From NCBI RefSeq assembly GCF_002844195.1, contig NZ_PEND01000003.1:186001-250000 (forward strand): a stretch of 64,000 nt of DNA. Direction: 5' to 3'. This stretch comes from Halegenticoccus soli (lineage in GTDB: Archaea; Halobacteriota; Halobacteria; Halobacteriales; Haloferacaceae). Below, piece after piece: positions 1 to 64,000 of this stretch. A program made the translations under genes and the position numbers. The notes below the pieces were generated by a model. It ran no database searches and was not told the origin of the DNA. It was given only the letters and a program-made list of their open reading frames with translations. Within the stretch, counting starts at the first letter, position 1. The number at the start of each line of letters is the position of its first letter.

Positions 1-812
1 TCGCTCGGCTCCCCCGGAAGACCGACGATGACGATGTGGCCCCCTTTTCGGACGTGGTTAACCGCCATCTCGACGCCGCTTCGGTGCCCGGTCGTGTCGA
101 AAACGGCGTCGAAACCGATACCGCCAGTCCGATCGTCGACGACCGCCTCGAGATCGGCATCCTCGATATCGACCGTTTCAACACCGAGTGTTTCGACGAG
201 CGGAAGGCGATACTCACTGTCCTTGCCGAGACCCGAAACAACGACGTCGGCACCCATCGAATCGGCGACCGCGGCGACCAGCACGCCGATCGGTCCTGGC
301 CCCTCGACGAGGACGGTATCACCCGGCGTTACAGAGGACTGGGTGAACACCGCTCGGGTTGCGATGCTGAGCGGCTCGGTGATCGCCGCCTGGTTGAGCG
401 GAACCTCTTCGGGAATGTGGTGGAGATCACGAGGATGTACGGTCGTGTACTCAGTGTAAGCGCCGTCGGTGTGCATGCCAGTAATTTCGAAGTTCTGGCA
501 GACGTTGGGCTGGCCGTTCTTACACTGAAAGCAGAACCCGCAGTCGTGGATCGGTTCCTCCACGACGTGGTCGCCGACCGAGAAGTCGGTGACGGCGTCG
601 CCAATCTCGACGATCTCACCGGAATACTCGTGTCCCATGATCCGCGGAACTGGAATCCACTCGTAGCCTCCTTCGTACTTGTACGCGTGGGCGTCGCTCC
701 CACAGAGGCCGGCGGAGTGGACTTTGACGAGGCACTCGTCGTCCTCGGGCTGCGGTTTCTCGCACTCACGAATCTCGACGGACCGTGGACCGGTCTGAAC
801 TATCGCTTTCAT
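1..812 (-). CDS. Zn-dependent medium-chain alcohol/sugar dehydrogenase (partial)
   Basis: A zinc-containing medium-chain dehydrogenase whose C-terminal part lies outside the window. Read on the minus strand from the ATG at 810-812, it shows the catalytic-zinc motif GLCGSD, the GHE motif near residue 67, the four-cysteine structural zinc lobe (CGFCFQC...C, about residues 92-107) and a GPGPIGV dinucleotide-binding loop. The family oxidises secondary alcohols or polyols with NAD(P), for example threonine, sorbitol or sugar-acid dehydrogenases. It is divergently transcribed from a rhamnonate dehydratase-like gene, so I infer a sugar-acid substrate; oxidation of 2-keto-3-deoxyrhamnonate is possible but not shown. 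Family assignment is firm, substrate is not. Confidence 0.88.
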   Translation of the reverse strand, partial: MKAIVQTGPRSVEIRECEKPQPEDDECLVKVHSAGLCGSDAHAYKYEGGYEWIPVPRIMGHEYSGEIVEIGDAVTDFSVGDHVVEEPIHDCGFCFQCKNGQPNVCQNFEITGMHTDGAYTEYTTVHPRDLHHIPEEVPLNQAAITEPLSIATRAVFTQSSVTPGDTVLVEGPGPIGVLVAAVADSMGADVVVSGLGKDSEYRLPLVETLGVETVDIEDADLEAVVDDRTGGIGFDAVFDTTGHRSGVEMAVNHVRKGGHIVIVGLPGEPS

Positions 813-1060
813 GGTGGTATGCCGTTGTGCTCTGGCCGAGCTGCCAGTAAATCAGAGACTCTCGTAGAAATATCTTTAGGTGCGCTAGCGCCGCCAGCGG
901 TGTGGGGGGCCACTTCCCGTTAAGACGTGATGAAAGGCGACGGTGAGAACGTAACAAAGGGGTGATCCGCTCACACGCCCTTCGTTTCGTGGAATCCAAC
1001 GACGCGACTCCGTTTGCCCCCTCTCGATCCCCCTTCCAGCGGTTCGTCAATTCTCCGGGT

Positions 1061-1102
1061 CATAAACGCTTATGTGAGCAGTGAACACACTCGGTACCGA
1101 GT
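1061..1102. promoter_or_regulatory. Palindromes upstream of the rhamnonate dehydratase-like gene
   Basis: Two inverted repeats precede the ATG at 1125. CATAA-N4-TTATG lies at 1061-1074, and a perfect 14-bp palindrome, ACTCGGTACCGAGT, at 1089-1102. A third, GCGCTAGCGC, is at 882-891 nearer the divergent dehydrogenase. The CGGTACCG core recurs at 6761-6768 between the symporter and the rhamnosidase. Their position suggests operator sites, which is inference. Confidence 0.4.
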
Positions 1103-1124
1103 TGATGGGAGTGACCATTCAGTC

Positions 1125-2330
1125 ATGGAGATAACGAACGTAGACGTCACGAAGGTCAGTACCGAGTCCTGGGGCGAATTCGTCGAATTTCCGCTCGTCA
1201 CGGTCATGAGTAAGTTCGACGAGTACAACAACGCCGACGGCGACAACCCACAAGCACGCCGGAAGTGGATGGGGCCGGTCGGCGACGTCGTTGTCGAAGT
1301 CAAAACGGACGCTGGCATCACCGGTATCGGCGTCGGTAACTGGGCAACAGGTTCGATCGAAACCATCGTCGAAGAGACGCTCTCGAAGCTGATCGTCAGA
1401 GAGGATCCCCGCGAGCGTGAACGCCTGTGGGATACGATGTACCGTGCGACGATCCCCTTCGGCCGAAAGGGTGCCGCCGTTGAGGCTATCAGTGCCGTCG
1501 ACCTCGCGCTTTGGGACATCGCCGGCAAGGAAGTCGGCAAGCCCGTGTACGAACTTCTCGGCGGTCCCGTCAAGGAGGAGATCGCCTGTTATGCGAGCAA
1601 CCTTCACCCGGTCGATCACGAGAAACTTGAGCGAGAGGCACTCGACTACGCGGAGAAGGGCTTCGACGCGATGAAACTGCGCTTTCGATACGGGCCCGAG
1701 GCTGGTCGCGTGGGAATGAAAGAGAACGAGAAGATTGTGAGGACTGTCCGCAATGCCGTCGGCGACGACATCGCGGTCGCCGGCGACGCCTACATGGGTT
1801 GGAACGTCCGGTACGCCAAGAAGATGGTAAAACGCCTGGAACGCTATGACATGGAGTGGATCGAAGAGCCGGTCATCCCGGACGACATCGACGGCTACGC
1901 CGAGGTCCGCGAGGCTTCGAACGTGCCCATCTCCGGCGGTGAACACGAGTTTACCCGATGGGGACATAAGGAACTTATCGAGCGCGGGGCCGTGGACATC
2001 CTCCAACCCGACGTCCACCGTTGTGGCGGGCTGACCGAATTACTGCGGATTGACGCCATGGCGAGCGCTCACGACGTGCCGGTGGTCCCCCACTCCGGGA
2101 CGAACCCTCATCTCCACTTCATCGCCGCGTCGACCAACTCACCGATGGCCGAGTATTTCCCCATTCCCGAATGGTACGCCGAACGCGAGAGCGAGAAGAA
2201 ATCGACCTACGCTGACGCCATCTACGCCAATCCGCCGCAGGCCGAAGACGGCGTCATCCCGCTACCCGACGGGGTTGGTCTCAGTTCGGAGGTCAACCGT
2301 GAAGCGTTAGAACACCACGAGGTCGAGTGA
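1125..2330 (+). CDS. L-rhamnonate dehydratase-like enolase-superfamily enzyme
   Basis: A mandelate racemase/muconate lactonizing enzyme-type acid-sugar dehydratase of 401 residues from the ATG at 1125; the frame is open further upstream, but this ATG follows the promoter palindromes and fits the family N-terminus. Visible active-site elements are K184 and R186 (KLR), metal ligands D221, E247 (IEEP) and E273 (GGEH), and the D296 (QPDV) / H323 (VPHS) dyad. The early MSKF segment, the QPDVxxCGGLT motif and the late PMAEYF segment resemble bacterial L-rhamnonate dehydratase. It would convert L-rhamnonate to 2-keto-3-deoxy-L-rhamnonate in the cytoplasm. The rhamnosidase downstream supports that substrate; another 6-deoxy or pentonic acid remains possible. 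The gene starts a unit with the LLM oxidoreductase (13-bp gap). Confidence 0.82.
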   Translation: MEITNVDVTKVSTESWGEFVEFPLVTVMSKFDEYNNADGDNPQARRKWMGPVGDVVVEVKTDAGITGIGVGNWATGSIETIVEETLSKLIVREDPRERERLWDTMYRATIPFGRKGAAVEAISAVDLALWDIAGKEVGKPVYELLGGPVKEEIACYASNLHPVDHEKLEREALDYAEKGFDAMKLRFRYGPEAGRVGMKENEKIVRTVRNAVGDDIAVAGDAYMGWNVRYAKKMVKRLERYDMEWIEEPVIPDDIDGYAEVREASNVPISGGEHEFTRWGHKELIERGAVDILQPDVHRCGGLTELLRIDAMASAHDVPVVPHSGTNPHLHFIAASTNSPMAEYFPIPEWYAERESEKKSTYADAIYANPPQAEDGVIPLPDGVGLSSEVNREALEHHEVE

Positions 2331-2343
2331 TCCTGCCACACAG

Positions 2344-3375
2344 ATGACCGACATTACGTTCGAATACAACGTGCCGGTGTTCGCCGGAGCGCCCGACGAG
2401 GGGTCCGAACCGGTCCACCGGGACACGCCCTGCTACGAGGCACTCGACTGGGAGACGACGAAGAAGGGCATCCTGAAGGCTGAGGACCTCGGCTTCGATG
2501 CCGCGTGGGCGCCGGATCACCTGCTGCTCGGACGTGACAGTGCCGAGTACGAGTGCTGGACGCTGCTCTCGGCGATGGCTGGCTTCACAGAGGAGATCAA
2601 CATCGGCTCGCTAGTACTGTGCAACGACTACCGCAACCCGGCACTGGTCGCCAAGATGGCTGCGACGCTCGACGTGATCTCTGAGGGCCGCCTCGAGCTC
2701 GGTCTCGGGGCCGGCTGGCACGAACCCGAGTACGACGCCTACGGCTATGAGTACCGCGATGGCTTCGAGCGATTGATGCGCCTCGACGAGGCCATCCGAC
2801 TGATGAAAGAGATGTGGGCCGCGGAGCCCGGCGAGGGAGCCTCCTTCGATGGCGACCACTACGAAATCGACGATGCCTATTGCGCCCCCGGCCCTATCCA
2901 AGAGCCCCATCCGCCGATTCTCGTTGGCGGACAGGGCGAACAGGTGACGCTGAAGCTTGTCGCCAATCACGCGGACATCTGGAACACTGACGTCTTCAAT
3001 GGTAGACCGAAAACGCTTGAACACAAAATAGACGTCATTGAGCGCCATTGCGACACCGTTGGCCGAGATCCCGATGAGATCGAGTACTCGTGGGACGGCC
3101 ACGTCATCTGTACCCGCGAGTCCGAGAAACTCAAACGGGTGCTCGATCTCATGATTCCCATCCAGTTCGAAGAGGAGTACGTCGACCAGGCCGATATCGA
3201 AACCGAGGCGGATGCCAAGGAGTACTTCGTCGCAGGAACGCCCGAGGAGTGCGCAGAGGCGATTGAACGACGAATAGAGCGCGGTATCACGAAATTTCAA
3301 TGCTGGTTTGTCGACTTCCCAGACATTGGCGGCATGGAACTGTTCGCAGACGAAGTAATCTCACAGTTTGACTAA
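2344..3375 (+). CDS. LLM-class (luciferase-like) flavin/F420-dependent oxidoreductase
   Basis: A 343-residue luciferase-like TIM-barrel oxidoreductase. Family features are the early GFDAAWAPDH segment, the GSLVLCN strand, a RLELGLGAGWHEPEY motif (around residue 116) and a PPILVGGQG strand near residue 194. In haloarchaea such proteins usually depend on F420 or FMN. It lies 13 bp after the rhamnonate dehydratase-like gene and is followed by a terminator-like hairpin, so both are probably on one transcript. A role in sugar-acid oxidation is suggested only by that linkage. No pathway member of this type is known to me for rhamnose. Confidence 0.85.
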   Translation: MTDITFEYNVPVFAGAPDEGSEPVHRDTPCYEALDWETTKKGILKAEDLGFDAAWAPDHLLLGRDSAEYECWTLLSAMAGFTEEINIGSLVLCNDYRNPALVAKMAATLDVISEGRLELGLGAGWHEPEYDAYGYEYRDGFERLMRLDEAIRLMKEMWAAEPGEGASFDGDHYEIDDAYCAPGPIQEPHPPILVGGQGEQVTLKLVANHADIWNTDVFNGRPKTLEHKIDVIERHCDTVGRDPDEIEYSWDGHVICTRESEKLKRVLDLMIPIQFEEEYVDQADIETEADAKEYFVAGTPEECAEAIERRIERGITKFQCWFVDFPDIGGMELFADEVISQFD

Positions 3376-3395
3376 ACTACGGAGACGCAACTCGG

Positions 3396-3421
3396 GGGAG
3401 CTTCTATCTGCGCTCCCTTTT
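3396..3421 (+). terminator. Hairpin plus T-run terminator candidate
   Basis: GGGAGC and GCTCCC (3396-3401 and 3412-3417) can pair across a 10-base loop and are followed by TTTT. This sits 20 bases after the stop of the LLM oxidoreductase gene. Confidence 0.5.
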
Positions 3422-3595
3422 GGCGCTCTGTTCGTCTCGCTCGTACTACCGTTTTTCTACACTCATTGTCGAACTATTCGATCAGCCACCTAGAATTAGC
3501 CATTATTCATCAGTGGAACCGTGTTTGTTATCGCGGAGAAAATGTCCTCAACGAACTCGGCTTCGAGGAAAGGAATAAAAGCTAGAAGACAGTTA

Positions 3596-3610
3596 TCCGG
3601 GATGACCGGA
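3596..3610. promoter_or_regulatory. Perfect inverted repeat TCCGG-N5-CCGGA upstream of the IclR gene
   Basis: TCCGG-GATGA-CCGGA lies 36 bases upstream of the IclR start codon. The same repeat with the same 5-base spacer occurs just after the gene (4417-4431), and a one-mismatch copy at 4587-4601. Autoregulatory binding by the IclR protein is inferred. Confidence 0.45.
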
Positions 3611-3646
3611 CAAGGATTAAGTGGTGGTGCCACCACTTGGTAGCAG

Positions 3647-4411
3647 ATGCCAAAACAGGCCCAATTTCCGGTGAAGGCTGCGGCGACGAGTTTCAGAATC
3701 ATCGAAACGTTGCGTGCGCTTGACGGTGCGGGCGTCGCCGAGGTTGCCGACGAGCTCGATATGCCGAAGAGCACGGTTCACGACCACCTCAAGACGCTGA
3801 CCGACATCGAATACCTCGTTAACATTGACGGGACTTACTACGTCGGTGCGCGCTTTCTGGAACTCGGGGGATATGCTCGGAGCCGGATGAAACTGTACCG
3901 CGTTGCCTCACCGGAGATCAAGAAGTTAGCCGAGAAAACGGGCGAGCACGCCAATCTGCTGATCGAAGAACACGGAATGGGCGTCTTCCTCTACAAGGTC
4001 AAGGGCGAAGAGGCTGTCCAACTCGATACCCACGTCGGCATGCGCGTGCACCTCCACACGGCGGCACTGGGGAAGGCAATCCTTGCGAAGCTCCCGGAAG
4101 AGCACGTCGACGCGATCATCGATCGACGCGGACTGCCCGGCGTAACGCAGAAGACGATCACGGACACAGACGAATTAAAAGAGCAACTCGAAACCGTCCG
4201 CGAGCGTGGATACGCGATAGACGATGAGGAGCGGGTTCGAGGAATGCGCTGTGTCGCAGCTCCGATCTGTGACCCCTCAGATACGCCTCTCGGCGCTATC
4301 AGCGTTTCCGGTCCGACAAACCGGTTCGATGGGGAGGTTTTCGAAGACCGAATCCCGAAAAGCGTTCTGAGTGCCGCAAACGTCGTCGAAGTCAACATGA
4401 CCTACTCCTGA
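3647..4411 (+). CDS. IclR-family transcriptional regulator
   Basis: A 254-residue IclR protein. An N-terminal winged helix (about residues 8-70, with GVAEVADELDMPKSTVHDHL as the recognition region) is followed by the IclR effector domain (about 80-250), including the LHTAALGKAILA segment typical of the ligand pocket. It lies between the dehydratase/LLM unit and the symporter/rhamnosidase genes, so it probably controls this sugar locus; the ligand would then be a rhamnose-derived acid. Inverted repeats TCCGG-N5-CCGGA flank the gene and are candidate binding sites. A distant paralogue of equal length is at 61307-62071. Confidence 0.93.
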   Translation: MPKQAQFPVKAAATSFRIIETLRALDGAGVAEVADELDMPKSTVHDHLKTLTDIEYLVNIDGTYYVGARFLELGGYARSRMKLYRVASPEIKKLAEKTGEHANLLIEEHGMGVFLYKVKGEEAVQLDTHVGMRVHLHTAALGKAILAKLPEEHVDAIIDRRGLPGVTQKTITDTDELKEQLETVRERGYAIDDEERVRGMRCVAAPICDPSDTPLGAISVSGPTNRFDGEVFEDRIPKSVLSAANVVEVNMTYS

Positions 4412-4416
4412 CTTCA

Positions 4417-4601
4417 TCCGGTAACACCGGACAGTGTGGAGTTACACACGTAGGGCAGTAATCCCCGTGTTGTAATTGTTAGCAACGGCCAGAACTCCCT
4501 AACTGGTGATACGGCCGCTGTCCTGTTTTGACGGGAACTGAGGGTCCGAGCGGCCGTAGCACTGACTGACTGAGGCGGCTACTTCGTCCGACAATACCGG
4601 A
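4417..4601. promoter_or_regulatory. Further TCCGG-N5-CCGGA repeats after the IclR gene
   Basis: A perfect copy (TCCGG-TAACA-CCGGA, 4417-4431) and a one-mismatch copy (TCCGA-CAATA-CCGGA, 4587-4601) lie in the 409-base interval between the IclR gene and the small membrane gene. I see no coding sequence in this interval. Both genes converge here, so the sites are not at an obvious promoter. Confidence 0.35.
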
Positions 4602-4820
4602 TAACGGCACCGCTCTCCCCATTAGAGCTTTAGAACGAAGAACGTGAACTCTTGGGCTGACCGCGTGATTTGATGGAAGCCGTAGACGTTATGAAGGCGG
4701 GGCCATCGCTCCACGCCTCTACGAGCCGGCCAAAGCGCTCGTAGGCTTTGGCCGACTTGGGACAGGAAATATGCTCGAAAAAGCCGGTATCGGTCGCTAT
4801 TCGTTCAGAGTCGACTGAGC

Positions 4821-5087
4821 TTACGGGAATCCGGCACGGCGGAGGAAACCTGCTCCGATGAGCAAGTAAATACCGCCGGTGATGACGTTCATCGCGGTGG
4901 GGTTCCACGGCGAGTCCGTGGGCATCTCGGTGACGATCGGAGTTACGAGGACGAGAATTCCCATGGTGAGAATGATCGTACCGGCGAACAGTTCGATCGG
5001 GAGATCGTACTCGTCGTCGGTCTTTTGAATCGTCGATAGGTCGCTTGCCTGTCCGTCCTTCGTTGAGGTACCGTGTTGGTCCTGCAT
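4821..5087 (-). CDS. Small two-helix membrane protein next to the symporter
   Basis: 88 residues: a charged N-terminus (about residues 1-32) followed by two hydrophobic segments (about 33-52 and 66-84). It starts 4 bases after the stop of the symporter gene, so the two are almost certainly co-transcribed. Small membrane partners next to SSS symporters are common in prokaryotes, and I infer an accessory role in transport. I do not recognise a named family. Confidence 0.7.
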   Translation of the reverse strand: MQDQHGTSTKDGQASDLSTIQKTDDEYDLPIELFAGTIILTMGILVLVTPIVTEMPTDSPWNPTAMNVITGGIYLLIGAGFLRRAGFP

Positions 5088-5091
5088 GGTT

Positions 5092-6720
5092 TCACACCTG
5101 GAAGATGACTATCGCCGCAACGAGCGTCAGTAGCCCGACGGCTATGGTTGTGAGTGCGGTTCGCTTGACGCGGGAGGAGACCATCGTCTCCGTAGTCGAG
5201 GACGAATCCGAGAAGTTAGTCGGTGTTTCTTCGTCTTTCCGGGTCGTGAACGCGCTCACGATGCCTACGATGACCACCACCAAGATGAGGGAGTAGAGCG
5301 ACCGGGAGTACACCGCCTCATGGCCGAGTTCGAACCCCATGAAGACGCTGGTGGCGAGGCCCACTCCGACGCCGGTGAGTGCACCCGTCGTCGTCGCCCC
5401 GTCCCACAGTCCGCCGACGATTGCGACGGCGGCGAACGTGGGCATGATCGTTGCGAGTATCGACACTGCGACCAAGTACATGGAGTCTTGCTGGGAAAAA
5501 ACGTACGCCATCGCGATACAGGCGATCATGAATACGATACCCGCCATTCGACTTACCCTCACGTAGTGATCGGGCGAGCGATCCGAGGCAACGTACCGCC
5601 GATAAATACGCTCAGTCAGTAACGTCTGGAAATTGTTGAGCTGTGAATCGACGCTAGAAAGAACGCCGGCGAGCAATCCAACGATCACAACGCCGTAGAG
5701 GCCGGGCGGCATGACATCCTGAATGAGCATCGGCATCGCGTGATCAGCAACCTCGAGGTTTGGGTACAACACGGCCGCTGTCAAACCGGGAATGAGGATG
5801 AACAGCGGAACGAGAACCGCGTACCAGATGCCCGTATACAGATACCCGATCTGAGCGGATTCGGCGCTCTCGGCCGCGAGCGGGCGCTGGAGAATCTGGG
5901 ACTCCGCGCTCCAGTAAGAAATTGAGGACGCGAGAAAGCCGAAGTACAGGAGAAACATGGCGACTGGACCGCCGAACGGAAACTCGGCCGCGAGAGGGTG
6001 CTCCGTGGGCGTCATGGACGCTTGATACGGTTCGAGCCCCTGGAGGAGTCCCGGTATTCCGCCGACCATTTTCAACGAGATCGGGAGGAGTAACGCCAGC
6101 GGGACGAACATGAGGACGAACTGGATGGTATCAGAACCGGCAACGGCGCCGAACCCGCCGAGAATCGTGTATGCGGTCCCGATGAAAACTACAACGCCGA
6201 TCGAGAACCAGAGATCCCATCCGAGCAGCGTGTTCAGGACGAGCGATCCAGCGTAGATGTACAGTCCCATGTTGACGAACATCCAAACGAACGTCCAGAT
6301 GAAGTCGTACGTGTCCCCCACCGGGCTCGCGAACCGTTCGTTGAGCCATTCGCCCAGTGAAAAGGCCTGTATCTGCCTGATGAAGGGAATGATTGCGATC
6401 GTCGCGAACACGATCGCGATCGCGTTGGTAATCGGGCCTAACAGGACGATAATACCGAACGCGTACGCGAATCCAGCGAGGCCGAGGAAATCGTTTGCGT
6501 TTAGATTCGTCGCCACCGTGGAGAAAGCCTGGACCAGCGGTGGGAGGGATCGATCTGCGAGGAACGTGCTCGCCGAGTTGACGGTGTTTTGGCGCATATA
6601 CGCCCCGAAAACGATCAACCCCAGGAGGAACACGCTAATCGCGGTCCACTCCGTCACAACGAGCGTTTGGCTTCCTAAAGTCTGTACTACGGCCGCGCCT
6701 AGTATGCCAGGTGCTGTCAT
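5092..6720 (-). CDS. Sodium:solute symporter (SSS family)
   Basis: An SSS-family Na+-coupled transporter of 542 residues with about 13 hydrophobic segments. Recognisable features are the N-terminal TEW segment and helix 1, the ASTFLADRSLPP linker, NANDFLGLAGFAYAFG in helix 2 and SWSAESQIL-like residues around helix 8. I chose the ATG at 6720; an upstream GTG at 6747 would add nine residues. It is divergent from the alpha-L-rhamnosidase across a 195-bp region with a CGGTACCG palindrome. By context it probably imports rhamnose or a rhamnoside, but the family also carries other sugars, acids and amino acids. Confidence 0.85.
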   Translation of the reverse strand: MTAPGILGAAVVQTLGSQTLVVTEWTAISVFLLGLIVFGAYMRQNTVNSASTFLADRSLPPLVQAFSTVATNLNANDFLGLAGFAYAFGIIVLLGPITNAIAIVFATIAIIPFIRQIQAFSLGEWLNERFASPVGDTYDFIWTFVWMFVNMGLYIYAGSLVLNTLLGWDLWFSIGVVVFIGTAYTILGGFGAVAGSDTIQFVLMFVPLALLLPISLKMVGGIPGLLQGLEPYQASMTPTEHPLAAEFPFGGPVAMFLLYFGFLASSISYWSAESQILQRPLAAESAESAQIGYLYTGIWYAVLVPLFILIPGLTAAVLYPNLEVADHAMPMLIQDVMPPGLYGVVIVGLLAGVLSSVDSQLNNFQTLLTERIYRRYVASDRSPDHYVRVSRMAGIVFMIACIAMAYVFSQQDSMYLVAVSILATIMPTFAAVAIVGGLWDGATTTGALTGVGVGLATSVFMGFELGHEAVYSRSLYSLILVVVIVGIVSAFTTRKDEETPTNFSDSSSTTETMVSSRVKRTALTTIAVGLLTLVAAIVIFQV

Positions 6721-6759
6721 TGACCATCGGATAAAGTAGATTCCCACATATTATAATTT

Positions 6760-6769
6760 ACGGTACCGT
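6760..6769. promoter_or_regulatory. ACGGTACCGT palindrome between symporter and rhamnosidase
   Basis: A perfect 10-bp palindrome in the divergent promoter region, next to an AT-rich TTATAATTTA stretch (6751-6760) that could be a TATA element. Its CGGTACCG core matches the palindrome upstream of the dehydratase gene (1089-1102). Confidence 0.4.
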
Positions 6770-6915
6770 GTACGCCGAACGTACATACCGGGACGCTCCG
6801 CCAGTTCACATGAACGCCGCTTCGCAGTCCTCACTGAATGATCCGATCGATTGGTTCTCGCCGAATGAACCGTCAACCCAACATCTAAGTCACGCTACTA
6901 CGAACCACGCACCCT

Positions 6916-9900
6916 ATGCCGCCAATGTCCAGGAGGGAGCGCTCCGTAGACGTGGACGACCTTCGAGTCGAATACGAGACCAACCCGATCAATGTCGAGC
7001 CGACCGAACCTCGGTTTTCGTGGCGTGCGAACTCATCCGATCGAGGGGCGAAACAAACCGCCTATCGAATCCTCGTCGCCCGGAGCCCGGATGCTGCAGC
7101 CGAAGAACGCGGCGAGCTATGGGACACCGGTAAGGTGTACAGTTCTAAGACGACGAACGTCACCTACGATGGAACGAAGCTAGACTCGAATGCGGATTAT
7201 TACTGGACGGTTCGCGTCTGGGACGAGAACGATCGGCCGTCGGAATGGGCCGACGTCGCAACGTTTTCAACGGCGTTAGCAGGTGACCGGGCGTGGGAGG
7301 GAGGATGGATCGGATACCGCCCTGACGGCGGAGATTCAAACGGATACGTGAGCCGATGGCATCCCGCCGACACTGACGCTGAGGAGTGGATTCAAGTCGA
7401 CCTCGGCGGTTCACAGCCGATCGACCGAGTCGAACTTTACCCGGCGAACCCGTTCAACGGCCCCGAAACCCCAGACGGAATGGAAGTCTCGGCGGTGTAC
7501 GCTGCGGGCGATCCGCCCGGAGAATTCGCCGATGCGGGCGGTCCGAGTGGGTTCGGATTCCCCGTCCGCTATCGTATCGATGTTTCCGACGATCCAACTT
7601 TCGAAGACTCGCGGACGGTGGTCGACCGAACGGACACGGCACAGGAAAACCCCGGAACGGACACCGTCGCTATCGATACCGACGTCTCGGCGCGCTACGT
7701 TCGGATTACGGCGACCGAGCTCTACGAGTTTGACCCGTCTGACCCTCCAAGCGATCCGTTTCACCAGCTGAAGACTGAGTACGTAGGTGAGGAGCGTCGG
7801 GCCTGGCGGACGTTTTCGCTCGCAGCACTAGCAGTTCGCGACGCGAACGGCGACGACCTCGCGCTGGGCCGACCGGTCGAAGCCTCGTCAAGCACTGAGG
7901 AGGACGGCTGGGGCGGCCAGCGTCTCGTCAACGGGTACTACGAGTCACGAACCGCTCCCGGCTCGCCGCTCTTGCGATCCGAGGTCACTCTCGGCGGCGA
8001 GGTCAAGCGTGCGATGGCCCACGTGTGCACGCTAGGGTACGGGGAGTTGTACGTCAACGGCAAGAAGATCAGTGACGACGTACTCAATCCCGGCTGGACG
8101 AAGTACGATGAACGGGCCTTATATAGCACGTATGACGTCGCGGACGCACTCGAAGAAGGCGAAAACGCCCTCGGTATCTGGTTGGGCAGGGGATGGTTCT
8201 CCAGGAATGCCCGTGACTGGACCGGATTCGGCGCTCCGCGGGCGATACTCCAACTCGAGATCGAATACGAGGACGGGACGACGCGATCCGTCTCGACCGA
8301 CAGCTCTTGGCGGGCATCACAAAGTCCTATCGTGATGAACGACATCTACGACGGGGAGACGTACGACGCACGACTTGAGCAGCCAGGCTGGGCAGAGCCA
8401 GGGTTCGACGACGCCGAGTGGGACGGGGCGACGGTAGTCGACTCTCCCGGCGGGGACCTCGTTCCGCAACGGACGCCACCGATTCGGGTGACCGAGACGC
8501 TCAACCCCGTCGAAGTACACGATCACAACGACGGTCCGATTATCGATTTCGGTCAGAATCTCGTTGGGTGGGTCGAACTGACAATCGACGGTGCGAGCGA
8601 AGGCGACGAGATACGGATCCGACACGCCGAGACCTTACTCGAAGACGGAAGCCTCTCGTTAGTGGATCTTCGAACAGCTGATGCGACTGATACGTACATC
8701 GCTGCCGGATCGGAGTGCGAGACGTACCACCCTCGATTTACTTACCACGGATTCCGCTACGCTCAAGTGGAGAACTATCCCGGTGAGTTAGCTCCGGAAG
8801 ACGTGCGCGCTCGCGTCGTCCACACCGACGTGAGATCGATCGGATCGTTCGATTGTTCGAACGAAGACTTGAGTCAGGTCCAGCGAAACGCTCGGTGGGG
8901 GCTGCGAGGAAATATACACAGTGTGCTGACAGACTGTCCCCAGCGGGACGAACGATTCGGCTGGACAGGGGACAATCACATCGCGGCGCGCGCACTGATG
9001 TACAACTTCGATGCACTGCTCTTCTACGAGAAGTGGCTTGACGACCATGCCGACGCACAGTCCGAACACGGATACATCGCTGATACGATTCCGTACGGGT
9101 ACGGAACAGTGCCAGAGGATCCGACGTGGGGAATCACCCAAGTTACGATTCCTTGGCACCTGTACCGACACTACGGGGATGTGGGCGTCCTGGAATGCCA
9201 TTACGAGGGAATGCGACGGTACGTCGACTACTGGCACGACCAGTCAGATGACGGCATCGTTCCGGACGAGTACGGCAATTACGGCGACTGGCTCGCATTC
9301 GAGAACAACGACGGACGACGCGGACTACCGTTCGATCTGTTCAATACGGCGTTCCACTACCACACGACGCACTTGTTCGCGAAGATCGCAACTGTCTTGG
9401 GCAACAATGCGGATGCCGAGCTGTACGCTACTCGCGCCGGACAGATTGCGGAAGCGTTCAACGAGGCGTTTTTCGACGCTGACGGGGGACAGTACGGGCC
9501 GGGAACGCAGGCGTCATACGCTGTCCCCCTCTTCGTGGGATTGGTACCGGACGAACGCGAAGAGGCTGTCGCGGCAGGTCTGGCGGAGAAAGTTCATTCC
9601 GACGGGAACAAGCTTCAGACTGGCTTCCTCGGGACGCGACCGCTGATCCACACGCTCGTCAATTACGGATACGAGGAAATCGCTTACCAAGTCGTGAGTC
9701 AGCCCGAACGGCCCGGCTGGGTGTACATGGTTCGACAAGGGGCGACGACGATGTGGGAACGGTGGGACAGCGATTCCCGGATCGGTGACGGAATGAACTC
9801 GTTCAATCACTCTCCGTTCAACTTCGTCTCGGAGTGGCTCTTCGAAGCGATTGCAGGGCTCCGATTCGACGAATCTGCCGATGACACGAGTGGACTACGG

Positions 9901-10227
9901 ATCGCGCCGCTCATTATCGACGATCTAGACTGGGCCGAAGGAGAGATTGAGACGAAGAACGGGCGGCTGTTCTCTCGATGGGACCGTACGGACGACGGAA
10001 TCACGCTCGAAGTCGAAGTGCCGTGGAACTCGGTCGTCACGGTCCGAATCCCGATCGAGAGGAACGACATCACGGTAACCGAACTCGAAGGTGAAGTCTG
10101 GAACGACGGCGCCAAAGCGAGGCTTCCGGATGGGATACGACGCGTATTCGACGAAAACGAGGCGATCGTGCTGGAGGTCGAGTCGGGATCGTACCGATTT
10201 GACGTCGTGAATTATCCCACCCGGTGA
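6916..10227 (+). CDS. Alpha-L-rhamnosidase, GH78 family, with inserted discoidin-like domain
   Basis: A 1103-residue GH78 enzyme that releases terminal L-rhamnose. Order: Fn3-like N-terminal domain (about residues 12-118); a discoidin/F5-8C-like insertion (about 130-335: RVELYP, VSARYVRITA, then the closing GQRLVNGYYE segment); the GH78 beta-sandwich with GYGELYVNG and LGIWLGRGWF; the (alpha/alpha)6 catalytic barrel; and a C-terminal beta domain (from about 985). The barrel carries CPQRDERFGWTGD (about 673-685, general-acid Glu near 679) and ATTMWERWD with the likely base Glu near 948. There is no Sec or Tat signal, so it should act in the cytoplasm after import, presumably through the neighbouring symporter. 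Confidence 0.93.
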   Translation: MPPMSRRERSVDVDDLRVEYETNPINVEPTEPRFSWRANSSDRGAKQTAYRILVARSPDAAAEERGELWDTGKVYSSKTTNVTYDGTKLDSNADYYWTVRVWDENDRPSEWADVATFSTALAGDRAWEGGWIGYRPDGGDSNGYVSRWHPADTDAEEWIQVDLGGSQPIDRVELYPANPFNGPETPDGMEVSAVYAAGDPPGEFADAGGPSGFGFPVRYRIDVSDDPTFEDSRTVVDRTDTAQENPGTDTVAIDTDVSARYVRITATELYEFDPSDPPSDPFHQLKTEYVGEERRAWRTFSLAALAVRDANGDDLALGRPVEASSSTEEDGWGGQRLVNGYYESRTAPGSPLLRSEVTLGGEVKRAMAHVCTLGYGELYVNGKKISDDVLNPGWTKYDERALYSTYDVADALEEGENALGIWLGRGWFSRNARDWTGFGAPRAILQLEIEYEDGTTRSVSTDSSWRASQSPIVMNDIYDGETYDARLEQPGWAEPGFDDAEWDGATVVDSPGGDLVPQRTPPIRVTETLNPVEVHDHNDGPIIDFGQNLVGWVELTIDGASEGDEIRIRHAETLLEDGSLSLVDLRTADATDTYIAAGSECETYHPRFTYHGFRYAQVENYPGELAPEDVRARVVHTDVRSIGSFDCSNEDLSQVQRNARWGLRGNIHSVLTDCPQRDERFGWTGDNHIAARALMYNFDALLFYEKWLDDHADAQSEHGYIADTIPYGYGTVPEDPTWGITQVTIPWHLYRHYGDVGVLECHYEGMRRYVDYWHDQSDDGIVPDEYGNYGDWLAFENNDGRRGLPFDLFNTAFHYHTTHLFAKIATVLGNNADAELYATRAGQIAEAFNEAFFDADGGQYGPGTQASYAVPLFVGLVPDEREEAVAAGLAEKVHSDGNKLQTGFLGTRPLIHTLVNYGYEEIAYQVVSQPERPGWVYMVRQGATTMWERWDSDSRIGDGMNSFNHSPFNFVSEWLFEAIAGLRFDESADDTSGLRIAPLIIDDLDWAEGEIETKNGRLFSRWDRTDDGITLEVEVPWNSVVTVRIPIERNDITVTELEGEVWNDGAKARLPDGIRRVFDENEAIVLEVESGSYRFDVVNYPTR

Positions 10228-10253
10228 CCTCCTGAACTCAGCTCATAGCATCG

Positions 10254-10270
10254 GTTTTCATCGTCTTTTT
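10254..10270. terminator. T-rich terminator candidate between convergent genes
   Basis: TTTT (10254-10257) and TTTTT (10266-10270) follow the rhamnosidase stop by 27-43 bases. Haloarchaeal transcripts often end at such T-runs. No strong hairpin is seen. Confidence 0.35.
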
Positions 10271-10333
10271 CGACCGGCTACAGAGCTCGGCGTGTGAACG
10301 ACCAGTTCGCTCCGAATTCGAGCTCCGACGGAG

Positions 10334-11224
10334 TTACCTGACGTCGACAAGCCGTCGGAATGCTTTTTCAGTTATCCATTCCCGGTCGGCAGTCGAGAGG
10401 CCATCGACGTACTCAATCCACCGAAGACTCTCCTCGTAGGTAGCGATGTCACTGACGTTCGGATAATCGGAGCCCCAGATGACCCGTTCCTGTCCGAAGG
10501 TCTCGAGTAACCACCGGACGTGGTCGTGCATGTCCTCGTAGGGAAACGCCTCGTTCGACAGGTGTGGGATCTCCGAGACTTTGACGGTGACGTTTTCGTA
10601 CTCGGCGAGGTCAGCAAATCGACTGAACGATCCTTCCTCGGGAGACACGGTAGGATCGGCGTGAGCGAAGTGGTCGAACGCGTACGTCAGGTCAGGATAG
10701 GTTTCGACGAGTTCGACTGCTTGATCCAGTTGCTCTCGGTGTGCGAGAATCTGAACGAACGCATCCGTCTGCCGTGCCGCCTCCCAGAACTCCGTTTCGT
10801 TGATCGCGTCGCGAAGCCACGTTACGTCAGGGTCAAACGTTTCCCACATTCGATCATAGGGGCAAATCGCACCGAGGCGAAAGCCAATCACACCGTCGAC
10901 GGCCATCGATTGGCGGAGTTCGTCCGCAGCACCGTCGGCGAACTGGTCGAGCAGTACGACGCCGTAGAGGCGGTCGTGGCCGGCGGCGCGTTCAGTGTAC
11001 CAGTTGTCCGTCCACTCGCCGATCGGATAGCCGACGACGACGGCCTCGTCAACGCCGACTTCGTCCATGTCCTTGAGCAGTGCCTCGCTCCGGTAGACGG
11101 TGCTCACCGAAAAGCTATCGACGTACTCCTCAACTAATGGGCCGTTCGTCCACGGATGCTCCGGCGTCGGCGGTCCCCAGGCGTGAGTGTGTGTATCGAG
11201 CACCATGCGGCCGCACGTACTCAT
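10334..11224 (-). CDS. Amidohydrolase-2 / COG3618-type lactonase-like hydrolase
   Basis: A 296-residue TIM-barrel metal hydrolase. It begins with the DTHTHAW metal motif, has AFDHFAH in the middle (about residues 180-186) and ends with IWGSDYPN (Asp ligand, about 253). COG3618 members include lactonases for sugar lactones such as fuconolactone and rhamnonolactone. That fits this locus, where rhamnono-lactone would need opening to rhamnonate before the dehydratase. It is convergent with the rhamnosidase. The ATG at 11224 was used; MVLDTHTH at 11206 is an alternative start. The lactonase role is inferred from context; a decarboxylase is the main alternative. Confidence 0.75.
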   Translation of the reverse strand: MSTCGRMVLDTHTHAWGPPTPEHPWTNGPLVEEYVDSFSVSTVYRSEALLKDMDEVGVDEAVVVGYPIGEWTDNWYTERAAGHDRLYGVVLLDQFADGAADELRQSMAVDGVIGFRLGAICPYDRMWETFDPDVTWLRDAINETEFWEAARQTDAFVQILAHREQLDQAVELVETYPDLTYAFDHFAHADPTVSPEEGSFSRFADLAEYENVTVKVSEIPHLSNEAFPYEDMHDHVRWLLETFGQERVIWGSDYPNVSDIATYEESLRWIEYVDGLSTADREWITEKAFRRLVDVR

Positions 11225-12419
11225 AAAAGACTCCTAAGTCTTCCTTCTCTTTACTGGGCTGTAGACCGCGCCCGTCCGGAGCGTTACACAATCAACGCCA
11301 CTTAATGGTGAGCTCTTGACACGCAGAGTTATCGTTTAGTACTGTCGACCTCTGACGCGTTTTTGGCCTTGCGTACGCGGAGATCATCCGTTTACTTGTA
11401 CACCTTTTAAACCCCCACCGCTCCACCGATCGAGATTCGATATAGAATACAGACGATGGAGGGTTTCCTGTGCACTCCATTTCAGGTATTCCACGAACGG
11501 CTAATTGATCTTAAAATTCAGTCAAAAACTGATCAAACCGATCTCTCACTCGAAATGGGGTAGTCATAGAATTACGACCCGAACAGCAAGGATCGTCCTC
11601 GCTATTCTGCACACGCAACCCTGGGACCAACCGAGTGCCTACCGTCAGCAAAGTCTAAGATTCAAACGAGATTCTATTTAAGAAAACAACCTGAGGAGAA
11701 CAACGATCTGAACGGATTTAGGAGGCCTCTACAAATGTATCTGCACAATATCCCCGATTGCGAACTTTGGAAAAATCAGATTCGAATCAAAAAATACAGT
11801 TACGAAATAAATGACTATTCTCGTTTAGATCCTCTTTAGTACGCCCTATGAAAGCAGTAATTCCATGCTTATTTCGACAGTTCGCGTTTCCAGCCAGGAG
11901 CACGGAGAAGGCTCTGTTAGAACAACAAACGGCCTATTAAGCCACCTAAAGGAGTTTCACAGGAATTAGAGCAGACACGTCGACTGAGTACCTCTCGTTG
12001 GCGTTGAAGACTGGCGTCGTTTGATTACTTTTGTTGTCCAGCATCCCTAGAACTCACCGCAGTTGTTTTGAACTATCGCCACCTCACCGACGAGATGTCC
12101 TTGCTCGTGGTAGGCCTATCTAACGAAAGATAACTGCCTTCACGATTACGAACTATAGTAAATACAGGGAGTTATAGAATTGCAGGCGAGAAAACCTACG
12201 GCTTGAGTCGTGGGATGAATCGCCGTCTTTGTCGTGGAAACGCTTACGATACTTCCCGCCGTCTATTGTAGTATCGGACGAACACAACCAACAACAACCA
12301 AAAGAGCGGAAGGTAGACCCCTTCTGGCGCGTCCGAGTGCGACTCAAAGCAAGTAACTCCGAATCTGACGACGACGTGTTTTCGGTCCCGCCGGAACCGA
12401 AACGACGGGTTAGAACACG
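11225..12419. other. Gene-poor, AT-rich interval
   Basis: About 1.2 kb without a convincing gene. The stretch from about 11500 to 12190 is clearly richer in A/T than the flanks. Near its right end (12199-12215) is a half-copy of the CTTGAGTCGTGGG hairpin arm seen in the IS-type ends further right, so decayed mobile DNA probably starts here. Confidence 0.5.
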
Positions 12420-12593
12420 TTGAGGATAGGAGTACCGGTAGCGTGGCACTGCCAGCAGTCCACCAATACCCTCACGGGACTGCGCTCGGAGATTCCAACT
12501 CCGACTGCGGTGGTGGAGTGCAAACCTGCAAACACCCAACTCAGCAAGAACGGCTTGTGGGAAGCCCACGACTTCAGTTGTGGGAGGATGTCA
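12420..12593 (+). mobile_element. 3' remnant of an IS200/IS605-type (TnpB) element
   Basis: The end consists of a hairpin, CCCACGACTTCAGTTGTGGG (12565-12584), followed by AGGATGTCA (12585-12593). The same AGGATGTCA end occurs at 20420-20428 and 27803-27811. The upstream 150 bases read as an eroded C-terminal TnpB-like tail with no intact transposase. In active elements this end carries the guide RNA scaffold and right-end hairpin, so only a non-autonomous relic is left. Confidence 0.55.
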
Positions 12594-12594
12594 C

Positions 12595-13190
12595 TGCCGA
12601 GTGGTACGCAGACGCACTCGCCGAAAACGGTCTTTCACTCACGGCTACCCGGGAACAAGATCTCCTTGATGCGAATGAAACCCGCTTACGCTGACAGGGA
12701 CTCCGCGAGTTCGACGATGATGAGATTCTCTTTGAGATCCCGCTCTGACTTGCCAAAGTGAAAACCGCCTTCACAAAGGGTGCAACTCCCTACAAAGTTC
12801 ATCGGGCGACTTGAGAGAAAAACCAAGAAGGCGATTCTACTCGCCGACTCAGCACTTGCTCATCCATTATTGAAACGCATGCACCAAATTGAGACACTCG
12901 AAACAAGGCCCAATGAACTCTCTACAGATGCAGACGAATCGGATTTCCATTCATGGCTTAAAATTCGTCTTGCAAACCACCGACAGCAGTTTGAGGCTGA
13001 TCGAGCAACAACTAGCTCAACCGATGAGTGCCTTCCAAAATCTCAAATCGAACATTAGCGGAGAGTTGCGAGAACGCTTCGATGACGCCGTGCACAAGAC
13101 TCTCACTGTCGAACAACGGTATCACACATACTTCGACACGGGAACCCACAACTTTAGCGGCCACAGGGTTATCCCACTTCGGCTCCTCCG
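12595..13190 (+). pseudogene. Degenerate coding fragments of unknown origin
   Basis: Several short pieces in different frames look like decayed coding sequence. WYADALAENG (12600-12629) closely matches WYADALAENE encoded at 62680-62709, also at DNA level. Around 12850-13000 one frame (FHSWLKIRLANHRQQFEADR) appears to continue in the +1 frame (GELRERFDDAVHKTL, from about 13059), which indicates a frameshift. I do not recognise the parent genes. Confidence 0.4.
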
Positions 13191-13196
13191 TCCTAC

Positions 13197-13586
13197 ATGG
13201 CCGACACGAAAAAAAGCCGAGACAAGAAAGCTCACGATAAAGAGAATCGACAGCGAGAGCGGGAATTAGCGGAGGCGCGTGATCGTCTCAATGAAGCTGA
13301 GCCGCCACGCGACGATCACGATGAAGAAGACGAAACCCAACCCGAAGAGGGAAACTCCCCGGACCCTCCTCGTACGTGTCACCGTCGGGGCTGCGAAGAG
13401 CCTGCAACCTTTGTCGTCCTTGAACGGTATCAAGAGGAAACAGGACACGGTGCCGTCGAGGCAGAGGCCCTCCTCTGTCAGGAGCATACCGTCGAGGAGC
13501 ATCCTGTGAATCTTGACGGTGCTTATGCGGACTATGTATTCCGCATTAAGCCACTTCCGGAAGCAGAGAGCACCTTCAACACCTGA
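13197..13586 (+). CDS. Haloarchaeal hypothetical protein with Cys/His cluster
   Basis: 129 residues. The first 60 are highly charged and probably disordered or coiled (KKSRDKKAHDKENRQ, then Glu/Asp-rich). The second half carries CHRRGCEEP (about 62-70) and LLCQEH (about 92-97), a plausible zinc-binding CxxxxC...CxxH arrangement. It ends in an ordered FRIKPLPEAE tail. It sits between IS remnants with no operon partner. The composition is normal for a haloarchaeal protein, so I consider it a real gene. Function unknown. Confidence 0.65.
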   Translation: MADTKKSRDKKAHDKENRQRERELAEARDRLNEAEPPRDDHDEEDETQPEEGNSPDPPRTCHRRGCEEPATFVVLERYQEETGHGAVEAEALLCQEHTVEEHPVNLDGAYADYVFRIKPLPEAESTFNT

Positions 13587-13669
13587 TCTGGTTTTAACAG
13601 GTCACTGATCATTGCCGTCGCTCCCGGATGTTCTGTGCCCTCAGACGAGATTTGTGAAGCAGCGCCTTT

Positions 13670-13716
13670 AACTCCGGAATACTGGAGTTTACGAAGAAGA
13701 GTTCCTCGTCTTCTTC
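13670..13716. other. Two tandem stem-loops
   Basis: AACTCC-N8-GGAGTT (13670-13689) and GAAGAAGA-N8-TCTTCTTC (13693-13716) are perfect hairpins directly preceding the IS-type hairpin at 13731-13750. They could act as a terminator for the gene ending at 13586 or as part of an RNA associated with the element end. Confidence 0.45.
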
Positions 13717-13725
13717 TCTCTCGTA

Positions 13726-14035
13726 AGCTACCCACGACTTTAGTCGTGGGCTTTCCCCCGATGGGTTTCGGCCCACGCTTCATCCGCCGTCGAAGGCCCG
13801 GCTTCCTGCATCCGAGTTGGGCAGCGGGTCGGAGTGTGTGCTGCGACCTCGCTTACCGAACCCGCGTCGGAAGTTGTCCCGCCGATTTCATTCCCGGTGT
13901 TCTCGCGCTCTATCCCCACGCGGGGAACGGGACTCGCACCCGTTCGCGGTCACAGTCCCCGAGTTCGGGGCCGGCCTACTCTCGACCCGTACAGGCAACG
14001 ACTTGTGCGTCACCTGACTGTCATGGCAGACGTTC
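13726..14035 (-). mobile_element. 3' remnant of a TnpB-type element (minus strand)
   Basis: On the minus strand the fragment NSGTVTANG (13936-13986) resembles the SGTLNANG tail common at TnpB C-termini. It is followed downstream by the perfect hairpin CCCACGACTTTAGTCGTGGG (13731-13750), the usual right-end structure. No upstream RuvC-like core is present, so the transposase gene is lost. Confidence 0.55.
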
Positions 14036-14104
14036 ACATGATACCTAAACCTGTCGAAACTCGGCTAAACAACCGTGTATTGGCTGTTGAGTACCCTGTC
14101 GGCT

Positions 14105-14430
14105 TCCTCCCACGACTTGAGTCGTGGGGTTCGCCTCGAATGTCATCCGAATCGCCTTGTGCGTCGACGGCAGCTTCAATCCGATTTTTTCTCGATCAAT
14201 AGGTGCCGCTGTGAGATTCTGCTCGACGATCTCTGAACCTACTTCAGGGCCTCCGTCAGTCGAAGGCGTTCTCAAACGGAGTCGGACCAAAGACGAGACC
14301 CCGGAGAGGGAACTGGCGTGCTGGCGACACAACCTATCCATCTGAGGGGTGCTGACCCCAGCGGAAGAGACCTGGTTGAATCGGTGGCGAGTACGCTGGT
14401 CTCTCCCACTAACTCGGTGGGTGACCATCA
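14105..14430 (-). mobile_element. Second minus-strand TnpB-type 3' remnant
   Basis: A perfect hairpin CCCACGACTTGAGTCGTGGG lies at 14109-14128. Upstream on the minus strand an open frame up to 14428 continues into the hairpin with the tail NPTTQVVGG, paralleling KPTTKVVGS translated across the hairpin at 13731. It looks like another element end, inserted close to the first. Confidence 0.45.
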
Positions 14431-14778
14431 GTAAAAATCGTGATGGCCAACGCTCTCTTGTTGACTACTCTCGGACGGTATTCTGAGAGGCCGTTGTGAA
14501 GATGTGCGGGGGCCGGTTTGCTAATACAGTTATTCAACTAACCCATGAGCGGCTTCTACCGGCGTTTGGCTTGCCTTCTGAGTGGGATCCGTTGCAGGGT
14601 TTCGGCACTAGGTTGTGTACCCCTTGAATCAAGCCAAATTTTTGATGTGCGATACCCCCTTCTCCCGAGACGTGCTACCACGGAGGTCGTATAGGAGTTG
14701 AAACGTATCCCAGAACACGGCACATATCTTGGATGATCCTAATACTGATTCACAGTCACTCAGATGAATAAGCGAGAG
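14431..14778. other. Interval without recognised features
   Basis: About 350 bases between the IS remnants and the HalOD1 genes. I see no credible open frame or strong inverted repeat. Confidence 0.5.
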
Positions 14779-15108
14779 TCACCCGGGCGGCCGTTCATAC
14801 ACCTGAATCCAGCCATTACTCTCAACAGTGATCTCATAGCCGTAAAATGAAAACTGGACCGCCTGAGGGTCAGCACTCGTCGGATCGGTAAACAAGGACT
14901 CTTCGAGAGCCACCGCGTCAATCGAGTCGTACAAGAACGGCGGTCCCGTGATGGACAGTAGGTCGACCTCTTCTGCTTTGGCGACGGCTTTGAGGATGGC
15001 AGCCGTCAAATCGTACGTCTCATCCAGGTCATAGTGATACTGACTGACGAGGCTCTCCAGCCGTGTCAGCGAGTCAGTTGATGAATCGGTCTCACGTTCG
15101 TCTGGCAT
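14779..15108 (-). CDS. HalOD1 output-domain protein
   Basis: 109 residues matching the haloarchaeal HalOD1 output domain: an N-terminal helix region with TAAILKAVAKAEEVD, then a PPFLYDSIDAVALEESLF segment and the beta-rich end VQFSFYGYEITVESNGWIQVYE. This domain is also found at the end of haloarchaeal signalling proteins. As a free-standing protein its partner is unknown. It follows a longer HalOD1 protein (28-bp gap) on the same strand. Confidence 0.8.
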   Translation of the reverse strand: MPDERETDSSTDSLTRLESLVSQYHYDLDETYDLTAAILKAVAKAEEVDLLSITGPPFLYDSIDAVALEESLFTDPTSADPQAVQFSFYGYEITVESNGWIQVYERPPG

Positions 15109-15136
15109 GTTTCCAGTCTCCTTGGACGGACAGCCA

Positions 15137-15571
15137 CTAGGCGTCTCTCTCAGCCGCTCCTTCCGTGGAGCGATCGAAGACAGTTACCCAACCGTCGGCT
15201 TCAATGCGCACCTTGTATTGCTTGTACTGGAATTCGACGGTCGCTTCCCTGTTGGTTTCGGTCGTCTCAGATTGGCCGAAGAGCGTGCGTTCGATGGTTG
15301 TGACGTCCACTAGTTCGTACAATCGTGGGTGCTTAATGTCGGTCAATGAGACGTCCTCGGCCTCGGCGATCGCACTGATAATCACGGTGGTCAAGTCGCG
15401 AGGCCCGCCAGGATCGTAATGGGCCTGTGTCACGAAGGTCCAACCTCTATCAGAGACTTCCCCGGGCGTCGGAGCATCCACTCGCCTTTCGGCGGATGCG
15501 GGTTCGGTTCTGGGATGGTCAGGCTCATACGAGGGACTTGAATTGGCTGATTTCTCGTCCATCGGTGTCAC
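15137..15571 (-). CDS. HalOD1 output-domain protein with extended N-terminus
   Basis: 144 residues. The first 45 are polar and probably disordered. The rest is a HalOD1 domain (TTVIISAIAEAEDVS..., LYELVDVTTIERTLF, then the VEFQYKQYKVRIEADGWVTV strands). It is clearly related to the downstream 109-residue copy, so the pair arose by duplication. With the winged-helix protein upstream (23-bp gap) it probably forms a three-gene signalling unit. Confidence 0.8.
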   Translation of the reverse strand: MTPMDEKSANSSPSYEPDHPRTEPASAERRVDAPTPGEVSDRGWTFVTQAHYDPGGPRDLTTVIISAIAEAEDVSLTDIKHPRLYELVDVTTIERTLFGQSETTETNREATVEFQYKQYKVRIEADGWVTVFDRSTEGAAERDA

Positions 15572-15594
15572 TCCTAGCTTAAGGTTTCTTGTGG

Positions 15595-16056
15595 TTACCC
15601 CTGGTCGTAGTCTCTCCGTGCGTGTGATTCCTGAGCAGCGTCGAGACTCGCCCCTGCCCCCTCGAGGACGGCGAGCACCTGCACGGCGTTCTCGTCTGCG
15701 ACGAGTATCTCTTCAGTCTCGCCGTCCTCGACGTCGATGATATCCAATTTGACCAGCTTCGGGACGTGAGTGTGATACAGCGAAACGTACATCTCGTCGC
15801 GAGCGGTGTCAGTAACGTCCTCCTCGAGAATGTCTTGCTCCCAAGCGACGAGCTTCGTCGCCAACTTCCTGAGCGTCCAGCGCGAGCTCGAGAGGAGTGA
15901 ATAGATGATGTACCGCCGTCTCGGATGGGCGAGCGCCTCATAGACGAAATCCAGTTCGAGGATCTCTGCAGGAGGCGGGTGAGCGCTCCGGATGTAGTCA
16001 TCGACGCTTCGTTGCAGGTCCACCCCGTTTTCTGGCTGCTCCGAATCGTCAGTCAT
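15595..16056 (-). CDS. Winged-helix regulator, DUF7344-like
   Basis: 153 residues. A winged-helix region spans about residues 38-120: FVYEALAHPRRRYIIYSLL, TLRKLATKLVAWEQD and then HTHVPKLVKLDIID. The C-terminal stretch EEILVADENAVQVL is typical of haloarchaeal DUF7344-type proteins. It heads the cluster with the two HalOD1 proteins, so it may be the DNA-binding output of that module. Ligand and targets unknown. Confidence 0.75.
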   Translation of the reverse strand: MTDDSEQPENGVDLQRSVDDYIRSAHPPPAEILELDFVYEALAHPRRRYIIYSLLSSSRWTLRKLATKLVAWEQDILEEDVTDTARDEMYVSLYHTHVPKLVKLDIIDVEDGETEEILVADENAVQVLAVLEGAGASLDAAQESHARRDYDQG

Positions 16057-16428
16057 GCCTCATCGGTTGGTGCGACGCGGAGAAAAATTTGCCTCTACGT
16101 GTCAACGCGTTCCCAGGCATGCGGATTGTAAACTAACAGCGTATACTCGGTCGGTAGTGAACACCTTTCGCGTCGTGACGCACCCACCCAACTTGGAGAC
16201 CGCTTGAGGTTCAGCACGGCCAGAGAGTGGCTTCTCGTAGGGTCTGCTGCGTTAGTCGAGATACCGCGGATGAACCCATACAAGATCGTCTCCATAGGTC
16301 AATCCACGCGCGTGCGTCACTCACGCTTGGCTCTCCGGGTTCGTATACGCCATGTTTGTCTAACTCGACAGCGACGAGCGTTTCCGCGGCGGTTGACCAC
16401 ACTGAATAGCCCGGTATGGGACTTCGGA
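16057..16428. other. Intergenic interval
   Basis: About 370 bases between the regulator start and the end of the first membrane-protein gene. Short arginine-rich frames here lack haloarchaeal codon structure. No clear hairpin or repeat was seen. Confidence 0.4.
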
Positions 16429-17472
16429 CTATTCGTCGACGAGTCGGGCGGGTCCTGGGGCGAACTCTGTGATTTCCGCCTGTCTGGTTGTATCACACAA
16501 CGGCCGACATTCTGTCGAGAATTTCCCGACCGTTTGGCTAGTCGTTCCAACCAGATAGAGAGGAATGACGAAGGCTGCAATGTAAAGAATTGCGTACGAC
16601 ACCGATACTGAGATGATGATGTACCAGAATCCAATCGCCGGGCTCACGCTTGCCACTATCGGGTAGGTGGGGGCCACGACGAAGTTTACGAACAACGGTC
16701 GGCCTATTCGCCCTGCAGTCACGGAGAGCGTAATGGCTAATCCGAGAACGGCGTAGTCGCGGCTGAAGAATACGCCTGAATATTTCGTCAGCGGTAATAA
16801 GTCGCTCAGCCGTTCACGGCGGATATAGTAGAAAAATATCGCGCCCCACAGGTAGAACCCAGCGATGGAAGCAACGTAGTTACTAACTGGTACTCGTTCC
16901 GCAGCCGTCTGTCCGACGACGCCACTCCAAACGTCTCCGGTAAGGTCAACGACTGGGCCGAGCAGCGTTCCGGTCAGATAGTCTGTCGTGAAGTATAGTG
17001 CGAGCAGTATTACCACGACCTCGAAGCCAACGATAGTCCGATGGGGCCAAGTACCCTCCAGTATCGTGGCACGGCCGCCATTCAAGTAGTTACGGGCGAT
17101 TTCGACGGCCACCCCGATTGCGGGAGCGGATGCGATGGCAACTAGCGGCAAATAAACGTCCCAGATATCAACCTGCCCGCGAAGCGGAAGGTCCACTACC
17201 GAACCATACCTCCAGAGTACCATCACTATACCCATATTTATCAGCATTACGTACCCGAATGAGAGGAAAAGTAATTGCTGATGGTGTGTTGACGCGTGTT
17301 TCGCTCGAACGAGCATCGCGTAACCGTGCAGAAAGAGCACTATCGCATCACGGATAACGCCAGTCACTCCCTTTAGATTCCGAATCGATTTTTGTATAGA
17401 CTTTTTTCGATATACCGGTCTCGGCGGTGTGCGGGCCTGTATTGCCATGAATCTCATCGGCTGTAATGACAA
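16429..17472 (-). CDS. Multi-spanning membrane protein of unknown function, copy A
   Basis: 347 residues with a basic N-terminus (about 1-30) and about eight hydrophobic segments. It is a paralogue of the upstream gene at 17573-18607. The middle block from FYLWGAIFFYYIRRERLSDL through KYSGVFFSRDYAVLGLAITL is virtually identical in both, whereas the flanks differ strongly. A Cys-containing tail (about 325-336, CRPLCDTT) is also shared. I do not recognise the family. The conserved block must be functionally central or recently homogenised. Confidence 0.75.
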   Translation of the reverse strand: MSLQPMRFMAIQARTPPRPVYRKKSIQKSIRNLKGVTGVIRDAIVLFLHGYAMLVRAKHASTHHQQLLFLSFGYVMLINMGIVMVLWRYGSVVDLPLRGQVDIWDVYLPLVAIASAPAIGVAVEIARNYLNGGRATILEGTWPHRTIVGFEVVVILLALYFTTDYLTGTLLGPVVDLTGDVWSGVVGQTAAERVPVSNYVASIAGFYLWGAIFFYYIRRERLSDLLPLTKYSGVFFSRDYAVLGLAITLSVTAGRIGRPLFVNFVVAPTYPIVASVSPAIGFWYIIISVSVSYAILYIAAFVIPLYLVGTTSQTVGKFSTECRPLCDTTRQAEITEFAPGPARLVDE

Positions 17473-17572
17473 CCGCTAGTAGATAACGCACTACGAAATA
17501 ATAAATAAATTGACGTAAGGGGCAGACAGTCCACAAAGCGGTCTTACGGACTCGACCTCCCGAAAGGGTTCT

Positions 17573-18607
17573 CTACCCACTCCGTGACGAGGGAGGGTTC
17601 TCCGACGCAAAGTCGGAGAGGTCCGTTTGAACCGTCGTATCGCATAGACACGGCCATTGAGTAGTGAATTTTTCGACCGATCGGGCGGTCATCCCGACCA
17701 AACAAAGGGGGATGAAGAAAACACAGAAATAGACGAGCGTATCTGCAAGCGTTAGCGAGAGGACTCCGAATACCAACCCCATAGTCGGGTTTATGGCTTC
17801 AACTGCTGAGTAGATAGGAGCTATGACGAGATTTACGAACCAGAAGCGGGTAAACACTGAGCCGAACCCAGAGAGCGTGATAGCTAGTCCGAGGACGGCG
17901 TAGTCTCGGCTGAAGAATACACCCGAGTATTTCGTCAGCGGGAGCAAATCACTGAGCCGTTCGCGACGGATGTAGTAGAAAAATATTGCACCCCACAGGT
18001 AGAACCCCGCCATCGACGCTACAAATTCGTGGAGGGCAAGTCGTTCTCCAATGGTTGGTCCGGCGATGCCTATCCAAATGTTTCTCGTGAGGACGACGAC
18101 CGGGCCGAGCAGCGCCTCGATAAGAAGATCCGTCACGAAGTACAGTGAGAGCAGTATCGCAATGATCTCAACGCCGACGGCGGTCCGGTGGACCCAGCTG
18201 GTTCGTGGTAGGTGCGCGTGTCCATCACTTAAATACTCTCGAGAGATCTCGACGGCTATCCCGAATACAGGTGCGGAAAGGATAGCTACCAACGCATGGA
18301 AATAATCCATCGTCTCAATTCGCCCGGTGAGGGGGATGACCACTACAGAGATGTGTGTCGTTAAGAGGTACGACACACCTACTAACAATAGCCCAATATA
18401 CACGACTGAAAAGACAATCAATCGCTGGTGTCGTTTCGATGAAAACAGCATGGTGAGGGCGTGCAGAAGGAGCAGTACTGCATTGCGGAGGATCCCTGTT
18501 ACACCGGTCAACCGTTGAATCGTCCTCGTTAGTGGTTCCCTCCAATGTACTGACCTCCTTTCTACGTGTGTCTTTGTTCCCATGAATCTCACCACCTGCC
18601 GGGGCAA
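17573..18607 (-). CDS. Multi-spanning membrane protein of unknown function, copy B
   Basis: 344 residues, same architecture as copy A: basic N-terminus with RLTGVTGILRNAVLL, about eight membrane helices, the near-identical YIRRERLSDLLPLTKYSGVF block and a CPCLCDTT-like C-terminal motif (WPCLCDTT). The genes lie head to tail with a 100-bp gap, suggesting tandem duplication. A role in transport or membrane signalling is possible, but nothing in the sequence decides it. Confidence 0.75.
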   Translation of the reverse strand: MPRQVVRFMGTKTHVERRSVHWREPLTRTIQRLTGVTGILRNAVLLLLHALTMLFSSKRHQRLIVFSVVYIGLLLVGVSYLLTTHISVVVIPLTGRIETMDYFHALVAILSAPVFGIAVEISREYLSDGHAHLPRTSWVHRTAVGVEIIAILLSLYFVTDLLIEALLGPVVVLTRNIWIGIAGPTIGERLALHEFVASMAGFYLWGAIFFYYIRRERLSDLLPLTKYSGVFFSRDYAVLGLAITLSGFGSVFTRFWFVNLVIAPIYSAVEAINPTMGLVFGVLSLTLADTLVYFCVFFIPLCLVGMTARSVEKFTTQWPCLCDTTVQTDLSDFASENPPSSRSG

Positions 18608-19507
18608 CTGCTAGCAAACAACGTCAGCAAAGAACATAAATGGATTGACACTGTCGGTAGACAGTTCCCACCGCTATCCCCAACGTCACCACTTAGCCTC
18701 CGAGAAAGGTGTATGGTTTCCCGCGTTTACTGAAGTACGCGAAACGGTCACACGAGGATTGTCTGCAGGACATTGAAACCATTCTCGGTCACTCCGCGCG
18801 TGATATCCTCTCCGTCATAAACGACAGAGCATCCCACAAGACCGGTCTTGCTGAGGTGGGTGTTTGCAGGGTCGCACACTGACGAGGTGCTAGGAGTGCC
18901 ACGCCCCGTTACTCCTGTCTCTGAGCCGCAGTTGGTCGGCCGTTTGGGTTCCAGACGACCGTGGGTTCACTTCGATTGCTGAGATTCGGAGGTCCTTGGG
19001 TGTTTAGCGTCGGTATCTGACGTATCCCGCTAGGGTACCATCGAGCTTCAGCCGGGGACCCGAATTTGCCCGATTGTCGCGGTATGGGCGCGGACATGCC
19101 ACGTCGAATGGGCAAAAAACGTTCGGAGAACGCCTCAGTCTGCCGGTCTGGACAGGTTCGACCCGCGTGGCGATTCACGCCGGCCCTAAACGTCGAGATG
19201 ATCTCGCCTAAAGGAGATAAAGACGCCAGCGGCAGCGCAGAGGATCCTTGACTCCCTCGCCCATCACAGTGCGTGTGATCCGGGAGATCGCCCGCTTCAC
19301 TCTCAACTAATTCTTTCATTTATGTATAACTCATAAAATCAAATTGGCAGAAAAATTCCCCTCTATAACCCAACCTCTGAAACGATTGTTTTCAGAAAAG
19401 AAGTGGGTCTGTTCACTCGTAAAACTACTGTCTCACTCTACCACTCATCAGGAGTCCAAACAACGAATCGCGGAGTTCTTCTTAAACGCGAGAATATAAC
19501 CGATTGA
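18608..19507. other. 900-bp interval, probably decayed mobile DNA
   Basis: No convincing gene. Part of it (18900-19255) is GC-rich with arginine-rich frames on both strands and a small TCTCGCCTAAAGGAGA-like hairpin (about 19202-19217), vaguely like the IS ends elsewhere in the window. The last 190 bases before the Doc gene are AT-rich and hold its promoter. Confidence 0.35.
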
Positions 19508-19834
19508 ATGGCCGACGAGATCGTCTACCCGGAGGCGGACGTGATTCATGGGCTCCACGCTGAAATTGTGTCCGAAAGTGATGTAACAGACTCCGGGGTC
19601 CATTCACCGGGTGCGATAGAAGCGGCTGTCACATATGTCTCCGAGGGATACTTCGGGCAAGCACCGGAAACAATTCACGAGAAAGCGGTCCATCTCATGC
19701 GCTTACTCGTAGCACGACATCCGTTCGCCGATGGCAAGAAACGTACAGCCCTCAAGGCATTCGGGAGAGATGCAGAAGGCGTCGATATCGATGAGGTTGT
19801 ATCGTACCTCGAAGCGCACACGAACAAAGAGTAA
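19508..19834 (+). CDS. Doc/Fic-family toxin, shortened
   Basis: A 108-residue Doc-type protein. The Fic motif HPFADGKKRTAL (about residues 70-81) is present with the catalytic His and the Asp-Gly-x-Lys-Arg phosphate loop. Doc toxins inactivate translation factor EF-Tu by phosphorylation; other Fic proteins AMPylate. After the motif only about 27 residues remain, and the sequence jumps from RTAL directly to KAFGRDAEG. The helix that normally follows seems deleted (P1 Doc has roughly 20 more residues here), so the protein may be inactive. A 58-residue gene follows closely. Confidence 0.75.
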   Translation: MADEIVYPEADVIHGLHAEIVSESDVTDSGVHSPGAIEAAVTYVSEGYFGQAPETIHEKAVHLMRLLVARHPFADGKKRTALKAFGRDAEGVDIDEVVSYLEAHTNKE

Positions 19835-19840
19835 ATACAG

Positions 19841-20017
19841 ATGGCCCACCTATGGGAGAGTAAGCTCATGTCCAGCCTCGAAACGGACGACAAGAAGCGC
19901 CTTCGGGAACTCGCACGTAGTGACGACAAGGATGTCCGCGTGGAGGCGCAGCTTGAACTCGCGCGTCGTGAGCGAGAGGAAAACCGTGAGACGTACGAGA
20001 AGCTCGCTCGCGAATAG
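19841..20017 (+). CDS. Small charged protein paired with the Doc gene
   Basis: 58 residues from the ATG at 19841 (an internal ATG at 19868 is an alternative). It is highly charged and probably helical: LETDDKKRLRELARSDDKD, VEAQLELARREREENRE. It starts 6 bases after the Doc stop codon. The small size, charge and linkage suggest an antitoxin or accessory partner, although Doc antitoxins usually precede the toxin. Function is inferred only from position. Confidence 0.5.
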   Translation: MAHLWESKLMSSLETDDKKRLRELARSDDKDVRVEAQLELARREREENRETYEKLARE

Positions 20018-20504
20018 CCACGAGATAGTAACCAGCTGCAAGAAGCGCTCCCCGCTGTCAAGGTGTTCGTCTCGCAATTAGGGTGGTTGGAGAGCTCTCC
20101 GTTAGATGTCAGCGATGCACCATTGGAAGGGACGGTGCGGGAAGCACACGATACACAGTAGCACGCAGAATCGTCTGTTTGCCCAGCGCAACTCCGTGTC
20201 ACGACCCGTGACCGGATCTCAACACGTCTAGTACTACAATCGCGGAGACTATCGTCGTCGACTGAGACGCCGCAAATCTACCGACCCGCTCGTGAATCCC
20301 CTCACTCTGGTGGGCGAGGAGACGGTCCGGGACGTGAGAAGCTCAAGCTATGAGATGGATTCTACGACACGCTTGACCCGCCCAAGTATTCCGGAGGTTA
20401 TTCGCCCTTTAGGGCGATGAGGATGTCAAAGTGGTTGACTCAACCCTGGTTGAAGGCCGGCAGCACAATGTTAATCACGTCCGTACACGTGGTCGGGCCT
20501 ATCG
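20018..20504 (+). mobile_element. IS200/IS605-type right end and decayed DNA
   Basis: A hairpin TCGCCCTTTAGGGCGA (20402-20417) followed by TG and AGGATGTCA (20420-20428) repeats the architecture of the ends at 12565 and 27783. Upstream no transposase is left. A frame reading LQEALPAVKVFVSQLGWLES (about 20035-20094) may be a fragment of an unknown gene. The amidase starts 76 bases to the right. Confidence 0.5.
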
Positions 20505-21851
20505 ATGCCTGACGAGCATGGTGCACCGAGCGAGATACCCGCGGATACTGACGCTGCGGGTCTCGCCGAGGCCGCAGCGGGACTACGATCAGGCCGGCGT
20601 GACGTTGTCGCCTATGCCGAGGAACTGTACGACCGCACCGAAGCGGTCGAGCCGACCGTACGCGCGTTCGTGGCCGAGTCCGACCGACACGACCGGCTTA
20701 CCGCGGACGCGGCGGCGCTCCGCGACCGCTATCCAGAGCCGCGCGACCGCCCGCCGCTGTACGGCGTTCCGGTCGGCGTCAAGGACATCTTCCACGTCGG
20801 CGGACTCCCGACGCGAGCGGGTTCCGACTTGCCGATTGCGGAGCTCACCGGCGCAGAAGCCAGTGCGGTCTCCGCGCTCCGAGAGGCCGGCGCGCTGGTG
20901 CTCGGTAAAACGGTCACCACCGAATTCGCGTACTTCGAACCGGGACCGACGCGAAATCCTCACGACCCTGACCACACGCCCGGCGGCTCCAGTAGCGGGT
21001 CGGCAGCTGCGGTCGCGGCGGGCGAGACGCCGCTCGCGCTCGGGAGCCAGACCATCGGCTCAGTCATACGGCCCGCGGGGTTCTGTGGGATCGTCGGCTT
21101 CAAACCGAGCTACGGGCGCATCCCCATCGATGGAGTCCTCCCGCTCGCCGAATCGGTCGACCACGTCGGCGCGTTCACCAGGAGCGTCGAGGATATGCGG
21201 CTGGCCGCGTCGGTACTCTGCGAGGGCTGGGAGACCGACGAGGCAGGCAGGGACGGGTCCCCCGTGCTCGGTGTACCGGCGGGTCGGTACCTCTCGCAGG
21301 CGTCCGAGGCTGGACGTGAACAGTTCGAGGCGCAGGTCGACGCGCTCGCCAGCGCCGGGTACGAGGTGCGTCGAGTCCAACTGTTCGAGGACATCGAGGC
21401 GCTCAACGAGCGTCACACCCGGCTCGTCGCGGCGGAAGCCGCGCTCGCGCACGCCGAGTGGTACGACGAGTACGGGGCCCAGTACGCCGAGGGCACCGTC
21501 GACCTGCTTCGCGACGGGTGGGAGGTTTCGGTCGACGAGCTGGCCGACGGGCGCGCAAGTCGGCGCGACCTCCGCACGAAGCTGGCCGATACGATGGTCG
21601 AAGAAGGCATCGACGTGTGGCTCAGTCCGTCGGCCCCGGGTCCCGCGCCCGAAGGGATCGACGACACCGGCGATCCGGTGATGAACCTACCGTGGACCCA
21701 CGCGGGGGTACCTGCCGTCTCGCTTCCGGGCGGCTCAGTCGACGACCTCCCGGTCGGCCTGCAGTGCGCCGGCGCGTTCGGCGAAGACGAGCGGTTGCTT
21801 GCGTGGGCCGAGCAGATGGAGGCCACGCTCGACGAGTCCAGTCTCACCTAA
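20505..21851 (+). CDS. Amidase (amidase-signature family)
   Basis: A 448-residue amidase-signature hydrolase. The Ser-cisSer-Lys triad is visible: Lys in VGVKDIF (about residue 91), Ser in the GGSSSGSAAAV loop (about 165-170), and the nucleophile Ser in GSQTIGSVIRPAG (about 187). GFKPSYGRI follows as usual. The C-terminus has the typical PWTHAGVPAVSLPGG and PVGLQC segments. The family hydrolyses amides of carboxylic acids or Asn/Gln-type substrates; the substrate cannot be told. It is not clearly an aminoacyl-tRNA amidotransferase (GatA) because its length and context differ. It stands alone, convergent with an HTH gene. Confidence 0.88.
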   Translation: MPDEHGAPSEIPADTDAAGLAEAAAGLRSGRRDVVAYAEELYDRTEAVEPTVRAFVAESDRHDRLTADAAALRDRYPEPRDRPPLYGVPVGVKDIFHVGGLPTRAGSDLPIAELTGAEASAVSALREAGALVLGKTVTTEFAYFEPGPTRNPHDPDHTPGGSSSGSAAAVAAGETPLALGSQTIGSVIRPAGFCGIVGFKPSYGRIPIDGVLPLAESVDHVGAFTRSVEDMRLAASVLCEGWETDEAGRDGSPVLGVPAGRYLSQASEAGREQFEAQVDALASAGYEVRRVQLFEDIEALNERHTRLVAAEAALAHAEWYDEYGAQYAEGTVDLLRDGWEVSVDELADGRASRRDLRTKLADTMVEEGIDVWLSPSAPGPAPEGIDDTGDPVMNLPWTHAGVPAVSLPGGSVDDLPVGLQCAGAFGEDERLLAWAEQMEATLDESSLT

Positions 21852-21887
21852 GGCGCTCAATGGCATGCTCAGGCGTGCGAGATCTGG

Positions 21888-22280
21888 TTACGAATACGCG
21901 TCGTTGAACCCGCGTTCCCGGCGCATCAGCTCTTCGACGCCGTGCTCGAGGATGCCTCGTCCCATCGCGGTCGGCCGGTAGTACGTATAGAACCCCCGGC
22001 TGTCGGCGGTCCGTCGCTGGCGCTTGTCGACGAGCCCAACGTCGACCAGTTCGTCGAGGTGGTAGTGGAAGTTATGGGATTCGACGTCGACCGCAGACTT
22101 GAGTTCGGCGGCACTCAGTTCGTCGTTGGCAACGAGCGTCCGCAGGATGCGAAACCGCGTCGGGTGCCCGATCGCCCGCTGCATTGCGAGGTGCTCCTCG
22201 AGCGTCAGCCCACTCTCCTCGGGAAGCGGGGGCTCCGGCTGGCGGACTTCGTCGGTCGGGCGGCGGTCGGTTTCAGCCAT
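21888..22280 (-). CDS. ArsR-like winged-helix transcriptional regulator
   Basis: 130 residues from the ATG at 22280 (the frame extends to a GTG at 22313). A winged helix occupies about residues 28-95: LAMQRAIGHPTRFRILRTLV, then ELSAAELKSAVDVESHNFHYHLDELVDVGLV split over the recognition helix, and a wing with YRPTAMGRGIL. This is the haloarchaeal ArsR/HTH_20 pattern. Convergent with the amidase, target unknown. Confidence 0.8.
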   Translation of the reverse strand: MAETDRRPTDEVRQPEPPLPEESGLTLEEHLAMQRAIGHPTRFRILRTLVANDELSAAELKSAVDVESHNFHYHLDELVDVGLVDKRQRRTADSRGFYTYYRPTAMGRGILEHGVEELMRRERGFNDAYS

Positions 22281-22482
22281 TGGGATGCCTCGGTTCGAGT
22301 GGTGTAGCGCCACGTACTTGGTCGTTCTCTAGTAGAGGATTCCTGAAAACACCCGTATTTATAAGTAATCGTTCCGAATCGGCGACGCGAATGCGGAATC
22401 GGATTATCGACACTCTCCCTCGGGCGGTCGGTGACTCGGATGCCCTTCCCCCAGTCCGGCGCGAGCAGTTTCTCGTCTATTG

Positions 22483-23058
22483 ATGGGCCCGTACCGGACG
22501 TTCGACGTCGACGCGCTGCTACCAGCGGACGCCGACGTCGAGACCGACGTTCCATCGTTCGTGACGTGGAACGAGGCCAGCGGTGAGTACGCCGAGGACG
22601 AGGTCTTGCGGCTCCTCCAGGAGACGCGTGACTGTCTCGGCGACCGCGGCTTCAACGCCTTCCTCGCAATCGACGTTGGGGTCCCACTCGACGAGATGGA
22701 CGCCGCGACGCAGAGTATCGCCTTCGCGCGGGCGAGCAACGTGACCATTTTCATCGCGCCACAGGTGGGCGACAATCTCGGCGTCGGTATCGAGATCGGG
22801 AGTGTCCTCGAGGACCTGCTGTCGGGCGACGGCATGCAGGGGCCAGCGGCCGAGGCCACGCCACCAGAACGCACCCGACGGATGATGGTCGCGACCGAAC
22901 CATCGGTGCGGAGTGCGATGCTCGGGTCAGTCCACGCACGCTGGGACGCCAGCGTCCGGGCGTTCACGGACGCCGCCGACTGCTGTCGGCTCTGCGCACA
23001 GTTCTGCACCCACATTCAGAACGAGGAACTCTACGGCTCGCTTGACCGCCTCGACTGA
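22483..23058 (+). CDS. Haloarchaeal protein of unknown function (possibly DUF7509)
   Basis: 191 residues from the ATG at 22483. An alpha/beta region comprises FNAFLAIDVGVPLDEMD, RASNVTIFIAPQVG and GVGIEIGSVLED, resembling a nucleotide- or sugar-related Rossmann-like fold. The C-terminal helix contains a CCRLCAQFC cluster (about 168-176) that could bind metal. It resembles proteins I associate with DUF7509, although I am not certain. Function unknown. Confidence 0.6.
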   Translation: MGPYRTFDVDALLPADADVETDVPSFVTWNEASGEYAEDEVLRLLQETRDCLGDRGFNAFLAIDVGVPLDEMDAATQSIAFARASNVTIFIAPQVGDNLGVGIEIGSVLEDLLSGDGMQGPAAEATPPERTRRMMVATEPSVRSAMLGSVHARWDASVRAFTDAADCCRLCAQFCTHIQNEELYGSLDRLD

Positions 23059-23158
23059 AGCGCGCGCCGAGAAGAAGCCGTCGATGGTCAATGGATCGAA
23101 CGCAGTCAAGCGTGTGGGCGTCGCCCTTCTGAGGTATCGGTCGGAAGCAATCGGGGCG

Positions 23159-25069
23159 TCACATCCCAGCTTCCTGATCCTGCTCGGCCTCGTTCTGGGC
23201 GGGTTCGGCGGCCTCGGGAGACTCGGAGCCGACGGCCTCCTCGACACGGTCCCGGAACGCCCGGGCAGGGCGGCGCTCCCGGATTGAGGAGCCGAACAGT
23301 CGTTCGCGGATCGACCGCGCGGAGGGCCGTTCGGCCAACAGCACCGAGCAGTCCACGTCGTTGATGACCTCCAAGTGGAGCGAGTCCTGGACCAGTCGGG
23401 AGAGTAGGCCTTTCTCGGTTGCACCCATCATGAGCATCGTGCTGTCGGAGGCCGCCCGGGCGATGGCCTGCTCGATGTCGCCGGAGTCGACGGTGATCGC
23501 TGCGTCCTCGAGGCCGCGCTTTTCGGCCCAGTTCCGGAGGAACGCCTCCCCGGCGCGTTCGTCGGCCTCGTCGGCGACGACGTGGAGCAACTCGACCTCC
23601 GCGTTCGCGACCTGCCGGAGCACTCGGGCAACCTCCGCGTTCAGGTCGGAATCGGGGCCACCGGCAGTCGGCAGGAGAATCCGCGAGGGGTCGAGCCCGC
23701 GGTCGTTGGCTATCAGGAAGTCACAGGGCAGTCGGTTAGTCAGTTCGTCCAGTGGGCGCTCCGCGCGGGCCGAACTCCACAGGCCCTCCCGGTCCCAATC
23801 CATCACCACCAAGTCGGGACTGGTCCGTCTGGCCAGGATGAAAATCTCTTCGAACGACCGTGGGCTGACCACGGTCGAGGTCTCGAGGGTGACTTCGTAC
23901 TTGGTACCGATCCGGCGGGTGTCCTCCAGAAGCCGCTTGGATTCGCGCGTGATCCGGTCCCACTGTGGGCGATCGGTGTCCCGGGACCAACGTCGGGGCG
24001 CCTGGACGACGTGGACGACGTGAACCCTCCCCTTCTTGTGACTGCCGGCCAGCTGGCAGGCCAGCCGTACAACCCCGGTTTCGGTCCGTGGGTTAGCGAT
24101 GGGGACGAGGATGCGGTAGGTCTCTGGATCGCGGACGATCTCCTCGACGGTGTCTATCACCGGGACGTACGAGCGGCCTGCCAGCGAGCCTGCCAGCCAC
24201 TCCCGGACCGAGAGCCGACGGACGTTCTGAAAGCGGTCGATCTCCAGGCGTCGGTCGGAGGTCTGGTAGTAGTTGACCACCGTTACCAGCACTACCCCGC
24301 CGAGCGTATTGCCCACCAGTACCGGCAGTACGAATCCACCCAGCGCGGGCACCGGGTTGGCGCCAGCGACCAGCGCCAGGTAGACCACTTCGGTGAACGA
24401 AACCACGACGTGGTACAAGTTACCCATGGGGATGGCTAAGAAGGCCAAGTACACGACTACCAGCCGGGAGATGGTATCCCGGGCGGCGAAGTTGATCCAG
24501 ACCACGCCGGCGACGATAAGCCCGGCGAAGGCGGCCTTGACGAACAGGGTAGAGGCAGGGGTGGCAATCCCCTTCTCCGCGAAGCCGATCGCGACCTCCG
24601 CGGTGGCGTCGTCGAACACCCCACCGTAGGCCAGTGCCAGCGCCCCGAGACCGCCCCCCAAGAAGTTACCCGAGAGCACGATCAGCCAGTGGCGGAGCAG
24701 CGTAGGGACCGAGGCCAGCCGTTCCAGGGTCAGCGCCACCGGCGGCAGCGTGTTCTCCGTGTACAGCTGGTAGCCGCCAATGATGATGTAAATGAACCCC
24801 AGCGGGTACAGCAGGACGCCGACGATCTTCGTCTCGGTGGTCGCCGTCACCGAAGCGTACAGCAGGAAGGTGACGGTGATCGCGAAGCCGGCAGCCAGCG
24901 CGCTGAAGAACAGCTCCCGCGTCCCGGAGGTGATCTCATGGTCGGCGTCAGCGACCACCCGCTGGTAGACCTCGTCGGTGGAGAACTGATCGGTGAGCAC
25001 GTCGTCTTCCTGCTTCTCGTCGGGTTCAGGCTCGTCAGCGGGCGTGGGGTCGGAGTGCGAGCTGGCCAT
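23159..25069 (-). CDS. Formate/nitrite-transporter-like channel fused to two universal stress domains
   Basis: A 636-residue fusion starting at the ATG at 25069 (the open frame continues 43 codons upstream without a good start). The acidic N-terminus (about 1-45) is followed by an FNT-type membrane domain with six helices (about 50-285; NFLGGGLGALALA, VKAAFAGLIVAGVVWIN, PVLVGNTLGGVVLV). Two USP domains follow (about 310-460 and 475-600), with RILVPIANPRTE, DLVVMDWDR, RILLPTAGGPDS and MLMMGATEKG. FNT channels move small monovalent anions. The USP modules probably bind nucleotides and gate or regulate transport, which is inference. The short Glu/Ala-rich tail is typical of halophiles. Confidence 0.88.
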   Translation of the reverse strand: MASSHSDPTPADEPEPDEKQEDDVLTDQFSTDEVYQRVVADADHEITSGTRELFFSALAAGFAITVTFLLYASVTATTETKIVGVLLYPLGFIYIIIGGYQLYTENTLPPVALTLERLASVPTLLRHWLIVLSGNFLGGGLGALALAYGGVFDDATAEVAIGFAEKGIATPASTLFVKAAFAGLIVAGVVWINFAARDTISRLVVVYLAFLAIPMGNLYHVVVSFTEVVYLALVAGANPVPALGGFVLPVLVGNTLGGVVLVTVVNYYQTSDRRLEIDRFQNVRRLSVREWLAGSLAGRSYVPVIDTVEEIVRDPETYRILVPIANPRTETGVVRLACQLAGSHKKGRVHVVHVVQAPRRWSRDTDRPQWDRITRESKRLLEDTRRIGTKYEVTLETSTVVSPRSFEEIFILARRTSPDLVVMDWDREGLWSSARAERPLDELTNRLPCDFLIANDRGLDPSRILLPTAGGPDSDLNAEVARVLRQVANAEVELLHVVADEADERAGEAFLRNWAEKRGLEDAAITVDSGDIEQAIARAASDSTMLMMGATEKGLLSRLVQDSLHLEVINDVDCSVLLAERPSARSIRERLFGSSIRERRPARAFRDRVEEAVGSESPEAAEPAQNEAEQDQEAGM

Positions 25070-25239
25070 CTCCGTGTATACGTCCTTTCGAGGGAGCGAT
25101 AAGTAGTTTTGTGGTCTGCGGCGAGGCGGAGAGCAACAGGGTTGCTGCATACAGCGGCCGGATTCCTTCGGATTGCGTATAGTGATTGTATTCAGCAAAA
25201 TATCGACAGAGAGGAATTTCCTCCCTCGTGTCGGTTGCG

Positions 25240-25638
25240 TCAGTCGTCTGCCGCAGCTTCTTGTTCTTTGACGTGCTTGACGATCTCGTCTGTTTCGGCG
25301 ACGAAGTCGTCTATGTCGACCTCGTTCCCGTGGAGAATCGTCGAGAAGTACTTCGTGACGCTGGCGAGGTTGACCGCCTCCTCGAGTTCATCCTCCGTGA
25401 CGCCCTCTAGCCGTGCATCCTCTTTGTGGAAGTAGGTGCAGTAAGGACAGCTGATAGCGGCTGCCACGCCGACGCCGATGAGCGTTTTCTCGCGTGCGGA
25501 CAGGTCAGTCTCTCCGGCTTCGAGATCGCGAAACAGTCCCCAACTGTGTTCGCTCGCCGGGTCTGCGAGTAGCTCCATCCAGCTGGGTACTTGACCGAGC
25601 ATTTCCTCCATCTCTTGCTGTGTGGCTTCCGATACCAT
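25240..25638 (-). CDS. Carboxymuconolactone decarboxylase/AhpD-like protein
   Basis: 132 residues from the ATG at 25638, preceded by a GGAGGTG-like ribosome binding site. The AhpD core is present: LSAREKTLIGVGVAAAISC followed by the redox motif CPYCTYFH with the distal His. Such proteins are peroxidase-linked or disulfide-redox enzymes. The C-terminal DEIVKHVKEQEAA stretch is helical. Isolated gene; no nearby peroxiredoxin. Confidence 0.85.
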   Translation of the reverse strand: MVSEATQQEMEEMLGQVPSWMELLADPASEHSWGLFRDLEAGETDLSAREKTLIGVGVAAAISCPYCTYFHKEDARLEGVTEDELEEAVNLASVTKYFSTILHGNEVDIDDFVAETDEIVKHVKEQEAAADD

Positions 25639-26086
25639 GGACCAACCACCTTCACCTCCCGTCGCCATCTCTCTCGGCGGTAGGAGGTGCAGTATGTAAG
25701 TCGACAGCATATAGCATGTAGCTTGCCAAAAACGTCAATTCGATTCAATTTAAGCCTCCCTACGTACCGCTATGTGTTGGTTTAGTTCTGTCTTTGCTTG
25801 GAGGTTAGCTCTGCGAACAATACGCGCCTTGTATACAGCACGACCGTCAGAGGATATCATTGATGGATAAATCCATTCGAACCGGAAGTTAACAGAGCAG
25901 GAGATGCAGGGTTACGAAGCTCTCGTGCCCGAACCGCATCCTCAATCGCTTGACTAACCCACACTTATTCTTCCGACGTCGTGTGGGTTAGTAGAGAGAC
26001 TGCCCAGGTCATCTCCTCGTTCGGCGGGATGACTTTTCTCGACCTCCCTAGTCACCTGACAGAGAGTGGAGACTATGAGAACGAGA
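25639..26086. other. Intergenic interval
   Basis: About 450 bases. I see no credible gene. The region 25735-25990 is moderately AT-rich and may hold the promoter of the AhpD-like gene. Confidence 0.45.
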
Positions 26087-26530
26087 CTAGCTCTCATCTC
26101 CATTCCAGAGCGTCGTAATCCGGTCTTCAATTTCGCTGAGAACGAGCCTCAGTACGTCGCGATGATCCGTTGGCCAGGAGGTATTCTCGCCAGCTGTCGG
26201 GGCCGTAGGCGGGGGATGGAAGTGATCCCGTGTATTGTGAGGGTTCGGATGTCGATCCCACCGGCACTCCCAAGCCTGATCTGGATGCACCTCTCGATAG
26301 TGGATTTTGAAGTCGTCGTTCGTATACCAGCGAACAAGTAGCGTCGCCTCGTCGACAGTCGGGGGGGAGTACGGCGATGCGAACCGGACGTGAAGTTCGA
26401 GATACCCGTTGGCGTCCGTGATGATCGCCTGCTCGATTTGCCGTGTCGCCCGCAGACGTGTCTGGAGGAACTCGAGGATTAGGCGGTCGATAGGGGCAGG
26501 GCTGCTCCCATCGCCAGCTGGTGGCACCAT
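26087..26530 (-). CDS. Haloarchaeal hypothetical protein paired with a winged-helix gene
   Basis: 147 residues, mixed alpha/beta. A strand-rich middle with GYLELHVRF, EATLLVRWYTNDDFKIHY is followed by His-rich RDHFHPPP and a C-terminal helix VLRLVLSEIEDRI. It begins 8 bases after the winged-helix gene stop, so the two form an operon. Such small two-gene sets occur on accessory haloarchaeal replicons and may be a toxin-antitoxin-like pair. I cannot name a family. Confidence 0.65.
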   Translation of the reverse strand: MVPPAGDGSSPAPIDRLILEFLQTRLRATRQIEQAIITDANGYLELHVRFASPYSPPTVDEATLLVRWYTNDDFKIHYREVHPDQAWECRWDRHPNPHNTRDHFHPPPTAPTAGENTSWPTDHRDVLRLVLSEIEDRITTLWNGDES

Positions 26531-26538
26531 CGATGTGG

Positions 26539-27072
26539 CTACCTAGATGCCTGTTCGGTCTCGACGCGAGCGCGTTGCTGGCGGGCGCGTTCGTAGCGCT
26601 CGCGCTCTTGCTGTGCGGTCGCCCAATCGCCGAGGTCACTGTATACGTCGTCGATCGTCCGTTCGTTGCTCGCCTCTGCGACGGCGACAGCATCGACAGC
26701 AGCTGGCGTCGCGGCGTCGTATACGTCCTCGTAATCGTCGATCCGCGTCGTCAGCTCGCGGACGCGCTCCGTAAGTTCCTCGACGGTGTGTTCGGTCGCG
26801 AGTCGGTTGACGCGTCGCCACTTGAAGTACGCGTCGTTGCGCTCATAGGTGGCCGGGTGGCCGTCATGACGCGTGACGATGCCGAGGTCGGCGAACCAGC
26901 CCAGGTATTTCCGGGCTGTCTTCGGATCGCACTCGGCTCGTTCGGCGATAGCGCTCGCCGTCGCAGACTTGCGGATCTGGAGGATCGTTCCGTAGATCCG
27001 TTGTTCGACGTCGTCACCACGGAACGCCTTCTCGAATGGTGGGGGGCCATCCGGAGACACAGGATCGGACAT
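26539..27072 (-). CDS. Winged-helix protein, DUF7342-like
   Basis: 177 residues. A winged helix (about 18-80: IYGTILQIRKSATASAIAE, CDPKTARKYLGWFADLG, then THDGHPATYERN-type wing) is followed by a long helix HTVEELTERVRELTTRIDDYED suggestive of a coiled coil, and a charged C-terminus rich in Arg and Gln. This is the pattern of haloarchaeal DUF7342 regulators. It leads the pair with the 147-residue gene and probably autoregulates. Confidence 0.75.
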   Translation of the reverse strand: MSDPVSPDGPPPFEKAFRGDDVEQRIYGTILQIRKSATASAIAERAECDPKTARKYLGWFADLGIVTRHDGHPATYERNDAYFKWRRVNRLATEHTVEELTERVRELTTRIDDYEDVYDAATPAAVDAVAVAEASNERTIDDVYSDLGDWATAQQERERYERARQQRARVETEQASR

Positions 27073-27484
27073 ACGCGACCTTACGTGACGAAGGATATAG
27101 TTCTTGCTTCGGGGAATAGTTTCCCCACTTCGATCAACACCCTCTCCCGTCGCCGGACGGCAGATGGCACCGCGGAACCATCCTAATTCTCAAACCTTGA
27201 GACATTAATGCGGTACACAAGGGGAGATTGCGGGCACTGATCAACTCCAGTGAGTAACCAGCGATCAGTCACCTTGAGCGGTACTTCGACACAGCGGGTC
27301 GAGCGTGCCGACGTGCGAGCGTACATTCGAGTAGTTACGTGGTTGAGACTCGTTCGCCGTCCTCACAGTACCCCTACCCGTCACTGGAGACGGTCGGCAG
27401 CGACCGCGCAAACGAGGGGGCGACAGCATCTAAAACACGCCCCGTTCGCGGTTACACTCCGCCCTCGTCGGCGGAGTATGGTCG
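27073..27484. other. Promoter region and left part of mobile-element debris
   Basis: The first 120 bases hold the promoter of the winged-helix gene. The remainder is GC-rich with broken TnpB-like frames that lead into the element end described next. Confidence 0.4.
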
Positions 27485-27811
27485 ATGGTACGACCCGTGT
27501 CCGCCCACGTTCCAACCGTGGGTGGTTGCTCGGTATTCGGACGCTTCGCGGTGAAGCGGTATCGGGTACGGCACAAGCGGATACCGCGTCCATCTCGGAC
27601 GCCGAATACGCCATACCCTCGTTTCGGGGGCCGACGTGTAGCGCACGAACCCGGTACTCTCCACGCGGGGAGAGGAAGTTGCCTTCGGGGTAGCGTTGGG
27701 CGGCTCGACGTGGTTCGGGAGAACGGAGCTCTCCCGTCATCACGAAACGGCGAAGCCGTTTCGAACGGCCCCAGGAAGGAATCCTCGCGCTTTAGCGCAG
27801 GGAGGATGTCA
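27485..27811 (+). mobile_element. 3' remnant of a TnpB-type element with two hairpins
   Basis: The right end has a perfect stem-loop CGAAACGGC-GAA-GCCGTTTCG (27743-27763), then a second imperfect hairpin around CCTCGCGCTTTAGCGCAGG (27783-27801), then AGGATGTCA (27803-27811). The frames before it contain TRYSPRGERKLPSG, a recurrent TnpB-tail type sequence. No intact transposase is left. The AGGATGTCA end provides the stop codon of the truncated Tat-signal gene on the opposite strand. Confidence 0.6.
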
Positions 27812-28190
27812 ATACTGAAGGGTTATCGATACAAAGTAGATGACAGATAGACCCGTCGGCTCGAAGAAGAACCCCAGCTGTCCGTTACCAGTCCGCGTGC
27901 GCATCCGGAGTTCGATATCGTAGTCGAGCTCAATAGGTGGTTTCTCGCCGCTGAGAGCGGTGTATCCGAAGCGTGGACGGATGACCGCTCCGCCGAACAG
28001 CTCCCTGGCAATGGTGTCGACGATAGCGGCGTCCGACTCTGAGTCCGAATTCGATTCATTCTGGCGCTGGGCACGAGCAAGGCCGCTTGTCGCCGAGAAC
28101 GTCGCTCCGGCACCGATGACACTCATAAACCGGCGTCGAGTCGACGTGAACGGGCCGCGTCCTGAGCCATCTGTGTGTTCTCGTGGTGCT
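27809..28190 (-). pseudogene. Broken Tat-signal secreted protein gene
   Basis: The frame contains a twin-arginine signal (TRRRFMSVIGAGATFS, then ARA), followed by a mature part with IVDTIARELFGG and IELDYDIELRMRTRTG. A start codon in frame is missing: the natural ATG (MAQDAARSRR, about 28171) is in another frame and needs a shift to reach the RRRF motif. At the other end the reading frame runs into the IS end and stops at 27809. It is therefore truncated at the C-terminus and frameshifted at the N-terminus. Function of the parent is unknown. Confidence 0.6.
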
Positions 28191-28194
28191 GTGC

Positions 28195-28824
28195 TTATGC
28201 GTTCGCGATCTCCGTCGTGGCGTCCTTCGCTTCGCTCGCTCTCCGGAGAGAGCGTCCGAAGACGATCCAGGCGAGGCCGTAGAACAGCAGTGGTCCGGCC
28301 CACGGATCAGCGCCCTGGCCCATCACGTAGGTGGTGAACCCGATGGCAAGCGGGAGACCGACGGGCAGTGCAGCGACGTAGAGCCAAGCGCCGAGTCGAG
28401 GGACCGTCGCGGCGTCAGTGCGCAAGATCGCCACGCCAAACATGAGCGCGCCGAGCATCGCGATGAGCCACCCCAGCAAGGTCGCGAGGAACGCGATCCC
28501 TGGACCGTAGGTAGCCACTGGGAGCCCGATGGTTGCACCGATCCACCCGACAGCCATGACCCAGAATCCGACCGTTGCGAGTCGGCCAAACCAGTGATGT
28601 TCACTCGCGTACAATGCCGGCAATCCGAGCGCCAGGAAAATTCCCCCGAGAATCCCGGGAGGTTCGACCAGCGCGAACTCCTGTGGGTTCAACACGGTGA
28701 ACAAGTATAGATTGACTACAGCCGTCAAAATCCCGCCCAGCGTGGCGCTCACTGCGCTCCAGCGCCACCACGTGTGTCGACTCGCGGTTTCAGGTTGTCG
28801 TTGCTGCCGTTCGTATTGAGACAT
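28195..28824 (-). CDS. Six-helix integral membrane protein, unknown function
   Basis: 209 residues with about six hydrophobic helices (starting near 22, 55, 82, 105, 140 and 170), a short basic N-terminus (SQYERQQRQPETASRH) and a charged C-terminal tail. No transporter or enzyme motif is visible. It lies just upstream of, and on the same strand as, the broken Tat gene. Confidence 0.75.
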   Translation of the reverse strand: MSQYERQQRQPETASRHTWWRWSAVSATLGGILTAVVNLYLFTVLNPQEFALVEPPGILGGIFLALGLPALYASEHHWFGRLATVGFWVMAVGWIGATIGLPVATYGPGIAFLATLLGWLIAMLGALMFGVAILRTDAATVPRLGAWLYVAALPVGLPLAIGFTTYVMGQGADPWAGPLLFYGLAWIVFGRSLRRASEAKDATTEIANA

Positions 28825-28946
28825 GGTAATTTCTCCAGAGCGTGAAACTGATCACACTCATCACCAGGGTGTGATGATTCACGAGGGATCTCTTGGCGCT
28901 GACATCTTATCATGTTACCTCGTGAGATTCGCTCACGATGTGAGCC

Positions 28947-29744
28947 TCACGACGGAAGCTCGTCAGGATCGAGTGGTTCGGCCTCGTGTCGGTAGGTATT
29001 GATCGTCGACTCAGCCCACGCGTAGATCGCCTCGTCCTCGGTTTCGATCAGTGCCGACGGCGCTCCGTACTCGTCGACCAGTGCGAAGCCGACCGTGTCG
29101 TCGATGACTGCGATGTTGTATGGAACCACACCGTCATACCGAAACACCGCTCCTCGCTCACAGCGCGCAAGGTCGCGCAACCATCGTCCGGATTCGAGTT
29201 CCGAGTCAGCTAACAGTTCAGCAAGGGTACTAGCAGCGAAGATAATTTCGAGCGATTGTGTCCCGTGAACCGTCGTTCGCCAGGCTGCTTCGATCACCTG
29301 AGGTGCAGATCCGAACGCGAGGATACGCACACAATCCCCGTTCTCAACGAGGGCGGCGGCTCGTTCGACGGGCGCGGTCGTGTCGCTCTGTTTCAGGAAT
29401 GTGATCGTGGCGTCGGCGAAGTGTTCGAGTGAGAAGTCGAATTCCTCGACTGGGAGCCACTCGATCACTGGACGCAGCTTGTCGACGGTTTCTGCCGTTT
29501 CGACCAACGAAAGGAACTCCCCTGCGAGCAACTCGCCGAGTGGCGAGGCGCGGTAATCTACTCCGTGACTGGTCACCAGCCCTCTCGCTTCGAGTTCGGT
29601 GACGATCCGCCCGACCGTGGCCCGCGGCACGCCGGTCGCCTCCTGCAGGTCTGCACGAGTGTGCGGGCCCTCGATTAGCGTTTCGAGCACCCTCACGCGC
29701 CTCGGCGAGCGAGCGAGGAAGGCAACGTCGTCGAGCGCGGTCAT
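28947..29744 (-). CDS. Winged-helix regulator with FilR1-type effector domain
   Basis: 265 residues from the ATG at 29744. The winged helix covers about 1-70 (FLARSPRRVRVLETLIEGP, then TRADLQEATGVPRATVGRIV, ending GVDYRASPLG). The C-terminal part (about 100-255) has the FilR1-like arrangement with LVENGDCVRILAFG, LEIIFAASTLAELL and YNIAVIDDTVGFALVDEYG. Such regulators are frequent in haloarchaea. It is divergent from the alpha/beta hydrolase, which it may control. Confidence 0.85.
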   Translation of the reverse strand: MTALDDVAFLARSPRRVRVLETLIEGPHTRADLQEATGVPRATVGRIVTELEARGLVTSHGVDYRASPLGELLAGEFLSLVETAETVDKLRPVIEWLPVEEFDFSLEHFADATITFLKQSDTTAPVERAAALVENGDCVRILAFGSAPQVIEAAWRTTVHGTQSLEIIFAASTLAELLADSELESGRWLRDLARCERGAVFRYDGVVPYNIAVIDDTVGFALVDEYGAPSALIETEDEAIYAWAESTINTYRHEAEPLDPDELPS

Positions 29745-29897
29745 ACGGTTCGATACTGCGACCACGTGAATATGTCTTGGCGCTCCTCTGCACGATCGAG
29801 CTTGACGGAAAACCACTTCCTCTCCGGGTACAATTGCCTTCTAGACAGTCCAGTACAAGGGGTATATTTTCCACAGTAGAGCGAAAGAAGGAGTCGT

Positions 29898-30722
29898 ATG
29901 CCGACTCTTCACACAAACGGTATCGAGACGTACTACGAGCACCGTGGCGATGGTCCACCACTTGTGTTCATTCACGGGGCGATCGTTGACCACAGCCAGT
30001 GGACGCCACAACTGGAGACGCTCAGCGACGAATACACGACGATCGCCTACGACGTTCGAGGACACGGCCGGACTGGAGGCTCGACGACTGATCCGTATTC
30101 TATCGAGCTGTTCGTCGAGGACCTCCATGCGCTCACCACGGCGTTGGACCTCGACCGTCCCGTGCTCTGCGGCCTCTCACTGGGCGGCTGTATCGCACAG
30201 GTGTATGCGGCTAGATACCCAGGGCGACTCGCCGGGCTCGTACTCGCTGATACATTCACGCCAGAGCTACTCGATTGGCGCGAACGACTCCAATTTCTGA
30301 TGTTGAAAGCTACTATTCCGCTGGTCCGCCTCGTCGGCTATGAACGAGTCGAGAAGGTCATGGTCTGGCTCCAAGAGCGAATCCAAGGCGAGGGAGTCAG
30401 CGGCGACTACGAGAAAATCGAACAGCTTCGAGCAGAGGGGCCGAAGATGGCTACCGACGAGTTCGCCAAGGTAATCCGGGCGCTTACCAGCTTCCACGAG
30501 ACCGAGATCGACTTCTCGGAGATTATCGTCCCTACACTCGTCCTCTATGGAGAACACGATGTAGGGTTCATCCGCCGTCACGCCGTGGAGTTAGGAAGTA
30601 AACTTCCGAACGCCACTCTTCGAGCGGTGCCTGACGGTGGCCACGCGTCAAATCTCGATAACCCCGCGTTTTTCACGACTGCGGTTCGAGAATTTCTCGC
30701 GGAAGTCTCGTTTCGAGCGTGA
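29898..30722 (+). CDS. Alpha/beta-hydrolase
   Basis: 274 residues. The oxyanion HGxxxD-like start is PLVFIHGAIVDHSQW (about residues 24-38). The nucleophile elbow is GLSLGG (Ser near 94), the acid lies in LYGEHDVG (about 218), and the catalytic His in PDGGHAS (about 246). It resembles small esterase/lactonase enzymes such as 3-oxoadipate enol-lactonase. Substrate unknown. A decayed second copy follows on the same strand, and a regulator is divergent upstream. Confidence 0.88.
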   Translation: MPTLHTNGIETYYEHRGDGPPLVFIHGAIVDHSQWTPQLETLSDEYTTIAYDVRGHGRTGGSTTDPYSIELFVEDLHALTTALDLDRPVLCGLSLGGCIAQVYAARYPGRLAGLVLADTFTPELLDWRERLQFLMLKATIPLVRLVGYERVEKVMVWLQERIQGEGVSGDYEKIEQLRAEGPKMATDEFAKVIRALTSFHETEIDFSEIIVPTLVLYGEHDVGFIRRHAVELGSKLPNATLRAVPDGGHASNLDNPAFFTTAVREFLAEVSFRA

Positions 30723-30964
30723 TACTCTCCTTTCAGAACGCACCGGAGGTAGCTTGGAACCCATATGGCGCCGAAAACGACTCCTAGCGCTTCGCTGTAC
30801 GCCGAAAACAACCGGCGTTCTTACTGTCCGACTCCGTCCGTTAAGCGCCGACTCGCTGAGCGGCCCTGTTGGGATCTTCAGTCGATGATAAGTTTCAACG
30901 ACTGTGCCGAATACAGAGCACAGATCCATCCGGCTGTTCGAACCCCTATTCGAGGGAGTTGGCA

Positions 30965-31588
30965 CTGAAACGACTAGTATGGTCTCTCTCGATGGGTGGG
31001 ACGATTGCCCAAGTCTACGCGAGTCGATATCCCAATCGTCTCAGCGGCCTCGTGCTCGCCGATACCTTCACACCGGCGTTCGTCAACCGGCGGGACCGCA
31101 TCGAGTGGACCATGTTAGTGAACACCTTGATTTTGTTCCTTCGCCTCGTCGGGTACAACCGAGCCAAGGGCCTCATGCTGTGGTCTGGACGGAAACTGGA
31201 GGGGGATAATACCACGAGCCTCCGTGTTGAGGTGTTTCCAGATATGGATACAGCGGCCGCCGTTAACGCATTGCAGGCAGTTACGTCCTTTCACAAAGTC
31301 GACATCGATTTCGCCTCGATTACCGTCCCGACGCTAATCCTCTATGGCGAACACGAATCACCGGTGATCAGCCGTCATGCTCCGCCATTAGCTGCCGAGA
31401 TCCCCAATGCGACGGTGCAGGAAGTCCCGAATGCCGGCCACGCCTCTCCATGGGATAACCCCGGGTTTTTCAACGGGGCTCTCGAGGATTTCCTCGCCCA
31501 GATCGCTCGATCTCCGGGAGAAGAGAACGAACCGCCGGTTGGCCCGTCGGGAAGTGCCAGCCAGGTCGAATGGAATCGATCGAGCTGA
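30965..31588 (+). pseudogene. N-terminally truncated alpha/beta-hydrolase copy
   Basis: The sequence matches the preceding hydrolase from the nucleophile elbow on (LSMGGTIAQVYASRYP versus LSLGGCIAQVYAARYP; later LILYGEHES and NAGHASPWDNP). About the first 85 residues, including the HG oxyanion region, are missing. The interval 30723-30964 has no clear trace of them. Ser, Asp/Glu and His remain, but a folded enzyme is unlikely. It ends in an atypical Pro/Gly-rich tail. Confidence 0.7.
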
Positions 31589-33550
31589 GGCGACGGTCTT
31601 GGGGTGCCACCGGGACACGACGGCATCGGACTCGGTGAGCTGGTTGTTGTGAACGGCTTCCTGGCGGGCCTGTCGCTGACAGTACCCACAATCACACGGT
31701 TCGTGCTGTGGGATTCGAATGAGCCTGCGGTTCCAGTCCAGCCACGAGTATGAAAGTGTGCGGTCTCTCCGACGCGGAGGCCAAGCCGACCGCCGAGCAA
31801 TCAGATGAACTGCGCCTCAGAGCCACGCGGGGCCGGCAGGCTCCCACATCCAGCAGCAGCTCGAACTCGCAATCGTGCCCTCCAAGGCTGTCATAAATGG
31901 GAAGATCAGTACCTCCGAGAGACTGCTCTAGCTTAACCCCACGATCGCATTCACAGGCCAATGGTTGGTTACCGTAAAAAGCAGATCAATATTTTCTCGC
32001 CTAGGTAATTCGTGCCTCATCAGTTCAAAAAGTCACTCAGCAATATCTGGCGTGAGAAGAATCTACTTAGAAAAAATTGGAGAACGACTGTCCCTAAAAA
32101 TGTTACTAACTCTGTAGCCCTTACACAGAGAGATCTATGCGTTGTATCTCTCCATCTACGTCTACTTTCCGTCATTAGCTATGAATTGAGAGCAATTTAG
32201 ACGAATATCTACAGTAATGGTTTGTTTTCTGGAAATACGACGGTATAACGCACCATATGGCTGTAATCGCGAGATATTTCTTAATGTCACCCACTTATGA
32301 TTGGCTATGGAGTGTCTAATTATATACGTAGTAAGGTGTACGTCGAGAACAACCATTATGGTTGCGTGATAACACTGCTGGCGTCATGCGGATCAAGTGT
32401 CAAAATGAGGGAACGATAATGAGCGTGTTTCTAACAATCTAGTACTCCAATGCCTTACTAAAGGCCCGTTACAGTCCCGAATATGTAAGGGAAAGGCGAG
32501 ACGCTGGAAAGCACGTTACTACATAGTTCTAAGCTAGCGGTCGTACTAGACAGACAGTGCAACGGTCAAACCCCATTTCGACACACGTTATTGCCGAATT
32601 CAATTTGGGAGTACTATTGACGACACGGATTGCCTGGATAGGTCGCGGTTTCACGGTATCTGTATGAGAAGCGCTGTGGCATTCAAAACTAGCCGACTGT
32701 CTTGCGCAGAAATATAAACTATCTGATGGACTCAAGGCAGGTTAGAGTCGTCTCCGCTGATGAACGCGTTAGGCCGATCCGCCAGCAGATTTCGTTATCA
32801 TTGATGATTGTCTCTCCATCACGCCAAGCGACGTCCACAGAGCTTCGTCGACGGTCGTGAATACCATATCGCCCACTCGGTCCACAGATGCTGAGTCGTA
32901 ATTTCACTTGATGATCGTCTCTTAGCCGTTCGATCAATTGCACAAAGACACGTAAAGAGATCTGTTACTTGAGGGCTTCACGCACCATTCGCTGTGACGG
33001 AACAGCAGTCTACGATCTTCTAGTTGCTTCTTATCAACTCACTACAGCTCAGACCGGGGGACCGTGACTAGGTGTCGCACTTGCCTTACAAGCATAAGAT
33101 TGTAATGAACCGGCCGCCAAGATAACTTCATTTCCCGGCCCCTAATCACGTTCTCTGACAGCGAACATCAGCGTTTTCTATTAAGAACCAAACTCGAATT
33201 AGTGGAGAAATATCTTACTTCGTGCCGTAATATGAGGTCATCAGGAAAATAGACGAACTTCATGATCATTCCATTAAATTGGATGGTGCGCTGTTCGCTG
33301 TTGTCGAATTAAAAATCGAACCAGTCAACTTGGAGTGATCGGACTCGCCGACCGACTCGGGGTGGTCAAGAACTTACCACACATACACCTCGTCAGTCTC
33401 GAACAAATCGGTACGGTGTCTGGGAAACGAGCAGTATCGGCTTAGACACCGATTCTTCACTTGCAGACGAGTTGAACGAGTCGCTTGAAGCTAGAGCTGT
33501 TCCTCGAACTTCGACTCGTCTACAACTAGCCCGTAGCTCGACTTTTTCAC
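31589..33550. other. 2-kb gene-poor interval
   Basis: From 31600 to 31990 it is GC-rich with fragments of unknown origin. From about 32000 to 33400 it is clearly more AT-rich than anything else in the window except 11.5-12.2 kb. Short frames on both strands (for example 32719-32943, minus) have no recognisable similarity. The motif TGACAGCGAACATCAGCG (33157-33174) partly matches the palindrome at 61062-61080. Confidence 0.4.
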
Positions 33551-34414
33551 TCAGCAGAGTAGGCCGGGGCGAACTGTGAGAAACAGCACGCCGCCGAACG
33601 CATAGGTGGTTTTGATGAACAACGAAACAGCACGGCCGGCCGCGTACCCGCGATTGAGACAGACCATCATGGCACCGAGAGGGAGGGAAGCCGCTGTGGC
33701 GGCACAGTGAGGAAAAACTCCGAGGGCACTTGAGAGGACCAACAGACAGACTGCTGCAGCGACGAGAGTCCAAGTGACAAGTTTAGCACGGTCTCGTCCG
33801 AGTACGACCGGGAGTGTCCGCTTCGCAATGAGGTGATCGTGGGGGTAATCAAGGAGATCGAGCAACACTCCGATCGCCGCGAGCTGTAAGAAAAATATGA
33901 GTGACACCGCGATAACGGACGAGGCCATCGAGTTCGTCTGCGCTGCATACCCACCCATCGTCGTAAAGGCGATACCGAGTGGATAATCAATGGTCGTGGT
34001 GACCGGAGTCGTATCAAGATAGGGGGCATGGAGGAGAGCAAGCACGACGACTGGGATGGTGAGAACGGCTGCGACGATTCCAGATGTTATCCAAAGAAAC
34101 CCGACGCAACCCATGAATGTGGCGGCTGAGACGGTAATTGCAACGTGGATCTCGGCTGGAGTGAGAGGGTTGCTAGTGTCCTCGCCTCGAGTGTAGAAAT
34201 CGATGTACCCGTCCTTGAGATGGGCAACGTATACGGCAAGACAGATCGCAAGACTGTGTCCGACCCCTGTCGCAATCGAAAGGTCGTCTGCGAGGAGCGC
34301 ACCGAACCACGACATTGCTACCGCTGGGAGAAGAAAAACGGGTTGGACGTGGATCCAGAGCCCTCGAATCCGTCTGTCGAAGTGAGATCGAAATCGGTGC
34401 AAACGATCGTACAC
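33551..34414 (-). CDS. UbiA-family prenyltransferase-like membrane protein
   Basis: 287 residues with about eight to nine membrane helices. The second UbiA Asp-rich motif is clear (DLLDYPHDHLIAKRTLPVVLG, about 187-207). The first is divergent: KDGYIDF (about 67-73) instead of NDxxD. UbiA enzymes transfer prenyl chains to aromatic or other acceptors in the membrane. It lies divergent from the aromatic-acid CoA ligase. A link to 4-hydroxybenzoate prenylation is tempting but unsupported, since haloarchaea use menaquinone-type quinones and many UbiA proteins make lipids. Confidence 0.7.
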   Translation of the reverse strand: MYDRLHRFRSHFDRRIRGLWIHVQPVFLLPAVAMSWFGALLADDLSIATGVGHSLAICLAVYVAHLKDGYIDFYTRGEDTSNPLTPAEIHVAITVSAATFMGCVGFLWITSGIVAAVLTIPVVVLALLHAPYLDTTPVTTTIDYPLGIAFTTMGGYAAQTNSMASSVIAVSLIFFLQLAAIGVLLDLLDYPHDHLIAKRTLPVVLGRDRAKLVTWTLVAAAVCLLVLSSALGVFPHCAATAASLPLGAMMVCLNRGYAAGRAVSLFIKTTYAFGGVLFLTVRPGLLC

Positions 34415-34689
34415 GCCCGATCATCTTGTGGCAGGCGTCATATATCGGTCGGGTTCCAGTGTAGGGAGGGAGAGATCCACGTCCACAGCCACACTCCCAA
34501 AAGCCCGATTGTGGTGACCATAAGTAGGAGCCGGCATCCAGGCTATTTTGGTACATAACCAGAGGGTGAGGAAGAGACTCGCAACGCACGGTGGAGAACT
34601 GAGGTAGAGTAAATTGATCGACCGCTGAAAGGCGCACCATAATCATTAATGTATTCGGTAACAGGAAACACATTTAGGCGACCCAACTG

Positions 34690-36237
34690 ATGAAGTACAC
34701 TGATGCGTTTGAACGAACTGTCCGGTGTCATCCCTCGAAAGCGGCATTCATCACCGACGATGACCGGGCACTGACGTACGAAGAGCTGGGCGAACGGACG
34801 ACTCGACTCGCGAACGCACTGAACGAACGCGCGGCTGATCGACGAATCGCGACGCTCGCGGTAACCGGCCCAACGGCGATTGAAGCGATGCTCGCGAGTC
34901 AGAAGCGAGGAGTGGGGAACGTACAGCTGCCGTTCCGCGATAGTCCTGGAGCCATCACATCGATGCTCCGCCCGACGGAGGCGAAGGTGCTACTCTTCGA
35001 CGACGCGAACGTTGAGAAGGCAGTCGAGGTGCTCGACCGAACGGAGATCAACACTGGCATACACGCAGGAGAGAAGGCGATCAACCGAGACGATGTTGAA
35101 GCATACGAAGAGATCGTTGCGGGGTCATCTGCCAATCCAGTAGAGCCGACCCCAGACTACGAACACGGCGTGTTTTATACGAGCGGAACAACGAGCACGC
35201 CGAAAGCGGTGTTGTTCGACCAAGAACAGATGTGGTACGGGAGTACTCAGGTGATTATGGAGATGGGTCTCGACGAGGGAGACACGGCACTCGTCACGAC
35301 ACCGTGGTACCACATGGTGACGACTGATGCCTGGATTCTTCCACACTTACAAGCTGGTGCGACGCTCATCCTCCAGCCTGATTTTAATCCAGAAGAATCA
35401 CTTCGACTTGTGAAGAACTACGACGTGACAGGGCTGCTTGCCGTCCCGACGCAGTTACACAGATTGGCTGAGACGCAAGCAGTAGAGGAATACGATGTCA
35501 CGACTCTCTCGTACATTCGAACTGGTGGATCGATCGTAACTGATCGGCTCGTGCAAAAAGCGTCCAGGCACTTAACCGACGGCATCTACAACACCTATGG
35601 GTTGACCGAGGGTGGCCCAAATTTGACGTTCGCGCATCCATCCTCACAGGAGGACCATACGGGAACGATTGGAAAGGAATCGTTCACGTGGGAAATTCGA
35701 GTCGTCGAAATTGCCGACTCTGAGGAAGCATTCGATCCAACGGCGGTCGTCAGTCCAGGCGAGGCTGGAGAACTAATCGCCCGCGGACCAGGTATGAGTG
35801 ACGGATACGTAGATAATCTTGGGGCGACCAAGCGAACGTACGTCGACGGCTGGCTTCGGACGGGCGATTGTGCCGAAGTCGATGAAGACGGCTACTTGTA
35901 CATTGTCGGACGAACTGATAATATGATCGTCAGCGGCGGTGAGAACATCTATCCGGAGGAGATCGAAGATGTTCTCGAGACCTACGAGGGAGTAAAGGAG
36001 GCTGCTGTAGTTGGACTCGAGGACGAACAGTGGGGACATCGAGTCGCGTGCGTTCTCTATACTAATGGATCGACCAACTTCGACATCGACGAACTCGATC
36101 GATTCTGCAAAGACCATGACCAACTGGCCGATTTCAAACGTCCGCGACGGTATGAATTGACAACCGAACCGCTTCCACGAACTGATACTGGAACTCTCGA
36201 ACGTGAGACGATCGTCGTCAAATTCTTCGACGAGTGA
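34690..36237 (+). CDS. Acyl-CoA ligase (probable aromatic acid:CoA ligase)
   Basis: A 515-residue class I adenylate-forming enzyme. Landmarks are the P-loop YTSGTTSTPKAV (about residues 163-174), YNTYGLTEGGP (about 300-310), GWLRTGDCAEVDEDGY (hinge Asp) and GGENIYPEEIEDVL near 417-430. The usual A10 lysine, in PRTxxGK, is replaced by Thr (LPRTDTGTLER, codon 36193-36195, residue 502). That lysine normally serves the adenylation half-reaction, so activity or mechanism may be altered. With the flavoprotein hydroxylase and thioesterase nearby it resembles the phgA-type 4-hydroxybenzoyl-CoA ligase step. Substrate assignment is inferred from context. Confidence 0.85.
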   Translation: MKYTDAFERTVRCHPSKAAFITDDDRALTYEELGERTTRLANALNERAADRRIATLAVTGPTAIEAMLASQKRGVGNVQLPFRDSPGAITSMLRPTEAKVLLFDDANVEKAVEVLDRTEINTGIHAGEKAINRDDVEAYEEIVAGSSANPVEPTPDYEHGVFYTSGTTSTPKAVLFDQEQMWYGSTQVIMEMGLDEGDTALVTTPWYHMVTTDAWILPHLQAGATLILQPDFNPEESLRLVKNYDVTGLLAVPTQLHRLAETQAVEEYDVTTLSYIRTGGSIVTDRLVQKASRHLTDGIYNTYGLTEGGPNLTFAHPSSQEDHTGTIGKESFTWEIRVVEIADSEEAFDPTAVVSPGEAGELIARGPGMSDGYVDNLGATKRTYVDGWLRTGDCAEVDEDGYLYIVGRTDNMIVSGGENIYPEEIEDVLETYEGVKEAAVVGLEDEQWGHRVACVLYTNGSTNFDIDELDRFCKDHDQLADFKRPRRYELTTEPLPRTDTGTLERETIVVKFFDE

Positions 36238-36264
36238 ATCCGGAGGAGTCGATGAGGTGACGGA

Positions 36265-36288
36265 GCGGGGTTCGATTCGAACCTCCGC
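36265..36288 (+). terminator. Strong stem-loop after the CoA ligase
   Basis: GCGG-GGTTCGA-T-TCGAACC-(T)-CCGC forms an 11-bp stem with one bulge, starting 28 bases after the stop codon. No T-run follows, so termination is only one possibility. Confidence 0.4.
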
Positions 36289-36559
36289 ACCCGGAAGAGG
36301 GGACATCGACAATCAGTTGTAGACGTGTCGTTCACCGACGACGGCATTGAGTGTTTAAACCTGATCACAGTCTTACGTACACTTAGATCACCAGACACCA
36401 AGTGACGAATGAGATCAACCAAACGTGGTGAACCAATTCATCTCAACGAACGAGCCAAAATGAGCTCAAATCCTCGTTCACGCTACCTCTGAATTGCCAT
36501 CAACGGTGATGAAGTCTGACTATCTTTGAAGTCTAACTCTCTTACTAGTACTTAATCAC
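36289..36559. other. Intergenic, no features seen
   Basis: The 271 bases between the CoA ligase hairpin and the FAH-family gene hold no credible gene. Confidence 0.4.
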
Positions 36560-37435
36560 TCAGTCGCTCTGTTGGCTCTTCTTGACGTCCACGTCCGCGA
36601 ATGCGAGGTTGCGTTCAGTTACCTCGACGGTCATCGACCCGATGTCTTCGATTGTGGCGTCGATCGTGTCGCCGCCGGTTATTGCGCTAACCCCCTCTGG
36701 CGTCCCGGTAGTGACGACATCGCCGGCTTCGATGGTCATTCCGATTGAGGCGTACTCGACGATGTCGGCACAGCTGTAAATCATCCCGCCCGTATTTTCC
36801 TGCTGCCGAGTCTCGCCATTCAATTGAAGTTCCATCTCGAGGTCGTGTGGGTCGTCGAGTTCGTCGGGTGTGGCGACGCACGGCCCGATAACCGTGAAGG
36901 TGTCGTACGATTTGCGATTCGATCGATCCTGATCACCTCGAACGGAGACATCGAGAAGGATCGTGTAGCCGAGAATCGCGTCCCACACGTCGTCACTCTC
37001 GATATCCTTGACGTCCTCACTCATGACGAAGCCGAGTTCGATCTCATGATCGACACGGCGGTCGTTGAACGGCAGTTCGATGCCATCTTCTGGACCAACG
37101 ACGCTAGAGGGAGCCTTGAGGAAGTAGCCTTTGTCCTCGATAGTGAACCACTCTTCGGTGACGATATCTTTGTCGGCTAACGCCTCTTCGACGTGGTTTT
37201 CGTAGTTCAGCGGCGCTGCGATTACCTTGCCGGGGCGGCGGACGGGCGACTCAATCGTCACTTGCTCGCGGCGATAATCCGGCTCTTTGTCCTCATAGGT
37301 GCTCGCGTCAAGGCCCTTGCGGGCGTACTCCTTCAGTGGATCGTTCGTCTGAAGGTCGAGTCGGTCGGTGACGTCGACGATGCCACCGTCATTCAGCAGA
37401 CCGAGTCGATCGTCGTTGAATCTGACGAGTCGCAT
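36560..37435 (-). CDS. FAH-family hydrolase, probable fumarylpyruvate hydrolase
   Basis: 291 residues. An N-terminal small domain (about 1-70) is followed by the FAH fold (about 75-285) with VIAAPLNYENHVEEA, FLKAPSSVVGP, the metal-binding DHEIELGFVMS stretch (about 136-146), LGYTILLDVSVRGDQ and GDVVTTGTPEGVS. The family splits acylpyruvates; in the gentisate pathway it cleaves fumarylpyruvate to fumarate and pyruvate. Proximity to gentisate 1,2-dioxygenase supports that role. The same family also cleaves 2,4-diketo-3-deoxy-rhamnonate, so a link to the rhamnose locus 30 kb away is an alternative. Confidence 0.85.
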   Translation of the reverse strand: MRLVRFNDDRLGLLNDGGIVDVTDRLDLQTNDPLKEYARKGLDASTYEDKEPDYRREQVTIESPVRRPGKVIAAPLNYENHVEEALADKDIVTEEWFTIEDKGYFLKAPSSVVGPEDGIELPFNDRRVDHEIELGFVMSEDVKDIESDDVWDAILGYTILLDVSVRGDQDRSNRKSYDTFTVIGPCVATPDELDDPHDLEMELQLNGETRQQENTGGMIYSCADIVEYASIGMTIEAGDVVTTGTPEGVSAITGGDTIDATIEDIGSMTVEVTERNLAFADVDVKKSQQSD

Positions 37436-37526
37436 ACGGGGACCAGTGTGGTCCGTCTACATAAATCATCCTTTCTCGGCTATCGAGCTTCAGCACCACT
37501 CTTGCGACGAATATGAGAGGACGGAC

Positions 37527-37709
37527 TCAGTCGCTGGCGTGGATCTGGGCATCGAAGACGTCCTCGGACTCGAAGACGCTACGACAGTCTTCGCACACCA
37601 TCTGCCCGTCGATCGCGTATTCCCAGAGCTTCCCACCGCAGTCCAGACAGTCAAAGTGCGCCTGAACGAACGGATCGTGCTCAGCGTACGGGTTCTCGAA
37701 CTCTGCCAT
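37527..37709 (-). CDS. 60-residue zinc-ribbon-like protein
   Basis: Two CxxC pairs (CLDCGG at about 21-26 and CEDC at 39-42) make a rubredoxin/zinc-ribbon knuckle. The rest is acidic. It sits between the FAH hydrolase and gentisate dioxygenase on the same strand, so it is probably part of the aromatic gene group. The short zinc knuckle could serve protein contact or metal delivery to the iron dioxygenase; this is speculation. TATA-like CATAAAGG lies near 37735. Confidence 0.65.
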   Translation of the reverse strand: MAEFENPYAEHDPFVQAHFDCLDCGGKLWEYAIDGQMVCEDCRSVFESEDVFDAQIHASD

Positions 37710-37864
37710 ATTAACACAGTATGGTCACCAGTTCATAAAGGATTTCCCCCTTTGCTCGTCCGGGTTCAGAAAGAAGCTGATACATCGCATGCCGAGAACC
37801 TGACAACGAACCCCACTCGATGTTCGGTAACTGGTGAAACGCCGTTTGCGAGAGGTGGACGTGG

Positions 37865-38950
37865 TTACTGATCCGCTGCGGACTCGGCGTAGAAGTTGAA
37901 TGCCTCGAACACTGGACGGTCGGTCATGCCGAGGAGGATGGCTTCGTCGTTTTCGGGGTCGTGGTGATGAGGCTTGTCCGGCGGCACGACGAAGATGTCC
38001 CACTGATCCCACTCAAGCGTTTCGCCGTCGACGTGGGTAGTACCCTTGCCCTCGATAACGAAGAAGACCTCCGTGGCATTATGGAAGTGCGCTTCCGTCG
38101 CCTCGGTGAGCAGTTGTGCCCGGAACGACATCGTCGGAAACAGTGGCTCTTGGCCCGTTGTCGGGTTGACGTAGGCCATGCTGTAGCCGTCGTAGGGGTC
38201 AGGGTTGTTGTTTTCGGCACGTTGGCGGAGCGTCTCGAGGATCTCGGTCCAGCCGAATCGGTACGGTGGCGTCGGCTCGCGAATGCCTTCAAACGGACCC
38301 GGAATACCCCCATCGTTTGACTCACCGGCGGGACGAGCGTGCCCGTACTGGGAGTCCCAGTAGCCCTGGGTCTTGGTGACAGGCTGACGCTCGAGTTCAT
38401 GATTCTCGAAGACGTTCGTCGAGTTCAACGAATCGAGAATGAGTGGCAGATCAAGAACGTCGAGCCACATCGCCGTCTCGTCGGAGTCGTTGACGTGGTC
38501 GTGCCACTCCCACTGCGGCGTCGTGATGAGGTCGTTGTTCTCCATCGGGAACTCCTCGCCTGCAACGACCGTCTTCATGTCTTCGGAGCCGTCGATGGTA
38601 AAGCGCAAGGCGTTGGCCCCGTGGCGGTGCGACGGCGCAGTCTCGCCGGGTGAGACGGTCTGGACGCCGACATAGATGGTGTTCGAGATGGCGTTCTGCA
38701 TCCCGGTGTTGATGGGAACGGCGACACGCCGCTGGAAGCCCGGCGGGAGTTCCTCTATCGGCATGTCTCTCTCGACGTGATCGATTGCCTGTTTGATGTC
38801 GCCCCACTTCCAGATGTCGGCTTCGAGATCGTCGTAGACGTGCCCCATCGTGTCTTCAACCTCCCACAGCGGTCGGAGGTCCGTCTCCTCGAGGAGACGC
38901 CTGGTCTCTGAAGTCAGTTCTATGCGCTCTTCAGGATCTTGCTGTGCCAT
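37865..38950 (-). CDS. Gentisate 1,2-dioxygenase
   Basis: 361 residues from the ATG at 38950, a bicupin ring-cleaving enzyme. The N-terminal cupin (about 95-175) shows SHRHGANALRF and later WEWHDHVNDS. The C-terminal cupin (about 265-345) has AHFHNATEVFFVIEG and PHHHDPEND. The length matches gentisate 1,2-dioxygenases of about 350 residues; 1-hydroxy-2-naphthoate dioxygenases are close relatives. It opens gentisate to maleylpyruvate using Fe(II) and oxygen in the cytoplasm. A maleylpyruvate isomerase is not seen in the window. Confidence 0.87.
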   Translation of the reverse strand: MAQQDPEERIELTSETRRLLEETDLRPLWEVEDTMGHVYDDLEADIWKWGDIKQAIDHVERDMPIEELPPGFQRRVAVPINTGMQNAISNTIYVGVQTVSPGETAPSHRHGANALRFTIDGSEDMKTVVAGEEFPMENNDLITTPQWEWHDHVNDSDETAMWLDVLDLPLILDSLNSTNVFENHELERQPVTKTQGYWDSQYGHARPAGESNDGGIPGPFEGIREPTPPYRFGWTEILETLRQRAENNNPDPYDGYSMAYVNPTTGQEPLFPTMSFRAQLLTEATEAHFHNATEVFFVIEGKGTTHVDGETLEWDQWDIFVVPPDKPHHHDPENDEAILLGMTDRPVFEAFNFYAESAADQ

Positions 38951-39096
38951 AGAAGTTGTTTCCGGAAGAAACGCCATAAGTGTGTTGGAGGTTCTCGTGG
39001 CGCGACCGAACTTATCCGACTCGCCCTCTTTCCGGAGCGCGTCCGAACCATCCCGTTTTTCCAAATCTTGATTACCGACTCGTCCAATGACATCGT

Positions 39097-40596
39097 ATGG
39101 CACGAGGACAATCAGCAGCATACGGTATCGATGCCGACTGGAACCGACTCTACATCGGCGGAGAGTGGCGTGGGTCGGCCAGTAGGGAGACCATAGACGT
39201 CGAGGACCCCTCGACGCGCGAGACGGTCGCGACGGTCCCGGCCGGAACCGTGGACGACGTTGACGCCGCCTACGACGCAGCCGCCGCGGCACAGGAGGAG
39301 TGGGGACAGACGCCGCCGGCGCGCCGTCAGGAAGTCGTCCAGGAGCTGCTCAGGTTACTGAATGAGCACGATGAGGAGATAATCGGACTGCTCACCCACG
39401 AGGCCGGCGGCACTCGCGGGATGGGCGAGACGTCGCTTCACTTGGCGTCCGACCAGGCTGCCGAAGCTGTGACGCTCCCGCGACGGCTGAAGGGCGAACA
39501 CGTCGTGTCGAACATCCCTGGCAAGGAGAACATCGTCCAGCGCGTCCCCCAAGGGATTGTCACGGTCATCTCGCCGTGGAACTTCCCGCTGAACCTCTCG
39601 ATGCGGGCGGTCGCTCCCGCAATCGCCGCCGGGAACGCTGTGGTGCTCAAACCGGCGACGAACACCCCCATCGTCGGGGGACTCCTGTTCGCGCGTCTGT
39701 TCGAGGAGGCAGGACTGCCCGGCGGGGTACTGAACGTCATTACTGGACGTGGGTCCGATATCGGCGACCGCGTCGCCAGCCACCCTGAGAGCGACGTGAT
39801 CGCGTTCACCGGGTCGACTGAGGTCGGACGGCGCGTTGCTGCAGCCGCCGGTGAGAACCTTGCGGTTGCCGCGATGGAACTCGGAGGGAACAACGCCCAC
39901 ATCGTCACCGCTGACGCCGACGTTGACGCCGCCATCGACGCCGCCGTGTTCGGGAGCTTCGTTCACCAAGGACAGGTCTGTATTTCCATCAACCGACACC
40001 TCGTCCACGAGGATATCTACGACGAATATGTCCAGAAACTCACCGATCGCGCAGAGGGTCTCCCGGTCGGCAGCGCTCACGATGAGGTTGTCGTTGGTCC
40101 CATCATTGACGAGTCCCAGCGCGACGAGATGCTCAGCTACGTCGAAGAGACCGTCGACGCTGGAGCGACGCTCGAAACAGGTGGTGAAACGGTCGAACTT
40201 GAGGGCGTTAACGACTCGCTGGTCGTTGCTCCGACGGTGCTCTCGGACGTGACCAATGAGATGGCCGTCGCTTGCAACGAACACTTCGGTCCGATCGCGC
40301 CGGTCATCCCCTTCTCGAACGTCGACGAGGCTGTCGAACTTGCCAATGCGACCGAGTACGGTCTCTCGGGGTCGGTCCAAGCGGGCGACATCGGCATGGG
40401 AAAACGCATCGCCGATCGCATCGAGACCGGGATGATCCACGTCAACGACCAGCCAATCAACGACGAGGCGCACGTCCCCTTCAGCGGCACTGGCGCCTCC
40501 GGCGTCGGCGGCTATAACAGCGAGGACTTTCTGGACGAGATTACGGAGAAAAAATGGATCTCGCTCCAGCACGAACCCCGCAAGTTCCCCTTCTGA
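39097..40596 (+). CDS. Aldehyde dehydrogenase, benzaldehyde/vanillin-dehydrogenase-like
   Basis: 499 residues. Motifs are SPWNFPLNLSMRAVAPA, FTGSTEVGRRVA, MELGGNNAHIV (Glu near 261) and QGQVCIS with the catalytic Cys near 295. The GGNN variant and the late HVNDQPINDEAHVPF stretch match aromatic aldehyde dehydrogenases rather than betaine or succinate semialdehyde enzymes. It would oxidise an aromatic aldehyde such as 4-hydroxybenzaldehyde to the acid that enters the CoA-ligase route. It is divergent from gentisate dioxygenase. Confidence 0.88.
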   Translation: MARGQSAAYGIDADWNRLYIGGEWRGSASRETIDVEDPSTRETVATVPAGTVDDVDAAYDAAAAAQEEWGQTPPARRQEVVQELLRLLNEHDEEIIGLLTHEAGGTRGMGETSLHLASDQAAEAVTLPRRLKGEHVVSNIPGKENIVQRVPQGIVTVISPWNFPLNLSMRAVAPAIAAGNAVVLKPATNTPIVGGLLFARLFEEAGLPGGVLNVITGRGSDIGDRVASHPESDVIAFTGSTEVGRRVAAAAGENLAVAAMELGGNNAHIVTADADVDAAIDAAVFGSFVHQGQVCISINRHLVHEDIYDEYVQKLTDRAEGLPVGSAHDEVVVGPIIDESQRDEMLSYVEETVDAGATLETGGETVELEGVNDSLVVAPTVLSDVTNEMAVACNEHFGPIAPVIPFSNVDEAVELANATEYGLSGSVQAGDIGMGKRIADRIETGMIHVNDQPINDEAHVPFSGTGASGVGGYNSEDFLDEITEKKWISLQHEPRKFPF

Positions 40597-40744
40597 ACCG
40601 CTAACCCGCAACTAGTAAGAACGTCCCGCGAGGGAGGTGGGACGCCCATCGCCTCTCTCGGAACGTCGAGTTTCAGAAACGCCACGCCGTCACCGACGCT
40701 TGCGGATGAGATGGATTTACAAGGTATCGACACGGAAACAGACC

Positions 40745-41068
40745 ATGGTGTTAGAACCGGATATTGAAGCGGTCGCCGAGCAGCGTGACACCCTACCGGA
40801 GGCCAGCGATGTCTACGACCACGACGAAACGCCCCACGTTACCGATCTGTTCGACGTGGCGTTCATCAGAGCGCACACCGAGTTCGAGTCGTTCGACGAG
40901 ATGGTCGCCGCAAGCCCCAGCGACGCCGCTTCCGCCGACGAATTAGAACGGGTCCGTCACGGGGAGTGGGACGAGTTTGTCGCCGAGACGACCGACTTCA
41001 AAAACGAGAAGGCACTGGTGATGGCTGCCCGGGACCACTGGGTCGCTAAGAGATTGGACCTGACCTAA
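40745..41068 (+). CDS. Small acidic protein of unknown function
   Basis: 107 residues from the ATG at 40745, 148 bases after the aldehyde dehydrogenase stop. Very acidic and mostly helical, with LFDVAFIRAHTEFESFDEMV and AARDHWVAKRLDL near the C-terminus. No Cys or His motif. It may be cotranscribed with the aldehyde dehydrogenase. I do not recognise the family. Confidence 0.6.
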   Translation: MVLEPDIEAVAEQRDTLPEASDVYDHDETPHVTDLFDVAFIRAHTEFESFDEMVAASPSDAASADELERVRHGEWDEFVAETTDFKNEKALVMAARDHWVAKRLDLT

Positions 41069-41102
41069 GCAGGTCGCACTCATCGCTGCACTGTTACCTG
41101 CA

Positions 41103-41122
41103 CGCTCGTCGCTGGACGAGCG
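41103..41122. terminator. Hairpin between convergent genes
   Basis: CGCTCGTC-GCTG-GACGAGCG is a perfect 8-bp stem with a 4-base loop, placed between the ends of the small acidic gene (plus) and the flavoprotein hydroxylase (minus). It could serve both strands; no T-run follows. Confidence 0.4.
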
Positions 41123-41167
41123 AGGTTACGGTTCAGTAAAACGAGAGAAGATGTCAGTAAGGGCGAC

Positions 41168-42391
41168 TCAGTAGTTTCCGGTCGAGACGATCGGCGGCGC
41201 ACCGTGGGGACCGTACGGTGCATCGTCGAGCCACTCGCCGGCGACCTCGAAGTAGTCGGCGAGTTCGGCGGCCGCCTCCTTTCGGAGGACCGTCAGGGGG
41301 TCTTCGCCCTGGAGATACTCGAGGGCCTGACCAGCCGCGTCGAGATTGTACTCGGCCGCCTTCTCGCGGCGGGCGGCGAACAGTTCGACTTCGTCGCGCG
41401 CAACCGCCTCCGTGCGCGCGTTAAGCGCCACTGCGATGGCCGAGGCGGCCTCGTCGGCGTCAGCGATGCCGGAGTTCATTCCGCGGGCACCGAACGGCGC
41501 CAACAGGTGGGCCGCCTCGCCAGCCAGCAGCACCCGCCGGTGTTCGTCGACGAACGAGTCCGCCATCACCTGGAGGAAGTGGTACGTTGAGACCCACTTT
41601 AGACTGTCCGCATACTCCTCACCCATGATATCGTGGACGAACTCCTGCATTCGCTCAGTGCTGCTGAGTTCGTCGGGGTCGTCGCCCTCGATACACTGGA
41701 TGTCGAGGCGCCAGCCGCCGGTGAATGGCACAAGCAACACATTTCGGCCGTCAGCCTCGGGAGCATCGTAGTGGAACAATCGTTCGAGGTCGGGGTGATC
41801 GTCGTCGATCTCCTCGTCTTCGACGTCGGCGATGATAAAGGCGTTCTCGGACTGATTGCCCTCGAAGTTTGATCCAATCTCCTTGCGAACGGTCGACCCG
41901 CCGCCGTCGGCGCCAATCAGATACTTGGCCTCCCACTCCCGACCGTCGGCCGTCTCGACGTGAACACCGTCGGGTGAGGATTCCACTGACCTGACTTCTG
42001 CTTCCCAGTGGATGCCAACTCCGATATCGGCCAGCGCCCCCAGCATATACTGCTCGGTGACGACCTGTGGGACGCTCGTGAAGTGCGGGATGTCGCCGGA
42101 TCCACCGGGTGAGTCGTATGTCCGGTTGAACACTTCTTTCCCGCGGTATAGTGTCCGGCGAGTCGGCCAGACGAGGCCCTCGTCGACGAGGTTCGTGCCT
42201 AACCCGGGATGGACACGTTCGAGCGTCCGAAGAGTCGAACCGTGGACGTAGATGGCCCGACTCCCCGAGCGGTCTCTGTCTTCGGGTTCCGCCTCGAGGA
42301 TGGCCGTTTCGACTCCACGTGCGTGCAACGCCAGTGCCGTCGTCATCCCGACCGGTCCGGCGCCTGCTACCAGTACTGGTACGTCGCTCAT
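41168..42391 (-). CDS. FAD-dependent aromatic hydroxylase (class A monooxygenase)
   Basis: 407 residues. The FAD GxGxxG motif is VLVAGAGPVGMTTAL (about 6-20). The DG motif is YLIGADGGGSTVRK (about 162-175). The GD motif appears as GEAAHLLAPFGARGMN (about 290-305), with Glu in place of the first Asp. The family includes 3-hydroxybenzoate 6-hydroxylase, 4-hydroxybenzoate 3-hydroxylase and the 4-hydroxybenzoyl-CoA 1-hydroxylase (PhgB type) that triggers an NIH shift. Given the CoA ligase and thioesterase in the same island, the last activity fits best, but 3-hydroxybenzoate 6-hydroxylation also leads to gentisate. Confidence 0.85.
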   Translation of the reverse strand: MSDVPVLVAGAGPVGMTTALALHARGVETAILEAEPEDRDRSGSRAIYVHGSTLRTLERVHPGLGTNLVDEGLVWPTRRTLYRGKEVFNRTYDSPGGSGDIPHFTSVPQVVTEQYMLGALADIGVGIHWEAEVRSVESSPDGVHVETADGREWEAKYLIGADGGGSTVRKEIGSNFEGNQSENAFIIADVEDEEIDDDHPDLERLFHYDAPEADGRNVLLVPFTGGWRLDIQCIEGDDPDELSSTERMQEFVHDIMGEEYADSLKWVSTYHFLQVMADSFVDEHRRVLLAGEAAHLLAPFGARGMNSGIADADEAASAIAVALNARTEAVARDEVELFAARREKAAEYNLDAAGQALEYLQGEDPLTVLRKEAAAELADYFEVAGEWLDDAPYGPHGAPPIVSTGNY

Positions 42392-42739
42392 GAGAACCAG
42401 TGACGAAATACGGCAGTATAGTAGTTGTGGTCGTACACCGTACGATGAACAAGAGATTACAAAAATCGAGTATCCGTGTGTCAGGATTACATCTACCGGG
42501 AGCGTTCTAACTCCAGCAACGATTCCAGTTCTTCAGCGTCTGTGAGTTGTGTATTGAGGTCGACGCTCTCACTGGTTCACCGCATCGGAGTGGCTCACTT
42601 CGTAACGGCTAACACTGACCACAAATGTGAGATGGCCAAAGGAGGCACGATGGCGTCATCCGTCGACGGACTGTAATTCATTTCGAACTACTTTGCGACA
42701 CAGTCGACTTGGTCGGCTAGCCAGCAGGTGTTTAGGATA
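42392..42739. other. Intergenic with a small inverted repeat
   Basis: CGTAC-ACC-GTACG lies 40-55 bases upstream of the hydroxylase start (about 42433-42445) and may be an operator. The rest holds no convincing gene. Confidence 0.35.
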
Positions 42740-44200
42740 TTAGATGAGCCCTATGGTTACAGCACCATGGGTCAATACGGCAGCGATAGGGATGAGCAGC
42801 ACCGTTCGGAGAATTAACAGTGCAGTGAGGTCGCGAATCCGCATGGGGATGTCGTCGAACATGTCGACCATCATCGGGAGCGATGCGGCGAAGAAGATCG
42901 CCTGCGCGCTTGTGACGACTACGACGAAGACTTTCGTGACCAGATCGGCCTTGACGACGAGTGTCGCGCCAATGAAGTACTCACCGGCACCCGCGAGAAT
43001 CGCCGTAGCGGCCATCTGGGGATCCGGAATACCGAGGGCAGTCATCACAGGGACGAGCGGTGCTGCGAGGTACTCGAAAAACGGTGTGTACGCTTCAAGC
43101 GCGAGCACGCACGTTCCAATCGTTAGCACCGTTCCGAGGATCATCGCGGTGAGTTTCGTTCCGTCGACGAACCCGTTGAGCGCAGCACGGGGAATCGATT
43201 CACCCTCTCGTGCGGTTCTCACACCCTCATTAAAGGCAAAACGGAGATAGTCGGTAGGGGTTCCAGTGAACATCGGTTCTGGGTCAGGCTCGGCGACGTA
43301 CTCCTCCGGGACCGTCGAGAGCGGTGGAACGCGAACAAGGACCACCGCTACGATAAGCGTCGCAATAAGGTAGAGCAAAACGAGGATGGGGAAGATATCG
43401 AGCAGATCCAAGACGGCGGCAACCGCACCGACGGTTCCGAGGTTGGCGGTCGCAAAACAGGTACAGATCACGAACACGTCGCGCTTGTTGTACCCACCGC
43501 GATCGAAGACGTTGCGGGTGAGGTAGTATCCGATACTGAACGACCCAAGCCACGACGCCGCACTGTCGAGGGCTGAACGACCCGGGAGATCGAACAGCGG
43601 ACGCATGATCGGTTGGGCTAACGTGCCGATGAACTCGAGACCGCCGAGTTCTGCGAGGAGGTTGACGAAGATCCCTCCGAGCGGGATGACAAGAACGATG
43701 GTGATCATAAGGACATCCCAGGCGATGCCTCCGACGGCGTCGCCGAGCAACCAACTCGGACCGACGCCAAAGAACATCATGACTCCAAGGAACATCGCAG
43801 TTACGCGAAAGGTCCAGAACAATTTCGACGTTTGCCAGTAGTCGACCTCGACGAGCCTCCGGGCTCTCTCGCTTAGGGCGATCGTCCCCTGGTAGTGTAG
43901 CATCGAGATGGTCGTCAGAATACCGCCAGCGAAGAGAACTAGCAGCGTAAACACCTCAACGGCAAAGACCGACGTATCGGTAATGAGCGTCATCAAGACA
44001 TCAAGGGGGATTGTCGTCTGCCCTTCCCATTGAACTGGGAAGAGGAAAAAGAACGCGCCGGTTGCGAACGCGACGATGAACTTCAACGTCGAGTGTAACC
44101 CTTTGTCGACGAAGTGTACCTCGTTGATTGATTTTACCGTGGGAGTCACTGTCTCACCCGATATGTGATCGTCATCTTCCCAGCTCTGGCTACCGAACAT
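42740..44200 (-). CDS. GATE-domain (YjiH-like) membrane protein, copy 1
   Basis: 486 residues from the ATG at 44200; the N-terminus MFGSQSW matches MFKSRPW in the paralogue at 56934-58397, which supports this start. About ten to eleven membrane helices form two nucleoside-recognition (GATE) halves. Shared stretches include NVFDRGGYNKRDVFVI and VPPLSTVPEEYVAEPDPEPMFTG. These proteins are poorly characterised and related to concentrative nucleoside transporters. It lies directly upstream of the aromatic hydroxylase gene on the same strand (348-bp gap), so transport of an aromatic or organic acid is a hypothesis. Confidence 0.85.
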   Translation of the reverse strand: MFGSQSWEDDDHISGETVTPTVKSINEVHFVDKGLHSTLKFIVAFATGAFFFLFPVQWEGQTTIPLDVLMTLITDTSVFAVEVFTLLVLFAGGILTTISMLHYQGTIALSERARRLVEVDYWQTSKLFWTFRVTAMFLGVMMFFGVGPSWLLGDAVGGIAWDVLMITIVLVIPLGGIFVNLLAELGGLEFIGTLAQPIMRPLFDLPGRSALDSAASWLGSFSIGYYLTRNVFDRGGYNKRDVFVICTCFATANLGTVGAVAAVLDLLDIFPILVLLYLIATLIVAVVLVRVPPLSTVPEEYVAEPDPEPMFTGTPTDYLRFAFNEGVRTAREGESIPRAALNGFVDGTKLTAMILGTVLTIGTCVLALEAYTPFFEYLAAPLVPVMTALGIPDPQMAATAILAGAGEYFIGATLVVKADLVTKVFVVVVTSAQAIFFAASLPMMVDMFDDIPMRIRDLTALLILRTVLLIPIAAVLTHGAVTIGLI

Positions 44201-44545
44201 ATTCCGACAAACCGTATCATGGGTCATAAAAACACCGATCACATGTCCACTAACATTCTATTAAAATAATCGTTGAGGAAGCTATAACACAACTGAATTC
44301 TATGGCTAACTGGTAGCGTCGCGCTGGTGACCAAGACAAAAGGAAGATCACTTGTGACGGCCTGTCCTGAAGAAACGGTAGACCCAGTTTCGCGGTTGGC
44401 TCTCTGCTGGCCTAAGGAATCTCTTTCCTTGTAGACTACGTGGAAAGAGGCTCGTAATGGGCGCGGATGTTCTAAGAGAGCTGTTCCGTCGCCAGAGCTA
44501 TGGTAAACCCGGTCTCACGAAGCTGAGTGGTGGTATTGAGCGACG
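44201..44545. other. Intergenic interval
   Basis: About 345 bases between the first GATE gene and the USP gene. It holds the GATE promoter (AT-rich around 44250-44300). No gene seen. Confidence 0.4.
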
Positions 44546-44935
44546 CTACTCGGCCGTACTGAGTATTACTGGTCTCTCAGATTTGAGAATCACGTCTTGC
44601 GTGACGCTCCCGAAAAGTGCTTTTCCGGTCGGCGACCGTTTTCTGCCGGCTATGCTTATCACATCGACATCAAGTTCGTCGGCCGTATCCAGGATCTTTC
44701 GGGTCGCGTCACCGCTTGACTGGCGCACATCGACGACGAAACCTGCCTCTTCCAGCCGCGTGGTAGCTTCTATGACCGATTTGAGTTTCTTTGCATCTGC
44801 CTCGTTGTCGCCACGGAAGACGTGGAAGACGACAACTCGGACACGGTCGGACTCCAGCGGTAGCGTGGTGAGCGATGCGACCTGGTTTTTCGCCCGGTCG
44901 ACCTCAGTGTCGATGCAGAAGAGTACCGTTTTCAT
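44546..44935 (-). CDS. Universal stress protein (UspA family)
   Basis: 129 residues, a single Usp domain. Motifs are [11 protein letters not shown] at the N-terminus, VRVVVFHVF in the second strand and [21 protein letters not shown] near the end. The latter is a G-xx-G-9x-G-like ATP-binding segment with Lys instead of the first usual Gly pairing. A single-gene unit, not clearly tied to the neighbouring genes. Confidence 0.85.
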
Positions 44936-45164
44936 CTACTGATCACTCGATCCAACTGGGTCACTGTGGACTCCACCGATCGATTCGTGGTCTCCCATCT
45001 GTTTAACCTCGTGTTTGTACCCGATTACTTCCTATCGTTATATTATTTTTTGTCCCTTGTTAGCACAGTTCAGTTGTTTCCGTGTCTGACTCCATCTAAA
45101 ACCGGCTCCCCTGACGGTCTCGGGTGCCAATTCGGAGCGTCGACGACTAGTAACCCGCAAACGA

Positions 45165-46667
45165 ATGGTGGAGTTTTTGTGTGTGTCTACCGCATGGGTG
45201 AGCGTGCCACAACCTGCCAACGATAGAGACGACGACCTTGACGAACTCGTCGCGAATCTCTTAGTTCGTGACGCGGACGTCCATGCGGCGACACTGGACG
45301 CGATCACTGCGAAGGGTGATCGGCGTGTCGTGCCGCATTTGATCGAGATACTGATGGTTCATGAGATAGCCAGCAATTGGGACCAGTTTGGCTTCCCTGA
45401 GGTGCTTCGAGAGCACAGTCCACCGCGGTATCTCGAATTACCGGAAGCACGCTGGCCAGGCGTCCGCGATGCATTACGGAGCATCGCTGAACCGGACTAC
45501 GACTCCGGGTACGCTTGGGTCGAGTGGGAAAGCTGGTACTCACAACAGGATATCGACCCGCTTGAGGGATTCGATGAGTGGAAACTACAACTCTATCGGT
45601 CGTTCCTTCCACCTGCGGGTCGACTACTCGACGCTGAATCGCGAGCGTTCGACCTCCAAGACGTTCGCTGGGGAAACTGCGATCCGTCGTTCCTCGCTGC
45701 GTGCAACGAACCGAACTTCGCCCCCGGCGACGCCGTCTCGACAGACGCAGAAGGAGACGAGATGGAGGGGGACTACGAACGCTATCTTCGACCAACTGAC
45801 ACCGTCTTCGGCCTCACCATCGACGACACCGCTTACGCTGTTCCCCGATGGGTACTGTTTCCCCATGAACTTGCGAACCTCTCACTCAAGGATGAATCAG
45901 TGACGCTTAGCTTCTGTACGCTCTGTAACGCTCCCATCTGCTACGACCGGAACGTCGGCGACCGAACGCTGACATTCAACAATACGGGAATGTTGCTCAC
46001 AGGGAACAAGATCATGTTCGACGAGCAGACCGAGAGTCTCTGGAGCCAACATCGCGGAGTGCCGATTGCAGGCGAGTACTTCGAAGATGAGTCCGACATC
46101 CGTCTCGATATCCGTCCAGTCACGCAGACCACGTGGGGAGAGTGGCGCGAAACGCATCCCGAGAGCCTCGCACTCGACATCGAGACCGGGTACGACTTTA
46201 ACTATCACTTCTACGAGAACAACATTGGGTTCTTCCGCCACTATTGGAATGACGAGAATGCAATACAGCCCGGAGTAACCACTGAAGAAGGACAGTTACC
46301 GGAGAAGACCGACGTCTACGGGGTAGTCACCGACGACGGGACGACCGTCCGCGTCTATCCCATCGAAGAAATCGACGAAAACACCATCGAGACAGACGTG
46401 ATCGACGGGCGGGCGATAGTCGTCCTCCGCGACCCCGCAAACGACGTCGCCGTCTACGAAGCCCCGCTGACACCAGTTAAGCGCGACGGCGAGGTGCTCG
46501 TCGATGGCAATAGCGAACGCTGGAGAGTCGCTCACGACGCGCTTGTGAGCGAGGCGGACAGCCGAGAACTGCCTCGCATTCCCGGCCGCCACGGTCTGTT
46601 CTTCGCGTTCCGGTCGCAGTACGACCGCGTCGAAGTTGGGTCGAAGGACCGTCGCCGCTCTCAGTGA
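45165..46667 (+). CDS. DUF3179-domain protein
   Basis: 500 residues from the ATG at 45165; GTG codons at 45198 or 45204 are possible starts, since the first dozen residues are atypical. The N-terminal part (about 15-190) is helical and acidic. The DUF3179 domain follows (about 205-480) with TLSFCTLCNAPICYDR (two Cys), FNNTGMLLTGNKIMFDEQTESLWSQ split across about 260-290, and VTQTTWGEW. Function of DUF3179 is unknown. The Cys pair suggests redox or metal binding. Confidence 0.85.
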   Translation: MVEFLCVSTAWVSVPQPANDRDDDLDELVANLLVRDADVHAATLDAITAKGDRRVVPHLIEILMVHEIASNWDQFGFPEVLREHSPPRYLELPEARWPGVRDALRSIAEPDYDSGYAWVEWESWYSQQDIDPLEGFDEWKLQLYRSFLPPAGRLLDAESRAFDLQDVRWGNCDPSFLAACNEPNFAPGDAVSTDAEGDEMEGDYERYLRPTDTVFGLTIDDTAYAVPRWVLFPHELANLSLKDESVTLSFCTLCNAPICYDRNVGDRTLTFNNTGMLLTGNKIMFDEQTESLWSQHRGVPIAGEYFEDESDIRLDIRPVTQTTWGEWRETHPESLALDIETGYDFNYHFYENNIGFFRHYWNDENAIQPGVTTEEGQLPEKTDVYGVVTDDGTTVRVYPIEEIDENTIETDVIDGRAIVVLRDPANDVAVYEAPLTPVKRDGEVLVDGNSERWRVAHDALVSEADSRELPRIPGRHGLFFAFRSQYDRVEVGSKDRRRSQ

Positions 46668-46718
46668 CCCATCTGTTTGCACGTCGTCCGGCAGTGTTCA
46701 CTCAGCGCCTAGGGTGAT

Positions 46719-47126
46719 TCAACTGGTATCAACACCACTCTCCAAGGCGTCTCGCAGGTCGTCGGGGATCGTAACGCCGTGGTCGCCGCCGATCGGGACG
46801 CAGACGCGGTATTCGGCCCCGTCGAAGACGACCTCACCGTCGTGGGTCGCGTGGTAGTCGAACCGAACACTTGACTCTCCGACGACTGTCTGCAGTTCAA
46901 TCTCGACCTCGTCGCCCCCCTTCACTTGTCCGTGGAAGTCGAACTCTATCGAGACGAGAGGGAGACCTAGTTCGTGTCGCTCGTGGAGTTCCCAGTAGGG
47001 CCAACCGATCTGCTCCATGAACATATCCGAGGTCTCGTGGAGTGCGTCGATCATTCGCGGATAGTGCGCGATTCCAAATGGGTCCGTATCCGAAAACCGT
47101 ACGGTCCAATTGCGTGTGAAACTCAT
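46719..47126 (-). CDS. Acyl-CoA thioesterase, 4-hydroxybenzoyl-CoA thioesterase type
   Basis: 135 residues from the ATG at 47126, a single hot-dog fold. The active-site Asp is in RFSDTDPFGIAHYPR (Asp near 14), and the later SIEFDFHGQVKGGDEV matches the 4HBT central helix/strand. It hydrolyses acyl-CoA esters. Within the aromatic island, release of gentisate from gentisyl-CoA (PhgC-type) is the most attractive role. It ends 52 bases from the convergent DUF3179 gene. The exact thioester is inferred. Confidence 0.8.
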   Translation of the reverse strand: MSFTRNWTVRFSDTDPFGIAHYPRMIDALHETSDMFMEQIGWPYWELHERHELGLPLVSIEFDFHGQVKGGDEVEIELQTVVGESSVRFDYHATHDGEVVFDGAEYRVCVPIGGDHGVTIPDDLRDALESGVDTS

Positions 47127-47555
47127 GCGTCGATACTCGAAACGAGTCCGGACATCGTATAAGTCTATTGCCACGCTCATGTGAGAGGGATATCATCTCT
47201 GGTAACCAGATGGATCTATGCGTAATTACAAATCGGTGGGTAAGAGTACAATGAGCGAATTTATGGCGCTCACCGTACAACGTGCTATCACAGATGAACG
47301 CTAGGAATAGGAAACGGCCGACTTAGACGATGTCTTATTTCCCTTGATGAGAACGGTTTCGAAGGGATCCCAGGACCGAGCCCGGCAGAGTAACTGTGAA
47401 CCACTGTTCATGAACCGAAACAACAACGTTACTTGCTCGTATCATGAACCGATGATCATGGCGCAACACAGACAGACCGAGCCGGTGCACGACCGAACGG
47501 GATCCCATGGGTTCGGTGTCACGCTTGTTGTCCGTAGTCGTCATCTGAACGAGTT
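47127..47555. promoter_or_regulatory. Divergent promoter region with direct repeats
   Basis: TCATGAACCGA occurs at 47408-47418 and 47442-47452, 34 bases apart start to start. The first copy is within the palindrome GTTCATGAAC. They lie 100-150 bases upstream of the flavo-iron-sulfur oxidase gene and may bind a regulator. Confidence 0.35.
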
Positions 47556-50500
47556 ATGACTACGAGTCCGACCATTGCTGGCGACGATACCGACACTGAA
47601 CCAACAGCGGACGCGCGTGCCGAGTATGACTACGTCTCGGACGATGTCGACCGCCCGGATCTCGTCCGCGATCTCGACTCGCGCGTTGACGGCGACGTGC
47701 GCTTCGACAAGTACACCCGGCAGCTGTACGCGACCGATGCCTCCGCCTACGAGGCGGTCCCCATCGGCGTCGTCTTCCCGACGTCGACCACAGACGTCGC
47801 GAGCATCGTCTCCTACTGCGCCGAACGAGAAATCCCCGTTCTCCCGCGTGGTGGCGGGACGAGTCTCGCCGGACAGGCAGTCAATGAGGCGGTCGTCCTC
47901 GATTTCACCCGGTATATGGACGACATCGTTGACATCGATCCCGATGACCAATTGACGCGCGTCCAGACCGGTGTCGTTCTCGCCGATCTCAACGAACAAC
48001 TCGCGCCGCACGGACTGAAGTTTGCGCCCGATCCGGCGGCGGGTGACCGCAGCGTCGTCGTCGGCGCCATCGGAAACAACTCGACAGGTGCGCACTCGCT
48101 GGTGTACGGAAAGACGGACGCGTATGTCGAAAAGTGTGAAGTCGTGCTCGCCGACGGAACGGTTGTCACACTCGGCGAGATAGATGTCGCCGACATGCGT
48201 GAGCGAGCGGATCCGGTGGGAAATATCCTCGAACGCGTCTTCGCGGAACTTATCCGCATCCTTGACGACGAAAGCGACGAGATCCGAAATCGGTTCCCGA
48301 ACCTGAAGCGCAACGTCTCCGGGTACAATCTCAACGTACTCGTTAAGGAGGCCGAGACGGGGACCGTCAACCTTGCGCGATTACTAGCCGGGAGCGAAGG
48401 CACTCTCGCCATCGTCACCGAGGCCGAACTCTCGCTCGAACCCCTTCCCGAGACAAAGGCGGTGTCGCTGTTGTTCTACGAGAGCGTCCTTGAGGCCGTG
48501 ACCGACGTCCAGTACGTTCTCAAACATGAGCCAGCGGCGGTCGAACTTATTGATGACGTCCTCATCGGTCTTGCGCGCGAGACGGCCGAATTTCAGGAGA
48601 TCGCGGCGCTCGTCCCTGACGGTGCTCAAGCCGCTCTGCTGGTCGAATTCTATGCCGAGGATAACGACCACGGGCGCTCACAGACCGCCAACCTCTTCGC
48701 CGACCGTGTTCCCAAGGACGACAGCGAGGGTGCCGAATCCACAGACCGTCTGGACGACGACGAGACACTCTCCTTCGAGGGCCTTGAAGCCCACGAAGCG
48801 GCCGAGCGAGAGACGTTCTGGAAGCTACGCAAGGCAGGACTTCCGATATTGCTCTCGCGGACGTCCGATGAGAAGCACATTAGCTTCATCGAGGATTGTG
48901 CAATCCCGCCCGAGCACCTTCCCGCATTCGTTGAGCGGTTCCAGTCGTTGCTCGTTGAGATGGGTCGTGACAGCGACGCGGCGTTCTACGCCCACGCTGG
49001 ACCTGGCGTGCTCCATGTTCGCCCACTGATAAACACAAAAGCCGGACGCGACCGCGAGGACATGGTCGCCATCGCCGATGAGATAACCGATATGGTTGTC
49101 GAGTTTGGCGGCTCCGTCTCTGGCGAACATGGCGACGGCCGAGCGCGGACTCAGTGGAACCGGAAATTGTACGGCGATAACCTCTGGGAGTCGTTCAGGA
49201 GTCTGAAGACAGCGTTCGACCCCAACTGGCTGCTCAACCCCGGAACCGTCTGCGGTGACCATGACATGCTCGAGAACCTCCGGTATGACGATGCCTACAG
49301 TTACGACGCCGGCTTCGAGCCGGCGTTGAACTGGCGGAACGAGAATGGGATGCAGGGGATGGTCGAACTCTGTCACGGGTGTGGTGGCTGCCGGGGTGGA
49401 CAGGAAACCACCGGTGGCGTCATGTGCCCGACCTATCGGGCAGCCAACGAGGAGATCGCGGCCACTCGAGGTCGCGCGAATCTCCTTCGGCGTGCGATGA
49501 GCGGTGACCTCCCGGACGATCCCACGGACGATGAGTTTGCCGAGGAGGTACTCGACCTCTGTATCGGCTGTAAGGGCTGTGCGCGTGACTGCCCGAGCGA
49601 GGTCGACATGGCAAAACTGAAAACCGAGGTCCAGTACGCCCGCCATCAAGAGCAGGGAGCGAGCGTACGCGATAGACTCTTCGCCAACTTCGACCGACTC
49701 GCCCCCCTTGGCAGTGCACTCGCGCCGCTTTCGAACATGGTGGAGTCGCTTCCCGGTGCCGGAGCTATCGCCGAGCGAACTTTAGGTATCGCCCGCGAGC
49801 GGTCGTTGCCGACATTCCACCGCGAGACGGTCCAAGACTGGTTCGAGGCCCGTGGCGGCTCACGCGTCCCTGAAGCCGAGGCCGAGCGAACGGCCGTCTT
49901 CTTCGTCGACACGTACACCAACTACAATCATCCCGAGGTCGGCAAAGCGACGGTCCGCGTCCTTGAAGCCGCCGGCGTACACGTCGATGTAGCGAGACGG
50001 ACAGACAGCGGCCGACCAGCGCTCTCGAAGGGATTCATCGACAAGGCACGGGAGTCAATGCACTCGAACGTCGCAGCACTCGCACCTCGTGTTGACGATG
50101 GGTGGGATGCCATCCTCGCGGAGCCCTCCGACGCAGTGATGTTCCAGTCCGACGCGCTCGACCTCCTGGACGGTCGGTCCGTGGAGTCCGTTGCAGCGAA
50201 CGCGTATGGTGTCTGTGAGTATCTCGACGCGTTCCGCCTCGACGAGAACATCGACTGGGACGCGCCCGCCGAATCGGTAGTCTACCACGGCCACTGCCAC
50301 CAGAAGGCCACGAAGAAAGACCACCATGCCGTCGGTGTCCTCCGACGTGCGGGCTACCAGGTGGACCCGCTCGACTCCGGCTGTTGTGGCATGGCGGGGT
50401 CGTTCGGCTACGAGGTCGAACATTACTCGATGAGCCAGTCCATCGGCGATATCCTCGTCGACCAGATCGCAGACAGCGATGCCCGCGTCGTCACCGCACC

Positions 50501-50639
50501 GGGCACATCCTGTCGAACTCAACTCGGCGACAGATGCCTCGATCCAGTTCCCGAAGATAGTTCGCTGGCTGGCAGTAACCTCGACGGTGAAGAACCGCCG
50601 ACGCCGATCGAACTGCTCGCCCACGCAATCTCGCGGTGA
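47556..50639 (+). CDS. FAD and Fe-S oxidase, D-lactate dehydrogenase-like
   Basis: 1027 residues, combining a FAD-binding type 4 oxidase (about 65-560), a 4Fe-4S region and a CCG-domain C-terminus. Motifs are PRGGGTSLAGQAV, GNNSTGAHSLVYGK and GSEGTLAIV for FAD. Iron-sulfur ligands are CHGCGGCRGG (about 608-617) and CIGCKGCARDC (about 670-680). The CCG motif is in DSGCCGMAGSFG. The arrangement is that of GlcD/GlcF fused or respiratory D-lactate dehydrogenase, passing electrons to quinone. Lactate or glycolate oxidation is plausible; lactate is an end product of non-phosphorylative rhamnose breakdown. Confidence 0.88.
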   Translation: MTTSPTIAGDDTDTEPTADARAEYDYVSDDVDRPDLVRDLDSRVDGDVRFDKYTRQLYATDASAYEAVPIGVVFPTSTTDVASIVSYCAEREIPVLPRGGGTSLAGQAVNEAVVLDFTRYMDDIVDIDPDDQLTRVQTGVVLADLNEQLAPHGLKFAPDPAAGDRSVVVGAIGNNSTGAHSLVYGKTDAYVEKCEVVLADGTVVTLGEIDVADMRERADPVGNILERVFAELIRILDDESDEIRNRFPNLKRNVSGYNLNVLVKEAETGTVNLARLLAGSEGTLAIVTEAELSLEPLPETKAVSLLFYESVLEAVTDVQYVLKHEPAAVELIDDVLIGLARETAEFQEIAALVPDGAQAALLVEFYAEDNDHGRSQTANLFADRVPKDDSEGAESTDRLDDDETLSFEGLEAHEAAERETFWKLRKAGLPILLSRTSDEKHISFIEDCAIPPEHLPAFVERFQSLLVEMGRDSDAAFYAHAGPGVLHVRPLINTKAGRDREDMVAIADEITDMVVEFGGSVSGEHGDGRARTQWNRKLYGDNLWESFRSLKTAFDPNWLLNPGTVCGDHDMLENLRYDDAYSYDAGFEPALNWRNENGMQGMVELCHGCGGCRGGQETTGGVMCPTYRAANEEIAATRGRANLLRRAMSGDLPDDPTDDEFAEEVLDLCIGCKGCARDCPSEVDMAKLKTEVQYARHQEQGASVRDRLFANFDRLAPLGSALAPLSNMVESLPGAGAIAERTLGIARERSLPTFHRETVQDWFEARGGSRVPEAEAERTAVFFVDTYTNYNHPEVGKATVRVLEAAGVHVDVARRTDSGRPALSKGFIDKARESMHSNVAALAPRVDDGWDAILAEPSDAVMFQSDALDLLDGRSVESVAANAYGVCEYLDAFRLDENIDWDAPAESVVYHGHCHQKATKKDHHAVGVLRRAGYQVDPLDSGCCGMAGSFGYEVEHYSMSQSIGDILVDQIADSDARVVTAPGTSCRTQLGDRCLDPVPEDSSLAGSNLDGEEPPTPIELLAHAISR

Positions 50640-50700
50640 CAGTTACATCCGCAGCCGTCTTCGGTGACACGCCGTCGACCGATGCCGTTAACGCCAGCGT

Positions 50701-51066
50701 TCAGATTCGGACGAGAATATCGCCATCCTCGACTGTACAATCGAAGGTGCCGATACGCTGGCCTGACGCCTCGTGTTCGCCCGTTTCGAGATCCCACTCC
50801 CAGAGGTGCCACGGACAGGAGACGGTGCAAGCCTCGGTGTCGACGCCACCGCGTTCGTCGGTCCAGGTGTCCTCGGCATTGATCTTTCGCTCTCCGGCCT
50901 TACAGAGCGGGGCGTGCTGGTGAGAGCATCGATTGCTGATCGCGTAGTACTCATCGCCGGTATTGAACACGGCGATTTCAATCCCGCCGACGTCGAACCC
51001 TTCACCCTCGCCCAGAGGGATATCACCGACCTCTGCTACTTTCCGGAAGTTCTCGGTGTGAGCCAT
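50701..51066 (-). CDS. Rieske [2Fe-2S] ferredoxin
   Basis: 121 residues. The cluster ligands are CSHQH (about 43-47) and CPWHLW (about 80-85), the standard C-x-H...C-xx-H pattern. There is no membrane anchor and no catalytic iron site, so it is a free-standing electron carrier. It is 3 bp downstream of the amidohydrolase gene, hence co-transcribed. Its electron acceptor is unknown; no Rieske oxygenase alpha subunit is nearby. Confidence 0.88.
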   Translation of the reverse strand: MAHTENFRKVAEVGDIPLGEGEGFDVGGIEIAVFNTGDEYYAISNRCSHQHAPLCKAGERKINAEDTWTDERGGVDTEACTVSCPWHLWEWDLETGEHEASGQRIGTFDCTVEDGDILVRI

Positions 51067-51069
51067 CGT

Positions 51070-52203
51070 TCAAATAGTGAGGATTTCTTTTGCGTTTTCA
51101 CTCAGTATCCGCTTACGCGTCTCCTCATCGAACGCTCTTGAGGTGTAGAACCACGTCGGCGGATCTAGCGTCTGGTGAGGCCAGTCGCTTGAGTACAGGA
51201 ACATCTCGTCTGCGAGCGAGAGATCTAACAAATTTTCCGCCTCGCCCGCGTTCCGTGGCAGCGCGAACGGTTGTGTACAGAAGTAGACGTTATCGCGGAG
51301 GTACTCGCTCGGGAGACGTCCAAGGTAGCGCTCGCCGGACTCCATCTTTCGCGGCGTAATCTGAATATCTTCGGGATGCATCTCGTAGAACTCGTCCATT
51401 CGGTAGCGAAGGAAGGGGACCCACCAGTGTCCTCCCTCCTGGATGACGACACTAAGGTCGGGATATTTATCGAAGACGCCTCGCATGATCATGTTAACGA
51501 CAGTGACCATCGCGTGTATCGGCCAGTCGAACCCGAGCACTTCAGTCCAGGTGAGCATATCGTCGCCGATGTAGGAGTGCTGCGGCCAATACGCGAGCGA
51601 CCCATGGAGCAATAACGGGAGGTCGTGCTTGACGAGCGCCTCGAAGACAGGGTCGAACTGTTCGTTGCCCCACGGCACCTTCGGGTCAAACCACGAATAC
51701 CCCGCGACGATGCCGTCCTCGTCGGCGAGACGGTCGATTTCTGAGACGGCGTAATCGGGGTCCCATTTGGGAACCATCATCGCGGTGTAGACACCTTCGT
51801 CAACGAAGTGGTCGAGCATGTAGTCATTGGCCGCCTGACAGACCGCGTTCTTCAGAACGGGATGGTGCTGGAGGTTAAGATTGTTAATTCCCGGGTTGAC
51901 GATGGGTTCATCGATGGCGAGCGGCGCGCAGGCTTCGCGGACATCCTCGGCGTACTTGGCGCGACCTTGCGTAAACAACCCCTCTTGTCCCTCCTTGATA
52001 CCGTAGGCGGCGTCCCACTTCCCCATCACTGGCGTCGCGCCGAACTCGGTCGTTAACTTGTCCAACGCACGGTCGTCTTCGACGTATGCTAACAGTTCGT
52101 CTTCGAGAGGATTGACATGGAAATCCAGATCAACGATTTCGTCGTCGAACGCCTGCTCCGGAGCCTCGGCAACCCCCCTGATTCGCTTGATTGATGACTC
52201 CAT
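51070..52203 (-). CDS. Amidohydrolase-2 family enzyme (ACMSD/decarboxylase-like)
   Basis: 377 residues. Metal ligands are visible as DLDFHVNP near residue 29, LPLLLHGSLAYW (His near 197) and LYSSDWPHQT (Asp near 343). Family members include aromatic decarboxylases such as gamma-resorcylate decarboxylase and ACMSD. Placement in the aromatic island and tight pairing with a Rieske ferredoxin suggest a decarboxylase or hydrolase acting on an aromatic or ring-cleavage intermediate. Substrate unknown. Divergent from a regulator. Confidence 0.8.
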   Translation of the reverse strand: MESSIKRIRGVAEAPEQAFDDEIVDLDFHVNPLEDELLAYVEDDRALDKLTTEFGATPVMGKWDAAYGIKEGQEGLFTQGRAKYAEDVREACAPLAIDEPIVNPGINNLNLQHHPVLKNAVCQAANDYMLDHFVDEGVYTAMMVPKWDPDYAVSEIDRLADEDGIVAGYSWFDPKVPWGNEQFDPVFEALVKHDLPLLLHGSLAYWPQHSYIGDDMLTWTEVLGFDWPIHAMVTVVNMIMRGVFDKYPDLSVVIQEGGHWWVPFLRYRMDEFYEMHPEDIQITPRKMESGERYLGRLPSEYLRDNVYFCTQPFALPRNAGEAENLLDLSLADEMFLYSSDWPHQTLDPPTWFYTSRAFDEETRKRILSENAKEILTI

Positions 52204-52559
52204 ACGACAAACGATACCGAATCACAGATATTCAAAGTTCGGGTAGATATCCGACTGCTGTATTTGCGTTAGCCCGAGAGGTCTTTAAACTCATATCCGG
52301 TAATTTCGAACAAAGATGGGGAGAAAATCGTCGCTGATCCGTACTCCCGCGGAGGTTTGACGAACATCGCACGTCCACCCGTATCACAGAAGATCGAAGA
52401 GCCCGTTAGCTACGGACAACCCGACGATCGCCTTCTCTCGAACACGTCGAATCTCGTCCGACTGTTCTAGATGCTCTGTGTCGGTCGCGTCCCAGTTCGA
52501 CGCATCCGATCGGAAGATTGGAGAAGCTTTTTTATGGTGCCTTTCACAGAATCATCACG
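52204..52559. other. Divergent promoter region
   Basis: 356 bases between the amidohydrolase and the HTH gene. TTTTTTATGG just before the HTH gene (52529-52538) is a possible TATA element about 25 bases upstream of the ATG, suggesting a leaderless mRNA. No gene seen. Confidence 0.4.
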
Positions 52560-53105
52560 ATGAACGACAACTCATTCGACGTTTCTCCCCGCGACATCAC
52601 GATTCTAAAAGCGCGTGTCGCCAATCCCACAGCGTCGACGCGAGAACTCAGCGAAATTCTCGAAGACGAGTACGGAATCTCGCTGTCGCACAACCGTATC
52701 AACGAGATCCTCCGAATGATGTCTGAGGAGGAAATCTTCCGTGAGACGATTCTTCCGAACCGAGAGATGTTCCGTCATTACCTGTTCCGTCTCTCGTTTA
52801 ACTTCCCGAAGTTCGAGGAGAATTGGCGTGAATGTTATAATGTTCTTCAAAACGATCCGCACGTTCTGATGTTTTTCACGGCAGATAGTAACTACCAGTG
52901 GCACGTTATCGCGCAGTTCCGGACAGACAACAAAATGGAACGCTGGGTGCATGAGTTCTTTGTCGAGCATGGCGAACTCATCGACCAGTTCCACAACACG
53001 ATGCTCCACAGTGTTCATAAGTTCAAAACCGAAGCGGCGATCTTCGACAACATCCTTTTGGAAACTGAAGAAGGACAGAAATATCTCGAGTACGAAAAGG
53101 AATAA
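52560..53105 (+). CDS. Winged-helix (AsnC-like) transcriptional regulator
   Basis: 181 residues from the ATG at 52560. An N-terminal helix-turn-helix covers about 1-60 (DITILKARVANPTASTREL, then ISLSHNRINEILRMM). The rest (about 75-175) is alpha/beta with aromatic-rich stretches (FRHYLFRLSFNFPKFEENW, VLMFFTADSNYQWHVIAQF), reminiscent of an Lrp-like ligand domain. It is divergent from the amidohydrolase-Rieske pair and upstream of the acyl-CoA synthetase subunit, so it may regulate either. Confidence 0.75.
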   Translation: MNDNSFDVSPRDITILKARVANPTASTRELSEILEDEYGISLSHNRINEILRMMSEEEIFRETILPNREMFRHYLFRLSFNFPKFEENWRECYNVLQNDPHVLMFFTADSNYQWHVIAQFRTDNKMERWVHEFFVEHGELIDQFHNTMLHSVHKFKTEAAIFDNILLETEEGQKYLEYEKE

Positions 53106-53194
53106 CATTACAAGTACCAGAACAATCGATCAATCACCGGCCGTCATAATCGTTTCTTCGTAAGCTATATTACAATATTCGTCAATCAACCGAT

Positions 53195-54529
53195 ATGGGT
53201 GTAGCCGACTTCTTAGACCCGAACGGAATTGCCGTCATTGGCGCGTCGAAGACCCCCGGCAAACTCGGGAACGACGCAATGACTAATATCCGGTCGTATG
53301 ATGGTGACGTCTACCCGGTTAATCCTTCCAGTTCGGGGAGCGTCTACGGATACGAGTTCGTCGACTCGGTCAGCGAGGTCGATGCCGACTTAGCGTTGTG
53401 TTGTGTGCCTAGCCCCATCGTTCCGGAAGTCCTCGAAGAGTGCGGCGAGAGCGGGGTCGGCGCAGCCGTGATATTTGCCGGCGGATTCGCTGAAGTCGAC
53501 GCGGAGGGCCAGAAACTCGAAGAAGAGATCATTCGGATCGCCGCAGAGTACGATATCACAGTTCTCGGACCGAACACAGCAGGGTACTGTATTCCTCACT
53601 TGGACCTGTACGGTTCGTTCGTCCCAGAAATCCGCAAGGTTGAGACGGGAAACGTCGCCATTCTCGCCCAGAGCGGGGGCGTCGGCATCACCTCCGCGTT
53701 TCAGTTTGACCGCGAAGGCTACGGCGTGTCAGCGATGTTCGGACTCGGTAACCGGGCGACCGCGGACTTTGCGGAACTTATTCCGATGCTTGACGATGAT
53801 CCTCGGACCGAGGCGATTGGGGTCCACATCGAGGGCACCGACGATATCGAGAACACCCTCGAAGCCTGCCGAAGCGCAGAGACACCGATCATCGCCTACA
53901 AGGTCGGTAGCGAGAATCTCCGCGAGTTCGTCCACTCACACACCGCCGCACCGATTCAAAGCCGCGAAAGCTACGAAGACGCACTCGCCGAGGAGGGAGT
54001 CGTATTTGTCTCGTCGGTGACCGAGCTGCTGGACGCTAGTCGCGTTATCGCTAACTCGCCCGTTCCGAATGGCCGGAACGTCGGCGTCGTCACGGCGCAG
54101 GCCGGACCGGGAATCATCATTGCCGACGAACTCGACGAACGCGGCGCCGAATTCCCCGAACTGATGAGCCAGACCCAAGAGCGAGTTGACGACCTCCTAC
54201 AAGGGATCACCTACACGGGAAACCCGGTTGACACCGGTCGACCGTTACCCAAATTTGGTCAGGTCATCGACGCCGTCGCCCGTGACGAGAACGTCGACAT
54301 CGTCATCGTTTACGAGATCTACGAGGACTCTCTCGGGTATCCCATTGAAGAACTTGAAACCCTCGCCGAGGAGGTCAATAAACCCATCCTCTTTACAGTT
54401 GCCGGACCAGCTGATTCTCTTGAAGAAGAACGTCTCCAGATGGAGGAACGTGGGATCCCGACGTTCCAAGCGCCAGAACGGGGTGCGCACGCAGCTGCTG
54501 CACTGATCAGTTCGATCGACGGTGCGTAA
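53195..54529 (+). CDS. Acyl-CoA synthetase (NDP-forming) alpha subunit
   Basis: 444 residues. A CoA-binding Rossmann domain (about 8-130; AVIGASKTPGKLG) is followed by two flavodoxin-like succinyl-CoA-ligase domains. The phosphohistidine segment reads HSHTAAPIQSRES near residue 249, so the His is kept. The ATP-grasp beta part is absent and no beta subunit is in the window. NDP-forming synthetases need both; either beta is encoded elsewhere or this protein acts differently. It follows the regulator by 89 bases. Confidence 0.82.
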   Translation: MGVADFLDPNGIAVIGASKTPGKLGNDAMTNIRSYDGDVYPVNPSSSGSVYGYEFVDSVSEVDADLALCCVPSPIVPEVLEECGESGVGAAVIFAGGFAEVDAEGQKLEEEIIRIAAEYDITVLGPNTAGYCIPHLDLYGSFVPEIRKVETGNVAILAQSGGVGITSAFQFDREGYGVSAMFGLGNRATADFAELIPMLDDDPRTEAIGVHIEGTDDIENTLEACRSAETPIIAYKVGSENLREFVHSHTAAPIQSRESYEDALAEEGVVFVSSVTELLDASRVIANSPVPNGRNVGVVTAQAGPGIIIADELDERGAEFPELMSQTQERVDDLLQGITYTGNPVDTGRPLPKFGQVIDAVARDENVDIVIVYEIYEDSLGYPIEELETLAEEVNKPILFTVAGPADSLEEERLQMEERGIPTFQAPERGAHAAAALISSIDGA

Positions 54530-54553
54530 GTCGCTAAACGCTTGAAGAGCTGA

Positions 54554-54558
54554 TTTTT
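54554..54558 (+). terminator. T-run between convergent genes
   Basis: TTTTT lies 25 bases past the stop of the synthetase subunit gene and before the convergent transporter end. It is a plausible haloarchaeal terminator. Confidence 0.35.
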
Positions 54559-54626
54559 CAATCCGTTTCGCCGATGGTGAATACGGCGCGAACACTCTCA
54601 GCGCTAGTTCTAAAACAGAAGAGCGA

Positions 54627-56075
54627 CTAGTAAAGGAGGGTGAAGAACGCAAACTGAAGCGGGAGGAGGACAAGAATTGATACGACCGAACAGACGACAG
54701 TCGTCCGGATGACTTCCCTCGTGTTAGCAACTCCTTCAGCTAAAATCGTAACGAGAACCGCCGACTGGTAGGGGAAGAAGTATGAGCTCAACGCCAGCGC
54801 TTCCGACATCAACACAGGTGTCAGCGGCAGGCCCACATTCTCTGCGTACGGAATAAGGATAGGCGTGAGTACACTCGCAACGGCCAACCCCTCCATCAGA
54901 AACGTGAGCAAGAACGTGATACCGAAGACGACCGCGAAGATGATCGCCAACGATGCATCCGTCGGAATCAACTCAAGTAGGTAGTTGGCCGCATCGGCAG
55001 TAAAGCCCGTATATGCCAGCCCGTCACCGATTGCAAACACGGCGCCGATGAAAAACAGAATCGAGAAATCGGTGTCGCCCACGTGCTGGAAGTCGGCTAC
55101 ACCGATACTTGGCAGGAACGCGAGCACGACAACTGTGACCGCACCGACGACCGGGTGGAACCCGTGGAAGAAGTCGGTCGCCCAAATACCAGAGCCTAGG
55201 AGAAGAAAAACGAGCATGCGCCGCTCGGCGCTTGTCGCATCGTCTCGGGATAGTTTCGGGAGATCGACATTCGAGGTGGGGTCAGGTCGGAACAGACAGT
55301 AGACGACACCAGAGACGACTACTACGCGCGTCAACCCCATAAGAGGGTACATGTGAAACAACCACTCTGTCCACGAGATGTGATGGTTTGCAATAGAGCT
55401 CCCGAATCCGGTGATTATGATGTTTGGTAGGTCCGCGGTGAGAACGCCGGAGGAACCATAGAATGTGGCAAAAGCAGGACCAAGGAACAACCCGACTCGT
55501 GCATCTCGGTCGTCGAAAACCTTACCAATTTCCGTGAGGATCGGTGCAATGATGAGAATGCGAACGAGTGACGAGGGAATGAGAAAGGCGAAGGCGTGAC
55601 CCCCTATTGAAAGGGCAACCAGAAGCCGCAGATAGGTTCGTTCGGTCTGGTCACTGGCTGATTCAGAGACGGTATGGGCTGTAATACGAGTCCCTGCCAA
55701 GTTGGCGAGACCGCTCCGGCGAGTCGCTTCGCCCATCAACAGCCCGAATCCAATGAGCCACGTAGCTGGTTTTTGAAATCCAATTAGCGCACGGTCGGTT
55801 GAGAACACAACGGCGATGAGGCCAATACCGATCAACCCAGTGTAGGCGGGTTTAATCGGCGTAGAAATCCAAAGGACAATACAGAATGCCGTAATCGAAA
55901 GCATCCATGCGACGTTCCCTTTTTCAGGAACCATCGCATAGGTTGTCACAGCGATAACCGTCGCAAGGAGGAATGCGATCGGCGGGGATCGAAGTTCCTC
56001 GATCAAAGTCCAGCGATCCATCAGGGATAATCGGTCATACCAATAGGTTAAATTTGTCGGCATACCTGTACTCAT
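54627..56075 (-). CDS. SLC13/DASS-family transporter
   Basis: 482 residues from the ATG at 56075 (56063 is an alternative). About 12 hydrophobic segments with the divalent anion:sodium symporter pattern: FLLATVIAVTTYAM, WISTPIKPAYTGLIGIG, GFGLLMGEATRRSGLA in the first half, GSSGVLTADLPNIIITG and FFIGAVFAIGDGLAY in the second. The family imports dicarboxylates, citrate or sulfate with sodium. It may supply or export organic acids linked to the ring-cleavage products (fumarate, pyruvate); this is inferred. Confidence 0.82.
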   Translation of the reverse strand: MSTGMPTNLTYWYDRLSLMDRWTLIEELRSPPIAFLLATVIAVTTYAMVPEKGNVAWMLSITAFCIVLWISTPIKPAYTGLIGIGLIAVVFSTDRALIGFQKPATWLIGFGLLMGEATRRSGLANLAGTRITAHTVSESASDQTERTYLRLLVALSIGGHAFAFLIPSSLVRILIIAPILTEIGKVFDDRDARVGLFLGPAFATFYGSSGVLTADLPNIIITGFGSSIANHHISWTEWLFHMYPLMGLTRVVVVSGVVYCLFRPDPTSNVDLPKLSRDDATSAERRMLVFLLLGSGIWATDFFHGFHPVVGAVTVVVLAFLPSIGVADFQHVGDTDFSILFFIGAVFAIGDGLAYTGFTADAANYLLELIPTDASLAIIFAVVFGITFLLTFLMEGLAVASVLTPILIPYAENVGLPLTPVLMSEALALSSYFFPYQSAVLVTILAEGVANTREVIRTTVVCSVVSILVLLPLQFAFFTLLY

Positions 56076-56283
56076 CTCCGGAAAGAGACGATGCCGACGT
56101 CTCCGCTCCGAGTCGTTTTTATGTTTATCTCCTTCGGCGCGGCTCAATCCGAGATGCACGCGGTCCACTCGGTACCTTACTCGGTGTTGGGAGACGCGTC
56201 AGGACTGAATGTGCGCAGGAACCCCCCATATGGGAGTTCTGCTCTGTGTGGCTTCCTTGACCGGTCTCCTAGCAGCGTCACAA

Positions 56284-56829
56284 CTAGTCGACCGATTCGA
56301 TCTCTCGGAACTGCTGACCGAGCGTAACATAATGGTCACGGGTACGCGCAATCTGATCTCGTTGATCTTCTGTGAGCGGTCGGGTTTCTGCCGGAGTTCC
56401 ATACGCTAGATACCCTGAGGGAATCGTCTGGTCCTGCAGCACCACGGCGTTTGCCGCGACGATAGCGTGTGATTCCACTGTCGCGCCACGCAGAACGGCG
56501 CTCTGCATCCCAATCAGCGAGTTGTCCTTGACGGTCGCATAGTCAAGGACTGAACTATGGCCCACGGTTACCCCATTACCCACCCTAGCTCCGTGGATCA
56601 TGCTGAACTCTTGCACGTTTGTTTCATCGCCAACTTCGACAGACCCTGCGTCACCACGGAGGCAGACGAATGGCCAGATGCTAGACCGCTGTCCGAGCGA
56701 CACATCCCCGACAAGGTAACTCATCTCCGAAATGAAGGCGTCGTCGGCCACCGTGGGGGTGGCGCCGTTGTATGGGTATTTTGGACACATGTCCCAGTCT
56801 CTGTATGTGGTGCTTCGCCCTAATTCCAT
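56284..56829 (-). CDS. Gamma-carbonic-anhydrase/PaaY-like hexapeptide protein
   Basis: 181 residues from the ATG at 56829 (MCPKYP at 56790 is an alternative). Left-handed beta-helix repeats run from about 20 to 140 and end with a helix (RPLTEDQRDQIARTRDHYV). The His of SMIHGARVGNG and of VGHSSVLDYAT are kept, but the third zinc His of gamma carbonic anhydrases (usually LHG) is Asp here. PaaY-type thioesterases and other relatives exist, so carbonic anhydrase activity is doubtful. Divergent from the second GATE gene. Confidence 0.78.
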   Translation of the reverse strand: MELGRSTTYRDWDMCPKYPYNGATPTVADDAFISEMSYLVGDVSLGQRSSIWPFVCLRGDAGSVEVGDETNVQEFSMIHGARVGNGVTVGHSSVLDYATVKDNSLIGMQSAVLRGATVESHAIVAANAVVLQDQTIPSGYLAYGTPAETRPLTEDQRDQIARTRDHYVTLGQQFREIESVD

Positions 56830-56933
56830 CGCTACCGATGGCTCCGAGGATACTCGGTAGTAAACTGTGCCAATGAATGGCGCGGTGAGTGTGAGCGGAT
56901 AACATTTATAACCCTTGATTCCGATCAACGGTT

Positions 56934-58397
56934 ATGTTCAAATCGAGGCCGTGGCAGTCCGAGGAGCAACGCACGTGGCAACCTAGCGATGAGACCAGTA
57001 AAAAAGCGACTATTCATGATATTGATGTGACGAATATCGAGCCTACTCCCGGACTTCGATTCCTGTTTGCATTCGGGCTCGGCGTGTTCTTCTTTCTCGT
57101 GCCCATTTCTTGGAACGGACAATTGACCGTTCCATTCGATGTCGCTGCCAGCGCGATTACCACACGGTTCCCCGTGATTGTTGGCATAGTTGGCCTTGCG
57201 GTACTCACACTAGGTGGTGTCATGACGACCGTGGCTCAATTGCATCAGAATGGCGTTATTTCACTCTCTGACGATATGGAAGAACGACTTGACCTCTCCT
57301 ATTGGGAAACTACCCCGCTTTTCTGGATGCTTCGAATTCTCGGCATCGGTGTGGGGGCGTTGCTATTCTTTAAACTCGGCCCAAGCGTGCTTCACACGAA
57401 AACTGTTGGTGGGTTGGTGTGGAGCATTATTGTTCTGAGCGTCGTCGTCATCATCCCGCTCGGAGCGGCCTTTGTGAATCTGCTCGTCGAACTCGGCGGA
57501 TTGGAATTTGTCGGCACTCTCACGCGACCGTTCATGCGACCGTTATTTCGCCTACCAGGGAGAGCAGCACTCGACTCGGTCGCATCCTGGATTGGGGCGT
57601 TCACCGTTGGATATTACGTGACGTACAACGTCTTCAACCGTGGAGGTTACAACAAGCGCGATGTCTTCGTTATAGCAACTTGCTTCGCACCGGTGAGTAT
57701 CGGCTTCGTCGGCGTCATCGTCTCGACGGTTGGACTTCTACATCTCTTTCCAGTGATCGTTGTGTCTTGGCTGGTCGCAGTAGGTATCTGCGCCGTAATC
57801 CTCGTCCGTATTCCGCCACTCAGTAACGTACCCGAAGAGTACATCGCTGAGCCAGATCCCGAAACTCCCTTCACTGGATCGCTGACCGACTACTTCCGCT
57901 TCGCGATCAGCGAAGCCATGGACGAGGCCCAAAACGGACGAATCGTTAAGACGGCCGTTACAGGCTTGATCGACGGGCTAAAAGTCACCGCCGTCATTCT
58001 CGGTACGGTTGTCACAATCAGTACAGTCACGCTCTTACTGATCGCCGAGACCAACGTCTTTCAGCTCATCTCTGCCCCACTCGCGCCGCTAATCGCTGTT
58101 TTCGGGATTCCTGACGCGAACTTGGTCGCGTCCGCAATCCTCATTAGTGGAGTTGAACAGGTTTCAGCGGCCGCAGTCGTCGCTCAGGCGAGCACGACAG
58201 CCCGCTTTTTCGTCACAATCATCGCCATTTCGCAGATCATCTTCTTCGCGGCGTCTGCCCCGATGATGGTAGATATGTTCAACGATATCCCAATTAGATT
58301 CCGTGACCTCGTCATCGTCTTCTGTCTTCGAACGGCCATTCTCATTCCTGTCGCCGCAGCACTTACTCACGGGGTAGCTTGGTTAGGACTTCTCTGA
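56934..58397 (+). CDS. GATE-domain (YjiH-like) membrane protein, copy 2
   Basis: 487 residues, paralogous to 42740-44200 along the whole length: FAFGLGVFFFLVPISWNGQ near the start, GLEFVGTLTRPFMRPLFRLPG, NVFNRGGYNKRDVFVI, then PPLSNVPEEYIAEPDPETPFTG and a final FFAASAPMMVDMFNDIP stretch. About ten to eleven membrane helices. The two copies at the two sides of the aromatic island suggest related substrates. It lies divergent from the PaaY-like gene. Confidence 0.85.
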   Translation: MFKSRPWQSEEQRTWQPSDETSKKATIHDIDVTNIEPTPGLRFLFAFGLGVFFFLVPISWNGQLTVPFDVAASAITTRFPVIVGIVGLAVLTLGGVMTTVAQLHQNGVISLSDDMEERLDLSYWETTPLFWMLRILGIGVGALLFFKLGPSVLHTKTVGGLVWSIIVLSVVVIIPLGAAFVNLLVELGGLEFVGTLTRPFMRPLFRLPGRAALDSVASWIGAFTVGYYVTYNVFNRGGYNKRDVFVIATCFAPVSIGFVGVIVSTVGLLHLFPVIVVSWLVAVGICAVILVRIPPLSNVPEEYIAEPDPETPFTGSLTDYFRFAISEAMDEAQNGRIVKTAVTGLIDGLKVTAVILGTVVTISTVTLLLIAETNVFQLISAPLAPLIAVFGIPDANLVASAILISGVEQVSAAAVVAQASTTARFFVTIIAISQIIFFAASAPMMVDMFNDIPIRFRDLVIVFCLRTAILIPVAAALTHGVAWLGLL

Positions 58398-58409
58398 TGG
58401 GGTGATCTT

Positions 58410-58422
58410 AGCACTCAGTGCT
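58410..58422 (+). terminator. Small hairpin between convergent genes
   Basis: AGCACT-C-AGTGCT lies 13 bases after the GATE gene and before the convergent E1 beta gene end. Confidence 0.25.
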
Positions 58423-58508
58423 CGCTTTGTCAGCACCCCAACCAAACGCGAAGGGAGCAATTACCGACCGAAACAGGACGAGAAGAAAGACGTGACGGAC
58501 CGCGCCTG

Positions 58509-59480
58509 TTAGGCGGTGAGGACGCGTTTGATTCCTTCCTCGATGCGTGGCGGGTTCGGCAGGTAATAGTCCTCCATCGAAAGCAGTGGAACTGGCACGT
58601 CGAACCCGGTGATTCGTTCGATCGGCGCCTTGAGGTACATCAGTGCTCGATCGTTGATGCAAGCGATCAGCTCCGAGCCGAATCCGCCAGTCCGGGCCGC
58701 CTCATGGACGATCAGTGCTCGCCCGGTCTTCTTAACCGACTCTACGACCGTTTCATCATCGAGTGGCGAGATTGTCCGGAGGTCAATTACCTCTGCATCC
58801 ACGCCAAGGTTCTCAACAGCCTGCAGCGTAGGATACATCATTGCCCCCCACGAGATAACGCTCAGTTCGGATCCCTCCCGTCGGATGGCAGCTTCGCCAA
58901 TGGGCTCTTCGTACGACTCCTCGGGCACTTCATCTCGAAACGACCGATAGATTTGCTTCGGCTCCATGACCAGCACTGGATCAGGATCGCGGATGGCGGC
59001 TGTCAGAAGCCCTTTTGCATCCCGTGGCGTACTCGGAACAACGACCTTCAGCCCTGGCAGGTGTCCATAGACGCCCTCTAAGCTCTCCGAGTGGTGTTCA
59101 AGTGCCTTGACGCCTGCGCCATAGGGCGTTCGAATGACCAGCGGTGCGCTCCACTCACCACGCGTCCGCCAACGGATTCGGCTGGCGTGCGTGACCAGTT
59201 GGTCGAATGCCGGGGGAAGAAAGCCTGAAAATTGAATTTCAGCCACTGGACGGTACCCATACATCGCAAGGCCAGCAGCACCGCCAACAATAGCGATCTC
59301 CGATAAGGGTGTATCAAGAACGCGATCATCACCGAAGCGCTCTTTCAACCCATCAGTCGCTCGGAAGACACCACCGCTCTCTGCAATATCCTCACCGAAG
59401 ATGAGCACCCGCTCGTCCGCGTCCATCTCCGAGTGCAGTGCATCGTTAATCGCACCGACGATTGTTTCCTGCATGGTCAC
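58509..59480 (-). CDS. 2-oxoacid dehydrogenase E1 component, beta subunit
   Basis: 323 residues. Typical features are INDALHSEMDADERVLIFGEDI near the N-terminus (split at about residue 20), VLDTPLSEIAIVGGAAGLA, QLVTHASRIRWR and VPSTPRDAKGLL, then the C-terminal transketolase-like domain with EVIDLRTISPLDDETV and IVHEAARTGGFG. With the alpha subunit it forms an alpha2beta2 E1 that decarboxylates pyruvate or branched 2-oxoacids, or acts in acetoin cleavage. The genes overlap by 4 bases (ATGA). No E2 or E3 is found next to it. Confidence 0.9.
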   Translation of the reverse strand: MTMQETIVGAINDALHSEMDADERVLIFGEDIAESGGVFRATDGLKERFGDDRVLDTPLSEIAIVGGAAGLAMYGYRPVAEIQFSGFLPPAFDQLVTHASRIRWRTRGEWSAPLVIRTPYGAGVKALEHHSESLEGVYGHLPGLKVVVPSTPRDAKGLLTAAIRDPDPVLVMEPKQIYRSFRDEVPEESYEEPIGEAAIRREGSELSVISWGAMMYPTLQAVENLGVDAEVIDLRTISPLDDETVVESVKKTGRALIVHEAARTGGFGSELIACINDRALMYLKAPIERITGFDVPVPLLSMEDYYLPNPPRIEEGIKRVLTA

Positions 59481-60628
59481 CCTTTCGCTCGCTGGTCGAT
59501 GTAGTCGTACGCATCCGGGCGGTCCTCGAGAAACGCCTTGAACTCCACGAGTTGTTGCTGCAGAGATGGTGGCAATTCAGCATAGAGGTAGTCAAACATC
59601 TCATCGACATGCCGCGGTTCGTACTCATCTGCTGCTTGCAAGGCAGCATCGAACTCGTTGTTGACGTCTTCAAGAATGGCCTCGTGATTGATTTCGCTCC
59701 AGAGTCCCTCAGACCGGAGGAACGATTCATACCGGTCTAACGGATCACGTCTTTTCCACTGTGCTTCTTCTGTACGGTCCCGATACCGTGTCGGATCATC
59801 GCTTGTCGTGTGCGCTCCTAGTCGGTACGTCAGAGATTCGACCAACATCGGGCTGCCAGCCTGGGCCGCCTCACGGGCCTCTGCCATAGCCTTGTAGACG
59901 GCAAGCACGTCGTTCCCGTCGACCCGAATTCCGTCTATTCCATACCCAACAGCCCGCTGTGCCAGGGAACGTGCTTGCGTCTGCTTCTCAAACGGCGTCG
60001 AGATGGCGTACTGATTGTTCTGACAAAAGAATACTGCAGGCGCACCGAGGACCCCTGCAAAATTCATTCCTTCGTGGACGGCGCCAGTACTACTCGCACC
60101 ATCGCCGAAGTAAGCTGCGACGACCGAGTCGGCACCGTCAAGTTGCATCCCCCACGCCGCACCGGTCACCAACGGAAGGTGTGAACCGATGGAGATGGCA
60201 ATCATCAGGTTACGTTTCGCCATCTCTCGATTGGCGTCCTCAATGCCGCGCCAAAACAGGATCATATCACGCATCGGCAGTCCCTGAAGGAACATCGCGC
60301 CGGCTTCTCGTCCCATCCCGAGGAGCCAATCCTCGTCCTTGAGTGCATATCCCGAACCGATGATGCTCGCTTCTTGTCCGTACCCAGAGCCAAACGTCCC
60401 AAGCTCACCGCGCCGCTGAAGCTTCACCATCCGTTCATCGAAAGTGCGTTCGAGCAGCATCCACCGATAGAGATCGCACAGCTGGTCATCATGAAGGGCA
60501 GGAACCTCCTCCGAGGCGTATGAACCATCCGGTTCGACGATTTGGAGGAGCCCGACATCGAGATCGTTCTGTGAGACTCGGCCACTCTGCGGCCCTATTG
60601 ACGTTTCATACATTCCGTCCTCGTCCAT
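59477..60628 (-). CDS. 2-oxoacid dehydrogenase E1 component, alpha subunit
   Basis: 383 residues. The thiamine-diphosphate motif begins GDGASSTGAVHEGMNFA (about 174-190) and ends in CQNNQYAIS (about 202-210). The E1 alpha pattern EASIIGSGYALKDEDWLLGMGREAG appears near 85-109 and RLGAHTTSDDPTRY near 270. Substrate could be pyruvate from the gentisate pathway or a branched-chain oxoacid. The gene leads the two-gene unit. An IclR regulator lies upstream on the same strand. Confidence 0.9.
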   Translation of the reverse strand: MDEDGMYETSIGPQSGRVSQNDLDVGLLQIVEPDGSYASEEVPALHDDQLCDLYRWMLLERTFDERMVKLQRRGELGTFGSGYGQEASIIGSGYALKDEDWLLGMGREAGAMFLQGLPMRDMILFWRGIEDANREMAKRNLMIAISIGSHLPLVTGAAWGMQLDGADSVVAAYFGDGASSTGAVHEGMNFAGVLGAPAVFFCQNNQYAISTPFEKQTQARSLAQRAVGYGIDGIRVDGNDVLAVYKAMAEAREAAQAGSPMLVESLTYRLGAHTTSDDPTRYRDRTEEAQWKRRDPLDRYESFLRSEGLWSEINHEAILEDVNNEFDAALQAADEYEPRHVDEMFDYLYAELPPSLQQQLVEFKAFLEDRPDAYDYIDQRAKG

Positions 60629-61306
60629 GAGCTATTGAACACCTGCTGTCCCGAGAATTGGGAGATCGACATATAAAACCATCGTGCCATAGGATCGATC
60701 ACCACGATCAAAAACGGGACTGAAGAGTGTGACCCTCCTCTGAGGGGTACCGTGAAATTCCAGGAGGAAATCCGAGATGGCGGAGTTGAAAGAGGGCTCA
60801 CGACGCAGATATTCACTGAGGCATGCCGCTTCGGCATGGGTGTTGTCGCATCATCTCATCGCGACCGATCTGTCCATGACGATGGATTGTTCTTGAAGAT
60901 AATGTAGAATTCAATAACCGATAAAGTGGGGGAGAAACTTTGCAACTATCGATGAGTACACTACTTTGCGTGACAGCGAACGCAACCCTTATCTTATTAC
61001 AGTTCTATTACTGTCATACCGAACGGTGCTATGAGGCAGCCTACCTCAGCTCCTCATGATTTGTTCGCTGTCAGCGAACAGGTGTCAGAGTAAGGGGAGG
61101 TACGTTTCGATGCAGGTGAAGTCCGCTTCCCAAACGACTGGGAGGCCCATTTATTTCTCGATAAGTGATAAATAACTCGCGGAGAAATGGATAGTCTATT
61201 AGCTATTTTCACAAAGCAGGGGGCACTAAAGTTGAAGAACATCTGCCATCTACACGCTTTTGATCATTAACAATGGTAGTGGATCGTAGTGGGATTTGTA
61301 ATCTGT
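60629..61306. promoter_or_regulatory. 678-bp interval with a 19-base palindrome
   Basis: TGTTCGCTG-T-CAGCGAACA (61062-61080) is a perfect inverted repeat, 434 bases upstream of the E1 alpha start. A partial match, TGACAGCGAACGC, lies at 60970-60982. The region from 60890 is AT-rich. An operator is likely; a small RNA gene is not excluded. No credible protein gene seen. Confidence 0.4.
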
Positions 61307-62071
61307 TCATTTATAAGCCAAGTTCAATTCGACATCGTCAGCGGCAGCGAGGAGTTGAGTGGAAATCTCGTTGACACAACGTTCCTTCGTTAATCGGTGA
61401 GCAGGACCAGCAACAGAAAGCGCACCGTGGACCCTCCCTTCGAAGATGATAGGAACGCCAACCGCTCGAATGCCTTCGAGGTCCTCGCCCATGTTCAATG
61501 CAAATCCACGATCACGGACTTCTGCCAACTCCTCGAAGAGGTCCTCAGAATCAGTAATTGTCTGTTCTGTCTTTGCGGGGAGACCGCGATTGGCAACGAT
61601 CTCTTCAACTTTAGGACGAGGTAAATGTGCTAGGATCGCTTTCCCACCTGAATTGTAGTGCATGTATGTCCACGTGCCAACGATCGTATCCACGTTCAAC
61701 TCCGTGTCACCGCCTGCGCCGTAGAGGTACATCACCATTCCGTTCTCGTGAGCGATTAACCAGGCCATCTCGCCTGTCTCTGCTGCTAACATCTCCACTT
61801 GCTGCTTCGAGGCTTGATAAACCTCATATCGGTTCCGTGCATACTCCCCGTAATTGAGAAATTGAAGTCCGATCTTATACTTCCCCTCCTCATTTACTAC
61901 GAACCCGTGATCTTCCATCGTTTTCAAATGCCGATGAATGGAACTTTTTGCTAGGTTCAATTGTTTCGCTAGTTCCGTTACGCCTGCTCCATTCGATTCC
62001 TTTAGCGATTTTAGGATAGCGAACAGAGTCTCGTCTGATTTGACCCGACGAGGTGAGTTGTTTGTTCCCAT
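61307..62071 (-). CDS. IclR-family transcriptional regulator (second)
   Basis: 254 residues. A winged helix (about 12-70: ILKSLKESNGAGVTELAKQLN, then SSIHRHLKTMEDHGFV) precedes an IclR effector domain (about 85-250) with YMHYNSGGKAILAHLP and GVPIIFEGRVHGALSVAGPAH. It lies upstream of the E1 alpha/beta genes and may control them or the aromatic island. It is a paralogue of the regulator at 3647-4411, with similarity over the full length, but no TCCGG-N5-CCGGA repeat was seen near it. Confidence 0.93.
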   Translation of the reverse strand: MGTNNSPRRVKSDETLFAILKSLKESNGAGVTELAKQLNLAKSSIHRHLKTMEDHGFVVNEEGKYKIGLQFLNYGEYARNRYEVYQASKQQVEMLAAETGEMAWLIAHENGMVMYLYGAGGDTELNVDTIVGTWTYMHYNSGGKAILAHLPRPKVEEIVANRGLPAKTEQTITDSEDLFEELAEVRDRGFALNMGEDLEGIRAVGVPIIFEGRVHGALSVAGPAHRLTKERCVNEISTQLLAAADDVELNLAYK

Positions 62072-62624
62072 ACGTCAATTACACGCCACACGCCCCTTTG
62101 AATACACTGATTCATAAACCAAATCTCGAGTGCTTTCCCGGAATACCTGCATCACCATTCGAGTGTACCCAAGATCTCCTTTGGGGGGAAAACATGACAT
62201 AGATTAGATATTTAAGTAGATTCCGGTCGTTCGGCACAATTTTGATTGCACAAATTGTCTGAGCACGGATTTTGAATATTCTCCCAATCAAGACGAAAAG
62301 CACCGCGAAGAATTACTTGGCGTTTCCTCCACATAGCGCCGCATTAGTACGCTTTCTCGGTGTTTTCTGCGAATACACTAACCGCGTCAGTTCTTGAGTA
62401 GAAGAACCGAGAAAGCTCTGCCAAACCGCCAAACTTCTGCCGAGGCAGGGTAGTTTGTTGGGATTCGTCTGGACCTACCCATCGCGCATCGCTCGTTCAA
62501 GTTGGAAATTAAATAATGTTTAATAATTTCTGTTCGTTGGTAGGATGACAAGACTCAATCAGATCTCTTCGATTACTCTACTACCATCCCGATGAGATGA
62601 TCTTGTTCGTGGCCTTCTGAAGAA
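62072..62624. other. Intergenic, AT-rich
   Basis: 553 bases containing the IclR promoter. I see no credible gene or strong repeat. Confidence 0.4.
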
Positions 62625-62876
62625 ATGGCTACTTTCACGATTGCCGACTCCAATGAATACAATGAGTTCGTGATAAACTGGTACGCAGACGCACTCGCTG
62701 AAAACGAACTTCCACTTACGGCTGCCCTGAGCAAGGTGCACAACAGCGAGCCATGGAGTTTTTCACCTTCATACACTCTCACAACTATGATCCTGGCACG
62801 TATAGATAGTCCTGACGTGAACTGGCGTCTCCGTGAGCACAACTGTAACGCATACGACACACTCGCTCGTAAGTAG
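62625..62876 (+). pseudogene. Short frame of unknown family, possibly a remnant
   Basis: An 83-residue frame, MATFTIADSNEYNEFV then NWYADALAENELPLTA. The WYADALAEN segment is also present at 12600-12626. The remainder (SPSYTLTTMILARIDSP) has a composition poor in acidic residues. Because it is shared with a decayed region, I consider it a fragment of a mobile or accessory gene rather than intact. Confidence 0.35.
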
Positions 62877-63125
62877 GAGAGCGAAGGCTAGTTTCCCAAC
62901 ACAAGTTTGCCCTCTCCTGGTAGGCGATCGCTATGGCTCGTCGTCTATCTCACTGTGATCATCGACTTCCTCAACCTGGTTATTCTAATTCTCCTATTCG
63001 TTAGAAACGTCAATAGTTCCTTCTATATAGGTGTAGGTCGGGGCTTGAACCAGACAATTTTCCTAATTTCCATGATGTAACCTGAATGCAGGTATATACA
63101 CATCTAGTAAATGATGTTCCATGTC
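62877..63125. other. Intergenic
   Basis: 249 bases, AT-rich towards 63000-63110, no gene seen. It probably holds the promoter of the former PadR gene. Confidence 0.35.
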
Positions 63126-63382
63126 ATGGCGGTTTTTACCCTCAGCGGCTTCCAGCGCGACCTCCTGACCGTGATCGCCGGCCACGACCAGCCCTCGGGC
63201 CAACAGATCAAAGCAGACCTCGAAGACGCCACACCGAAGAGATCAACCACGGACGATTGTACCCCAATCTCGACGTCCTCGTCACCGAGGGCTACGTCGA
63301 GAAGGGGCAGATCGACCGCCGCACCAACTTCTATGCGATCTCCGATGAGGGACGAGATGCCCTCAGAGAGCGTCGTGAGTAG
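63126..63382 (+). pseudogene. PadR-type regulator gene, frameshifted
   Basis: The first frame reads AVFTLSGFQRDLLTVIAG and QQIKADLEDA, then around 63235 the match continues in the -1 frame with EEINHGRLYPNLDVLV, GYVEKGQIDRRTNFYAISDEGRDAL. Together they form a complete haloarchaeal PadR winged-helix protein of about 85 residues. The shift could be a real mutation or a sequencing error. Confidence 0.75.
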
Positions 63383-63510
63383 GAAGACCAGTACCTTCGA
63401 GAGACTGCACTCGCCTAACCTCGAACGTCATACCAGAGAACCCCTCTGTCAGAGTGAAGAGTGGGGCCTCACGAGACAGCGAGCCTCCGTAATGCGGAGT
63501 TGACGATGGA

Positions 63511-63775
63511 GTGTTCACTGTGACGGTCGATCGTCTCGAAGAGGGGGACGCTGTCGTGCTCGTCGAAGTGGACGACGAGATCGCCAACGAAATTCGGCTT
63601 GACGAAGAGCAGCTTCCGGCGGACGCTGGGGGAAAGCAATGTCCTTGAAGTGGTTATTGCGGACGGAAAGGTAGTTAATCAGGAGTCTGGCCCGGAAACG
63701 ACCACTCAGTGTGAGCAAGCCGCTCGGAAGCGGTTTGATCGCCTCTTCAGAAGGCCCGACGACTCACAGGAGTAG
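63511..63775 (+). pseudogene. DUF3006-type small protein gene, frameshifted
   Basis: A first part VTVDRLEEGDAVVLVEVDDE and LDEEQLPADAGG ends at a TGA about 63649. The other frame carries on with VLEVVIADGKVV and RKRFDRLFRRPDDSQE up to 63775. The joined sequence matches the small DUF3006 proteins of haloarchaea. A one-base shift near 63635 separates the halves. Confidence 0.65.
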
Positions 63776-64000
63776 ACTCGCTTCGAAATGGTGCGGGAGA
63801 TAGTTTCCCCGATCCCCCGGCACACGCTGACACACCAAACTCCTCTGGGGTCGAACCCCGTGTGGGAATCGTTCCACCACACATATTATTCCCTCATAAA
63901 AAGGAGAAAGTAAGATTTCGAGAGAGTTTAATAGAGTGAGCGATATCGTGAGGATGAACGTGCTCAGAGGCACCACGAGGACGTTCAGCGGGTTGACACA

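Follow-up and report, generated by a model that had tools for sequence, protein, structure and literature searches.

The region of the Halegenticoccus soli genome analysed here (the window, 64,000 nt in total) raises the question of whether genes scattered over both DNA strands, with unrelated genes between them, can form one pathway from 4-hydroxybenzoate to gentisate. According to the account of Fairley et al. 2002 given in PMC3572157, Haloarcula sp. D1 performs this conversion, and an NIH shift is backed by deuterated substrates. That study was biochemical, unlike the present gene-level work, and a 2013 paper stated that no gene sequence of a 4-hydroxybenzoate 1-hydroxylase was known at that time (PMC3572157). 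The chemistry of the bacterial phgABC system is summarised in PMC7862547, and the work of Zhao et al. 2018 is cited both there and in PMC10983741. In our literature search, no paper naming archaeal genes for the conversion of 4-hydroxybenzoate to gentisate was found, nor was a primary paper on PhgABC or on 5-aminosalicylate biosynthesis.

A preliminary description of the locus had named a ligase, an FAH hydrolase, a gentisate dioxygenase, an aldehyde dehydrogenase, an FAD hydroxylase and a 4HBT-type thioesterase. All of these genes were identified by family models, spread over both strands. The extent then proposed, 34690–47126, does hold the named genes, but the set continues to 53–62 kb with a CoA-binding protein (53195), an SLC13 permease (54627) and an IclR regulator (61307), which recur in 13–19 related regions. 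The features are as follows.

33551–34414, minus strand: UbiA-like prenyltransferase (UbiA, 39.9 bits), adjoining the ligase
34690–36237, plus strand: AMP-forming acyl-CoA ligase (AMP-binding Pfam, E 7e-56), proposed 4-hydroxybenzoate--CoA ligase (PhgA role)
36560–37435, minus strand: FAH-family hydrolase (FAA_hydrolase), proposed maleyl-/fumarylpyruvate hydrolase
37865–38950, minus strand: bicupin, probable gentisate 1,2-dioxygenase (TIGR02272)
39097–40596, plus strand: aldehyde dehydrogenase (Aldedh), possibly accessory, e.g. converting an aromatic aldehyde to the acid
40745–41068, plus strand: small conserved protein of 107 aa, of no known family, beside the hydroxylase
41168–42391, minus strand: class A FAD hydroxylase (FAD_binding_3), proposed 4-hydroxybenzoyl-CoA 1-hydroxylase with acyl migration (PhgB role)
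46719–47126, minus strand: hotdog thioesterase (4HBT_2), proposed gentisyl-CoA thioesterase (PhgC role)
53195–54529, plus strand: CoA-binding/succinyl-CoA-ligase-like protein (Pfam), ACD alpha-like
54627–56168, minus strand: SLC13-type permease (Na_sulph_symp), present in 13 related regions
61307–62071, minus strand: IclR-family regulator (IclR_C and HTH_IclR)

The presence of unrelated genes between the pathway genes, also described earlier, was confirmed; they comprise a Gate permease, DUF3179 and small ORFs. In effect, the window holds a shuffled form of a haloarchaeal cluster, extending to about 62 kb. The open reading frames of the dioxygenase and the thioesterase reach 39292 and 47180, respectively, while their conserved starts lie at 38950 and 47126. 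An antisense ORF at 39355–40611, opposite the aldehyde dehydrogenase, has no family match and was rejected as a gene. No perfect 7-base inverted repeats were found upstream of the window genes.

The set is likely to represent the haloarchaeal form of the Phg route, in which 4-hydroxybenzoate would be converted to gentisate via a CoA ester with side-chain migration. Gene presence, co-occurrence, neighbourhoods, homology and clade membership are observed, and substrates, migration and regulation are inferred from them. In this pathway, the AMP-forming ligase would convert 4-hydroxybenzoate to 4-hydroxybenzoyl-CoA, and the FAD hydroxylase would add a hydroxyl group at C1, para to the phenol hydroxyl. 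The CoA-thioester group would then shift to C2 (the NIH shift), giving gentisyl-CoA, from which the hotdog thioesterase would release gentisate. Subsequently, gentisate 1,2-dioxygenase would cleave the ring, and the FAH hydrolase would split the ring-opened product into pyruvate and a C4 acid. Uptake is probably the task of the SLC13 permease, and control that of the IclR regulator.

To follow the distribution of these genes, 146 genomes from the order to which H. soli belongs were searched. The hydroxylase was present in 20 of them, and the dioxygenase and the FAH hydrolase are each present in exactly 19 of these 20 and nowhere else in the sample (naive p about 6e-23; counted by genus, 14/14 among 57, p about 1e-13). 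Sixteen genomes, every one of which has the hydroxylase, encode a thioesterase scoring above 100 bits; the ligase was detected in 17, all except one with the hydroxylase. Where hydroxylase and dioxygenase genes lie on one contig, the median distance between them is 8.5 kb. Neighbourhoods are shared between related regions, though shuffled, with no conserved order. The scattered genes are thus inherited as a linked set.

Ring cleavage is represented by a dioxygenase that matches TIGR02272 with 210 bits (E 3e-62), below the 442-bit cut-off, and is the sole match in the genome. The dioxygenase of the Brevibacillus panacihumi operon, at 349 bits, likewise falls below this cut-off.

The hydroxylase is 47–51% identical over its full length to proteins from Bacilli, and in a phylogeny with an MhaA-like outgroup the haloarchaeal and Bacilli hydroxylases form one clade (support 100/100). 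The Bacilli genes of this clade lie with a dioxygenase gene, and a number of them are accompanied by thioesterase, FAH and ligase genes as well. For example, Brevibacillus panacihumi has a compact operon in the order hydroxylase–thioesterase–dioxygenase–FAH–ligase, Geobacillus jurassicus has the order hydroxylase–thioesterase–FAH–dioxygenase, and in Alicyclobacillus the clade hydroxylase is likewise found beside gentisate genes. Haloarcula plasmids, from the genus of strain D1, encode the same hydroxylase (78–79%), which counts for the Phg reading. The structure model of the protein (pLDDT 87.8) has the p-nitrophenol 4-monooxygenase PnpA as its best solved fold match. The carbon attacked by PnpA bears a substituent and lies para to a phenol hydroxyl, and this fold match counts for the Phg reading. 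Members of the sister clade are encoded in 4-aminobenzoate clusters of actinomycetes, which fits a para-substituted benzoyl-CoA substrate. The 107-aa protein is 53–68% conserved in other genomes and adjoins the hydroxylase gene in nearly all of them; a likeness to the DUF2783 (MhaB-like) partner was considered, but it has no Pfam match.

Three other explanations of the locus were weighed. The spread over both strands, the unrelated genes in between and the unconserved order might suggest that these are unrelated genes which merely happen to lie near each other in a catabolic part of the genome. However, co-occurrence over 14 genera and the repeated proximity of the genes indicate that the scatter is not accidental, and bacteria have compact operons, which makes such a coincidence extremely improbable. 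The earlier inference of one pathway is supported by co-occurrence, shared neighbourhoods and hydroxylase phylogeny. The preliminary description had named 3-hydroxybenzoate 6-hydroxylation as the main alternative. In that case the hydroxylase would act on 3-hydroxybenzoate (or 3-hydroxybenzoyl-CoA), with the ligase and the thioesterase serving another substrate; para-hydroxylation would likewise yield gentisate, the use of 3-hydroxybenzoate by Haloferax D1227 proceeds through gentisate (PMC4005966), and the nearest other family, MhaA-like, is of the 3-hydroxyphenylacetate 6-hydroxylase type. Nevertheless, the hydroxylase scores only 22.7 bits against the 3-hydroxybenzoate 6-monooxygenase model NF006021 (PRK08163), whose cut-off is 459, and no protein in the whole genome exceeds that cut-off. 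MhaA-like proteins are 26–36% identical to the hydroxylase and are set off by a long, fully supported branch. Moreover, acyl migration calls for a CoA ligase and a thioesterase, whereas free 3-hydroxybenzoate requires neither, so their co-inheritance is left unexplained by a free-acid route and counts for the Phg route. This alternative is still the foremost of the three, yet an unlikely one.

A salicylate route shares the ligase–hydroxylase–thioesterase logic, as salicylyl-CoA would be hydroxylated at C5 to gentisyl-CoA and then hydrolysed, and haloarchaea using salicylate have been reported (PMC4005966). On the other hand, the first 390 positions (the hydroxylase part) of the salicylyl-CoA 5-hydroxylase model NF006101 (PRK08255) are unmatched anywhere in the genome, where only its reductase half has relatives, and the actinomycete branch lies with 4-aminobenzoate synthesis genes. 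This route therefore appears very unlikely. The low score to the 3-hydroxybenzoate model and the clade shared with Bacilli gentisate operons holding thioesterase and ligase genes support the original assignment to enzymes of the PhgA/B/C kind.

The operon of Brevibacillus panacihumi was used for comparison as a congeneric stand-in for B. laterosporus PHB-7a, reportedly the source strain of PhgA, PhgB and PhgC. The window contains the same three enzyme kinds, feeding a gentisate dioxygenase, but unlike the bacterial genes they are scattered over both strands. Identity to the B. panacihumi proteins is 28% for the ligase, 30% for the thioesterase, 33% for the dioxygenase and 37% for the FAH hydrolase; the distant similarity of the first three counts against the Phg reading. 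The best solved relatives of the ligase include feruloyl-CoA synthetase and 4-chlorobenzoyl-CoA ligase, and the ligase types near the set vary between genomes, which likewise counts against the Phg reading. The thioesterase resembles BH1999 of Bacillus halodurans, a gentisyl-CoA thioesterase (PMC516016), in being hotdog and 4HBT-like, in lying with gentisate genes and in keeping the catalytic Asp of the (T/A)DPxGIA motif (Asp17 of 4HBT, Asp16 of BH1999; roles in PMC516016), as do other haloarchaeal thioesterases. Unlike BH1999 and the protein of B. panacihumi, which has Asp, haloarchaeal thioesterases carry His in the column of the substrate- or ring-binding Asp32 (4HBT) or Asp31 (BH1999). Because of this His, no membership of 4HBT class I or of the gentisyl-CoA thioesterase subfamily is claimed. 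The replacement counts against the Phg reading, as does the absence of the thioesterase from three genomes (G076, G114 and G133). MhaA-type hydroxylases, the nearest other class A branch, belong to homogentisate clusters, measure about 510–550 aa and often accompany a DUF2783 protein and homogentisate dioxygenase; that this next closest family hydroxylates a meta-hydroxylated acid also counts against the Phg reading.

The set would most likely give genes to the archaeal NIH-shift reaction seen biochemically in 2002, tying an archaeal hydroxylase to a bacterial enzyme reported in 2018, and it offers a short list of testable genes for archaeal 4-hydroxybenzoate degradation. It also illustrates how scattered genes can still be passed on together as one pathway. 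In addition, the hydroxylase is linked to the actinomycete 4-aminobenzoate cluster, of which no description was found in the literature; Streptomyces goshikiensis, for instance, has a homologue of the hydroxylase. A wider reading, put forward tentatively, places the hydroxylase in a larger family of enzymes that hydroxylate 4-substituted benzoyl-CoA at C1 and shift its thioester group. Its haloarchaeal and Bacilli arm would lead from 4-hydroxybenzoate to gentisate, while the actinomycete arm (about 65 genomes) would turn home-made 4-aminobenzoate into 5-aminosalicylyl-CoA as a biosynthetic building block. Unlike the bacterial set, many haloarchaeal ones include an ADP-forming acyl-CoA synthetase; on this wider reading, that enzyme, present in most haloarchaea with the set, may regain ATP from gentisyl-CoA.

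The window has only an alpha-like protein of this ACD type; no beta partner was found in the window, and beta-like domains occur only elsewhere in the genome. Its homologues lie in 17 related regions, mostly as another subtype with a beta subunit; Halobaculum sp. XH14, for example, has both alpha and beta. The SLC13 permease probably takes up aromatic acids. The IclR protein, with homologues in 19 related regions and adjoining the ligase in many, is probably the pathway regulator. The aldehyde dehydrogenase, counted earlier as part of the set, is indeed present, but it is less constant: only about 8 related regions have it close to the other genes, which at most hints at a pathway role. The UbiA-like gene adjoins the ligase gene in six further regions from haloarchaea, too.

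In haloarchaea, a Phg-type gene set, that is, one like the bacterial PhgA/PhgB/PhgC combination of CoA ligase, 4-hydroxybenzoyl-CoA 1-hydroxylase and gentisyl-CoA thioesterase, is real. The window belongs to contig C3, and the genome, 4.6 Mb in size, has haloarchaea as its relatives. All of the genes named in the preliminary description were recovered in the window by translation and family searches. The members of the set are as follows.

34690-36237, + strand, ligase (translation and family search)
36560-37435, - strand, FAH-family hydrolase (translation and family search)
37865-38950, - strand, gentisate 1,2-dioxygenase (family search; start taken from the conserved start codon)
39097-40596, + strand, aldehyde dehydrogenase (translation and family search)
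41168-42391, - strand, class A FAD hydroxylase (translation and family search)
46719-47126, - strand, hotdog thioesterase (family search; start taken from the conserved start codon)
53195-54529, outer part of the set, CoA-binding protein, alpha-like (neighbourhood comparison)

Neighbourhood comparison also placed an SLC13 permease at 54627 and an IclR regulator at 61307 among the outer members; the set is taken to reach the genes at 53195, 54627 and 61307 because the cluster order shared by several haloarchaeal regions includes such genes. Other conserved neighbours were observed. A 107-aa protein of no known family (40745-41068) adjoins the hydroxylase in most genomes having it, a UbiA-like prenyltransferase (33551-34414) lies next to the ligase in several clusters, and a D-lactate dehydrogenase-like FAD/Fe-S oxidase of 1027 aa (47556-50639), with homologues in 7 related regions, adjoins the thioesterase.

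The preliminary description had proposed that the ligase, hydroxylase and thioesterase form one pathway with the gentisate genes, and this proposal is supported by co-occurrence, shared neighbourhoods and the grouping of the hydroxylase with proteins of bacterial gentisate clusters. When the window proteins were used as queries against 146 genomes of the same order, the hydroxylase was detected in 20, and these included all 19 genomes with the dioxygenase, all 19 with the FAH hydrolase, all 16 with a thioesterase scoring >100 bits and 16 of the 17 with the ligase, counts that vary with the E-value cut-offs. Naive hypergeometric p values for co-occurrence range from 1e-16 to 6e-23, with independence overstated by the kinship of the genomes. 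Dioxygenase and hydroxylase occupy the identical 14 genera out of 57, and at the cut-off used none of the 146 genomes carried the dioxygenase without the hydroxylase, even in genera where other members carry both.

Physical linkage was assessed by comparing stretches of roughly 40 kb, taken from 20 genomes and from one plasmid of Haloarcula. Hydroxylase and dioxygenase share a contig in 16 of 19 genomes, at a median distance of 8.5 kb. Several regions have the order IclR-(UbiA)-ligase-SLC13-MBL-ABC-(gamma-CA)-ACD alpha-ACD beta-thioesterase-dioxygenase-ABC-FAH-chemoreceptor-hydroxylase, where ACD is an ADP-forming acyl-CoA synthetase; in the others, including the window, this order is rearranged.

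Bacterial homologues of the hydroxylase were collected by an organism-labelled genome scan and a neighbourhood search. Brevibacillus panacihumi (49%) has the order hydroxylase-thioesterase-dioxygenase-FAH-ligase, and Geobacillus jurassicus hydroxylase-thioesterase-FAH-dioxygenase; among further Bacilli, B. fluminis and Alicyclobacillus also possess homologues. The locus of a gammaproteobacterial MAG (55%) additionally contains the dioxygenase, FAH, a fused ACD and a GST-type isomerase, while in Kibdelosporangium persicum a fused ACD adjoins the homologue. In a maximum-likelihood tree, a 100/100 branch splits the proteins of haloarchaea, Bacilli, the gammaproteobacterial MAG, Kibdelosporangium and actinomycetes from the MhaA-like hydroxylases, MhaA being the 3-hydroxyphenylacetate 6-hydroxylase described in PMC10983741. 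These MhaA-like enzymes are located in homogentisate clusters.

Two other identities were considered for the hydroxylase and judged unlikely: it scores 22.7 bits against a cut-off of 459 as a 3-hydroxybenzoate 6-hydroxylase, and the salicylyl-CoA 5-hydroxylase model does not recognise it. The nearest match of its predicted structure (pLDDT 87.8) is p-nitrophenol 4-monooxygenase PnpA, which likewise attacks a substituted carbon para to a phenolic hydroxyl. Since a free carboxylate would tend, on chemical reasoning, to lose CO2 after ipso-hydroxylation, migration of the acyl group from C1 is plausible for a thioester only, a requirement that accounts for the hydroxylase being accompanied by ligase and thioesterase. 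The substrate is quite likely 4-hydroxybenzoyl-CoA. PMC7862547 describes conversion of 4-hydroxybenzoate to gentisate by bacterial phgABC as thioester formation, hydroxylation with a 1,2-shift and hydrolysis. No named archaeal genes for this reaction turned up in the literature searched, which gives the set its value.

About 65 actinomycete loci combine a hydroxylase homologue (42-49%) with PabAB-type aminodeoxychorismate synthase, ADC-lyase-like and benzoate-CoA-ligase-like proteins, and the PabAB-type protein of one of them, L036, exceeds the TIGR00553 cut-off. The gene content of these loci fits a para-substituted benzoyl-CoA as substrate. The widespread cluster (L036:3089-12014 and L082-L161) comprises DAHP synthase, PabAB, two AMP-binding ligases, the hydroxylase homologue and a PabC-like protein; it is predicted to convert 4-aminobenzoyl-CoA to 5-aminosalicylyl-CoA through the same acyl shift. 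No paper on it was found in the literature searched.

The set differs from its bacterial Phg counterpart in several respects, beginning with the scattered genes of the window. In the thioesterase alignment, the Brevibacillus row is from sequence, and the CBS-3 4HBT row is from general background. The catalytic Asp of 4HBT/BH1999 is also present in the haloarchaeal thioesterases, whereas the substrate-binding Asp is replaced by His (roles of both residues from PMC516016).

Unlike the bacterial Phg set, 15 of 21 haloarchaeal regions include ACD alpha and beta, mostly next to the thioesterase or dioxygenase. Because one genome (G076) has ACD and no thioesterase, ACD might gain ATP by releasing gentisyl-CoA, or might instead activate the acid. 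Linkage of ACD to the hydroxylase set was seen in haloarchaea and two bacteria (L039:5055-7639; L129:7920-9983; L154:4971-7010). The window holds only the alpha-like protein at 53195-54529, which is of another subtype, with SHTAAP instead of SHTGALTG at its SHTG loop. In the whole genome, no close free beta subunit was found. Haloarcula marina carries both alpha-like subtypes, the SHTAAP one being beta-less. Elsewhere in the window, an alpha-L-rhamnosidase (6916-10227; 1103 aa) that contains discoidin-like domains adjoins a sodium:solute symporter (5092-6747).
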